Part shown: one piece after another, positions 1 through 64,000 of the stretch
Numbering within the stretch: the first letter of the stretch is position 1
How the letters are laid out: every line of letters starts with the position of its first letter
Assembly: GCA_963855995.1 (NCBI GenBank)
Contig: OY979725.1
Span: forward strand, 6,644,118 to 6,708,117
Origin: Muricea muricata
Lineage: Eukaryota; Cnidaria; Anthozoa; Malacalcyonacea; Plexauridae
Reading direction: 5' to 3'
DNA: 64,000 bases
Position numbers and translations under genes: made by a program
The notes under the pieces: model-generated
What the model was told of the DNA's origin: nothing
The model's database searches: none
What the model saw: the letters and a program-made list of their open reading frames with translations, nothing else

Positions 1-617
1 CTAAAAATTGCCGTCCTAAATCGATCACGGCGACGTTTTAGAGCTTAAAATGGTGTTTTCAGTGCTAAAGTGAACGAGTTGAGCGCAATGATGTACTGCA
101 ATCACGGACCTAAAAGAGACCTTCTAAATGGAAATTGCAGAACTTAGCAAGTCGGGAATCATGTTTTCGGTGCTCACACCATCCAGATGAGTGAAATAAC
201 ATGTTGAAATGAGAAACCTATAACTTGCTTGTAAACTAAAAAAAACGATCTTAGAACCATTAAAATCGCGTTTAAAGCGTTCTAGAAGCGATTTGAGCGT
301 AAAAACATGCTCAAATCACGAATTAAAAATTACCGTCTTAAATCGATCACAGCGACGTTTTAAAGCTTAAAATGGTGTTTTCAGTGATAAAGTGAACGAG
401 TTGAGCGCAATGATGTACTGCAATCACGGACCTAAAAGAGACCTTGTAAATGGAAATTGCAGAACTTAGCAAGTCGGGAATAATGTTTTCGGCGCTCAAA
501 CTATCGAGATGAGCGAAATAACATGTTGAAATGAGAAACCTATAACTTGCTTGTAAACTGAAAAGAAACGATCTTAGAACCATCAAAATCGCGTTTTAAA
601 CGTTCTAGAAGCGATTT

Positions 618-725
618 GAGCGTAAAAACATGTTCAAATCACGAACTAAAAATTAGCGTCTCAAATCGATCACGGCGACGTTTTAGAGCTTAAAATGGTG
701 TTTTCAGTGCTAAAGTGAACGAGTT
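618..725 (+). repeat. Subunit S1 of the A monomer (~108 bp)
   Basis: S1 runs from GAGCGTAAAAACATG to CGAGTT. Its first part (ACATGTTCAAATCACGAAC) aligns with the start of S3 (ACATGTTGAAATGAGAAAC), and its end (GGTGTTTTCAGTGCTAAA) aligns with the end of S2 (CATGTTTTCGGCGCTCAAA). Two copies of TAAAAA lie 24 bp apart in S1; in family B the interval between them is missing. S1 also holds the quasi-palindrome GTTTTAGAGCTTAAAA, the best-conserved stretch shared with family B. Confidence 0.8.
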
Positions 726-833
726 GAGCGCAATAATGTACTCCAATCACGGACCTAAAAGAGACCTTCTAAATGGAAATTGCAGAATTTAGCAAGTCGG
801 GAATCATGTTTTCGGCGCTCAAACCATCGAGAT
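726..833 (+). repeat. Subunit S2 of the A monomer (~108 bp)
   Basis: S2 runs from GAGCGCAAT to CGAGAT. CCAATCACGGACCTAAAA aligns with CAAATCACGAACTAAAA of S1 and with GAAATGAGAAACCTATAA of S3. The latter half carries GTCGGGAATCATG; the family B equivalent is GTCGGATATCATG, where the change creates a GATATC site in most B monomers. The first ~20 bp of S2, with the end of S1, is absent from B. Confidence 0.8.
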
Positions 834-940
834 GAGCGAAATAACATGTTGAAATGAGAAACCTATAACTTGCTTGTAAACTAAAAAGAAACGATCTTAG
901 AACTATAAAAATCGCGTTTTAAGCGTTCTAGAAGCGATTT
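834..940 (+). repeat. Subunit S3 of the A monomer (~107 bp)
   Basis: S3 runs from GAGCGAAATAACATG to AAGCGATTT. It is the only subunit kept at nearly full length in both families (107 bp in A, ~106 bp in B, for example 36583-36688). It includes CTTAGAA(C/T)(C/T)AT(C/A)AAAATCGCG and the GCGTTCTAGAAGCG palindrome region, which in B reads GCGTTCTCGAAGCG. Small variants of S3 (GTTGAAAGAG for GTTGAAATGAG, or GTTGAAAATAG) mark particular positions in the higher-order repeats. Confidence 0.8.
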
Positions 941-963
941 GAGCGTAAAAACATGCTCAAATC
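936..963. repeat. Inverted repeat in family A monomer (GATTTGAGC / GCTCAAATC)
   Basis: A perfect 9-bp arm GATTTGAGC (936-944) is separated by a 10-nt spacer from its reverse complement GCTCAAATC (955-963). It sits across the S3/S1 boundary and recurs in about half of the A monomers; the others have GTTCAAATC, shortening the arm. Family B lacks the right arm because it lies in the S1 deletion. The sequence could extrude a small hairpin; any function is speculative. Confidence 0.75.
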
Positions 964-1086
964 ACGAACTAAAAATTGCCGTCCTAAATCGAACACGGCG
1001 ACGTTTAATAGCTTAAAATGGTGTTTTCAGTGCTAAAGTGAACGAGTTGAGCGCAATGATGTACTGCAATCACGGACCTAAAAGAG

Positions 1087-4000
1087 ATCTTCTAAATGGA
1101 AATTGCAGAACTTAGCAGGTCGGGAATCATGTTTTCGGCGCTCAAACCATCGAGATGAGCGAAATAACATGTTGAAATGAAAAACCTATAACTTGATTGT
1201 AAACTGAAAAGGAATGATCTTAGAACAATCAAAATCGCGTTTTAAGCGTTCTAGAAGCGATTTGAGCGTAAAAACATGTTCAAATCACGAACTAAAAATT
1301 ACCGTCTTAAATCGATCACGGCGACGTTTTAGAGCTTAAAATGTTGTTTTCAGTGCTAAAGTGAGCGAGTTGAGCGCAATAATGTACTCCAATCACGGAC
1401 CTAAAACAGACCTTCTAAATGGAAATTGCAGAACTTAGCAAGTCGGGAATCATGTTTTCGGTGCTCAAACCATCGAGATGAGCGAAATAACATGTTGAAA
1501 ATAGAAACCTATAACTTCCTTTTAAACTAAAAAGAAACGATCTTAGAACCATAAAAATCGCGTTTTAAGCGTTCTAGAAGCGATTTGAGCGTAAAAACAT
1601 GCTCAAATCACGAACTAAAAATTGCCGTCCTAAATCGAACACGGCGACGTTTAAGAGCTTAAAATGGTGTTTTCAGTGCTAAAGTGAACGAGTTGAGCGC
1701 AATGATGTACTGCAATCACGGACCTAAAAGAGATCTTCTAAATGGAAATTGCAGAACTTAGCAGGTCGGGAATCATGTTTTCGGCGCTCAAACTATCGAG
1801 ATGAGCGAAATAACATGTTGAAAGAGAAACCTACAACTTGGTTGTAAACTGAAAAGAAACGATCTTAGAACCATCAAAATCGCGTTTTAAGCGTTCTAGA
1901 AGCGATTTGAGCGTAAAAACATGTTCAAATCACGAACTAAAAATTACCGTCTTAAATCGATCACGGCGACGTTTTGGAGCTTAAAATGGTGTTTTCAGTG
2001 CTAAAGTGAACGAGTTGAGCGCAATAATGTACTCCAATCACGGACCTAAAAGAGACTTTCTAAATGGAAATTGCAGAACTTAGCAAGTCAGGAATCATGT
2101 TTTCGGCGCTCAAACCATCAAGATGAGCGAAATAACATGTTGAAAATAGAAACCTATAACTTCCTTTTAAACTAAAAAGAAACGATCTTAGAACCATAAA
2201 AATCGAGTTTTAAGCGTTCTAGAAGCGATTTGAGCGTAAAAACATGCTCAAATCAAGAACTAAAAATTGCCGTCCTAAATTGATCACGGCGACGTTTAAG
2301 AGCTTAAAATGGTGTTTTCAGTGCTAAAGTGAACGAGTTGAGCGCAATGATGTACTGCAATCACGGACCTAAAAGAGATCTTCTAAATGGAAATTGCAGA
2401 ACTTAGGAAGTCGGGAATCATGTTTTCGGCGCTCAAACCATCGAGATGAGCGAAATAACATGTTGAAATGAAAAACCTATAACTTGCTTGTAAACTGAAA
2501 AGGAACGATCTTAGAACAATCAAAATCGCGTTTTAAGCGTTCTAGAAGCGATTTGAGCGTAAAAACATGTTCAAATCACGAACTAAAAATTACCGTCTTA
2601 AATCAATCACGGCGACGTTTTAGAGCTTAAAATGGTGTTTTCAGTGCTAAAGTGAGCGAGTTGAGCGCAATAATGTACTCCAATCACGGACCTAAAACAG
2701 ACCTTCTAAATGGAAATTGCAGAACTTAGCAAGTCGGGAATCATGTTTTCGGTGCTCAAACCATCGAGATGAGCGAAATAACTTGTTGAAAATAGAAACC
2801 TATAACTTCCTTTTAAACTAAAAAGAAACGATCTTAGAATCATAAAAATCGAGTTTTAAGCGTTCTAGAAGCGATTTGAGCGTAAAAACATGCTCAAATC
2901 AAGAACTAAAAATTGCCGTCCTAAATTGATCACGGCGACGTTTAAGAGCTTAAAATGGTGTTTTCAGTGCTAAAGTGAGCGAGTTGAGCGCAATAATGTA
3001 CTCGTATCACGGACCTAAAACAGACCTTCTAAATGGAAATTGCAGAACTTAGCAAGTCGGGAATCATGTTTTCGGCGCTAAAACCATCGAGATGAGCGAA
3101 ATAGCATGTTGAAATGAGAAACTTATAACTTGATTGTAAACTGAAAAGAAACGATCTTAGAACCATCAAAATCGCGTTTTAAGCGTTCTAGAAGCGATTG
3201 GAGCGTAAAAACATGCCCAAATCACGAACTAAAAATTACCGTCTTAAATCGATCACGGCGACGTTTTAGAGCTTAAAATGGAGTTTTCGGTGATAAAGTG
3301 AACGAGTTGAGCGCAATAATGTACTCCAATCACGGACCTAAAAGAGACCTTCTAAATGGAAATTGCAGAACTTAGCAAGTCGGGAATCATGTTTTCGGCG
3401 CTCAAACTATCGAGATGAGCGAAATAACGTGTTGAAAGAGAAACCTATAACTTGCTTGTAAACTGAAAAGAAACGATCTTAGAACCATCAAAATCGAGTT
3501 TTAAGCGTTCTAGAAGCGATTTGAGCGTAAAAACATGCTCAAATCAAGAACTAAAAATTGCCGTCCTAAATTGATCACGGCGACGTTTAAGAGCTTAAAA
3601 TGGTGTTTTCAGTGCTAAAGTGAACGAGTTGAGCGCAATGATGTACTGCAATCACGGACCTAAAAGAGATCTTCTAAATGGAAATTGCAGAACTTAGGAA
3701 GTCGGGAATCATGTTTTCGGCGCTCAAACCATCGAGATGAGCGAAATAACATGTTGAAATGAAAAACCTATAACTTGCTTGTAAACTGAAAAGAAACGAT
3801 CTTAGAACCATCAAAATCGCGTTTTAAGCGTTCTAGAAGCGATTTGAGCGTAAAAAGATGCTCAAATCACGAACTAAAAATTGGCGTCCTAAATCGAACA
3901 CGGCGACGTTTAAGAGCTTAAAATGGTGTTTTCAGTGCTAAAGTGAACGAGTTGAGCGCAATGATGTACTGCAATCACGGACCTAAAAGAGATCTTCTAA

Positions 4001-6360
4001 ATGGAAATTGCAGAACTTAGCAAGTCGGGAATCATGTTTTCGGCGCTCAAACCATCGAGATGAGCGAAATAACATGTTGAAATGAGAAACCTATAACTTG
4101 CTTGTAAACTAAAAAGAAACGATCTTAGAACCATCAAAATCGCGTTTTAAGCGTTCTACAAGCGATTTGAGCGTAAAAACATGTTCAAATCACGAAATAA
4201 AAATTACCGTCTTAAATCGATCACGGCGACGTTTTAGAGCTTAAAATAGAGTTTTCGGTGCTAAAGTGAACGAGTTGAGCGCAGAATGTACTGCAATCAC
4301 GGACCTAAAAGAGACCTTCTAAATGGAAATTGCAGAACTTAGCAAGTCGGGAACCATGTTTTCGGCGCTCAAACTATCGAGATGAGCGAAATAACATGTT
4401 GAAAGGAGAAACTTATAACTTGCTTGTAAACTGAAAAGGAACGATGTTAGAACAATCAAAATCGCGTTTTAAGCGTTCTAGAAGCGATTTAAGCGTAAAA
4501 ACATGTTCAAATCACGAACTAAAAATTACCGTCTTAAATCGATCACGGCGACGTTTTAGAGCTTAAAATGGTGTTTTCGGTGCTAAAGTGAGTGAGTTGA
4601 GCGCAATAATGTACTCCAATCACGGACCTAAAACAGACCTTCTAAATGGAAATTGCAGAACTTAGCAAGTCGGGAATCATGTTTTCGGTGCTCAAACCAT
4701 CGAGATGAGCGAAATAACATGTTGAAATGAGAAACCTATAACTTGCTTGTAAACTAAAAAGAAACGATCTTAGAACCATAAAAATCGCGTTTTAAGCGTT
4801 CTAGAAGCGATTTGAGCGTAAAAACATGTTCAAATCACGAACTAAAAATTACCGTCTTAAATCGATCACGGCGACGTTTTAGAGCTTAAAATGGTGTTTT
4901 CAGTGCTAAAGTGAACGAGTTGAGCGCAATATTGTCTCCAATCACGGACCTAAAAGAGACCTTCTAAATGGAAATTGCAGAACTTAGCAAGTCGGGAATC
5001 ATGTTTTCGGCGCTCAAACCATCGAGATGAGCGAAATAACATGTTGAAATGAGAAACCTATAACTTTCTTTTAAACTAAAAAGAAACGATCTTAGAACCA
5101 TAAAAATCGAGTTTTAAGCGTTCTACAAGCGATTTGAGCGTAAGAACATGCTCAAATCACGAATTAAAAATTGCCGTGTTAAATCGATCACGGCGACGTT
5201 TAAGAGCTTAAAATGGTGTTTACAGTGCTAAAGTGAACGAGTTGAGCGCAATGATGTACTGCAATCACGGACCTAAAAGAGATCTTCTAAATGGAAATTG
5301 CAGAACTTAGCAAGTCGGGAATCATGTTTTCGGCGCTCAAACCATCGAGATGAGCGAAATAACATGTTGAAATGAGAAACCTATAACTTGCTTGTAAACT
5401 GAAAAGAAACGATCGTAGAACCATCAAAATTGCGTTTTAAGCGTTCTAGAAGCGATTTGAGCGTAAAAACATGTTCAAATGACTAACTAAAAATTACCGT
5501 GTTAAATCGATCACGGCGACGTTTTAGAGCTTAAAATGGTGTTTTCAGTGCTAAATTGAACGAGTTGAGCGCAATAATGTACTGCAATCACGGACCTAAA
5601 AGAGACCTTCTAAATGGAAATTGCAGAACTTAGCAAGTCGGGAATCATGTTTTCGGCGCTAAAACCATCGAGATGAGCGAAATAGCATGTTGAAATGAGA
5701 AACCTATAACTTGATTGTAAACTGAAAAGAAACGATCTTAGAACCATCAAAATCGCGTTTTAAGCGTTCTAAAAGCGATTGGAGCGTAAAAACATGCTCA
5801 AATCACGAACTAAAAATTGCCGTCCTAAATCGATCACGGCGACGTTTAAGAGCTTAAAATGGTGTTTTCAGTGCTAAAGTGAACGATTTGAGCGCAATGA
5901 TGTACTGCAATCACGGACCTAAAAGAAACCTTCTAAATGGAAATTGCAGAACTTAGCAAGTCGGGAATCATGTTTTCGGCGCTAAAACCATCGAGATGAG
6001 CGAAATAGCATGTTGAAATCAGAAACCTATAACTTGATTGTAAACTGAAAAGAAACGATCTTAGAATTATCAAAATCGCGTTTTAAGCGTTCTAGAAGCG
6101 ATTTGAGCGTAAAAACATGTTCAAATGACGAACTAAAAATTACCGTGTTAAATCGATCACGGCGACGTTTTAGAGCTTAAAATGGTGTTTTCAGTGCTAA
6201 AGTGAACGAGTTGAGCGCAATGATGTACTTCAATCACGGACCTAAAAGAGACCTTCTAAATGGAAATTGCCGAACTTAGCAAGTCGGGAATCATGTTTTT
6301 AGTGCTCACACCATCGAGATGAGCGAAATAACATGTTGAAATGAGAAACCTATAACTTGC
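1087..6360 (+). repeat. Large block P of family A (first copy, ~5.27 kb)
   Basis: This block is repeated at about 13026-19590. The offset is 11939 bp (37 monomers) up to about 2.9 kb, for example the ACTTGTTGAAAATAG variant at 2781 and 14720. It is 13230 bp (41 monomers) afterwards, for example TTAAAATAGAG at 4241 and 17471. The block ends after the TTTTTAGTGCTCACACC variant near 6295, whose partner is near 19526. Confidence 0.75.
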
Positions 6361-6460
6361 TTGTAAACTAATAAAAACGATCTTAGAACCATCAAAATCG
6401 CGTTTTAAGCGTTCTAGAAGCGATTTGAGCGTAAAAACATGCTCAAATCACGAACTAAAA

Positions 6461-9364
6461 ATTACCCTCTTAAATCGATCACAGCGACGTTTTAAGGCTT
6501 AAAATGGTGTTTTCAGTGATAAAGTGAACGAGTTGAGCGCAATGATGTACTGCAATCACGGACCTAAAAGAGACCTTCTAAATGGAAATTGCAGAACTTA
6601 GCAAGTCGGGAATCATGTTTTCGGCGCTCAAACCATCGAGATGAGCGAAATAACATGTTGAAATGAGAAGCCTATAACTTGCTTGTAAACTAAAAAGAAA
6701 CGATCTTAGAACCATCAACATCGCGTTTTAAACGTTCTAGAAGCGATTTGAGCGTAAAAACATGCTCAAATCACGAACTAAAAATTGCCGTCCTAAATCG
6801 ATCACGGCCACGTTTAAGAGCTTAAAATGTTGTTTTCAGTGCTAAAGTGAACGAGTTGAGCGCAATAATGTACTGCAATCACGGACCTAAAAGAGACCTT
6901 CTAAATGGAAATTGCAGAACTTAGCAAGTCGGGAATCATGTTTTCGGCGCTCAACCTATCGAGATCAGCGAAATAACACGTTGAAATGAGAAACCTATAA
7001 CTTCCTTGTAAATTTAAAAAAACGATCTTAGAACCATCAAAATCGCGTTGTAAGCGTTCTGGAAGCGATTTGAGCGTAAAAACATGCTCAAATCACCAAC
7101 TAAAAATTGCCGTCCTAAATCGATCACGGCGACGTTTTAGAGCTTAAAATGGTGTTTTCAGTGCTAAAGTGAACGAGTTGAGCGCAATGATGTACTGCAA
7201 TCACGGACCTAAAAGAGACCTTCTAAATGGAAATTGCAGAACTTAGCAAGTCGGGAATCATGTTTTCGGTGCTCACACCATCCAGATGAGTGAAATAACA
7301 TGTTGAAATGAGAAACCTATAACTTGCTTGTAAACTAAAAAAAACGATCTTAGAACCATTAAAATCGCGTTTTAAGCGTTCTAGAAGCGATTTGAGCGTA
7401 AAAACATGCTCAAATCACGAATTAAAAATTACCGTCTTAAATCGATCACAGCGACGTTTTAAGGCTTAAAATGGTGTTTTCAGTGATAAAGTGAACGAGT
7501 TGAGCGCAATGATGTACTGCAATCACGGACCTAAAAGAGACCTTCTAAATGGAAATTGCAGAACTTAGCAAGTCGGGAATCATGTTTTCGGCGCTCAAAC
7601 TATCGAGATGAGCGAAATAACATGTTGAAATGAGAAACCTATAACTTGCTTGTAAACTGAAAAGAAACGATCTTAGAACCATCAAAATCGCGTTTTAAGC
7701 GCTCTAGAAGCGATTTGAGCGTAAAAACATGTTCAAATCACGAACTAAAAATTAGCGTCTCAAATCGATCACGGCGACGTTTTAAAGCTTAAAATGGTGT
7801 TTTCAGTGCTAAAGTGAACGAGTTGAGCGCAATAATGTACTCCAATCACGGACCTAAAAGAGACCTTCTAAATGGAAATTGCAGAATTTAGCAAGTCGGG
7901 AATCATGTTTTCGGCGCTCAAACCATCGAGATGAGCGAAATAACATGTTGAAATGAGAAACCTATAACTTGCTTGTAAACTAAAAAGAAACGATCTTAGA
8001 ACCATAAAAATCGCGTTTTAAGCGTTCTAGAAGCGATTTGAGCGTAAAAACATGCTCAAATCACGAACTAATAATTGCCGTCCTAAATCGAACACGGCGA
8101 CGTTTAAGAGCTTAAAATGGTGTTTTCAGTGCTAAAGTGAACGAGTTGAGCGCAATGATGTACTGATATCACGGACCTAAAAGAGATCTTCTAAATGGAA
8201 ATTGCAGAACTTAGCAGGTCGGGAATCATGTTTTCGGCGCTCAAACTATCGAGATGAGCGAAATAACATGTTGAAAGAGAAACCTATAACTTGCTTGTAA
8301 ACTGAAAAGAAACGATCTTAGAACCATCAAAATCACGTTTTAAGCGTTCTAGAAGCGATTTGAGCGTAAAAACATGTTCAAATCACGAACTAAAAACTAC
8401 CGTCTTAAATCGATCACGGCAACGTTTTGGAGCTTAAAATGGTGTTTTCAGTGCTAAAGTGAACGAGTTGAGCGCAATAAGGTACTCCAATCACGGACCT
8501 AAAAGAGACTTTCTAAATGGAAATTGCAGAACTTAGCAAGTCGGGAATCATGTTTTCGGCGCTCAAACCATCGAGATGAGCGAAATAACATGTTGATAAT
8601 AGAAACCTATAACTTCCTTTTAAACTAAAAAGAAACGATCTTAGAACCATAAAAATCGAGTTTTAAGCGTTCTAGAAGCGATTTGAGCGTAAAAACATGC
8701 TCAAATCAAGAACTAAAAATTGCCGTCCTAAATTGATCACGGCGACGTTTAAGAGCTTAAAATGGTGTTTTCAGTGCTAAACTGAACGAGTTGAGCGCAA
8801 TGATGTACTGCAATCACGGACCTAAAAGAGATCTTCTAAATGGAAATTGCAGAACTTAGGAAGTCGGGAATCATGTTTTCGGCGCTCAAACCATCGAGAT
8901 GAGCGAAATAACATGTTGAAATGAAAAACCTATAACTTGCTTGTAAACTGAAAAGGAACGATCTTAGAACAATCAAAATCGCGTTTTAAGCGTTCTAGAA
9001 GCGATTTGAGCGTAAAAACATGTTCAAATCACGAACTAAAAATTACCGTCTTAAATCGATCACGGCGACGTTTTAGAGCTTAAAATGTTGTTTTCAGTGC
9101 TAAAGTGAGCGAGTTGAGCGCAATAATGTACTCCAATCACGGACCTAAAACAGACCTTCTAAATGGAAATTGCAGAACTTAGCAAGTCGGGAATCATGTT
9201 TTCGGCGCTCAAACCATCGTGATGAGCGAAATAACATGTTGAAAATAGAAACCTATAACTTCCTTTTAAACTAAAAAGAAACGATCTTAGAACCATAAAA
9301 ATCGAGTTTTAAGCGTTCTAGAAGCGATTTGAGCGTAAAAACATGCTCAAATCACGAACTAAAA
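6461..9364 (+). repeat. 9-mer higher-order repeat (2904 bp), copy 1
   Basis: ATTACCCTCT starts at 6461, 9365 and 12269, giving a period of 2904 bp, i.e. nine monomers of 322.7 bp. Copy 1 carries the marker series CACAGCGACG with TTTTAAGGC (6482), CACGGCCACG (about 6802), the rare TCCAGATGAGTG (about 7281), TTAGCGTCTC (about 7753) and TACTGATATC (about 8161). The same series follows in the next copy at +2904. Confidence 0.88.
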
Positions 9365-12268
9365 ATTACCCTCTTAAATCGATCACAGCGACGTTTTAAG
9401 GCTTAAAATGGTGTTTTCAGTGATAAAGTGAACGAGTTGAGCGCAATGATGTACTGCAATCACGGACCTAAAAGAGACCTTCTAAATGGAAATTGCAGAA
9501 CTTAGCAAGTCGGGAATCATGTTTTCGGCGCTCAAACCATCGAGATGAGCGAAATAACATGTTGAAATGAGAAACCTATAACTTGCTTGTAAACTAAAAA
9601 GAAACGATCTTAGAACCATCAACATCGCGTTTTAAACGTTCTAGAAGCGATTTGAGCGTAAAAACATGCTCAAATCACGAACTAAAAATTGCCGTCCTAA
9701 ATCGATCACGGCCACGTTTAAGAGCTTAAAATGGTGTTTTCAGTGCTAAAGTGAACGAGTTGAGCGCAATAATGTACTGCAATCACGGACCTAAAAGAGA
9801 CCTTCTAAATGGAAATTGCAGAACTTAGCAAGTCGGGAATCATGTTTTCGGCGCTCAACCTATCGAGATGAGCGAAATAACACGTTGAAATGAGAAACCT
9901 ATAACTTCCTTGTAAATTTAAAAAAACGATCTTAGAACCATCAAAATCGCGTTGTAAGCGTTCTAGAAGCGAATTGAGCGTAAAAACATGCTCAAATCAC
10001 CAACTAAAAATTGCCGTCCTAAATCGATCACGGCGACGTTTTAGAGCTTAAAATGGTGTTTTCAGTGCTAAAGTGAACGAGTTGAGCGCAATGATGTACT
10101 GCAATCACGGACCTAAAAGAGACCTTCTAAATGGAAATTGCAGAACTTAGCAAGTCGGGAATCATGTTTTCGGTGCTCACACCATCCAGATGAGTGAAAT
10201 AACATGTTGAAATGAGAAACCTATAACTTGCTTGTAAACTAAAAAAAACGATCTTAGAACCATTAAAATCGCGTTTTAAGCGTTCTAGAAGCGATTTGAG
10301 CGTAAAAACATGCTCAAATCACGAATTAAAAATTACCGTCTTAAATCGATCACAGCGACGTTTTAAGGCTTAAAATGGTGTTTTCAGTGATAAAGTGAAC
10401 GAGTTGAGCGCAATGATGTACTGCAATCACGGACCTAAAAGAGACCTTCTAAATGGAAATTGCAGAACTTAGCAAGTCGGGAATCATGTTTTCGGCGCTC
10501 AAACTATCGAGATGAGCGAAATAACATGTTGAAATGAGAAACCTATAACTTGCTTGTAAACTGAAAAGAAACGATCTTAGAACCATCAAAATCGCGTTTT
10601 AAGCGCTCTAGAAGCGATTTGAGCGTAAAAACATGTTCAAATCACGAACTAAAAATTAGCGTCTCAAATCGATCACGGCGACGTTTTAAAGCTTAAAATG
10701 GTGTTTTCAGTGCTAAAGTGAACGAGTTGAGCGCAATAATGTACTCCAATCACGGACCTAAAAGAGACCTTCTAAATGGAAATTGCAGAATTTAGCAAGT
10801 CGGGAATCATGTTTTCGGCGCTCAAACCATCGAGATGAGCGAAATAACATGTTGAAATGAGAAACCTATAACTTGCTTGTAAACTAAAAAGAAACGATCT
10901 TAGAACCATAAAAATCGCGTTTTAAGCGTTCTAGAAGCGATTTGAGCGTAAAAACATGCTCAAATCACGAACTAAAAATTGCCGTCCTAAATCGAACACG
11001 GCGACGTTTAAGAGCTTAAAATGGTGTTTTCAGTGCTAAAGTGAACGAGTTGAGCGCAATGATGTACTGATATCACGGACCTAAAAGAGATCTTCTAAAT
11101 GGAAATTGCAGAACTTAGCAGGTCGGGAATCATGTTTTCGGCGCTCAAACTATCGAGATGAGCGAAATAACATGTTGAAAGAGAAACCTATAACTTGCTT
11201 GTAAACTGAAAAGAAACGATCTTAGAACCATCAAAATCACGTTTTAAGCGTTCTAGAAGCGATTTGAGCGTAAAAACATGTTCAAATCACGAACTAAAAA
11301 TTACCGTCTTAAATCGATCACGGCAACGTTTTGGAGCTTAAAATGGTGTTTTTAGTGCTAAAGTGAACGAGTTGAGCGCAATAAGGTACTCCAATCACGG
11401 ACCTAAAAGAGACTTTCTAAATGGAAATTGCAGAACTTAGCAAGTCGGGAATCATGTTTTCAGCGCTCAAACCATCGAGATGAGCGAAATAACATGTTGA
11501 TAATAGAAACCTATAACTTCCTTTTAAACTAAAAAGAAACGATCTTAGAACCATAAAAATCGAGTTTTAAGCGTTCTAGAAGCGATTTGAGCGTAAAAAC
11601 ATGCTCAAATCAAGAACTAAAAATTGCCGTCCTAAATTGATCACGGCGACGTTTAAGAGCTTAAAATGGTGTTTTCAGTGCTAAACTGAACGAGTTGAGC
11701 GCAATGATGTACTGCAATCACGGACCTAAAAGAGATCTTCTAAATGGAAATTGCAGAACTTAGGAAGTCGGGAATCATGTTTTCGGCGCTCAAACCATCG
11801 AGATGAGCGAAATAACATGTTGAAATGAAAAACCTATAACTTGCTTGTAAACTGAAAAGGAACGATCTTAGAACAATCAAAATCGCGTTTTAAGCGTTCT
11901 AGAAGCGATTTGAGCGTAAAAACATGTTCAAATCACGAACTAAAAATTACCGTCTTAAATCGATCACGGCGACGTTTTAGAGCTTAAAATGTTGTTTTCA
12001 GTGCTAAAGTGAGCGAGTTGAGCGCAATAATGTACTCCAATCACGGACCTAAAACAGACCTTCTAAATGGAAATTGCAGAACTTAGCAAGTCGGGAATCA
12101 TGTTTTCGGCGCTCAAACCATCGAGATGAGCGAAATAACATGTTGAAAATAGAAACCTATAACTTCCTTTTAAACTAAAAAGAAACGATCTTAGAACCAT
12201 AAAAATCGAGTTTTAAGCGTTCTAGAAGCGATTTGAGCGTAAAAACATGCTCAAATCACGAACTAAAA
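9365..12268 (+). repeat. 9-mer higher-order repeat (2904 bp), copy 2
   Basis: All markers of copy 1 recur at +2904 bp, including TCCAGATGAGTG at about 10185 and TACTGATATC at about 11065. By eye only a handful of substitutions separate the two copies, such as GTTTTTAGTGC near 11348 against GTTTTCAGTGC in copy 1, so the duplication is recent. Confidence 0.88.
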
Positions 12269-13020
12269 ATTACCCTCTTAAATCGATCACAGCGACGTTT
12301 TAAGGCTTAAAATGGTGTTTTCAGTGATAAAGTGAACGAGTTGAGCGCAATGATGTACTGCAATCACGGACCTAAAAGAGACCTTCTAAATGGAAATTGC
12401 AGAACTTAGCAAGTCGGGAATCATGTTTTCGGCGCTCAAACCATCGAGATGAGCGAAATAACATGTTGAAATGAGAAACCTATAACTTGCTTGTAAACTA
12501 AAAAGAAACGATCTTAGAACCATCAACATCGCGTTTTAAACGTTCTAGAAGCGATTTGAGCGTAAAAACATGCTCAAATCACGAACTAAAAATTGCCGTC
12601 CTAAATCGATCACGGCCACGTTTAAGAGCTTAAAATGGTGTTTTCAGTGCTAAAGTGAACGAGTTGAGCGCAATAATGTACTGCAATCACGGACCTAAAA
12701 GAGACCTTCTAAATGGAAATTGCAGAACTTAGCAAGTCGGGAATCATGTTTTCGGCGCTCAACCTATCGAGATGAGCGAAATAACACGTTGAAATGAGAA
12801 ACCTATAACTTCCTTGTAAATTTAAAAAAACGATCTTAAAACCATCAAAATCGCGTTGTAAGCGTTCTAGAAGCGATTTGAGCGTAAAAACATGCTCAAA
12901 TCACCAACTAAAAATTGCCGTCCTAAATCGATCACGGCGACGTTTTAGAGCTTAAAATGGTGTTTTCAGTGCTAAAGTGAACGAGTTGAGCGCAATGATG
13001 TACTGCAATCACGGACCTAA
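12269..13020 (+). repeat. 9-mer higher-order repeat, partial copy 3
   Basis: This piece matches the first 2.3 monomers of copies 1 and 2, with ATTACCCTCT at 12269 and CACGGCCACG near 12610. Near 13020 the sequence changes from the AGACCTTC variant expected from the 9-mer to AGATCTTC with CAGGTCGGG, where the second copy of block P begins. Confidence 0.78.
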
Positions 13021-13560
13021 AAGAGATCTTCTAAATGGAAATTGCAGAACTTAGCAGGTCGGGAATCATGTTTTCGGCGCTCAAACCATCGAGATGAGCG
13101 AAATAACATGTTGAAATGAAAAACCTATAACTTGCTTGTAAACTGAAAAGGAATGATCTTAGAACAATCAAAATCGCGTTTTAAGCGTTCTAGAAGCGAT
13201 TTGAGCGTAAAAACATGTTCAAATCACGAACTAAAAATTACCGTCTTAAATCGATCACGGCGACGTTTTAGAGCTTAAAATGTTGTTTTCAGTGCTAAAG
13301 TGAGCGAGTTAAGCGCAATAATGTACTCCAATCACGGACCTAAAACAGACCTTCTAAATGGAAATTGCAGAACTTAGCAAGTCGGGAATCATGTTTTCGG
13401 TGCTCAAACCATCGAGATGAGCGAAATAACATGTTGAAAATAGAAACCTATAACTTCCTTTTAAACTAAAAAGAAACGATCTTAGAACGATAAAAATCGC
13501 GTTTTAAGCGTTCTAGAAGCGATTTGAGCGTAAAAACATGCTCAAATCACCAACTAAAAA

Positions 13561-14851
13561 TTGCCGTCCTAAATCGAACACGGCGACGTTTAAGAGCTTA
13601 AAATGGTGTTTTCAGTGCTAAAGTGAACGAGTTGAGCGCAATGATGTACTGCAATCACGGACCTAAAAGAGATCTTCTAAATGGAAATTGCAGAACTTAG
13701 CAGGTCGGGAATCATGTTTTCGGCGCTCAAACTATCGAGATGAGCGAAATAACATGTTGAAAGAGAAACCTACAACTTGGTTGTAAACTGAAAAGAAACG
13801 ATCTTAGAACCATCAAAATCGCGTTTTAAGCGTTCTAGAAGCGATTTGAGCGTAAAAACATGTTCAAATCACGAACTAAAAATTACCGTCTTAAATCGAT
13901 CACGGCGACGTTTTGGAGCTTAAAATGGTGTTTTCAGTGCTAAAGTGAACGAGTTGAGCGCAATAATGTACTCCAATCACGGACCTAAAAGAGACTTTCT
14001 AAATGGAAATTGCAGAACTTAGCAAGTCAGGAATCATGTTTTCGGCGCTCAAACCATCGAGATGAGCGAAATAACATGTTGAAAATAGAAACCTATAACT
14101 TCCTTTTAAACTAAAAAGAAACGATCTTAGAACCATAAAAATCGAGTTTTAAGCGTTCTAGAAGCGATTTGAGCGTAAAAACATGCTCAAATCAAGAACT
14201 AAAAATTGCCGTCCTAAATTGATCACGGCGACGTTTAAGAGCTTAAAATGGTGTTTTCAGTGCTAAAGTGAACGAGTTGAGCGCAATGATGTACTGCAAT
14301 CACGGACCTAAAAGAGATCTTCTAAATGGAAATTGCAGAACTTAGGAAGTCGGGAATCATGTTTTCGGCGCTCAAACCATCGAGATGAGCGAAATAACAT
14401 GTTGAAATGAAAAACCTATAACTTGCTTGTAAACTGAAAAGGAACGATCTTAGAACAATCAAAATCGCGTTTTAAGCGTTCTAGAAGCGATTTGAGCGTA
14501 AAAACATGTTCAAATCACGAACTAAAAATTACCGTCTTAAATCGATCACGGCGACGTTTTAGAGCTAAAAATGGTGTTTTCAGTGCTAAAGTGAGCGAGT
14601 TGAGCGCAATAATGTACTCCAATCACGGACCTAAAACAGACCTTCTAAATGGAAATTGCAGAACTTAGCAAGTCGGGAATCATGTTTTCGGTGCTCAAAC
14701 CATCGAGATGAGCGAAATAACTTGTTGAAAATAGAAACCTATAACTTCCTTTTAAACTAAAAAGAAACGATCTTAGAATCATAAAAATCGAGTTTTAAGC
14801 GTTCTAGAAGCGATTTGAGCGTAAAAACATGCTCAAATCACGAACTAAAAA
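13561..14851 (+). repeat. 4-mer tandem duplication (1291 bp), copy 1
   Basis: TTGCCGTCCTAAATCGAACA begins at 13561 and again at 14852. The rare TACAACTTGG variant is at 13771 and 15062, the same 1291-bp step (four monomers). The corresponding region of the first block P (from 1622) has a single copy. Confidence 0.85.
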
Positions 14852-16142
14852 TTGCCGTCCTAAATCGAACACGGCGACGTTTAAGAGCTTAAAATGGTGT
14901 TTTCAGTGCTAAAGTGAACGAGTTGAGCGCAATGATGTACTGCAATCACGGACCTAAAAGAGATCTTCTAAATGGAAATTGCAGAACTTAGCAGGTCGGG
15001 AATCATGTTTTCGGCGCTCAAACTATCGAGATGAGCGAAATAACATGTTGAAAGAGAAACCTACAACTTGGTTGTAAACTGAAAAGAAACGATCTTAGAA
15101 CCATCAAAATCGCGTTTTAAGCGTTCTAGAAGCGATTTGAGCGTAAAAACATGTTCAAATCACGAACTAAAAATTACCGTCTTAAATCGATCACGGCGAC
15201 GTTTTGGAGCTTAAAATGGTGTTTTCAGTGCTAAAGTGAACGAGTTGAGCGCAATAATGTACTCCAATCACGGACCTAAAAGAGACTTTCTAAATGGAAA
15301 TTGCAGAACTTAGCAAGTCAGGAATCATGTTTTCGGCGCTCAAACCATCGAGATGAGCGAAATAACATGTTGAAAATAGAAACCTATAACTTCCTTTTAA
15401 ACTAAAAAGAAACGATCTTAGAACCATAAAAATCGAGTTTTAAGCGTTCTAGAAGCGATTTGAGCGTAAAAACATGCTCAAATCAAGAACTAAAAATTGC
15501 CGTCCTAAATTGATCACGGCGACGTTTAAGAGCTTAAAATGGTGTTTTCAGTGCTAAAGTGAACGAGTTGAGCGCAATGATGTACTGCAATCACGGACCT
15601 AAAAGAGATCTTCTAAATGGAAATTGCAGAACTTAGGAAGTCGGGAATCATGTTTTCGGCGCTCAAACCATCGAGATGAGCGAAATAACATGTTGAAATG
15701 AAAAACCTATAACTTGCTTGTAAACTGAAAAGGAACGATCTTAGAACAATCAAAATCGCGTTTTAAGCGTTCTAGAAGCGATTTGAGCGTAAAAACATGT
15801 TCAAATCACGAACTAAAAATTACCGTCTTAAATCGATCACGGCGACGTTTTAGAGCTTAAAATGGTGTTTTTAGTGCTAAAGTGAGCGAGTTGAGCGCAA
15901 TAATGTACTCCAATCACGGACCTAAAACAGACCTTCTAAATGGAAATTGCAGAACTTAGCAAGTCGGGAATCATGTTTTCGGTGCTCAAACCATCGAGAT
16001 GAGCGAAATAACTTGTTTAAAATAGAAACCTATAACTTCCTTTTAAACTAAAAAGAAACGATCTTAGAATCATAAAAATCGAGTTTTAAGCGTTCTAGAA
16101 GCGATTTGAGCGTAAAAACATGCTCAAATCAAGAACTAAAAA
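14852..16142 (+). repeat. 4-mer tandem duplication (1291 bp), copy 2
   Basis: This repeats 13561-14851 with very few differences; the ACTTGTTGAAAATAG near 14720 becomes ACTTGTTTAAAATAG at 16011. It is an expansion specific to this copy of block P, most simply explained by unequal exchange in register of four monomers. Confidence 0.83.
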
Positions 16143-17280
16143 TTGCCGTCCTAAATTGATCACGGCGACGTTTAAGAGCTTAAAATGGTGTTTTCAGTGC
16201 TAAAGTGAGCGAGTTGAGCGCAATAATGTACTCCAATCACGGACCTAAAACAGACCTTCTAAATGGAAATTGCAGAACTTAGCAAGTCGGGAATCATGTT
16301 TTCGGCGCTAAAACCATCGAGATGAGCGAAATAGCATGTTGAAATGAGAAACTTATAACTTGATTGTAAACTGAAAAGAAACGATCTTAGAACCATCAAA
16401 ATCGCGTTTTAAGCGTTCTAGAAGCGATTGGAGCGTAAAAACATGCTCAAATCACGAACTAAAAATTACCGTCTTAAATCGATCACGGCGACGTTTTAGA
16501 GCTTAAAATGGAGTTTTCGGTGATAAAGTGAACGAGTTGAGCGCAATAATGTACTCCAATCACGGACCTAAAAGAGACCTTCTAAATGGAAATTGCAGAA
16601 CTTAGCAAGTCGGGAATCATGTTTTCGGCGCTCAAACTATCGAGATGAGCGAAATAACGTGTTGAAAGAGAAACCTATAACTTGCTTGTAAACTGAAAAG
16701 AAACGATCTTAGAACCATCAAAATCGAGTTTTAAGCGTTCTAGAAGCGATTTGAGCGTAAAAACATGCTCAAATCAAGAACTAAAAATTGCCGTCCTAAA
16801 TTGATCACGGCGACGTTTAAGAGCTTAAAATGGTGTTTTCAGTGCTAAAGTGAACGAGTTGAGCGCAATGATGTACTGCAATCACGGACCTAAAAGAGAT
16901 CTTCTAAATGGAAATTGCAGAACTTAGGAAGTCGGGAATCATGTTTTCGGCGCTCAAACCATCGAGATGAGCGAAATAACATGTTGAAATGAAAAACCTA
17001 TAACTTGCTTGTAAACTGAAAAGAAACGATCTTAGAACCATCAAAATCGCGTTTTAAGCGTTCTAGAAGCGATTTGAGCGTAAAAAGATGCTCAAATCAC
17101 GAACTAAAAATTGGCGTCCTAAATCGAACACGGCGACGTTTAAGAGCTTAAAATGGTGTTTTCAGTGCTAAAGTGAACGAGTTGAGCGCAATGATGTACT
17201 GCAATCACGGACCTAAAAGAGATCTTCTAAATGGAAATTGCAGAACTTAGCAAGTCGGGAATCATGTTTTCGGCGCTCAA

Positions 17281-19540
17281 ACCATCGAGATGAGCGAAAT
17301 AACATGTTGAAATGAGAAACCTATAACTTGCTTGTAAACTAAAAAGAAACGATCTTAGAACCATCAAAATCGCGTTTTAAGCGTTCTACAAGCGATTTGA
17401 GCGTAAAAACATGTTCAAATCACGAACTAAAAATTACCGTCTTAAATCGATCACGGCGACGTTTTAGAGCTTAAAATAGAGTTTTCGGTGCTAAAGTGAA
17501 CGAGTTGAGCGCAGAATGTACTGCAATCACGGACCTAAAAGAGACCTTCTAAATGGAAATTGCAGAACTTAGCAAGTCGGGAACCATGTTTTCGGCGCTC
17601 AAACTATCGAGATGAGCGAAATAACATGTTGAAAGGAAAAACTTATAACTTGCTTGTAAACTGAAAAGGAACGATGTTAGAACAATCAAAATCGCGTTTT
17701 AAGCGTTCTAGAAGCGATTTAAGCGTAAAAACATGTTCAAATCACGAACTAAAAATTACCGTCTTAAATCGATCACGGCGACGTTTTAGAGCTTAAAATG
17801 GTGTTTTCGGTGCTAAAGTGAGTGAGTTGAGCGCAATAATTAACTCCAATCACGGATCTAAAACAGACCTTCTAAATGGAAATTGCAGAACTTAGCAAGT
17901 CGGGAATCATGTTTTCGGTGCTCAAACCATCGAGATGAGCGAAATAACATGTTGAAATGAGAAACCTATAACTTGCTTGTAAACTAAAAAGAAACGATCT
18001 TAGAACCATAAAAATCGCGTTTTAAGCGTTCTAGAAGCGATTTGAGCGTAAAAACATGTTCAAATCACGAACTAAAAATTACCGTCTTAAATCGATCACG
18101 GCGACGTTTTAGAGCTTAAAATGGTGTTTTCAGTGCTAAAGTGAACGAGTTGAGCGCAATATTGTACTCCAATCACGGACCTAAAAGAGACCTTCTAAAT
18201 GGAATTTGCAGAACTTAGCAAGTCGGGAATCATGTTTTCGGCGCTCAAACCATCGAGATGAGCGAAATAACATGTTGAAATGAGAAACCTATAACTTTCT
18301 TTTAAACTAAAAAGAAACGATCTTAGAACCATAAAAATCGAGTTTTAAGCGTTCTACAAGCGATTTGAGCGTAAGAACATGCTCAAATCACGAATTAAAA
18401 ATTGCCGTGTTAAATCGATCACGGCGACGTTTAAGAGCTTAAAATGGTGTTTTCAGTGCTAAAGTGAACGAGTTGAGCGCAATGATGTACTGCAATCACG
18501 GACCTAAAAGAGATCTTCTAAATGGAAATTGCAGAACTTAGCAAGTCGGGAATCATGTTTTCGGCGCTCAAACCATCGAGATGAGCGAAATAACATGTTG
18601 AAATGAGAAACCTATAACTTGCTTGTAAACTGAAAAGAAACGATCGTAGAACCATCAAAATCGCGTTTTAAGCGTTCTAGAAGCGATTTGAGCGTAAAAA
18701 CATGTTCAAATGACGAACTAAAAATTACCGTGTTAAATCGATCACGGCGACGTTTTAGAGCTTAAAATGGTGTTTTCAGTGCTAAATTGAACGAGTTGAG
18801 CGCAATAATGTACTGCAATCACGGACCTAAAAGAGACCTTCTAAATGGAAATTGCAGAACTTAGCAAGTCGGGAATCATGTTTTCGGCGCTAAAACCATC
18901 GAGATGAGCGAAATAGCATGTTGAAATGAGAAACCTATAACTTGATTGTAAACTGAAAAGAAACGATCTTAGAACCATCAAAATCGCGTTTTAAGCGTTC
19001 TAAAAGCGATTGGAGCGTAAAAACATGCTCAAATCACGAACTAAAAATTGCCGTCCTAAATCGATCACGGCGACGTTTAAGAGCTTAAAATGGTGTTTTC
19101 AGTGCTAAAGTGAACGATTTGAGCGCAATGATGTACTGCAATCACGGACCTAAAAGAAACCTTCTAAATGGAAATTGCAGAACTTAGCAAGTCGGGAATC
19201 ATGTTTTCGGCGCTAAAACCATCGAGATGAGCGAAATAGCATGTTGAAATGAGAAACCTATAACTTGATTGTAAACTGAAAAGAAACGATCTTAGAATTA
19301 TCAAAATCGCGTTTTAAGCGTTCTAGAAGCGATTTGAGCGTAAAAACATGTTCAAATGACGAACTAAAAATTACCGTGTTAAATCGATCACGGCGACGTT
19401 TTAGAGCTTAAAATGGTGTTTTCAGTGCTAAAGTGAACGAGTTGAGCGCAATGATGTACTGCAATCACGGACCTAAAAGAGACCTTCTAAATGGAAATTG
19501 CCGAACTTAGCAAGTCGGGAATCATGTTTTTAGTGCTCAC
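17281..19540 (+). repeat. 7-mer higher-order repeat (2260 bp), copy 1
   Basis: The TTAAAATAGAG variant with the shortened GCGCAGAATGTAC box occurs at 17471 and 19731, 2260 bp apart (seven monomers). Intervening markers (GTAAGAACATG near 18372, GAACGATTTGAGCG near 19107) recur at +2260. This unit overlaps the end of the second block P. Confidence 0.8.
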
Positions 19541-21755
19541 ACCATCGAGATGAGCGAAATAACATGTTGAAATGAGAAACCTATAACTTGCTTGTAAACT
19601 AAAAAGAAACGATCTTAGAACCATCAAAATCGCGTTTTAAGCGTTCTAGAAGCGATTTGAGCGTAAAAACATGTTCAAATCACGAACTAAAAATTACCGT
19701 CTTAAATCGATCACGGCGACGTTTTAGAGCTTAAAATAGAGTTTTCGGTGCTAAAGTGAACGAGTTGAGCGCAGAATGTACTGCAATCACGGACCTAAAA
19801 GAGACCTTCTAAATGGAAATTGCAGAACTTAGCAAGTCGGGAACCATGTTTTCGGCGCTCAAACTATCGAGATGAGCGAAATAACATGTTGAAAGGAGAA
19901 ACTTATAACTTGCTTGTAAACTGAAAAGGAACGATGTTAGAACAATCAAAATCGCGTTTTAAGCGTTCTAGAAGCGATTTAAGCGTAAAAACATGTTCAA
20001 ATCACGAACTAAAAATTACCGTCTTAAATCGATCACGGCGACGTTTTAGAGCTTAAAATGGTGTTTTCGGTGCTAAAGTGAGTGAGTTGAGCGCAATAAT
20101 GTACTCCAATCACGGACCTAAAACAGACCTTCTAAATGGAAATTGCAGAACTTAGCAAGTCGGGAATCATGTTTTCGGTGCTCAAACCATCGAGATGAGC
20201 GAAATAACATGTTGAAATGAGAAACCTATAACTTGCTTGTAAACTAAAAAGAAACGATCTTAGAACCATAAAAATCGCGTTTTAAGCGTTCTAGAAGCGA
20301 TTTGAGCGTAAAAACATGTTCAAATCACGAACTAAAAATTACCGTCTTAAATCGATCACGGCGACGTTTTAGAGCTTAAAATGGTGTTTTCAGTGCTAAA
20401 GTGAACGAGTTGAGCGCAATATTGTACTCCAATCACGGACCTAAAAGAGACCTTCTAAATGGAAATTGCAGAACTTAGCAAGTCGGGAATCATGTTTTCG
20501 GCGCTCAAACCATCGAGATGAGCGAAATAACATGTTGAAATGAGAAACCTATAACTTTCTTTTAAACTAAAAAGAAACGATCTTAGAACCATAAAAATCG
20601 AGTTTTAAGCGTTCTACAAGCGATTTGAGCGTAAGAACATGCTCAAATCACGAATTAAAAATTGCCGTGTTAAATCGATCACGGCGACGTTTAAGAGCTT
20701 AAAATGGTGTTTTCAGTGCTAAAGTGAACGAGTTGAGCGCAATGATGTACTGCAATCACGGACCTAAAAGAGATCTTCTAAATGGAAATTGCAGAACTTA
20801 GCAAGTCGGGAATCATGTTTTCGGCGCTCAAACCATCGAGATGAGCGAAATAACATGTTGAAATGAGAAACCTATAACTTGCTTGTAAACTGAAAAGAAA
20901 CGATCGTAGAACCATCAAAATCGCGTTTTAAGCGTTCTAGAAGCGATTTGAGCGTAAAAACATGTTCAAATGACGAACTAAAAATTACCGTGTTAAATCG
21001 ATCACGGCGACGTTTTAGAGCTTAAAATGGTGTTTTCAGTGCTAAATTGAACGAGTTGAGCGCAATAATGTACTGCAATCACGGACCTAAAAGAGACCTT
21101 CTAAATGGAAATTGCAGAACTTAGCAAGTCGGGAATCATGTTTTCGGCGCTAAAACCATCGAGATGAGCGAAATAGCATGTTGAAATGAGAAACCTATAA
21201 CTTGATTGTAAACTGAAAAGAAACGATCTTAGAATTATCAAAATCGCGTTTTAAGCGTTCTAAAAGCGATTGGAGCGTAAAAACATGCTCAAATCACGAA
21301 CTAAAAATTGCCGTCCTAAATCGATCACGGCGACGTTTAAGAGCTTAAAATGGTGTTTTCAGTGCTAAAGTGAACGATTTGAGCGCAATGATGTACTGCA
21401 ATCACGGACCTAAAAGAAACCTTCTAAATGGAAATTGCAGAACTTAGCAAGTCGGGAATCATGTTTTCGGCGCTAAAACCATCGAGATGAGCGAAATAGC
21501 ATGTTGAAATGAGAAACCTATAACTTGATTGTAAACTGAAAAGAAACGATCTTAGAATTATCAAAATCGCGTTTTAAGCGTTCTAGAAGCGATTTGAGCG
21601 TAAAAACATGTTCAAATGACGAACTAAAAATTACCGTGTTAAATCGATCACGGCGACGTTTTAGAGCTTAAAATGGTGTTTTCAGTGCTAAAGTGAACGA
21701 GTTGAGCGCAATGATGTACTGCAATCACGGACCTAAAAGAGACCTTCTAAATGGA
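19541..21755 (+). repeat. 7-mer higher-order repeat, copy 2
   Basis: This follows 17281-19540 at +2260 bp until about 21755, where the first copy reads TTGCCGAACTTAG and this copy reads TTGCAGAACTTAG followed by the TTTTCGACGCTCAAAC variant of the next block. Only a few substitutions, for example GAATTATC for GAACCATC, separate the copies. Confidence 0.78.
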
Positions 21756-21790
21756 AATTGCAGAACTTAGCAAGTCGGGAATCATGTTTT

Positions 21791-24696
21791 CGACGCTCAA
21801 ACTATCGAGATGAGCGAAATAACATGTTGAAATGAGAAACCTATAACTTGCTTGTAAACTGAAAAGGAACGATCTTAGAACAATCAAAATCGAGTTTTAA
21901 GCGTTCTAGAAGCGATTTGAGCGTAAAAACATGTTCAAATCACGAACTAAAAATTGCCGTACTAAATCGAACACGGCGACGTTTAAGAGCTTAAAATGGT
22001 GTTTTCAGTGCTAAAGTGAACGAGTTGAGCGCAATGATGTACTGCAATCACGGACCTAAAAGAGATCTTCTAAATGGAAATTGCAGAACTTAGCAAGTCG
22101 GGAATCATGTTTTCGGCGCTAAAACCATCGAGACGAGCGAAATAGCATGTTGAAATGAGAAACCTATAACTTGATTGTAAACTGAAAAGAAACGATCTTA
22201 GAACCATCAAAATCGCGTTTTAAGCGTTCTAAAAGCGATTGGAGCGTAAAAACATGCTCAAATCACGAACTAAAAATTGCCGTCCTAAATCGATCACGGC
22301 GACGTTTAAGAGCTTAAAATGGTGTTTTCAGTGCTAAAGTGAACGAGTTGAGCGCAATGATGTACTGCAATCACGGACCTAAAAGAGATCTTCTAAATGG
22401 AAATTGCAGAACTTAGCAAGTCGGGAATCATGTTTTCGGCGCTCAAACTATCGAGATGAGCGAAATAACATGTTGAAATGAGAAACCTATAACTTGCTTG
22501 TAAACTGAAAAGAAACGATCGTAGAACCATCAAAACCGCGTTTTAAGCGTTCTAGAAGCGATTTGAGCGTAAAAACATGTTCAAATGACGAACTAAAAAT
22601 TACCGTGTTAAATCGATCACGGCGACGTTTTAGAGCTTAAAATGGTGTTTTCAGTGCTAAAGTGAACGAGTTGAGCGCAATAATGTACTGCAATCACGGA
22701 CCTAAAAGAGACCTTCTAAATGGAAATTGCAGAACTTAGCAAGTCGGGAATCATGTTTTCGGCGCTAAAACCATCGAGATGAGCGAAATAGCATGTTGAA
22801 ATGAGAAACCTATAACTTGATTGTAAACTGAAAAGAAACGATCTTAGAATTATCAAAATCGCGTTTTAAGCGTTCTAAAAGCGATTGGAGCGTAAAAACA
22901 TGCTCAAATCACGAACTAAAAATTGCCGTCCTAAATCGATCACGGCGACGTTTAAGAGCTTAAAATGGTGTTTTCAGTGCTAAAGTGAACGAGTTGAGCG
23001 CAATGATGTACTGCAATCACGGACCTAAAAGAGATCTTCTAAATGGAAATTGCAGAACTTAGCAAGTCGGGAATCATGTTTTCGGCGCTCAAACCATCGA
23101 GATGAGCGAAATAACATGTTGAAATGAGAAACCTATAACTTGCTTGTAAACTAAAAAGAAACGATCTTAGAACCATCAAAATCGCGTTTTAAGCGTTCTA
23201 CAAGCGATTTGAGCGTAAAAACATGTTCAAATCACGAACTAAAAATTACCGTCTTAAATCGATCACGGCGACGTTTTAGAGCTTAAAATAGAGTTTTCGG
23301 TGCTAAAGTGAACGAGTTGAGCGCAGAATGTACTGCAATCACGGACCTAAAAGAGACCTTCTAAATGGAAATTGCAGAACTTAGCAAGTCGGGAATCATG
23401 TTTTCGGTGCTCAAACCATTGAGATGAGCGAAATAACATGTTGAAATGAGAAACCTATAACTTGCTTGTAAACTAAAAAGAAACGATCTTAGAACCATAA
23501 AAATCGCGTTTTAAGCGTTCTAGAAGCGATTTGAGCGTAAAAACATGTTCAAATCACGAACTAAAAATTACCGTCTTAAATCGATCACGGCGACGTTTTA
23601 GAGCTTAAAATGGTGTTTTCAGTGCTAAAGTGAACGAGTTGAGCGCAATATTGTACTCCAATCACGGACCTAAAAGAGACCTTCTAAATGGAAATTGCAG
23701 AACTTAGCAAGTCGGGAATCATGTTTTCGGCGCTCAAACCATCGAGATGAGCGAAATAACATGTTGAAATGAGAAACCTATAACTTTCTTTTAAACTAAA
23801 AAGAAACGATCTTAGAACCATAAAAATCGAGTTTTAAGCGTTCTACAAGCGATTTGAGCGTAAGAACATGCTCAAATCACGAATTAAAAATTGCCGTGTT
23901 AAATCGATCACGGCGACGTTTAAGAGCTTAAAATGGTGTTTTCAGTGCTAAATTGAACGAGTTGAGCGCAATAATGTACTGCAATCACGGACCTAAAAGA
24001 GACCTTCTAAATGGAAATTGCAGAACTTAGCAAGTCGGGAATCATGTTTTCGGCGCTAAAACCATCGAGATGAGCGAAATAACATGTTGAAATGAGAAAC
24101 CTATAACTTGATTGTAAACTGAAAAGAAACGATCTTAGAACCATCAAAATCGCGTTTTAAGCGTTCTAAAAGCGATTGGAGCGTAAAAACATGCTCAAAT
24201 CACGAACTAAAAATTGCCGTCCTAAATCGATCACGGCGACGTTTAAGAGCTTAAAATGGTGTTTTCAGTGCTAAAGTGAACGATTTGAGCGCAATGATGT
24301 ACTGCAATCACGGACCTAAAAGAAACCTTCTAAATGGAAATTGCAGAACTTAGCAAGTCGGGAATCATGTTTTCGGCGCTAAAACCATCGAGATGAGCGA
24401 AATAGCATGTTGAAATGAGAAACCTATAACTTGATTGTAAACTGAAAAGAAACGATCTTAGAATTATCAAAATCGCGTTTTAAGCGTTCTAGAAGCGATT
24501 TGAGCGTAAAAACATGTTCAAATGACGAACTAAAAATTACCGTGTTAAATCGATCACGGCGACGTTTTAGAGCTTAAAATGGTGTTTTCAGTGCTAAAGT
24601 GAACGAGTTGAGCGCAATGATGTACTGCAATCACGGACCTAAAAGAGACCTTCTAAATGGAAATTGCAGAACTTAGCAAGTCGGGAATCATGTTTT
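21791..24696 (+). repeat. Higher-order block of nine monomers (2906 bp)
   Basis: CGACGCTCAAACTATCGAG starts at 21791, 24697 and 27281, and CCGTACTAAATCGAACACGG follows about 170 bp after each. The first interval is 2906 bp (nine monomers). The block also contains a copy of the CAGAATGTACTGC marker near 23324, tying it to the 7-mer repeats. Confidence 0.78.
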
Positions 24697-27280
24697 CGAC
24701 GCTCAAACTATCGAGATGAGCGAAATAACATGTTGAAATGAGAAACCTATAACTTGCTTGTAAACTGAAAAGGAACGATCTTAGAACAATCAAAATCGAG
24801 TTTTAAGCGTTCTAGAAGCGATTTGAGCGTAAAAACATGTTCAAATCACGAACTAAAAATTGCCGTACTAAATCGAACACGGCGACGTTTAAGAGCTTAA
24901 AATGGTGTTTTCAGTGCTAAAGTGAACGAGTTGAGCGCAATGATGTACTGCAATCACGGACCTAAAAGAGATCTTCTAAATGGAAATTGCAGAACTTAGC
25001 AAGTCGGGAATCATGTTTTCGGCGCTAAAACCATCGAGATGAGCGAAATAGCATGTTGAAATGAGAAACCTATAACTTGATTGTAAACTGAAAAGAAACG
25101 ATCTTAGAACCATCAAAATCGCGTTTTAAGCGTTCTAAAAGCGATTGGAGCGTAAAAACATGCTCAAATCACGAACTAAAAATTGCCGTCCTAAATCGAT
25201 CACGGCGACGTTTAAGAGCTTAAAATGGTGTTTTCAGTGCTAAAGTGAACGAGTTGAGCGCAATGATGTACTGCAATCACGGACCTAAAAGAGATCTTCT
25301 AAATGGAAATTGCAGAACTTAGCAAGTCGGGAATCATGTTTTCGGCGCTCAAACTATCGAGATGAGCGAAATAACATGTTGAAAGGAGAAACCTATAACT
25401 TGCTTGTAAACTGAAAAGGAACGATGTTAGAACAATCAAAATCGCGTTTTAAGCGTTCTAGAAGCGATTTAAGCGTAAAAACATGTTCAAATCACGAACT
25501 AAAAATTACCGTCTTAAATCGATCACGGCGACGTTTTAGAGCTTAAAATGGTGTTTTCGGTGCTAAAGTGAGCGAGTTGAGCGCAATAATGTACTCCAAT
25601 CACGGACCTAAAACAGACCTTCTAAATGGAAATTGCAGAACTTAGCAAGTCGGGAATCATGTTTTCGGTGCTCAAACCATTGAGATGAGCGAAATAACAT
25701 GTTGAAATGAGAAACCTATAACTTGCTTGTAAACTAAAAAGAAACGATCTTAGAACCATAAAAATCGCGTTTTAAGCGTTCTAGAAGCGATTTGAGCGTA
25801 AAAACATGTTCAAATCACGAACTAAAAATTACCGTCTTAAATCGATCACGGCGACGTTTTAGAGCTTAAAATGGTGTTTTCAGTGCTAAAGTGAACGAGT
25901 TGAGCGCAATATTGTACTCCAATCACGGACCTAAAAGAGACCTTCTAAATGGAAATTGCAGAACTTAGCAAGTCGGGAATCATGTTTTCGGCGCTCAAAC
26001 CATCGAGATGAGCGAAATAACATGTTGAAATGAGAAACCTATAACTTTCTTTTAAACTAAAAAGAAACGATCTTAGAACCATAAAAATCGAGTTTTAAGC
26101 GTTCTACAAGCGATTTGAGCGTAAGAACATGCTCAAATCACGAATTAAAAATTGCCGTGTTAAATCGATCACGGCGACGTTTAAGAGCTTAAAATGGTGT
26201 TTTCAGTGCTAAAGTGAACGAGTTGAGCGCAATGATGTACTGCAATCACGGACCTAAAAGAGATCTTCTAAATCGAAATTGCAGAACTTAGCAAGTCGGG
26301 AATCATGTTTTCGGCGCTCAAACCATCGAGATGAGCGAAATAACATGTTGAAATGAGAAACCTATAACTTGCTTGTAAACTGAAAAGAAACGATCGTAGA
26401 ACCATCAAAATCGCGTTTTAAGCGTTCTAGAAGCGATTTGAGCGTAAAAACATGTTCAAATGACGAACTAAAAATTACCGTGTTAAATCGATCACGGCGA
26501 CGTTTTAGAGCTTAAAATGGTGTTTTCAGTGCTAAATTGAACGAGTTGAGCGCAATAATGTACTGCAATCACGGACCTAAAAGAGACCTTCTAAATGGAA
26601 ATTGCAGAACTTAGCAAGTCGGGAATCATGTTTTCGGCGCTAAAACCATCGAGATGAGCGAAATAGCATGTTGAAATGAGAAACCTATAACTTGATTGTA
26701 AACTGAAAAGAAACGATCTTAGAACCATCAAAATCGCGTTTTAAGCGTTCTAAAAGCGATTGGAGCGTAAAAACATGCTCAAATCACGAACTAAAAATTG
26801 CCGTCCTAAATCGATCACGGCGACGTTTAAGAGCTTAAAATGGTGTTTTCAGTGCTAAAGTGAACGATTTGAGCGCAATGATGTACTGCAATCACGGACC
26901 TAAAAGAAACCTTCTAAATGGAAATTGCAGAACTTAGCAAGTCGGGAATCATGTTTTCGGCGCTAAAACCATCGAGATGAGCGAAATAGCATGTTGAAAT
27001 GAGAAACCTATAACTTGATTGTAAACTGAAAAGAAACGATCTTAGAATTATCAAAATCGCGTTTTAAGCGTTCTAGAAGCGATTTGAGCGTAAAAACATG
27101 TTCAAATGACGAACTAAAAATTACCGTGTTAAATCGATCACGGCGACGTTTTAGAGCTTAAAATGGTGTTTTCAGTGCTAAAGTGAACGAGTTGAGCGCA
27201 ATGATGTACTGCAATCACGGACCTAAAAGAGACCTTCTAAATGGAAATTGCAGAACTTAGCAAGTCGGGAATCATGTTTT
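24697..27280 (+). repeat. Higher-order block of eight monomers (2584 bp)
   Basis: This is the second of the blocks beginning with CGACGCTCAAACTATCGAG. At 2584 bp it is one monomer unit shorter than the preceding block and differs in monomer content after about 25380, where a GTTGAAAGGAGAAACC variant replaces GTTGAAATGAG. Unequal exchange in single-monomer register explains this. Confidence 0.75.
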
Positions 27281-28440
27281 CGACGCTCAAACTATCGAGA
27301 TGAGCGAAATAACATGTTGAAATGAGAAACCTATAACTTGCTTGTAAACTGAAAAGGAACGATCTTAGAACAATCAAAATCGAGTTTTAAGCGTTCTAGA
27401 AGCGATTTGAGCGTAAAAACATGTTCAAATCACGAACTAAAAATTGCCGTACTAAATCGAACACGGCGACGTTTAAGAGCTTAAAATGGTGTTTTCAGTG
27501 CTAAAGTGAACGAGTTGAGCGCAATGATGTACTGCAATCACGGACCTAAAAGAGATCTTCTAAATGGAAATTGCAGAACTTAGCAAGTCGGGAATCATGT
27601 TTTCGGCGCTAAAACCATCGAGATGAGCGAAATAGCATGTTGAAATGAGAAACCTATAACTTGATTGTAAACTGAAAAGAAACGATCTTAGAACCATCAA
27701 AATCGCGTTTTAAGCGTTCTAAAAGCGATTGGAGCGTAAAAACATGCTCAAATCACGAACTAAAAATTGCCGTCCTAAATCGATCACGGCGACGTTTAAG
27801 AGCTTAAAATGGTGTTTTCAGTGCTAAAGTGAACGAGTTGAGCGCAATGATGTACTGCAATCACGGACCTAAAAGAGATCTTCTAAATGGAAATTGCAGA
27901 ACTTAGCAAGTCGGGAATCATGTTTTCGGCGCTCAAACTATCGAGATGAGCGAAATAACATGTTGAAATGAGAAACCTATAACTTGCTTGTAAACTGAAA
28001 AGAAACGATCGTAGAACCATCAAAACCGCGTTTTAAGCGTTCTAGAAGCGATTTGAGCGTAAAAACATGTTCAAATGACGAACTAAAAATTACCGTGTTA
28101 AATCGATCACGGCGACGTTTTAGAGCTTAAAATGGTGTTTTCAGTGCTAAAGTGAACGAGTTGAGCGCAATAATGTACTGCAATCACGGACCTAAAAGAG
28201 ACCTTCTAAATGGAAATTGCAGAACTTAGCAAGTCGGGAATCATGTTTTCGGCGCTAAAACCATCGAGATGAGCGAAATAGCATGTTGAAATGAGAAACC
28301 TATAACTTGATTGTAAACTGAAAAGAAACGATCTTAGAACCATCAAAATCGCGTTTTAAGCGTTCTAAAAGCGATTGGAGCGTAAAAACATGCTCAAATC
28401 ACGAACTAAAAATTGCCGTCCTAAATCGATCACGACGACG
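27281..28440 (+). repeat. Partial third copy of the 9/8-mer block
   Basis: This matches 21791-22950 at an offset of 5490 bp, including the rare CAAAACCGCG variant at about 28021 and 22531. The correspondence then fades and monomers become more individually distinct toward the array edge. Confidence 0.7.
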
Positions 28441-30676
28441 TTTAAGAGCTTAAAATGGTGTTTTCAGTGCTAAAGTGAACGAGTTGAGCGCAATGATGTA
28501 CTGCAATCACGGACCTAAAAGAGACCTTCTAAATGGAAATTGCAGAACTTAGCAAGTCGGGAATCATGTTTTCGGCGCTCAAACTATCGAGATGAGCGAA
28601 ATAACATGTTGAAATGAGAAACCTATAACTTGCTTGTAAACTGAAAAGAAACGATCGTAGAACCATCAAAATCGCGTTTTAAGCGTTCTAGAAGCGATTT
28701 GAGCGTAAAAACATGTTCAAATCACGAACTAAAAATTACCGTTTAAAATCGATCACGGCGACGTTTTAGAGCTTAAAATGGTGTTTTCAGTGCTAAAGTG
28801 AACGAGTTGAGGGCAATAATGTACTGCAATCACGGACCTAAAAGAGACCTTCTAAATGGAAATTGCAGAACTTAGCAAGTCGGGAATCATGTTTTCGGCG
28901 CTCAAACCATCGAGAGAGCCAAATAGCATGTTGAAATGAGAAACCTATAACTTGATTGTAAACTGAAAAGAAACGATCTTAGAACCATCAAAATCGCGTT
29001 TTAAGCGTTCTAGAAGCAATTTGAGCGTAAAAACATGTTCAAATCACGAACTAAAAATTACCGTCTTAAATCGATCAAGGCGACGGTATAGAGCTTAAAA
29101 TGGTGTTTTCAGTGCTAAGGTGAACGAGTTGAGCGCAATGATGTACTGCAATCACGGACCTAAAAGAGATCTTCTAAATGGAAATTGCAGAACTTAGCAA
29201 GTCGGGAATCATGTTTTCAGCGCTCAAACTATCGAGATGAGCGAAATAACATGTTGAAATGAGAAACCTATAACTTGCTTGTAAACTGAAAAGAAACGAT
29301 CGTAGAACCATCAAAATCGCGTTTTAAGCGTTCTAGAAGCGATTTGAGCGTAAAAACATGTTCAAATCACGAACTAAAAATTACCGTCTTAAATCGATCA
29401 CGGCGACGTTTTAGAGCTTAAAATGGTGTTTTCAGTGCTAAAGTGAACGAGTTGAGCGCAATAATGTACTGCAATCACGGACCTAAAAGAGACCTTCTAA
29501 ATGGAAATTGCAGAACTTAGCAAGTCGGGAATCATGTTTTCGGCGCTAAAACCATCGAGATGAGCGAAATAGCATGTTGAAATGAGAAACCTATAACTTG
29601 ATTGTAAACTGAAAAGAAACGATCTTAGAACCATCAAAATCGCGTTTTAAGCGTTCTAGAAGCGATTGGAGCGTAAAAACATGCTCAAATCACGAACTAA
29701 AAATTGCCGTCCTAAATCGATCACGGCGACGTTTAAGAGCTTAAAATGTTGTTTTCAGTGCTAAAGTGAACGAGTTGAGCGCAATGATGTACTGCAATCA
29801 CGGACCTAAAAGAGATCTTCTAAATGGAAATTTCAGAACTTAGCAAGTCGGGAATCATGTTTTCGGCGCTCAAACTATCGAGATGAGCGAAATAACATGT
29901 TGAAATGAGAAACCTATAACTTGATTGTAAACTGAAAAGAAACGATCTTAGAACCATCAAAATCGCGTTTTAAGCGTTCTAGAAGGGATTTGAGCGTAAA
30001 CACATGCTCAAATCACGAACTAAAAATTACCGTCTTAAATCGATCAGGTTAACGTTTTAGAGCTGAAAATGGTGTTTTCAGTGCTAAAGTGAACGAGTTG
30101 AGCGCAAAGATGTACTGCAATCACGGACCTAAAAGAGACCTTCTAAATGGAAATTGCCGAACTTAGCAAGTCGGGAATCATGTTTTCGGCGCTCAACCTA
30201 TCGAGATGAGCGAAATAACATGTTGAAATGAGAAACGTATAACTTCCTTGTAAATTTAAAAAAACGATCTTAGAACCATCAAAATCGCGTTTTAAGCGTT
30301 CTAGAAGCGATTTGAGCGTAAAAACATGCTCAAATCACGAACTAAAAATTGCCGTCCTAAATCGATCACGGCGACGTTTTAAAGCTTAAAATGGTGTTTT
30401 CAGTGCTAAAGTGAACGAGTTGAGCGCAATGATGTACTGCAATCACGGACCTAAAAGAGACCTTCTAAATGGAAATTGCAGAACTTAGCAAGTCGGGAAT
30501 CATGTTTTCGGCGCTCAAACCATCGAGATGAGCGAAATAACATGTTGAAATGAGAAACCTATAACTTGCTTGTAAACTAAAAAAAACGATCTTAGAACCA
30601 TCAAAATCGCGTTTTAAGCGTTCTAGAAGCGATTTGAGCGTAAAAACATGCTCAAATCACGAACTAAAAATTGCCG
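28441..30676 (+). repeat. Divergent edge of the family A array (about seven monomers)
   Basis: Monomers here carry private changes not seen deeper in the array: GAGGGCAATAATG near 28809, GAGAGAGCCAAATAGC near 28912, GATCAAGGCGACGGTATAG near 29073, and GATCAGGTTAACG with GAGCTGAAAATGG near 30045. Loss of homogeneity at the end of an array is expected where unequal exchange is least effective. Confidence 0.7.
30674..30676. other. Junction between family A and inverted family B
   Basis: Family A runs forward to ATTGCCG, and family B in reverse orientation starts with CCGACATGGTAAGATC. The trinucleotide CCG belongs to both, so there is 3-bp microhomology and no unrelated DNA between the arrays. 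The A side breaks in the middle of S1; the B side breaks at the GTCGG of S2. Confidence 0.85.
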
Positions 30677-31526
30677 ACATGGTAAGATCAGAAATTTGGA
30701 TTTAGTAGCTATCCTTTAGGTCTTGTGTTTGACCTTCAAAAAATAATTTTGAGCTCTAAAACGTTGCCGTTGTCGATTTAGACAGCTTCTTTGCGCTCAA
30801 GTCGCTTCGAGAACGCTTAAAACGCGATTTTGATGATTCTAAGCTCATTTTTTTTCACTCTCAAAGAAAGTTTTAGGTTTCTCATTTCAACACGTTGCTC
30901 CGCTCATTTCGATAGTTAGAGCGCCGCAAACATGATATCCGACATGGTAAAATCAGAAATTTCTATTTAGTAGCTGTCCTTTAGGTCTTGTGTTTAACCT
31001 GCAAAAAATCATTTTAAGCTCTAAAACGTTTCCGTTATCGATTTAGACAGTTTTTTTGCGCTCAAATCGCTTCGAGAACGCTCAAAACGCGATTTTGATG
31101 ATTCTAAGCTCATTTTTTTCACTTGCACAGAAAGTTTTAGGTTTCCCATTTCAACACGTTGTTCCGCTCATTTCGATAGTTAGAGCGCCGCAAACATGAT
31201 ATCCGACATGGTAAGATCAGAAATTTTGATTTAGTAGCTGTCCTTTAGGTCTTGTGTTTAACTTTCGAAATATCATTTTAAGCTTTAAAACGTGGCCGTT
31301 ATCGATTTAGGCAGTTTTTTTGCGCTCAAATCGCTTCGAGAACGCTGAAAACGCAATTTTGATGATTCTAAGCTCATTTTTTCCACTTGCACAGAAAGTT
31401 TTAGGTTTCCCATTTCAACACGTTGTTCCGCTCTTTTCGATAGTTAGGGCGCCGCAAACATGATATCCGACATGGTAAGATCAGAAATTTCGGTTTAGTA
31501 GTTGCCCTTTAGGTCATAAGTTTAGC
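30677..31526 (-). repeat. Inverted family B segment (about 3.2 monomers)
   Basis: GACATGGTAA recurs at 30676, 30941, 31205 and 31469, a 264-265-bp period. Its reverse complement is the TTACCATGTC of forward B monomers. Read on the minus strand from 31526 down, the monomer order matches the forward stretch 36230-36800: CTTATGACC, then the GCGCCCTAACT monomer, then TTGCGTTTTCAGCG, then the GAAGGTTAAACAC type, then GATTTTTTGCAGG with CTAAATAGAAATT. The last monomer (30677-30940) is the GACTTGAGCGCAAAGAAGC type seen forward at about 34305 and 62145. The segment therefore derives from the B array. Confidence 0.87.
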
Positions 31527-31545
31527 GTTTTGTGAAAAACAGTGA
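31520..31545. other. Inversion breakpoint: B monomers change from minus to plus strand
   Basis: Up to about 31526 the sequence is inverted B (GGTCATAAGTTTAGC). From about 31541 it is forward B (GTGAAAAAAAAATGAGC, part of S3). Between them lie about 15 bp, GTTTTGTGAAAAAC, with GTTTT/AAAAC arms, which I cannot assign clearly to either side. The inverted side ends in the S1/S2 region and the forward side starts within S3, so the joint is not a simple mirror palindrome. Confidence 0.75.
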
Positions 31546-32753
31546 AAAAAAAATGAGCTTAGAATCATCAAAATTGCGTTTTAAGCGTTCCCGAAGCGAC
31601 TTCAGCGCAAAAAAGCTGTCTAAATCGACAACGGCAACGTTTTAGAGCTCAAAATTATTTTTTGAAGGTTAAACACAAGACCTAAAGGATAGCTACTAAA
31701 TCGAAATTTCTGATCTTGCCATGTCGGATCTCATGTTTTCGGCGCTCTAACTATCGAAATGAGCGGAACAACGTCTTGAAATGAGAAACCTAAAACTTTC
31801 TTTGCAAGTGAAAACAAATGAGTTTAGAATCATCAAAATCGCGTTTTAAGCGTTGTCGAAGCGATTTGAGCGCAAAAAAGCTGCCTAAATCGATAACGGC
31901 AACGTTTCAGAGCTTAAAATGATGTTTTGAGAGCTAAATTTATGACCTAAAGGGAAGCTACTAAACCGAAATTTCTGATCTTACCATGTCGGATATCATG
32001 TTTGCGGCGCCCTAACTATCGAAATGAGCGGAACAACGTGTTGAAATGGGAAACCTAAAACTTTCTGTGCAAGTGAAAAAAATGAGCTTAGAATCATCAA
32101 AATTGCGTTTTCAGCGTTCTCGAAGCGATTTGAGCGCAAAAAACTGCCTAAATCGATAACGGCCACGTTTTAGAGCTTAAAATGATGTTTCGAAGGTTAA
32201 ACACAAGACCTAAAGGACAGCTACTAAATCAAAATTTCTGATCTTACCATGTCGGATATCATGTTTGCGGCGCTCTAACTAGCGAAATGAGCGGAACAAC
32301 GTGTTGAAATGGGAAACCTAAAACTTTCTGTGCAAGTGAAAAAAATGAGCTTAGAATCATCAAAATCGCGTTTTGAGCGTTCTCGAAGCGATTTGAGCGC
32401 AAAAAAACTGTCTAAATCGATAACGGCAACGTTTTAGAGCTTAAAATGATGTTTTGAGAGCTAAACTTAAGACCTAAAGAGCAGCTACTAAACCGAAATT
32501 TCTGATCTTACAATGCCGGATATCATGTTTGCGGCGCTATAACTATGGAAATGAGCAGAACAACGTGTTGAAATTGGAAACCTAAAACTTTCTTTGCAAG
32601 TGAAAAAAATGAGCTTGGAATCATCAGAATCGCGTTTTAAGCGTTCTCGAAGCGATTTTAGCGCAAAAAAAAGCCGTCTAAATCGATAACGGCAACATTT
32701 TAGAGCTTAAAATGATGTTTTGAGAGCTAAATTTAAGACCTAAAGGGCAGCTA

Positions 32754-32826
32754 CTAAACCGAAATTTCTGATCTTACCATGTCGGATATCATGTTTGCGG
32801 CGCTACGTGTTGAAATGAGAAACCTA
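32754..32826 (+). repeat. B monomer with a private 24-bp deletion at ~32804
   Basis: The usual GCGGCGCTCTAACTATCG, ATGAGCGGAACAACGTG reads GCGGCGCTACGTGTTG here. Twenty-four bases, including the S3 GAGCG box, are missing. I found no second copy of this deletion in the window, so it was not spread by the local amplifications. Confidence 0.75.
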
Positions 32827-33065
32827 GAACTTTCTTTGCAAGTGAAAAAAATGAGCTTAGAATCATCAAAATCACGTTTTAAGCGTTCTCGAAGCGATTT
32901 GAGTGCAAAAAGCTGCCTAAGTCGATGACGGCAACGTTTCAATGCTTAAAATGATTTTTGAGAGCTAAACTTAAGACCTAAAGGGCAGCTACTAAACCGA
33001 AATTTCTGATCTTCCATGTCGGATATCATGTTGCGGCGCCCTAACTATCAAAATGACCGGAACAA

Positions 33066-33265
33066 NNNNNNNNNNNNNNNNNNNNNNNNNNNNNNNNNNN
33101 NNNNNNNNNNNNNNNNNNNNNNNNNNNNNNNNNNNNNNNNNNNNNNNNNNNNNNNNNNNNNNNNNNNNNNNNNNNNNNNNNNNNNNNNNNNNNNNNNNNN
33201 NNNNNNNNNNNNNNNNNNNNNNNNNNNNNNNNNNNNNNNNNNNNNNNNNNNNNNNNNNNNNNNNN
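33066..33265. other. Assembly gap (200 N) inside the B array
   Basis: Exactly 200 N. A round number like this is normally a scaffolder placeholder for an unknown length. Both flanks are forward B monomers: the left stops within S3 after GACCGGAACAA and the right resumes in S1 at CTGTCTAAATCAATAACGG. In a complete monomer these two points are about 108 bp apart, so the true missing length should be near 108 + n x 265 bp rather than 200. Apparent open frames across the N run are meaningless. Confidence 0.98.
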
Positions 33266-36200
33266 CTGTCTAAATCAATAACGGCCACGTTTTAGAGCTT
33301 AAAAATGATTTTTTGAAGGTTAAACACAAGACCTAAAGAAAAGCTACTAAATCGAAATTTCTGATCTTACTATGTCGGATATCATGTTTGCGGCGCTCTA
33401 ACTTTCGAAATGAGCGAAACAACGAGTTAAAATGGGAAACCTAAAACTTTTTTTGCAAGTGAAAAAAATGAGCTTAGAATCATCAAATTCGCGTTTTAAG
33501 CCTTCTCGAAGCTATTTGAGCGCAAAAAAACTGTCTAAATCAAGAACGGCAACGTTCTAGAGCTTAAAATGATGTTTTGAGAGCAAAACTTAGGACCGAA
33601 TGGGCAGCTACTAAACCGAAATTTCTGATCTTACCATGTCGGGATATCATGTTTGCGGCGCTCTTACTATCGAAATGAGCGGAATAACGTGTTGAAATGG
33701 GAATTCTAAAACTTTCTGTGGAAGTGAAAAAATGAGCTTAGAATCATCAAAATCGCGTTTTGAGCGTTCTCGAAGCGATTTGAGCGCAAAAAGCTTCCTA
33801 AATCGATACCGGCAACGTTTCAGAGCTTAAAATGATGTTTTGAGAGCTAAACTTAAGACCTAAAGGGCAGCTACTAAACCGAAATTTCTGATCTTACCAT
33901 GTCGGATATCATGTTTGTGGCGCTATAACTATGGAATTGAGCGAAACAACGTGTTGAAATGAGAAACCTAAAACTTTCTGTGCGAGTGAAAAAATGAGCT
34001 CAGAATCATCAAAACCGCGTTTTGAGCGTTCTGGAAGCGATTTAAGCGCAAAAAAACTGTCTAAATCGAAAACGGTAACGTTTTGGAGCTTAAAATGATG
34101 TTTTGAGGGCTAAACTTAAGACCTAAAGGGCAGCTACTAAACTGAAATTTCTGATCTTATAATGTCGGATATCATGTTTGTGGCGCCATAACTATCGAAA
34201 TGAGCGGAACAACGTGTTTAAATGAGCAACCTAAAACTTTCTTTGAGAGTGAAAAAAAATGAGCTTAGAATCATCAAAATCGCGTTTTAAGCGTTCTCGA
34301 AGCGACTTGAGCGCAAAGAAGCTGTCTAAATCGAGAACGGCAAGGTTTTAGAGCTCAAAATTATTTTTTGAAGGTCAAACACAAGACCTAAAGGATAGCT
34401 ACTCAATCGAAATTTCTGATCTTACCACGTCGGATCTCATGTTTTCGCCGCTCTAACTATCGAAATGAGCGGAACAACGTGTTGAAATGAGAAACCTAAA
34501 ACTTTCTTTGCAAGTGAAAACAAATGAGTTTAGAATCATCAAAATCGCGTTTTAAGCGTTCTCGAAGCGATTTGAGCGAAAAAAACCTGCCTAAATCGAT
34601 AACGGCAACGTTTCAGATCTTAAAATGATGTTTTGAGAGCTAAACTTATGACCTAAAGGGCAGCTACTAAACCAAAATTTCTGATCTTACCATGTCGGAT
34701 ATCATGTTTGCGGCGCCCTAACTATCAAAATGAGCGGAACAACGTGTTAAAATGGGAAACCTAAAACTTTCTGTGCAAGTGAAAAAAATGAGCTTAGAAT
34801 CATCAAAATTTCGTTTTCAGCGTTCTCGAAGCGATTTGAGCGCAAAAAAACTGCCTAAATCGATAACGGCCACGTTTTAGAGCTTAAAATGATGTTTCGA
34901 AGGTTAAACACAAGACCTAAAGGACAGCTACTAAATTAAAATTTCTGATCTTACCATGTCGGGTATCATGTTTGCGGCGCTCTAACTATCGAAATGAGCG
35001 GAACAACGTGTTGAAATGGGAAACCTAAAACTTTCTGTGCAAGTGAAAAAAATGAGCTTAGAATCATCAAAATCGCGTTTTGAGCGTTCTCGAAGCGATT
35101 TGAGCGACAAAAAACTGTCTAAATCAATAACGGAAACGTTTTAGAGCTTAAAATGATTTTTTGCAGGTTAAACACAAGACCTAAAGGACAGCTACTAAAT
35201 AGAAATTTCTGATTTAAACCATGTCGGATATCATGTTTGCGGCGCTCTAACTATCGAAATGAGCGGAACAACGTGTTGAAATGAGAAACCTAAAACTTTC
35301 TTTTCAAGTGAAAACAAATGAGCTTAGAATCATCAAAATCGCGTTTTGAGCGTTCTCGAAGCCATTTGAGCGCAAAAAAACTGTCTAAATCGATAACGGC
35401 AACGTTTTAGAGCTTAAAATGCTGTTTTGAAAGCTATACTTAAGACCTAAAGGGCAGCAACTAAACCGAAATTTCTGATCTTATAATGTCGGATATCATG
35501 TTTGTGGCGCTATAACTATCGAAATGAGCGGAACAACGTGTTGAAATGGGAAATTTAAAACTTTCTGTGCAAGTGAAAAAAATGAGCTTAGAATCATCAA
35601 AATTGCGTTTTCAGCGTTCTCGAAGCGATTTGAGCGCAAAAAAACTGTCTAAATCGATAACGGCAACGTTTTGGAGCTTAAAATGATGTTCTGAGGGCTA
35701 AAATTAAACCTAAAGGGCAGCTACTAAACCGAAATTTCTGATCTTACAATGTCGGATATCATGTTTGTGGCGCTATAACTATCGAAATGAGCGGAACAAC
35801 GTGTTTAAATGAGAAACCTAAAACTTTCTTTGAGAGTGAAAAAAAATGAGCTTAGAATCATCAAAATTGCGTTTTAAGCGTTCTCGAAGCGACTTGAGCG
35901 CAAAAAAGCTGTCTAAATCGACAACGGCAACGTTTTAGAGCTCAAAATTATTTTTTGAAGGTTAAACACAAGACATAAAGGATAGCTACTAAATCGAAAT
36001 TTTTGATCTTGCCATGTCGGATCTCATGTTTTCGGCGCTCTAACTATCGAAATGAGCGGAACAACGTGTTGAAATGAGAAACCTAAAACTTTCTTTGCAA
36101 GTGAAAACAAATGAGTTTAGAATCATCAAAATCGCGTTTTAAGCGTTGTCGAAGCGATTTGAGCGCAAAAAAGCTGCCTAAATCGATAACGGCAACGTTT

Positions 36201-36425
36201 CAGAGCTTAAAATGATGTTTTGAGAGCTAAACTTATGACCTAAAGAGCAGCTACTAAACCGAAATTTCTGATCTTACCATGTCGGATATCATGTTTGCGG
36301 CGCCCTAACTGTCGAAATGAGCGGAACAACGTGTTGAAATGGGAAACCTAAAACTTTCTGTGCAAGTGAAAAAAATGAGCTTAGAATCATCAAAATTGCG
36401 TTTTCAGCGTTCTCGAAGCGATTTG
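33266..36425 (+). repeat. Segmental duplication within family B, copy 1
   Basis: This matches 61105-64000. Shared rare variants include CAATAACGGCCACG, ATCAAATTCGCG with CTTCTCGAAGCTATTTG, CAAGAACGGCAACGTTCTAG, TAGGACCGAATGGGC, AATTGAGCGAAAC, GAGAACGGCAAG/CG, CATGTCGGGTATCATG and GCGCCCTAACTGTCG. The offset begins at 27839 bp and ends at 27575 bp. The change is explained by three single-monomer differences: one monomer only here at about 33642-33906, one only in the other copy near 61800, and one only here near 35620-35880. The match presumably continues beyond the window edge. Confidence 0.8.
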
Positions 36426-36688
36426 AGCGCAAAAAAACTGCCTAAATCGATAACGGCCACGTTTTAGAGCTTAAAATGATGTTTCGAAGGTTAAACACAA
36501 GACCTAAAGGACAGCTACTAAATCAAAATTTCTGATCTTACCATGTCGGATATCATGTTTGCGGCGCTCTAACTATCGAAATGAGCGGAACAACGTGTTG
36601 AAATGGGAAACCTAAAACTTTCTGTGCAAGTGAAAAAAATGAGCTTAGAATCATCAAAATCGCGTTTTGAGCGTTCTCGAAGCGGTTT
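36425..36688 (+). repeat. Representative family B monomer (264 bp), a trimer with two deletions
   Basis: GAGCG boxes fall at 36425 and 36583, and the next unit begins at 36689, so the spacing is 158 + 106 bp instead of the 108 + 108 + 107 of family A. S3 is intact. S1 lacks the ~24 bp that lie between two TAAAAA copies in A. The S1/S2 border lacks ~32 bp, including the S2 GAGCG box, so GCTAAAC is followed by TTAAGACCTAAA. The two gaps sum to the 58-bp length difference between families. Confidence 0.82.
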
Positions 36689-39600
36689 GAGCGCAAAAAA
36701 ACTGTCTAAATCGATAACGGAAACGTTTTAGAGCCTAAAATGATTTTTTGCAGGTTAAACACAAGACCTAAAGGACAGCTACTAAATAGAAATTTCTGAT
36801 TTTACCATGTCGGATATCATGTTTGCGGCGCTCTAACTATCGAAATGAGCGGAACAACGTGTTGAAATGAGCAACCTAAAACTTTGTTTTCAAGTGAAAA
36901 CAAATGAGCTTAGAATCATCAAAATCGCGTTTTGAGCGTTCTCGAAGCCATTTGAGCGCAAAAAACTGTCTAAATCGATAACGGCAACGTTTTAGAGCTT
37001 AAAATGATGTTTTAAAAGCTATCCTTAAGACCTAAAGGGCAGCTACTAAACCGAAATTTCTGATCTTACAATGTCGGATATCATGTTTGCGGCGCTATAA
37101 CTATGGAAATCAGCGGAACAACGTGTTGAAATGGGAAACCTAAAACTTTCTTTGCAAGTGAAAAAAAATGAGCTTGGAATCATCAGAATCGCGTTTTAAG
37201 CGTTCTCGAAGCGATTTTAGCGCAAAAAAAGCCGTCTAAATCGATAACGGCAACGTTTTAGAGCTTAAAATGATGTTTTGCAGGTTAAACACAAGACCGA
37301 AAGGACAGCTACTAAACCGAAATTTCTGATCTTACAATGTCGGATATCATGTTTGCGGCGCTATAACTTTGGAAATGAGCAGAACAACGTGTTGAAATGA
37401 GAAACCTAAAACTTTCTTTGCAAGTGAAAAAAATGTGCTTGGAATTATCAGAATCGCGTTTTGAGCGTTCTCGAGGCCATTTGAGCGCAAAAAAACTGTC
37501 TAAATCGATAACGGCAACATTTTAGAGCTTAAAATGATGTTTTGAGAGCTAAATTTAAGACCTAAAGGGCAGCTACTAAACCGAAATTTCTGATCTTACC
37601 ATGTCGGATATCATGTTTTCGGCGCTCTAACTATCGAAATGAGCGGAACAACGTGTTGAAATGAGCAACCTAAAACTTTCTTTTCAAGTGAAAACAAATG
37701 AGCTTAGAATCATCAAAATCGCGTTTTGAGCGCTCTCGAAGCCATTTGAGCGCAAAAAACTGTCTAAATCGATAACGGCAACGTTTTAGAGCTTAAAATG
37801 ATGTTTTGAGAGCTATCCTTAAGACCTAAAGGGCAGCTACTAAACCGAAATTTCTGATCTTACAATGTCGGATATCATGTTTGCGGCGCTATAACTATGG
37901 AAATCAGCGGAACAACGTGTTGAAATGTGAAACCTAAAACTTTCTTTGCAAGTGAAAAAAATGAGCTTGGAATCATCAGAATCGCGTTTTAAGCGTTCTC
38001 GAAGCGATTTTAGCGCAAAAAAAGCCGTCTAAATCGATAACGGCAACGTTTTAGAGCTTAAAATGATGTTTTGAGAGCTAGATTTAAGACCTAAAGGGCA
38101 GCTACTAAACCGAAATTTCTGATCTTACAATGTCGGATATCATGTTTGTGGCGCTATAACTATCGAAATGAGCGGAACAACGTGTTGAAATGAGAAACCT
38201 AAAACTTTCTGTGCAAGTGAAAAAAATGAGCTTAGAATCATCAAAATCGCGTTTTGAGCGTTCTCGAAGCGATTTGAGCGCAAAAAAACTGTCTAAATCA
38301 ATAATGGCAACGTTTTAGAGCTTAAAATGATGTTTTGCAGGTTAAACACAAGACCGAAAGGACAGCTACTAAATAGAAATTTCTGATTTTACCATGTCGG
38401 ATATCATGTTTTCGGCGCTCTAACTATCGAAATGAGCGGAACAACGTGTTGAAATGAGAAACCTAAAACTTTCTTTTCAAGTGAAAACAAATGACCTTAG
38501 AATCATCAAAATCGCGTTTTGAGCGTTCTCGAAGCGATTTGAGCGCAAAAAAACTGTCTAAATCGATAACGGCAACGTTTTAGAGCTTAAAATCATGTTT
38601 TGAGAGCTAAACTTAAGACCTAAAGGGCAGCTACTAAACCTAAATTTCTGATCTTACAATGTCGGATATCATGTTTGCGGCGCTATAACCATGGAAATGA
38701 GCGGAACAACGTGTTGAAATGGGAAACCTAAAACTTTCTTTGCAAGTGAAAAAAATGAGCTTGGAATCATCAAAATCGCGTTTTGAGCGTTCTCGAAGCG
38801 ATTTTAGCGCAAAAAAAAACTGTCTAAATCGATAACGGCAACGTTTCAGAGCTTAAAATGATGTTTCGAAGGTTAAACACAAGACCTAAAGGACAGCTAC
38901 TAAATCAAAATTTCTGATCTTACCATGTCGGATATCATGTTTGCGGCGCTCTAACTATCGAAATGAGCGGAACAACGTTTTGAAATGGGAAACCTAAAAC
39001 TTTCTGTGCAAGTGAAAAAAATGAGCTTAGAATCATCAAAATCGCGTTTTGAGCGTTCTCGAAGCGATTTGAGCGCAAAAAAACTGTCTAAATCGATAAC
39101 GGAAACGTTTTAGAGCTTAAAATGATTTTTTTAAGGTTAAACACAAGACCTAAAGGACAGCTACTAAATAGAAATTTCTGATTTAAACCATGTCGGATAT
39201 CATGTTTGCGGCGCTCTAACTATCGAAATGAGCGGAACAACGTGTTGAAATGAGAAACCTAGAACTTTCTTTGCAAGTGAAAAAAATGAGCTTAGAATCA
39301 TCAAAATCGCGTTTTAAGCGTTCTCGAAGCGATTTGAGTTCAAAAAGCTGCCTAAGTCGATGACGGCAACGTTTCAGAGCTTAAAATGATGTTTTAAGAG
39401 CTAAACTTAAGACCTAAAGGGCAGCTACTAAACCGAAATTTCTGATTTACCATGTCGGATATCATGTTTGCGGCGCCCTAACTATCAAAATAACTGGAAC
39501 AACGTGTTGAAATGGGAAACCTAAAACTTTCTGTGCAAGTGAAAAAAATGAGCTTAGAATCATCAAAATTGCGTTTTCAGCGTTCTCGAAGCGATTTGAG

Positions 39601-42600
39601 CGCAAAAAAACTGCCTATATCGATAACGGCCACGTTTTAGAGCTTAAAATGATGTTTCGAAGGTTAAACACAAGACCTAAAGGACAGCTACTAAATCAAA
39701 ATTTCTGATCTTACCATGTCGGATATCATGTTTGCGGCGCTCTAACTATCGAAATGAGCGGAACAACGTGTTGAAATGGGAAACCTAAAACTTTCTCTGC
39801 AAGTGAAAAAAATGAGCTTAGAATCATCAAAATCGCGTTTTGAGCGTTCTCGAAGCGATTTGAGCGACAAAAAACTGTCTAAATCGATAACGGAAACGTT
39901 TTAGAGCTTAAAATGATTTTTTTAAGGTTAAACACAAGACCTAAAGGACAGCTACTAAATAGAAATTTCTGATTTAAACCATGTCGGATATCATGTTTGC
40001 GGCGCTCTAACTATCGAAATGAGCGGAACAACGTGTTGAAATGAGAAACCTAAACCTTTCTTTTCAAGTGAAAACAAATGAGCTTAGAATCATCAAAATC
40101 GCGTTTTGAGCGTTCTCGAAACAATTTGAGCGCAAAAAAACTGTCTAAATCGATAACGGCAACGTTTTAGAGCTTAAAATGATGTTTTGAGAGCTATACT
40201 TAAGACCTAAACGGCAGCTACTAAACCGAAATTTCTGATCTTACAATGTCGGATATCATGTTTGTGGCGGTATAACTATGGAAATGAGCAGAACAACGTG
40301 TTGAAATGGGAAACCTAAAACTTTCTTTGCAAGTGAAAAAAATGAGCTTGGAATCATCAGAATCGCGTTTTAAGCGTTCTCGAAGCGATTTTAGCGCAAA
40401 AAAACTGTCTAAATCGATAACGGAAACGTTTTAGAGCTTAAAATGATTTTTTGGAGGTTAAACACAAGACCTAAAGGACAGCTACTAAATAGAAATTTCT
40501 GATTTTACCATGTCGGATATCATGTTTGCGGCGCTCTAACTATCGAAATGAGCGGAACAACGTGTTGAAATGAGCAACCTAAAACTTTCTTTTCAAGTGA
40601 AAACAAATGAGCTTAGAATCATCAAAATCGCGTTTTGAGCGTTCTCGAAGCCATTTGAGCGCAAAAAACTGTCTAAATCGATAACGGAAACGTTTTAGAG
40701 CTTAAAATGATGTTTTGAGAGCTATCCTTAAGACCTAAAGGGCAGCTACTAAACCGAAATTTCTGATCTTACAATGTCGGATATCATGTTTGCGGCGCTA
40801 TAACTATGGAAATCAGCGGAACAACGTGTTGAAATGGGAAACCTAAAACTTTCTTTGCAAGTGAAAAATATGAGCTTGGAATCATCAGAATCGCGTTTTA
40901 AGCGTTCTCGAAGCGATTTTAGCGCAAAAAAAAGCCGTCTAAATCGATAACGGCAACATTTTAGAGCTTAAAATGATGTTTTGAGAGCTAAATTTAAGAC
41001 CTAAAGGGCAGCTACTAAACCGAAATTTCTGATCTTACCATGTCGGATATCATGTTTGCGGCGCTCTAACTATCGAAATGAGCGGAACAACGTGTTGAAA
41101 TGAGAAACCTAGAACTTTCTTTGCAAGTGAAAAAAATGAGCTTAGAATCATCAAAATCGCGTTTTAAGCGTTCTCGAAGCTATTTGAGTGCAAAAAGCTG
41201 CCTAAGTCGATGACGGCAACGTTTCAGAGCTTAAAATGATGTTTTGAGAGCTAAACTTAAGACCTAAAGGGCAGCTACTAAACCGAAATTTCTGATCTTA
41301 CCATGTCGGATATCATGTTGGCGGCGCCCTAACTATCAAAATGACCGGAACAACGTGTTGAAATGGGAAACCTAAAACTTTCTGTGCAAGTGAAAAAAAG
41401 AGCTTAGAATCATCAAAATTGCGTTTTCAGCGTTCTCGAAGCGATTTGAGCGCAAAAAAACTGCCTAAATCGATAACGGCCACGTTTTAGAGCTTAAAAT
41501 GATGTTTCGAAGGTTAAACACAAGACCTAAAGGACAGCTACTAAATCAAAATTTCTGATCTTACCATGTCGGATATCATGTTTGCGGCGCTCTAACTATC
41601 GAAATGAGCGGAACAACGTGTTGAAATGGGAAACCTAAAACTTTCTGTGCAAGTGAAAAAAATGAGCTTAGAATCATCAAAATCGCGTTTTGAGCGTTCT
41701 CGAAGCGATTTGAGCGCAAAAAAACTGTCTAAATCGATAACGGAAACGTTTTAGAGCTTAAAATGATTTTTTAAGGTTAAACACAAGACCTAAAGGACAG
41801 CTACTAAATAGAAATTTCTGATTTAAACCATGTCGGATATCATGTTTGCGGCGCTCTAACTATCGAGATGAGCGGAACAACGTGTTGAAATGAGAAACCT
41901 AAAACTTTCTTTTCAAGTGAAAACAAATGAGCTTAGAATCATCAAAATCGCGTTTTGAGCGTTCTCGAAGCCATTTGAGCGCAAAAAAACTGTCTAAATC
42001 GATAACGGCAACGTTTTAGAGCTTAAAATGATGTTTTGAGAGCTATACTTAAGACCTAAACGGCAGCTACTAAACCGAAATTTCTGATCTTACAATGTCG
42101 GATATCATGTTTGCGGCGCTATAACTATGGAAATCAGCGGAACAACGTGTTGAAATGGGAAACCTAAAACTTTCTTTGCAAGTGAAAAAAATGAGCTTAA
42201 AATCATCAGAATCGCGTTTTAAGCGTTCTGGAAGCGATTTTAGCGCAAAAAAAGCCGTCTAAATCGATAACGGCAACGTTTTAGAGGTTAAAATGATGTT
42301 TTGAGAGCTAGACTTAAGACCTAAAGGGCAGCTACTAAACTGAAATTTCTGATCTTATAATGTCGAATATCATGTTTGTGGCGCTATAACTATCGAAATG
42401 AGCGGAACAACGTGTTGAAATGAGAAACCTAAAACTTTCTGTGCAAGTGAAAAAAATGAGCTTAGAATCATCAAAATCGCGTTTCCAGTGTTCTGGAAGC
42501 GATTTGAGCGAAAAAAAACTGTCTAAATCGATAACGGCAACTTTTTGGAGCTTAAAATGATGTTTTGAGGGCTAAAATTAAACCTAAAGGGCAGCTACTA

Positions 42601-45600
42601 AACCGAAATTTCTGATCTTACAATGTCGGATATCATGTTTGTGGCGCTATAACTATCGAAATGAGCGGAACAACGTGTTTAAATGAGAAACCTAAAACTT
42701 TCTTTGAGAGTGAAAAAAAATGAGCTTAGAATCATCAAAATTGCGTTTTAAGCGTTCTCGAAGCGACTTGAGCGCAAAAAAGCTGTCTAAATCGACAACG
42801 GCAACGTTTTAGAGCTCAAAATTATTTTTTGAAGGTTAAACACAAGACCTAAAGGATAGCTACTAAATCGAAATTTCTGATCTTGATATGTCGGATCTCA
42901 TGTTTTCGGCGCTCTAACTATCGAAATGAGCGGAACAACGTGTTGAAATGAGAAACCTAAAACTTTCGTTGCAAGTGAAAACAAATGAGTTTAGAATCAT
43001 CAAAATCGCGTTTTAAGCGTTGTCGAAGCGATTTGAGCGCAAAAAAGCTGCCTAAATCGATAACGGCAACGTTTCAGAGCTTAAAATGATGTTTTGAGAG
43101 CTAAACTTATGACCTAAAGGGAAGCTACTAAACCGAAATTTCTGATCTTACCATGTCGGATATCATGTTTGCGGCGCCCTAACTATCGAAATGAGCGGAA
43201 CAACGTGTTGAAATGGGAAACCTAAAACTTTCTGTGCAAGTGAAAAAAATGAGCTTAGAATCATCAAAATTGCGTTTTCAGCGTTCTCGAAGCGATTTGA
43301 GCGAAAAAAACTGCCTAAATCGATAACGGCCACGTTTTAGAGCTTAAAATGATGTTTCGAAGGTTAAACACAAGACCTAAAGGACAGCTACTATATCAAA
43401 ATTTCTGATCTTACCATGTCGGATATCATGTTTGCGGCGCTCTAACTATCGAAATGAGCGGAAAAACGTGTTGAAATGGGAAACCTAAAACTTTCTGTGA
43501 GAGTGAAAAAAATGAGCTTAGAATCATCAAAATTGCGTTTTCAGCGTTCTCGAAGCGATTTGAGCGCAAAAAAACTGCCTAAATCGATAACGGCCACGTT
43601 TAAGAGCTTAAAATGATGTTTCGAAGGTTAAACACAAGACCTAAAGGACAGCTACTAAATCAAAATTTCTGATCTTACCATGTCGGATATCATGTTTGCG
43701 GCGCTCTAACTATCGAAATGAGCGGAACAACGTGTTGAAATGGGAAACCTAAAACTTTCTTTGCAAGTGAAAAAAATGAGCTTGGAATCATCAGAATCGC
43801 GTTTTAAGCGTTCTCGAAGCGATTTTTGCGCAAAAAAAGCCGTCTAAATCGATAACGGCAACGTTTTAGAGGTTAAAATGAGGTTTTGAGAGCTAAACTT
43901 AAGACCTAAAGGGCAGCTACTAAACTGAAATTTCTGATCTTACAATGTCGGATATCATGTTTGTGGCGGTATAACTATGGAAATGAGCAGAACAACGTGT
44001 TGAAATGGGAAACCTAAAACTTTCTTTGCAAGTGAAAAAAATGAGCTTGGAATCATCAGAATCGCGTTTTAAGCGTTCTCGAAGCGATTTTAGCGCAAAA
44101 AAACTGTCTAAATCGATAACGGAAACGTTTTAGAGCTTAAAATGATGTTTTGAGAGCTAAATTTAAGACCTAAAGGGCAGCTACTAAACCGAAATTTCTG
44201 ATCTTACCATGTCGGATATCATGTTTGCGGCGCTCTAACTATCGAAATGAGCGGAACAACGTGTTGAAATGAGAAACCTAGAACTTTCTTTGCAAGTGAA
44301 AAAAATGAGCTTAGAATCATCAAAATCGCGTTTTAAGCGTTCTCGAAGCGATTTGAGTTCAAAAAGCTGCCTAAGTCGATGACGGCAACGTTTCAGAGCT
44401 TAAAATGATGTTTTGAGAGCTAAACTTAAGACCTAAAGGGCAGCTACTAAACCGAAATTTCTGATTTACCATGTCGGATATCATGTTTGCGGCGCCCTAA
44501 CTATCAAAATGACCGGAACAACGTGTTGAAATGGGAAACCTAAAACTTTCTGTGCAAGTGAAAAAAATGAGCTTAGAATCATCAAAATTGCGTTTTCAGC
44601 GTTCTCGAAGCGATTTGAGCGCAAAAAAACTGCCTATATCGATAACGGCCACGTTTTAGAGCTTAAAATGATGTTTCGAAGGTTAAACACAAGACCTAAA
44701 GGACAGCTACTAAATCAAAATTTCTGATCTTACCATGTCGGATATCATGTTTGCGGCGCTGTAACTATCGAAATGAGCGGAACAACGTGTTGAAATGGGA
44801 AATCTAAAACTTTCTCTGCAAGTGAAAAAAATGAGCTTAGAATCATCAAAATCGCGTTTTGAGCGTTCTCGAAGCGATTTGAGCGACAAAAAACTGTCTA
44901 AATCGATAACGGAAACGTTTTAGAGCTTAAAATGATTTTTTTAAGGTTAAACACAAGACCTAAAGGACAGCTACTAAATAGAAATTTCTGATTTAAACCA
45001 TGTCGGATATCATGTTTGCGGCGCTCTAACTATCGAAATGAGCGGAACAACGTGTTGAAATGAGAAACCTAAAACTTTCTTTTCAAGTGAAAACAAATGA
45101 GCTTAGAATCATCAAAATCGCGTTTTGAGCGTTCTCGAAACGATTTGAGCGCAAAAAAACTGTCTAAATCGATAACGGCAACGTTTTAGAGGTTAAAATG
45201 ATGTTTTGAGAGCTATACTTAAGACCTAAACGGCAGCTACTAAACCGAAATTTCTGATCTTACAATGACGGATATCATGTTTGTGGCGGTATAACTATGG
45301 AAATGAGCAGAACAACGTGTTGAAATGGGAAACCTAAAACTTTCTTTGCAAGTGAAAAAAATGAGCTTGGAATCATCAGAATCGCGTTTTAAGCGTTCTC
45401 GAAGCGATTTTAGCGCAAAAAAACTGTCTAAATCGATTACGGAAACGTTTTAGAGCTTAAAATGATTTTTTGGAGGTTAAACACAAGACCTAAAGGACAG
45501 CTACTAAATAGAAATTTCTGATTTTACCATGTCGGATATCATGTTTGCGGCGCTCTAACTATCGAAATGAGCGGAACAACGTGTTGAAATGAGCAACCTA

Positions 45601-48600
45601 AAACTTTCTTTTCAAGTGAAAACAAATGAGCTTAGAATCATCAAAATCGCGTTTTGAGCTTTCTCGAAGCCATTTGAGCGCAAAAAACTGTCTAAATCGA
45701 TAACGGCAACGTTTTAGAGCTTAAAATGATGTTTTGAGAGCTATCCTTAAGACCTAAAGGGCAGCTACTAAACCGAAATTTCTGATCTTACAATGTCGGA
45801 TATCATGTTTGCGGCGCTATAACTATGGAAATCAGCGGAACAACGTGTTGAAATGGGAAACCTACAATTTTCTTTGCAAGTGAAAAAAATGAGCTTGGAA
45901 TCATCAGAATCGCGTTTTAAGCGTTCTCGAAGCGATTTTAGCGCAAAAAAAGCCGTCTAAATCGATAACGGCAACGTTTTAGAGGTTAAAATGAGGTTTT
46001 GAGAGCTAAACTTAAGACCTAAAGGGCAGCTACTAAACTGAAATTTCTGATCTTACAATGTCGGATATCATGTTTGTGGCGGTATAACTATGGAAATGAG
46101 CAGAACAACGTGTTGCAATGGGAAACCTAAAACTTTCTTTGCAAGTGAAAAAATTGAGCTTGGAATCATCAGAATCGCGTTTTAAGCGTTCTCGAAGCGA
46201 TTTTAGCGCAAAAAAAAGCCGTCTAAATCGATAACGGCAACATTTTAGAGCTTAAAATGATGTTTTGAGAGCTAAATTTAAGACCTAAAGGGCAGCTACT
46301 AAACCGAAATTTCTGATCTTACCATGTCGGATATCATGTTTGCGGCGCTCTAACTATCGAAATGAGCGGAACAACGTGTTGAAATGAGAAACCTAGAACT
46401 TTCTTTGCAAGTGAAAAAAATGAGCTTAGAATCATCAAAATCGCGTTTTAAGCGTTCTCGAAGCTATTTTAGTGCAAAAAGCTGCCTAAGTCGATGACGG
46501 CAACGTTTCAGAGCTTAAAATGATGTTTTGAGAGCTAAACTTAAGACCTAAAGGGCAGCTACTAAACCGAAATTTCTGATCTTACCATGTCGGATATCAT
46601 GTTTGCGGCGCCCTAACTATCAAAATGACCGGAACAACGTGTTGAAATTGGGAAACCTAAAACTTTCTGTGCAAGTGAAAAAAAAGAGCTTAGAATCATC
46701 AAAATTGCGTTTTCAGCGTTCTCGAAGCGATTTGAGCGCAAAAAAACTGCCTAAATCGATAACGGCCACGTTTTAGAGCTTAAAATGATGTTTCGAAGGT
46801 CAAACACAAGACGTAAAGGACAGCTACTAAATCAAAATTTCTGATCTTACCATGTCGGATATCATGTTTGCGGCGCTCTAACTATCGAAATGAGCGGAAC
46901 AACGTGTTGAAATGGGAAACCTAAAACTTTCTTTGCAAGTGAAAAAAATGAGCTTGGAATCATCAGAATCGCGTTTTAAGCGTTCTCGAAGCGATTTTAG
47001 CGCAAAAAAAGCCGTCTAAATCGATAACGGCAACGTTTTAGAGGTTAAAATGAGGTTTTGAGAGCTAAACTTAAGACCTAAAGGGCAGCTACTAAACTGA
47101 AATTTCTGATCTTACAATGTCGGATATCATGTTTGTGGCGGTATAACTATGGAAATGAGCAGAACAACGTGTTGAAATGGGAAACCTAAAACTTTCTTTG
47201 CAAGTGAAAAAAATGAGCTTGGAATCATCAGAATCGCGTTTTAAGCGTTCTCGAAGCGATTTTAGCGCAAAAAAACTGTCTAAATCGATAACGGAAACGT
47301 TTTAGAGCTTAAAATGATTTTTTGCAGGTTAAACACCAGACCTAAAGGACAGCTACTAAATAGAAATTTCTGATCTTACCATGTCGGATATCATGTTTGC
47401 GGCGCTCTAACTATCGAAATGAGCGGAACAACGTGTTGAAATGGGAAACCTAAAACTTTCTCTGCAAGTGAAAAAAATGAGCTTAGAATCATCAAAATCG
47501 CGTTTTGAGCGTTCTCGAAGCGATTTGAGCGACAAAAAACGGTCTAAATCGATAACGGAAACGTTTTAGAGCTTAAAATGATTTTTTTAAGGTTAAACAC
47601 AAGACCTAAAGGACAGCTACTAAATAGAAATTTCTGATTTAAACCATGTCGGATATCATGTTTGCGGCGCTCTAACTATCGAAATGAGCGGAACAACGTG
47701 TTGAAATGAGAAACCTAAAACTTTCTTTTCAAGTGAAAACAAATGAGCTTAGAATCATCAAAATCGCGTTTTGAGCGTTCTCGAAACAATTTGAGCGCAA
47801 AAAAACTGTCTAAATCGATAACGGCAACGTTTTAGAGCTTAAAATGATGTTTTGAGAGCTATACTTAAGACCTAAACGGCAGTTACTAAACCGAAATTTC
47901 TGATCTTACAATGTCGGATATCATGTTTGTGGCGGTATAACTATGGAAATGAGCAGAACAACGTGTTGAAATGGGAAACCTAAAACTTTCTTTGCAAGTG
48001 AAAAAAATGAGCTTGGAATCATCAGAATCGCGTTTTAAGCGTTCTCGAAGCGATTTTAGCGCAAAAAAACTGTCTAAATCGATAACGGAAACGTTTTAGA
48101 GCTTAAAATGATTTTTTGGAGGTTAAACACAAGACCTAAAGGACAGCTACTAAATAGAAATTTCTGATTTTACCATGTCGGATATCATGTTTGCGGCGCT
48201 CTAACTATCGAAATGAGCGGAACAACGTGTTGAAATGAGCAACCTAAAACTTTCTTTTCAAGTGAAAACAAATGAGCATAGAATCATCAAAATCGCGTTT
48301 TGAGCGTTCTCGAAGCCATTTGAAGGCAAAAAACTGTCTAAATCGATAACGGCAACGTTTTAGAGCTTAAAATGATGTTTTGAGAGCTATCCTTAAGACC
48401 TAAAGGGCAGCTACTAAACCGAAATTTCTGATCTTACAATGTCGGATATCATGTTTGCGGCGCTATAACTATGGAAATCAGCGGAACAACGTGTTGAAAT
48501 GGGAAACCTACAACTTTCTTTGCAAGTGAAAAAAATGAGCTTGGAATCATCAGAATCGCGTTTTAAGCGTTCTCGAAGCGATTTTAGCGAAAAAAAAGCC

Positions 48601-51600
48601 GTCTAAATCGATAACGGCAACGTTTTAGAGGTTAAAATGAGGTTTTGAGAGCTAAACTTAAGACCTAAAGGGCAGCTACTAAACTGAAATTTCTGATCTT
48701 ACAGTGTCGGATATCATGTTTGTGGCGGTATAACTATGGAAATGAGCAGAACAACGTGTTGAAATGGGAAACCTAAAACTTTCTTTGCAAGTGAAAAAAT
48801 TGAGCTTGGAATCTACAGAATCGCGTTTTAAGCGTTCTCGAAGCGATTTTAGCGCAAAAAAAAGCCGTCTAAATCGATAACGGCAACATTTTAGAGCTTA
48901 AAATGATGTTTTGAGAGCAAAATTTAAGACCTAAAGGGCAGCTACTAAACCGAAATTTCTGATCTTACCATGTCGGATATCATGTTTGCGGCGCTCTAAC
49001 TATCGAAATGAGCGGAACAACGTGTTGAAATGAGAAACCTAGAACTTTCTTTGCAAGTGAAAAAAATGAGCTTAGAATCATCAAAATCGCGTTTTAAGCG
49101 TTCTCGAAGCGATTTGAGTGCAAAAAGCTGCCTAAGTCGATGACGGCAACGTTTCAGAGCTTAAAATGATGTTTTGAGAGCTAAACTTAAGACCTAAAGG
49201 GCAGCTACTAAACCGAAATTTCTGATCTTACCATGTCGGATATCATGTTTGCGGCGCCCTAACTATCAAAATGAGCGGAACAACGTGTTGAAATGGGAAA
49301 CCTAAAACTTTCTGTGCAAGTGAAAAAAACGAGCTTAGAATCATCAAAATTGCGTTTTCAGCGTTCTCGAAGCGATTTGAGCGAAAAAAAACTGCCTAAA
49401 TCGATAACGGCCACGTTTTAGAGCTTAAAATGATGTTTCGAAGGTTAAACACAAGACCTAAAGGACAGCTACTAAATCAAAATTTCTGATCTTACCATGT
49501 CGGATATCATGTTTGCGGCGCTCTAACTATCGAAATGAGCGGAACAACGTGTTGAAATGGGAAACCTAAAACTTTCTCTGCAAGTGAAAAAAATGAGCTT
49601 AGAATCATCAAAATCGCGTTTTGAGCGTTCTCGAAGCGATTTGAGCGACAAAAAACTGTCTAAATCGATAACGGAAACGTTTTAGAGCTTAAAATGATTT
49701 TTTTAAGGTTAAACACAAGACCTAAAGGACAGCTACTAAATAGAAATTTCTGATTTAAACCATGTCGGATATCATGTTTGCGGCGCTCTAACTATCGAAA
49801 TGAGCGGAACAACGTGTTGAAATGAGAAACCTAAAACTTTCTTTTCAAGTGAAAACAAATGAGCTTAGAATCATCAAAATCGCGTTTTGAGCGTTCTCGA
49901 AACAATTTGAGCGCAAAAAAACTGTCTAAATCGATAACGGCAACGTTTTAGAGCTTAAAATGATGTTTTGAGAGCTATACTTAAGACCTAAACGGCAGCT
50001 ACTAAACCGAAATTTCTGATCTTACAATGTCGGATATCATGTTTGTGGCGGTATAACTATGGAAATGAGCAGAACAACGTGTTGAAATGGGAAACCTAAA
50101 ACTTTCTTTGCAAGTGAAAAAAATGAGCTTGGAATCATCAGAATCGCGTTTTAAGCGTTCTCGAAGCGATTTTAGCGCAAAAAAACTGTCTAAATCGATA
50201 ACGGAAACGTTTTAGAGCTTAAAATGATTTTTTGCAGGTTAAACACAAGACCTAAAGGACAGCTACTAAATAGAAATTTCTGATTTTACCATGTCGGATA
50301 TCATGTTTGCGGCGCTCTAACTATCGAAATGAGCGGAACAACGTGTTGAAATGAGCAACCTAAAACTTTCTTTTCAAGTGAAAACAAATGAGCTTAGAAT
50401 CATCAAAATCGCGTTTTGAGCGTTCTCGAAGCCATTTGAGCGCAAAAAACTGTCTAAATCGATAACGGCAACGTTTTAGAGCTTAAAATGATGTTTTGAG
50501 AGCTATCCTTAAGACCTAAAGGGCAGCTACTAAACCGAAATTTCTGATCTTACAATGTCGGATATCATGTTTGCGGCGCTATAACTATGGAAATCAGCGG
50601 AACAACGTGTTGAAATGGGAAACCTAAAACTTTCTTTGCAAGTGAAAAAAATGAGCTTGGAATCATCAGAATCGCGTTTTAAGCGTTCTCGAAGCGATTT
50701 TAGCGAAAAAAAAGCCGTCTAAATCGATAACGGCAACGTTTTAGAGGTTAAAATGAGGTTTTGAGAGCTAAACTTAAGACCTAAAGGGCAGCTACTAAAC
50801 TGAAATTTCTGATCTTAGAATGTCGGATATCATGTTTGTGGCGGTATAACTATGGAAATGAGCAGAACAACGTGTTGAAATGGGAAACCTAAAACTTTCT
50901 TTGCAAGTGAAAAAATTGAGCTTGGAATCATCAGAATCGCGTTTTAAGCGTTCTCGAAGCGATTTTAGCGCAAAAAAAAGCCATCTAAATCGATAACGGC
51001 AACATTTTAGAGCTTAAAATGATGTTTTGAGAGCTAAACTTAAGACCTAAAGGGCAGCTACTAAACCGAAATTTCTGATCTTACCATGTCGGATATCATG
51101 TTTGCGGCGCCCTAACTATCAAAATGACCGGAACAACGTGTTGAAATGGGAAACCTAAAACTTTCTGTGCAAGTGAAAAAAATGAGCTTAGAATCATCAA
51201 AATTGCGTTTTCAGCGTTCTCGAAGCGATTTGAGCGCAAAAAAACTGCCTAAATCGATAACGGCCACGTTTTAGAGCTTAAAATGATGTTTCGAAGGTTA
51301 AACACAAGACCTAAAGGACAGCTACTAAATCAAAATTTCTGATCTTACCATGTCGGATATCATGTTTGCGGCGCTCTAACTATCGAAATGAGCGGAACAA
51401 CGTGTTGAAATGGGAAACCTAAAACTTTCTCTGCAAGTGAAAAAAATGAGCTTAGAATCATCAAAATCGCGTTTTGAGCGTTCTCGAAGCGATTTGAGCG
51501 ACAAAAAACTGTCTAAATCGATAACGGAAACGTTTTAGAGCTTAAAATGATTTTTTGCAGGTTAAACACAAGACCTAAAGGACAGCTACTAAATAGAAAT

Positions 51601-52672
51601 TTCTGATTTTACCATGTCGGATATCATGTTTGCGGCGCTCTAACTATCGAAATGAGCGGAACAACGTGTTGAAATGAGCAACCTAAAACTTTCTTTTCAA
51701 GTGAAAACAAATGAGCTTAGAATCATCAAAATCGCGTTTTGAGCGTTCTCGAAGCCATTTGAGCGCAAAAAACTGTCTAAATCGATAACGGCAACGTTTT
51801 AGAGCTTAAAATGATGTTTTGAGAGCTATCCTTAAGACCTAAAGGGCAGCTACTAAACCGAAATTTCTGATCTTACAATGTCGGATATCATGTTTGCGGC
51901 GCTATAACTATGGAAATCAGCGGAACAACGTGTTGAAATGGGAAACCTAAAACTTTCTTTGCAAGTGAAAAAAATGAGCTTGGAATCATCAGAATCGCGT
52001 TTTAAGCGTTCTCGAAGCGATTTTAGCGCAAAAAAGCCGTCTAAATCGATAACGGCAACGTTTTAGAGGTTAAAATGAGGTTTTGAGAGCTAAACTTAAG
52101 ACCTAAAGGGCAGCTACTAAACTGAAATTTCTGATCTTACAATGTCGGATATCATGTTTGTGGCGGTATAACTATGGAAATGAGCAGAACAACGTATTGA
52201 AATGGGAAACCTAAAACTTTCTTTGCAAGTGAAAAAATTGAGCTTGGGATCATCAGAATCGCGTTTTAAGCGTTCTCGAAGCGATTTTAGCGCAAAAAAA
52301 AGCCGTCTAAATCGATAACGGCAACATTTTAGAGCTTAAAATGATGTTTTGAGAGCTAAACTTAAGACCTAAAGGGCAGCTACTAAACCGAAATTTCTGA
52401 TCTTACCATGTCGGATATCATGTTTGCGGCGCCCTAACTATCAAAATGACCGGAACAACGTGTTGAAATGGGAAACCTAAAACTTTCTGTGCAAGTGAAA
52501 AAAATGAGCTTAGAATCATCAAAATTGCGTTTTCAGCGTTCTCGAAGCGATTTGAGCGCAAAAAAACTGCCTAAATCGATAACGGCCACGTTTTAGAGCT
52601 TAAAATGATGTTTCGAAGGTTAAACACAAGACCTAAACGACAGCTACTAAATCAAAATTTCTGATCTTACCA
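36426..52672 (+). repeat. Mosaic B higher-order zone (5- to 12-monomer blocks)
   Basis: A monomer type marked by CCTAAGTCGATGACGGC starts at 39351, 41201, 44370, 46485 and 49131, with steps of 1850, 3169, 2115 and 2646 bp, i.e. 7, 12, 8 and 10 units of ~264.5 bp. Another type (GAGGTTTTGAGAGC followed by GGCGGTATAACTATGG) appears near 43880, 45990, 47050, 48640, 50750 and 52080, the last two five units apart. Long runs between these points are nearly identical. The pattern is repeated local amplification with different register lengths rather than one fixed higher-order repeat. No inserted elements or unrelated DNA are seen here. Confidence 0.75.
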
Positions 52673-55600
52673 TGTCGGATATCATGTTTGCGGCGCTCTA
52701 ACTATCGAAATGAGCGGAACAACGTGTTGAAATGGGAAACCTAAAACTTTCTCTGCAAGTGAAAAAAATGAGCTTAGAATCATCAAAATCGCGTTTTGAG
52801 CGTTCTCGAAGCGATTTGAGCGACAAAAAACTGTCTAAATCGATAACGGAAACGTTTTAGAGCTTAAAATGATTTTTTTAAGGTTAAACACAAGACCTAA
52901 AGGACAGCTACTAAATAGAAATTTCTGATTTAAACCATGTCGGATATCATTTTTTTGGCGCTCTAACTGTCGAAATGAGCGGAACAACGTGTTGAAATGA
53001 GAAACCTAAAACTTTCTTTTCAAGTGAAAACAAATGAGCTTAGAATCATCAAAATCGCGTTTTGAGCGTTCTCGAAGCCATTTGAGCGCAAAAAAACTGT
53101 CTAAATCGATAACGGCAACGTTTTAGAGCTTAAAATGATGTTTTGAGAGCTATACTTAAGACCTAAACGGCAGCTACTAAACCGAAATTTCTGATCTTAC
53201 AATGTCGGATATCATGTTTGCGGCGCTATAACTATGGAAATCAGCGGAACAGCGTGTTGAAATGGGAAACCTAAAACTTTCTTTGCAAGGGAAAAAAATG
53301 AGCTTGGAATCATCAGAATCGCGTTTTAAGCGTTCTCGAAGCGATTTTACCGCAAAAAAAGCCGTCTAAATCCATAACGGCAACGTTTTAGAGGTTAAAA
53401 TGATGTTTTGAGAGCTAGACTTAAGACCTAAAGGGCAGCTACTAAACTGAAATTTCTGATCTTATAATGTCGAATATCATGTTTGTGGCGCTATAACTAT
53501 CGAAATGAGCGGAACAACGTGTTGAAATGAGAAACCTAAAACTTTCTGTGCAAGTGAAAAAATTAGCTTAGAATCATCAAAATCGCGTTTCCAGTGTTCT
53601 GGAAGCGATTTGAGCGCAAAAAACTGTCTAAATCGATAACGGCAACTTTTTGGAGCTTAAAATGATGTTTTGAGGGCTAAAATTAAACCTAAAGGGCAGC
53701 TACTAAACCGAAATTTCTGATCTTGCCATGTCGGATCTCATGTTTTCGGCGCTCTAACTATCGAAATGAGCGGAACAACGTGTTGAAATGAGAAACCTAA
53801 AACTTTCTTTGCAAGTGAAAAGAAATGAGTTTACAATCATCAAAATCGCGTTTTAAGCGTTGTCGAAGCGATTTGAGCGCAAAAAAGCTGCCTAAATCGA
53901 TAACGGCAACGTTTCAGAGCTTAAAATGATGTTTTGAGAGCTAAACTTATGACCTAAAGGGCAGCTACTAAACCGAAATTTCTGATCTTACCATGTCGGA
54001 TATCATGTTTGCGGCGCCCTAACTATCGAAATGAGCGGAACAACGTGTTGAAATGGGAAACCTAAAACTTTCTGTGCAAGTGAAAAAAATGAGCTTAGAA
54101 TCATCAAAATTGCGTTTTCAGCGTTCTCGAAGCGATTTGAGCGCAAAAAAACTGCCTAAATCGATAACGGCCACGTTTCAGAGCTTAAAATGATGTTTCG
54201 AAGGTTAAACACAAGACCTAAAGGACAGCTACTAAATCAAAATTTCTGATCTTACCATGTCGGATATCATGTTTGCGGCGCTCTAACTATCGAAATGAGC
54301 GGAACAACGTGTTGAAATGGGAAACCTAAAACTTTCTTTTCAAGTGAAAAAAAATGAGCTTAGAATCATCAAAATCGCGTTTTGAGCGTTCTCGAAGCCA
54401 TTTGAGCGCAAAAAAACTGTCTAAATCGATAACGGCAACGTTTTAGAGCTTAAAATGATGTTTTGAGAGCTAAACTGTAGACCTAAAGGGCAGCTACTAA
54501 ACCGAAATTTCTGATCTTACAATGTCGGATATCATGTTTGCGGCGCTATAACTATGGAAATGAGGAGAACAACGTGTTGAAATGGGAAACCTAAAACTTT
54601 CTTTGCAAGTGAAAAAAATGAGCTTGGAATCATCAGAATCGCGTTTTAAGCGTTGTCGAAGCGATTTTAGCGCAAAAAAAAGCCGTCTTAAGCCCGTTTT
54701 CCACTTGGCGAATTTGTTCGCGCGACGCGAAGCGAAAACGAGAATTCGGCAACGTGATTGGTTAAAATTGGTTGGCGAAAAAATTCGCCGCGAACAAGTA
54801 GGAACCGTTCCTACTTTTTTTCTGTTCGCGCGAACAAATTCGCCAAGTGGAAAACGGGCTTAAATCGATAACGGCAACATTTTAGAGCTTAAAATGATGT
54901 TTTGAGAGCTAAATTTAAGACCTAAAGGGCAGCTACTAAACCGAAATTTCCGATCTTACCATGTCGGATATCATGTTTGCGGCGCTCTAACTATCGAAAT
55001 GAGCGGAACAAGGTGTTGAAATGAGAAACCTAGAACTTTCTTTGCAAGTGAAAAAAATGAGCTTAGAATCATCAAAATCGCGTTTTAAGCGTTCTCGAAG
55101 CGATTTGAGTGCAAAAAGCTGCCTAAGTCAATGACGGCAACGTTTCAGAGCTTAAAATGATTTTTTGAGAGCTAAACTTAAGACCTAAAGGGCAGCTACT
55201 AAACCGAAATTTCTGATCTTACCATGTCGGATATCATGTTTGCGGCGCCCTAACTATCAAAATGACCGGAACAACGTGTTGAAATGGGAAACCTAAAACT
55301 TTCTGTGCAAGTGAAAAAAATGAGCTTAGAATCATCAAAATTGCGTTTTCAGCGTTCTCGAAGCGATTTGAGCGCAAAAAAACTGCCTAAATCGATAACG
55401 GCCACGTTTTAGAGCTTAAAATGATGTTTCGAAGGTTAAACACAAGACCTAAAGGACAGCTACTAAATCAAAATTTCTGATCTTACCATGTCGGATATCA
55501 TGTTTGCGGCGCTCTAACTATCGAAATGAGCGGAACAACGTGTTGAAATGGGAAACCTAAAACTTTCTCTGCAAGTGAAAAAAATGAGCTTAGAATCATC

Positions 55601-56017
55601 AAAATCGCGTTTTGAGCGTTCTCGAAGCGATTTGAGCGACAAAAAACTGTCTAAATCGATAACGGAAACGTTTTAGAGCTTAAAATGATTTTTTTAAGGT
55701 TAAACACAAGACCTAAAGGACAGCTACTAAATAGAAATTTCTGATTTAAACCATGTCGGATATCATGTTTGCGGCGCTCTAACTATCGAAATGAGTGGAA
55801 CAACGTGTTGAAATGAGAAACCTAAAACTTTCTTTTCAAGTGAAAACAAATGAGCTTAGAATCATCAAAATCGCGTTTTGAGCGTTCTCGAAGCCATTTG
55901 AGCGCAAAAAACTGTCTAAATCGATAACGGCAACGTTTTAGAGCTTAAAATGATGTTTTGAGAGCTATCCTTAAGACCTAAAGGGCAGCTACTAAACCGA
56001 AATTTCTGATCTTACAA
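52673..56017 (+). repeat. 3345-bp tandem duplication in family B, copy 1
   Basis: The unit begins at TGTCGGATATCATG followed by GCGGCGCTCTAACTATCG. It contains the rare ATCATTTTTTTGGCGC variant (about 52948), AATCCATAACGG, GTTTCCAGTGTTCTGG, the inserted inverted-repeat element, and GAACAAGGTGTTG. Every marker recurs exactly 3345 bp later. The length equals twelve monomers plus the ~172-bp insertion. Confidence 0.9.
54688..54863. mobile_element. MITE-like non-autonomous DNA element with ~34-bp inverted repeats and TTAA flanks (copy 1)
   Basis: This interrupts a B monomer: GCCGTC is followed by TTAAGCCCGTTTTCCACTTG and the right end reads CAAGTGGAAAACGGGCTTAA before ATCGATAACGG resumes. The terminal inverted repeats match perfectly for 34 bp (38 bp with TTAA). 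The interior is only about 100 bp and encodes nothing. It includes GTAGGAAC-C-GTTCCTAC and GGCGAA-AAAA-TTCGCC hairpins. TTAA flanks suggest a piggyBac-type non-autonomous element; a TA duplication with AGCCC termini (Tc1/mariner-like) fits the same bases and cannot be excluded. Its CG-rich ends differ strongly from the AT-rich satellite. Confidence 0.82.
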
Positions 56018-59000
56018 TGTCGGATATCATGTTTGCGGCGCTCTAACTATCGAAATGAGCGGAACAACGTGTTGAAATGGGAAACCTAAAACTTTCTCTG
56101 CAAGTGAAAAAAATGAGCTTAGAATCATCAAAATCGCGTTTTGAGCGTTCTCGAAGCGATTTGAGCGACAAAAAACTGTCTAAATCGATAACGGAAACGT
56201 TTTAGAGCTTAAAATGATTTTTTTAAGGTTAAACACAAGACCTAAAGGACAGCTACTAAATAGAAATTTCTGATTTAAACCATGTCGGATATCATTTTTT
56301 TGGCGCTCTAACTGTCGAAATGAGCGGAACAACGTGTTGAAATGAGAAACCTAAAACTTTCTTTTCAAGTGAAAACAAATGAGCTTAGAATCATCAAAAT
56401 CGCGTTTTGAGCGTTCTCGAAGCCATTTGAGCGCAAAAAAACTGTCTAAATCGATAACGGCAACGTTTTAGAGCTTAAAATGATGTTTTGAGAGCTATAC
56501 TTAAGACCTAAACGGCAGCTACTAAACCGAAATTTCTGATCTTACAATGTCGGATATCATGTTTGCGGCGCTATAACTATGGAAATCAGCGGAACAGCGT
56601 GTTGAAATGGGAAACCTAAAACTTTCTTTGCAAGGGAAAAAAATGAGCTTGGAATCATCAGAATCGCGTTTTAAGCGTTCTCGAAGCGATTTTACCGCAA
56701 AAAAAGCCGTCTAAATCCATAACGGCAACGTTTTAGAGGTTAAAATGATGTTTTGAGAGCTAGACTTAAGACCTAAAGGGCAGCTACTAAACTGAAATTT
56801 CTGATCTTATAATGTCGAATATCATGTTTGTGGCGCTATAACTATCGAAATGAGCGGAACAACGTGTTGAAATGAGAAACCTAAAACTTTCTGTGCAAGT
56901 GAAAAAATTAGCTTAGAATCATCAAAATCGCGTTTCCAGTGTTCTGGAAGCGATTTGAGCGCAAAAAACTGTCTAAATCGATAACGGCAACTTTTTGGAG
57001 CTTAAAATGATGTTTTGAGGGCTAAAATTAAACCTAAAGGGCAGCTACTAAACCGAAATTTCTGATCTTGCCATGTCGGATCTCATGTTTTCGGCGCTCT
57101 AACTATCGAAATGAGCGGAACAACGTGTTGAAATGAGAAACCTAAAACTTTCTTTGCAAGTGAAAAGAAATGAGTTTACAATCATCAAAATCGCGTTTTA
57201 AGCGTTGTCGAAGCGATTTGAGCGCAAAAAAGCTGCCTAAATCGATAACGGCAACGTTTCAGAGCTTAAAATGATGTTTTGAGAGCTAAACTTATGACCT
57301 AAAGGGCAGCTACTAAACCGAAATTTCTGATCTTACCATGTCGGATATCATGTTTGCGGCGCCCTAACTATCGAAATGAGCGGAACAACGTGTTGAAATG
57401 GGAAACCTAAAACTTTCTGTGCAAGTGAAAAAAATGAGCTTAGAATCATCAAAATTGCGTTTTCAGCGTTCTCGAAGCGATTTGAGCGCAAAAAAACTGC
57501 CTAAATCGATAACGGCCACGTTTCAGAGCTTAAAATGATGTTTCGAAGGTTAAACACAAGACCTAAAGGACAGCTACTAAATCAAAATTTCTGATCTTAC
57601 CATGTCGGATATCATGTTTGCGGCGCTCTAACTATCGAAATGAGCGGAACAACGTGTTGAAATGGGAAACCTAAAACTTTCTTTTCAAGTGAAAAAAAAT
57701 GAGCTTAGAATCATCAAAATCGCGTTTTGAGCGTTCTCGAAGCCATTTGAGCGCAAAAAAACTGTCTAAATCGATAACGGCAACGTTTTAGAGCTTAAAA
57801 TGATGTTTTGAGAGCTAAACTGTAGACCTAAAGGGCAGCTACTAAACCGAAATTTCTGATCTTACAATGTCGGATATCATGTTTGCGGCGCTATAACTAT
57901 GGAAATGAGGAGAACAACGTGTTGAAATGGGAAACCTAAAACTTTCTTTGCAAGTGAAAAAAATGAGCTTGGAATCATCAGAATCGCGTTTTAAGCGTTG
58001 TCGAAGCGATTTTAGCGCAAAAAAAAGCCGTCTTAAGCCCGTTTTCCACTTGGCGAATTTGTTCGCGCGACGCGAAGCGAAAACGAGAATTCGGCAACGT
58101 GATTGGTTAAAATTGGTTGGCGAAAAAATTCGCCGCGAACAAGTAGGAACCGTTCCTACTTTTTTTCTGTTCGCGCGAACAAATTCGCCAAGTGGAAAAC
58201 GGGCTTAAATCGATAACGGCAACATTTTAGAGCTTAAAATGATGTTTTGAGAGCTAAATTTAAGACCTAAAGGGCAGCTACTAAACCGAAATTTCCGATC
58301 TTACCATGTCGGATATCATGTTTGCGGCGCTCTAACTATCGAAATGAGCGGAACAAGGTGTTGAAATGAGAAACCTAGAACTTTCTTTGCAAGTGAAAAA
58401 AATGAGCTTAGAATCATCAAAATCGCGTTTTAAGCGTTCTCGAAGCGATTTGAGTGCAAAAAGCTGCCTAAGTCGATGACGGCAACGTTTCAGAGCTTAA
58501 AATGATTTTTTGAGAGCTAAACTTAAGACCTAAAGGGCAGCTACTAAACCGAAATTTCTGATCTTACCATGTCGGATATCATGTTTGCGGCGCCCTAACT
58601 ATCAAAATGACCGGAACAACGTGTTGAAATGGGAAACCTAAAACTTTCTGTGCAAGTGAAAAAAATGAGCTTAGAATCATCAAAATTGCGTTTTCAGCGT
58701 TCTCGAAGCGATTTGAGCGCAAAAAAACTGCCTAAATCGATAACGGCCACGTTTTAGAGCTTAAAATGATGTTTCGAAGGTTAAACACAAGACCTAAAGG
58801 ACAGCTACTAAATCAAAATTTCTGATCTTACCATGTCGGATATCATGTTTGCGGCGCTCTAACTATCGAAATGAGCGGAACAACGTGTTGAAATGGGAAA
58901 CCTAAAACTTTCTCTGCAAGTGAAAAAAATGAGCTTAGAATCATCAAAATCGCGTTTTGAGCGTTCTCGAAGCGATTTGAGCGACAAAAAACTGTCTAAA

Positions 59001-59362
59001 TCGATAACGGAAACGTTTTAGAGCTTAAAATGATTTTTTTAAGGTTAAACACAAGACCTAAAGGACAGCTACTAAATAGAAATTTCTGATTTAAACCATG
59101 TCGGATATCATGTTTGCGGCGCTCTAACTATCGAAATGAGTGGAACAACGTGTTGAAATGAGAAACCTAAAACTTTCTTTTCAAGTGAAAACAAATGAGC
59201 TTAGAATCATCAAAATCGCGTTTTGAGCGTTCTCGAAGCCATTTGAGCGCAAAAAACTGTCTAAATCGATAACGGCAACGTTTTAGAGCTTAAAATGATG
59301 TTTTGAGAGCTATACTTAAGACCTAAAGGGCAGCTACTAAACCGAAATTTCTGATCTTACAA
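56018..59362 (+). repeat. 3345-bp tandem duplication in family B, copy 2
   Basis: This is a second copy of 52673-56017. By eye only two substitutions were noticed over 3.3 kb: AAGTCAATGACGG near 55129 against AAGTCGATGACGG, and GAGCTATCC near 55967 against GAGCTATAC. It ends within a monomer at GCGGCGCT, after which the sequence continues as ATAACTATGG. The near identity marks one of the most recent events in the window. Confidence 0.9.
58033..58208. mobile_element. MITE-like element, copy 2 (duplicated with its host block)
   Basis: This has the same length and same inverted repeats as the element at 54688-54863, exactly 3345 bp downstream and with the same flanking monomer variants. It was therefore copied by the satellite amplification and is not an independent insertion. 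Confidence 0.85.
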
Positions 59363-61104
59363 TGTCGGATATCATGTTTGCGGCGCTATAACTATGGAAA
59401 TCAGCGGAACAACGTGTTGAAATGGGAAACCTAAAACTTTCTTTGCAAGTGAAAAAAATGAGCTTGGAATCATCAGAATCGCGTTTTAAGCGTTCTCGAA
59501 GCGATTTTAGCGCAAAAAAAGCCGTCTAAATCGATAACGGCAACGTTTTAGAGGTTAAAATGATGTTTTGAGAGCTAGATTTAAGACCTAAAGGGCAACT
59601 ACTAAACTGAAATTTCTGATCTTATAATGTCGAATATCATGTTTGTGGCGCTATAACTATCGAAATGAGCGGAACAACGTGTTGAAATGAGAAACCTAAA
59701 ACTTTCTGTGCAAGTGAAAAAAATGAGCTTAATATCATCAAAATCGCGTTTCCAGTGTTCTGGAAGCGATTTGAGCGCAAAAAAACTGTCTAAATCGATA
59801 ACGGCAACGTTTTGGAGCTTAAAATGATGTTTTGAGAGCTAAACTTAAGACCTAAAGGGCAGCTACTAAACCGAAATTTCTGGTCTTACAATGTCGGATA
59901 TCATGTTTGCGGCGCCCTAACTATCAAAATGACCGGAACAACGTGTTGAAATGAGAAACCTAAAACATTCTTTGAGAGTGAAAAAAAATGAGCTTAGAAT
60001 CATCAAAATTGCGTTTTCAGCGTTCTCGAAGCGATTTGAGCGAAAAAAACTGCCTAAATCGATAACGGCCACGTTTTAGAGCTTAAAATTATTTTTTGAA
60101 GGTTAAACACAAGACCTAAAGGATAGCTACTAAATCGAAATTTCTGATCTTGCCATGTCGGATCTCATGTTTTCGGCGCTCTAACTATCGAAATGAGCGG
60201 AACAACGTGTTGAAATGAGAAACCTAAAACTTTCTTTGCAAGTGAAAACAAATGAGTTTAGAATCATCAAAATCGCGTTTTAAGCGTTGTCGAAGCGATT
60301 TGAGCGCAAAAAAGCTGCCTAAATCGATAACGGCAACGTTTCAGAGCTTAAAATGATGTTTTGAGAGCTAAACTTATGACCTAAAGGGCAGCTACTAAAC
60401 CGAAATTTCTGATCTTACAATGTCGGATATCATGTTTGCGGCGCTATAACTATGGAAATGAGCGGAATAACGTGTTTAAATGAGAAACCTAAAACTTTCT
60501 TTGCAAGTGAAAACAAATGAGCTTAGAATCATCAAAATCGCGTTTTAAGCGTTGTTGAAGCGATTTGAGCGAAAAAAAGCTGCCTAAATCGATAACGGCA
60601 ACGTTTTAGACCTTAAAATGATGTTTTGAGAGCTAAACTTATGACCTAAAGGGCAGCTACTAAACCGAAATTTCTGATCTTACCATGTCGGATATCATGT
60701 TTCGGCGCTCTAACTATCGAAATGAGCGGAACAACGTGTTGAAATGGGAAACCTAAAACTTTCTGTGCAAAAGAAAAAAATGAGCTTAGAATCATCAAAA
60801 TCGCGTTTTCAGCGTTCTCGAAGCGATTTGAGCGCAAAAAAGCTGCCTAAATCGATAACGGCAACGTTTCAGAGCTTAAAATTATTTTTGAGAGCTAAAC
60901 TTATGACCTACAGGGAAGCTACTAAACCGCAATTTCTGATCTTACCATGTCGGATATCATGTTTCGGCGCTCTAACTATCGAAATGAGCGGAACAACGTT
61001 TTGAAATGGGAAACCTAAAACTTTTTGTGCAATTGAAAAAAATGGGCTTAGAATCATCAAAATCGCGTTTTAAGCGTTCTCGAAGCGATTTAAGCGCAAA
61101 AAAA
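59363..61104 (+). repeat. Mixed B monomers between the 3345-bp duplication and the segmental duplication
   Basis: About 6.5 forward B monomers. The first part resembles 56.6-57.0 kb (GTCGAATATCATG, GTTTCCAGTGTTCTGG). Several monomers then carry private changes: GTTGTTGAAGCG (60552), CATGTTTCGGCGC lacking a G (60697 and 60959), TGCAAAAGAAAAAAATG (60766) and CCTACAGGGAAGC (60907). The higher divergence suggests an older block between two recent duplications. Short open frames here (60646-60837 on the minus strand, 60744-61004 on the plus strand) are satellite readings without any protein-like feature. Confidence 0.7.
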
Positions 61105-64000
61105 CTGTCTAAATCAATAACGGCCACGTTTTATAGCTTAAAAATGATTTTTTGAAGGTTAAACACAAGACCTAAAGGAAAGCTACTAAATCGAAATTTC
61201 TGATCTTACTATGTCGGATATCATGTTTGCGGCGCTCTAACTTTCGAAATGAGCGGAACAACGTGTTAAAATGGGAAACCTAAAACTTTTTTTGCAAGTG
61301 AAAAAAATGAGCTTAGAATCATCAAATTCGCGTTTTAAGCCTTCTCGAAGCTATTTGAGCGCAAAAAAACTGTCTAAATCAAGAACGGCAACGTTCTAGA
61401 GCTTAAAATGATGTTTTGAGAGCAAAACTTAGGACCGAATGGGCAGCTACTAAACCGAAATTTCTGATCTTACCATGTCGGATATCATGTTTGTGGCGCT
61501 ATAACTATGGAATTGAGCGAAACAGCGTGTTGAAATGAGAAACCTAAAACTTTCTGTGCAAGTGAAAAAATGAGCTCAGAATCATCAAAACCGCGTTTTG
61601 AGCGTTCTGGAAGCGATTTAAGCGCAAAAAAACTGTCTAAATCAATAACGGTAACGTTTTGGAGCTTAAAATGATGTTTTGAGGGCTAAACTTAAGACCT
61701 AAAGGGCAGCTACTAAACTGAAATTTCTGATCTTATAATGTCGGATATCATGTTTGTGGCGCCATAACTATCGAAATGAGCGGAACAACGTGTTGAAATG
61801 AGAAACCTGAAACTTTCTGTGCAAGTGAAAAAAATCAGCTTAGAATCATCAAAATCGCGTTTCCAGTGTTCTGGAAGCGATTTGAGCGCAAAAAAACTGT
61901 CTAAATTGATAACGGCAACGTTTTGGAGCTTAAAATGATGTTTTGAGGGCTAAAATTAAACCTAAAGGGCAGCTACTAAACCGAAATTTCTGATCTTACA
62001 ATGTCGGATATCATGTTTGTGGCGCTATAACTATCGAAATGAGCGGAACAACGTGTTTAAATGAGCAACCTAAAACTTTCTTTGAGAGTGAAAAAAAATG
62101 AGCTTAGAATCATCAAAATCGCGTTTTAAGCGTTCTCGAAGCGACTTGAGCGCAAAGAAGCTGTCTAAATCGAGAACGGCAACGTTTTAGAGCTCAAAAT
62201 TATTTTTTGAAGGTCAAACACAAGACCTAAAGGATAGCTACTCAATCGAAATTTCTGATCTTACCACGTCGGATCTCATGTTTTCGGCGCTCCAACTATC
62301 GAAATGAGCGGAACAACGTGTTTAAATGAGAAACCTAAAACTTTCTTTGCAAGTGAAAACAAATGAGTTTAGAATCATCAAAATCGCGTTTTAAGCGTTC
62401 TCGAAGCGATTTGAGCGAAAAAAACCTGCCTAAATCGATAACGGCAACGTTTCAGATCTTAAAATGATGTTTTGAGAGCTAAACTTATGACCTAAAGGGC
62501 AGCTACTAAACCGAAATTTCTGATCTTACCATGTCGGATATCATGTTTGCGGCGCCCTAACTATCAAAATGAGCGGAACAACGTGTTGAAATGGGAAACC
62601 TAAAACTTTCTGTGCAAGTGAAAAAAATGAGCTTAGAATCATCAAAATTTCGTTTTCAGCGTTCTCGAAGCGATTTGAGCGCAAAAAAACTGCCTAAATC
62701 GATAACGGCCACGTTTTAGAGCTTAAAATGATGTTTCGAAGGTCAAACACAACACCTAAAGGACAGCTACTAAATTAAAATTTCTGATCTTACCATGTCG
62801 GGTATCATGTTTGCGGCGCTCTAACTATCGAAATGAGCGGAACAACGTGTTGAAATGGGAAACCTAAAACTTTCTGTGCAAGTGAAAAAAATGAGCTTAG
62901 AATCATCAAAATCGCGTTTTGAGCGTTCTCGAAGCGATTTGAGCGACAAAAAACTGTCTAAATCGATAACGGAAACGTTTTAGAGCTTAAAATGATTTTT
63001 TGCAGGTTAAACACAAGACCTAAAGGACAGCTACTAAATAGAAATTTCTGATTTAAACCATGTCGGATATCATGTTTGCGGCGCTCTAACTATCGAAATG
63101 AGCGGAACAACGTGTTGAAATGAGAACCCTAAAACTTTCTTTTCAAGTGAAAACAAATGAGCTTAGAATCATCAAAATCGCGTTTTGAGCGTTCTCGAAG
63201 CCATTTGAGCGCAAAAAAACTGTCTAAATCGATAACGGCAACGTTTTAGAGCTTAAAATGATCTTTTGAAAGCTAAACTTAAGACCTAAAGGGGAGCTAC
63301 TAAACCGAAATTTCTGATCTTATAATGTCGGATATCATGTTTGTGGCGCTATAACTATCGAAATGAGCGGAACAACGTGTTGAAATGGGAAATTTAAAAC
63401 TTTCTATGCAAGTGAAAAAAATGAGCTTAGAATCATCAAAATTGCGTTTTCAGCGTTCTCGAAGCGACTTGAGCGCAAAAAAGCTGTCTAAATCGACAAC
63501 GGCAACGTTTTAGAGCTCAAAATTATTTTTTGAAGGTTAAACACAAGACCTAAAGGATAGCTACTAAATCGAAATTTCTGATCTTGCCATGTCGGATCTC
63601 ATGTTTTCGGCGCTCTAACTATCGAAATGAGCGGAACAACGTGTTGAAATGAGAAACCTAAAACTTTCTTTGCAAGTGAAAACAAATGAGTTTAGAATCA
63701 TCAAAATCGCGTTTTAAGCGTTGTCGAAGCGATTTGAGCGCAAAAAAGCTGCCTAAATCGATAACGGCAACGTTTCAGAGCTTAAAATGATGTTTTGAGA
63801 GCTAAACTTATGACCTAAAGGGCAGCTACTAAAGCGAAATTTCTGATCTTACCATGTCGGATATCATGTTTGCGGCGCCCTAACTGTCGAAATGAGCGGA
63901 ACAACGTGTTGAAATGGGAAACCTAAAACTTTCTGTGCAAGTGAAAAAAATGAGCTTAGAATCATCAAAATTGCGTTTTCAGCGTTCTCGAAGCGATTTG
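61105..64000 (+). repeat. Segmental duplication within family B, copy 2 (cut by the window edge)
   Basis: This is the counterpart of 33266-36425. Relative to copy 1 it lacks one monomer at about 61480, has one extra (the GTTTCCAGTGTTCTGGAAG type near 61858), and lacks one near 63455, where TTTTCAGCG runs directly into GACTTGAGCGC. Substitutions such as GAAACAGCG for GAAACAACG show the copies are not an exact assembly duplicate. Confidence 0.8.

What the first reader, a model, noticed from the sequence alone, without database searches (positions are those of the whole stretch)
295..940. The 323-bp satellite monomer is a fossil trimer of a ~108-bp unit
GAGCG boxes lie at 295, 403, 511, 618, 726 and 834, with the next at 941: spacings 108, 108, 107, 108, 108, 107. 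The three intervals also align over their length, e.g. ACATGTTCAAATCACGAAC (S1), GTACTCCAATCACGGAC (S2) and ACATGTTGAAATGAGAAAC (S3), and again at GGTGTTTTCAGTGCT, CATGTTTTCGGCGCT and CGCGTTTTAAGCGTT. Subunit divergence far exceeds monomer divergence, so the trimer formed first and was then amplified as a whole.
Basis: seen in the sequence. Interest (0 to 1): 0.8.

Follow-up and report, generated by a model that had tools for sequence, protein, structure and literature searches.

The report
Coral centromere-like satellite, once a trimer
The 323-base repeat that fills half of this stretch of an octocoral genome really is three old, diverged copies of a roughly 108-base unit, and it belongs to a very abundant satellite DNA found on several chromosomes; it is a clear new example of a well-known way in which satellite DNA grows.

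Summary
Autocorrelation peaks at 108 and 215 bp. The three consensus subunits align at 58-64% identity; 0 of 2000 shuffles reach any pair's score, and similarity survives masking of the boxes. Monomers are about 95% identical, subunits 54-58%: the trimer came first.

Added here: the 264-bp satellite in the other half of the window (B) is the same trimer minus about 26 and 32 bp; A and B subunits pair by position, so the trimer predates the A/B split. Related units lie on C3, C6, C7, C9, C11, C12 and C44 as well as C10; a 35-base core occurs 46,287 times. The genome is an octocoral's (mitochondrial mutS). A weaker 21.5-bp periodicity (p about 0.003) suggests an older layer inside the 108-bp unit.

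Best reading: an abundant, probably (peri)centromeric satellite grown by stepwise multimerisation. Centromere function is inferred, not shown. New member of a known kind. The search for free 108-bp arrays did not complete.

The parts
1..30676 (+). A array: about 95 head-to-tail 323-bp monomers, each S1+S2+S3 (108+108+107 bp)
   Evidence: TRF; 94 of 94 anchor intervals 320-325 bp, mean pairwise identity 0.948
295..402 (+). subunit S1 in the finding's first copy
   Evidence: GAGCG boxes at 295 and 403
403..510 (+). subunit S2 in the finding's first copy
   Evidence: GAGCG boxes at 403 and 511
511..617 (+). subunit S3 in the finding's first copy
   Evidence: GAGCG boxes at 511 and 618
618..725 (+). 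subunit S1, second copy
726..833 (+). subunit S2, second copy
834..940 (+). subunit S3, second copy
30674..31515 (-). inverted block of 3.2 B units between the A array and the forward B array
   Evidence: 91-95% identical to B units of L046 (C10 7.2 Mb) in the six best alignments shown
31547..33065 (+). B array, first part (264-bp units)
33066..33265 (.). assembly gap of 200 N
33266..64000 (+). B array: 264-bp units = S3 (106 bp) + S1 lacking about 26 bp + S2, with about 32 bp lost across the S1/S2 junction
   Evidence: mean pairwise identity 0.916 over 111 of 113 intervals; the other two (438 bp) hold an insert
33677..33781 (+). example S3 subunit of B
   Evidence: GAGCG positions; sequence
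33782..33938 (+). example shortened S1+S2 of B
   Evidence: GAGCG positions; sequence

Best explanation
This is a major satellite DNA of an octocoral. A tandem array of a unit of about 108 bp once existed; three neighbouring, already diverged copies were taken up together as a new 323-bp unit, which was then amplified and is now found on several chromosomes. One branch lost about 26 bp inside S1 and about 32 bp over the S1/S2 junction and became the 264-bp satellite B. The subunits now differ by about 40%, and length changes in today's arrays go almost only by whole 323-bp or 264-bp units, as expected if exchange needs closer similarity. The likely role is as centromeric or pericentromeric DNA, because on C10 it forms more than 1.5 Mb near the middle of the chromosome and it lies well inside the other large contigs examined. 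Shown: trimer structure, its age relative to the A/B split and to present arrays, presence on at least eight contigs. Inferred: a free 108-bp array as ancestor, unequal exchange and block duplication as the mechanism, and centromere function (about 0.6). The confidence below is for the structural history.
For: Periodicity and subunit alignment far beyond shuffles. Subunit identity 0.54-0.58 against 0.94-0.96 within type. A1-B1 0.85, A2-B2 0.74, A3-B3 0.87, all other pairs 0.43-0.59; tree support 0.97-0.99. 46,287 matches of a 35-base core within 3 mismatches, 0 for the pattern read backwards; the listed places (only the first 100 or so) lie on C3, C6 and C7; B-type matches on C10 and C44; 120-bp probes on C9, C11 and C12. 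Array positions: C3 29.64-30.04 of 60.66 Mb, C7 7.40 of 15.02, C10 5.5-7.2 of 13.90, C6 5.13 of 16.98. Monomers of C10 loci are 0.94-0.97 alike, those of different contigs 0.87-0.92. Two copies of one LINE-like insert, 99.7% identical, at the same site with the same flanks and 97 kb apart in the A array: blocks of the array are copied with their passengers.
Against: No free 108-bp array is known; the search for it did not complete. The middle third of the subunit alignment is weak. Homogenisation by chromosome is clear for C10 and C7 (within-locus 0.951 on C7) but not for C3 (0.903 within, 0.892-0.906 to C10 loci) and hardly for C6 (0.910 against 0.897-0.909) (few monomers). One of 347 sampled A intervals joins S3 to S1 by an 86-bp deletion, so exchange between subunits is rare, not absent. 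For centromere function: no CENP-A data, no CENP-B box in the window with up to 1 mismatch, ordinary dyad symmetry, C6 array at 30% of the contig, 0 of 2 probes on C8, four contigs probed only near their middles, and C1, C2, C4, C5 not examined.
Confidence: 0.9

Rival explanations
1. The 108-bp register is not common descent but shared short boxes (GAGCG, GTTTT) kept at regular spacing by a binding protein or by DNA helix phasing.
For: Conservation is highest near the boxes at both ends. In A, positions identical in all three subunits vary least among today's monomers (0.015 against 0.046; p 0.002 stratified by base, 0.0005 on 148 monomers from the window and 15 other loci; 0 of 107 circular shifts as strong), and differ less between the A and B consensus (7% against 21%). 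A/T dinucleotides show a 10.7-10.8-bp period in A and B (1 of 300 shuffles each).
Against: Similarity survives masking both boxes (0, 0 and 2 of 2000 shuffles). In B the same positions are no less variable (0.051 against 0.057, stratified p 0.52), and A and B site variation are uncorrelated (Spearman 0.001). The A results and the A/B difference are biased the same way: positions chosen as unchanged in A exclude recent changes in A.
Confidence: 0.07
2. Only two of the three segments are related; the third is unrelated sequence.
For: S2-S3 is the weakest pair (z 5.8; 2 of 2000 after masking).
Against: All three pairs are significant on their own and best at the same register.
Confidence: 0.02
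3. B (264 bp) is ancestral and A arose from it by two insertions.
For: Either direction fits the gaps in the A/B alignment.
Against: The stretches missing from B S1 and S2 are present and alignable in S3 of both A and B and in the other A subunits, so they are original parts of the 108-bp unit. Pieces from C3, C6 and C7 have full-length units and the C11 probe keeps the S1/S2 stretch; the C9 probe seems to lack it.
Confidence: 0.04
4. The satellite is pericentromeric or general heterochromatin, and the centromere proper lies elsewhere (for example in the 11-bp arrays beside it).
For: An 11-bp array fills three of three sampled loci at C10 5.0-5.4 Mb next to the A array, and a similar-looking sequence lies at C11 6.5 Mb.
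Against: None decisive; function was not testable here.
Confidence: 0.35

Closest known systems
Mouse major satellite (MaSat, 234 bp; review PMC8122249, passages seen)
   Same: A pericentric satellite whose monomer is composed of smaller repeats (four of 58-60 bp) and is amplified as one unit.
   Different: No sequence relation was tested; three subunits of 108 bp here instead of four of 58-60; mean monomer divergence here is about 5% (A) to 8% (B).
Drosophila melanogaster 1.688 satellite family (353, 356, 359 and 260 bp; passage of PMC8122249)
   Same: Related satellites with one clearly shorter length variant, as B (264 bp) is to A (323 bp).
   Different: Unrelated organism; that the 260-bp form is a deletion derivative is recalled, not read. 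Here A and B lie side by side on one chromosome.
Human alpha satellite higher-order repeats (PMC8122249, passages)
   Same: Blocks of diverged units (about 70% alike) amplified as one highly alike block.
   Different: Subunits here are more diverged and no CENP-B box was found in the window; whether free single-subunit arrays exist could not be searched.

Membership tests
hierarchical satellite (monomer built from diverged subrepeats) | long head-to-tail array of alike monomers | tested here: met
hierarchical satellite (monomer built from diverged subrepeats) | monomer divides into subunits that share descent | tested here: met
   0 of 2000 shuffles for each of 3 pairs; masked test 0, 0, 2 of 2000
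hierarchical satellite (monomer built from diverged subrepeats) | subunit divergence well above monomer divergence | tested here: met
   identity 0.54-0.58 against 0.94-0.96
hierarchical satellite (monomer built from diverged subrepeats) | free arrays of the ancestral unit | not tested
   search not answered
centromeric satellite | large array at one place per chromosome on most chromosomes | tested here: inconclusive
   found on C3, C6, C7 and C10, on C9, C11, C12 by 120-bp probes aimed at the middles (4 of 8 probes hit; 0 of 2 on C8), and on contig C44; C1, C2, C4, C5 not examined; uniqueness per chromosome not tested
centromeric satellite | carries CENP-A nucleosomes | not testable with these tools
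   no chromatin data
alpha-satellite-like (CENP-B box satellites) | CENP-B box | tested here: not met
   window only: 0 with at most 1 mismatch on either strand; 3 and 39 with 2, no chance level computed

The most novel reading that the evidence does not exclude
The satellite is a three-level fossil: a repeat of about 21.5 bp (two helical turns) was multiplied five-fold into the 108-bp unit, that three-fold into the 323-bp monomer, and this became the centromeric DNA of most chromosomes of an octocoral. The three strongest Fourier harmonics of the A consensus are the 30th, 45th and 15th (10.77, 7.18 and 21.53 bp); simulated trimers without this layer do as well in 446 of 146,925 runs. The one deletion that joins S3 to S1 is 86 bp long, four times 21.5 (a single case, seen after the idea). 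Against it: the highest single harmonic is not unusual (394 of 2000 simulations reach it), S2 alone shows no such lags, and helix phasing of A/T tracts is a rival.
Probability: 0.35. Interest if true: 0.5.

Novelty: new member of a known kind. Interest (0 to 1): 0.4.

Why it matters
Among the papers listed by six searches (capped lists of 3 of 3, 20 of 2155, 20 of 372, 1 of 1, 3 of 3 and 15 of 5481) I saw, by titles and abstract openings, none on an octocoral centromeric satellite; that is no proof of absence. If centromeric, this gives octocorals a sequence handle for their centromeres and a readable relative order of events: 108-bp unit, trimer, then the A/B split and the present arrays. It also offers a natural case for how far repeats must diverge before exchange between them becomes rare.

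Tried and rejected
Selection on the 108-bp module: A seemed to show it and the A/B difference too, B variation did not, and the choice of positions biases the first two; not claimed. Dyad symmetry: best dyad no better than shuffles in A (109 of 200 reach it) or B (102 of 200); 6-bp stems are somewhat high in A (6 of 200 reach it) and less so in B (26 of 200). CENP-B box: none in the window with up to 1 mismatch. Two LINE-like inserts at one site looked like target choice, but 99.7% identity and shared flanks point to copying with the array. No Rfam family reaches its threshold in the window. I first took the mitochondrial COX1 for fungal; gene order and mitochondrial mutS point to an octocoral (passages of PMC4316637, say mutS is found only in octocorals). 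The 108-bp signal in B is weak (0.330 at lag 107, 0.294 at best in 205-224). A word search in PMC10719294 for satellite, centromer and tandem repeat found nothing; PMC9005458 (passages) maps gene probes near stony-coral centromeres, and the passages shown name no satellite of this kind. A search for papers on satellite subrepeats gave none.

Full report
Where the window lies. The window is C10:6644118-6708117 of a 453-Mb genome in 74 contigs. Contig C74 is mitochondrial: nad1, an rRNA and cox1 on one strand, cox2, atp8 and atp6 on the other (gene names and the rRNA are my reading of the sequence), no tRNA found in the piece, and it carries a mutS gene (C74:15972-16499, 120 bits). Passages of PMC4316637 say that mitochondrial mutS is found only in octocorals. 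The host is therefore an octocoral; the species is not known to me.

The observation. The left half of the window (1-30676) is a 323-bp array, the right half (from 30674) a 264-bp array. GAGCG lies at each position given in the finding. Of 283 GAGCG intervals in the A array, 255 are 106-108 bp. Lags 108 and 215 stand out in the autocorrelation (0.467 and 0.462 against a median of 0.266). Cut at the boxes, the A consensus gives subunits of 108, 108 and 107 bp. Their global alignments score 83, 86 and 71, against shuffle means of 27, 31 and 28; the largest of 2000 shuffles was 60, 59 and 53. Rotated registers reach at most 48, 58 and 44. After masking GAGCG and GTTTT the three pairs give z of 6.0, 5.0 and 4.1. 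46 of 108 columns are identical in all three, against 8.3 by permutation. The weak spot is the middle third of the subunit.

Order of events. The 94 window A monomers are 94.8% identical on average. Cut into subunits (47 of the 94 monomers compared), each type is 93.8-95.7% alike, while different types are 54.3-58.1% alike. The trimer is thus much older than the present arrays. All 94 window intervals are 320-325 bp. In 12 sampled A loci of C10 the anchor gave 347 intervals: 328 of 317-354 bp, 16 that are halves of 8 ordinary monomers, two of about 3.55 kb that hold an insert, and one of 561 bp. The last is two monomers with an 86-bp deletion that joins the middle of S3 to the middle of S1. 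So length changes by whole monomers prevail, and exchange between subunits is rare but not absent. In the four B loci checked (L042-L045) the 148 intervals are 242-267 bp.

The second satellite is the same trimer. The B consensus (264 bp; 111 of 113 intervals used, the other two carry an insert) aligns to A over its length except for about 26 bp in S1 (in several gaps) and 32 bp across the S1/S2 junction. A tree of six subunit sequences pairs A1 with B1, A2 with B2 and A3 with B3 at support 0.97-0.99 (short sequences, FastTree). The missing stretches exist in S3 of both, so loss in B is simpler than gain in A. A 120-bp probe from C9 passes the S1/S2 junction of B with a 1-base gap but is otherwise at least as close to A (scores 137 to A, 124 to B), a hint from one probe that the two losses were separate steps.

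Extent in the genome. Samples on C10 show an 11-bp array at 5.0, 5.2 and 5.4 Mb, A at 12 of 12 loci from 5.5 to 6.6 Mb (two of them partly, with an insert), and B at 5 of 5 loci from 6.72 to 7.2 Mb, the last reversed and ending against other sequence. A 35-base core of the S3/S1 junction matches 24,385 times forward and 21,902 times reverse with up to 3 mismatches; the pattern read backwards matches 0 times. In the window this core finds 95 A sites and 95 sites in the main B array of about 116 units, so the genome holds at least about 46,000 units, roughly 14 Mb or 3% (my estimate at 264-323 bp each). The listed places, only the first 100 or so, lie on C3, C6 and C7; a B monomer also finds C44. 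Pieces from C3, C6 and C7 consist of 320-325-bp units, with one unresolved interval of 638 bp on C6. Monomers of C10 loci are 94-97% alike, those of different contigs 87-92%; within-locus identity is 95% on C7 but only 90-91% on C3 and C6, about the same as their identity to C10 (up to 10 monomers per locus), so homogenisation by chromosome is shown for C10 and C7 only. Of eight 120-bp probes aimed at the middles of C8, C9, C11 and C12, four hit (C9 one of two, C11 one of two, C12 two of two, one of them weak; C8 none of two). C1, C2, C4 and C5 were not examined.

A deeper layer. The three strongest Fourier harmonics of the A consensus are 30, 45 and 15 per monomer, that is 10.77, 7.18 and 21.53 bp. 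Simulated trimers with similar composition and subunit divergence reach the observed best triple in 446 of 146,925 runs, and have such a triple as their top three in 426 (13 of 5000 in an earlier run). The summed power at the first five multiples of 15 is reached by 4 of 2000, the fundamental alone by 120 of 2000, and the highest single harmonic by 394 of 2000. A comb test on plain shuffles gives 2 of 300 for A (best 21.4 bp) and 9 of 300 for B (best 20.7 bp), not independent of each other. S1 and S3 alone show lags of 20-23 and 42-43 among their best, S2 does not. The 86-bp deletion equals four such steps, one case only. A five-fold repeat of about 21.5 bp inside the 108-bp unit is plausible; helix phasing of A/T tracts is the rival (10.7-10.8-bp period of A/T dinucleotides), though it does not obviously predict the 7.18-bp harmonic. 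The 15 segments give only a weak consensus.

How it works. Stepwise multimerisation followed by homogenisation is the standard account of such satellites (established knowledge; mouse major satellite and Drosophila 1.688 in PMC8122249, passages seen). The data here fit it, and the pair of LINE-like inserts with shared flanks 97 kb apart, like the pair of short inserts with shared flanks in B, points to block duplication. The role as centromeric or pericentromeric DNA rests on abundance, array length and position inside the contigs, with the bias that four contigs were probed only near the middle. Motif tests gave nothing (CENP-B box; dyads). CpG is over-represented (observed/expected 1.63 in A, 1.66 in B), which suggests no strong germline methylation of the repeat.

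Verdict. The finding is correct, and its interpretation is supported and extended. The kind of thing is well known; the instance is new to me and was not seen in the paper listings. Interest 0.4.

Noticed in passing
window 30674-31530: An inverted block of about 840 bp of B units sits between the A array and the forward B array; it is 91-95% like B units at C10 7.2 Mb, where B also runs in reverse.
   Followed up: partly
window about 54688-54861 and 58033-58206: Two like inserts of about 174 bp in B monomers, apparently with long inverted ends and a TTAA at both borders, so perhaps a piggyBac-like MITE (recalled); same flanks, so probably copied with the array.
   Followed up: partly
window 31547-64000: B has at least two sub-variants at the old S1/S2 junction, one with GAAGGTTAAACACAAGACC and one with GAGAGCTAAACTTAAGACC (read).
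   Followed up: no
L033 from 6998: An 86-bp deletion fuses S3 to S1 in one pair of A monomers.
   Followed up: partly
L030:5172-8404 and L031:2193-5415: Two 99.7% identical LINE-like inserts (reverse-transcriptase type by eye) at the same site of an A monomer, 97 kb apart, apparently copied with the array.
   Followed up: partly
L046 from about 4700: The B array at C10 7.2 Mb ends against an element that matches the insert of L030 in translated comparison (31-50% identity in the five rows shown).
   Followed up: partly
L027, L028, L029 (C10 5.0-5.4 Mb) and L055 (C11 6.5 Mb): A long array of an 11-bp unit like TATAAGACAGG flanks the A array on C10; a similar-looking sequence appears on C11.
   Followed up: no
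A and B consensus: CpG observed/expected is 1.63 in A and 1.66 in B, suggesting that the repeat is not strongly methylated in the germline.
   Followed up: no
G000 C1:38414782-38416095: A nearly full-length cox1 match with one stop lies in contig C1, probably a mitochondrial insertion in the nuclear genome.
   Followed up: no
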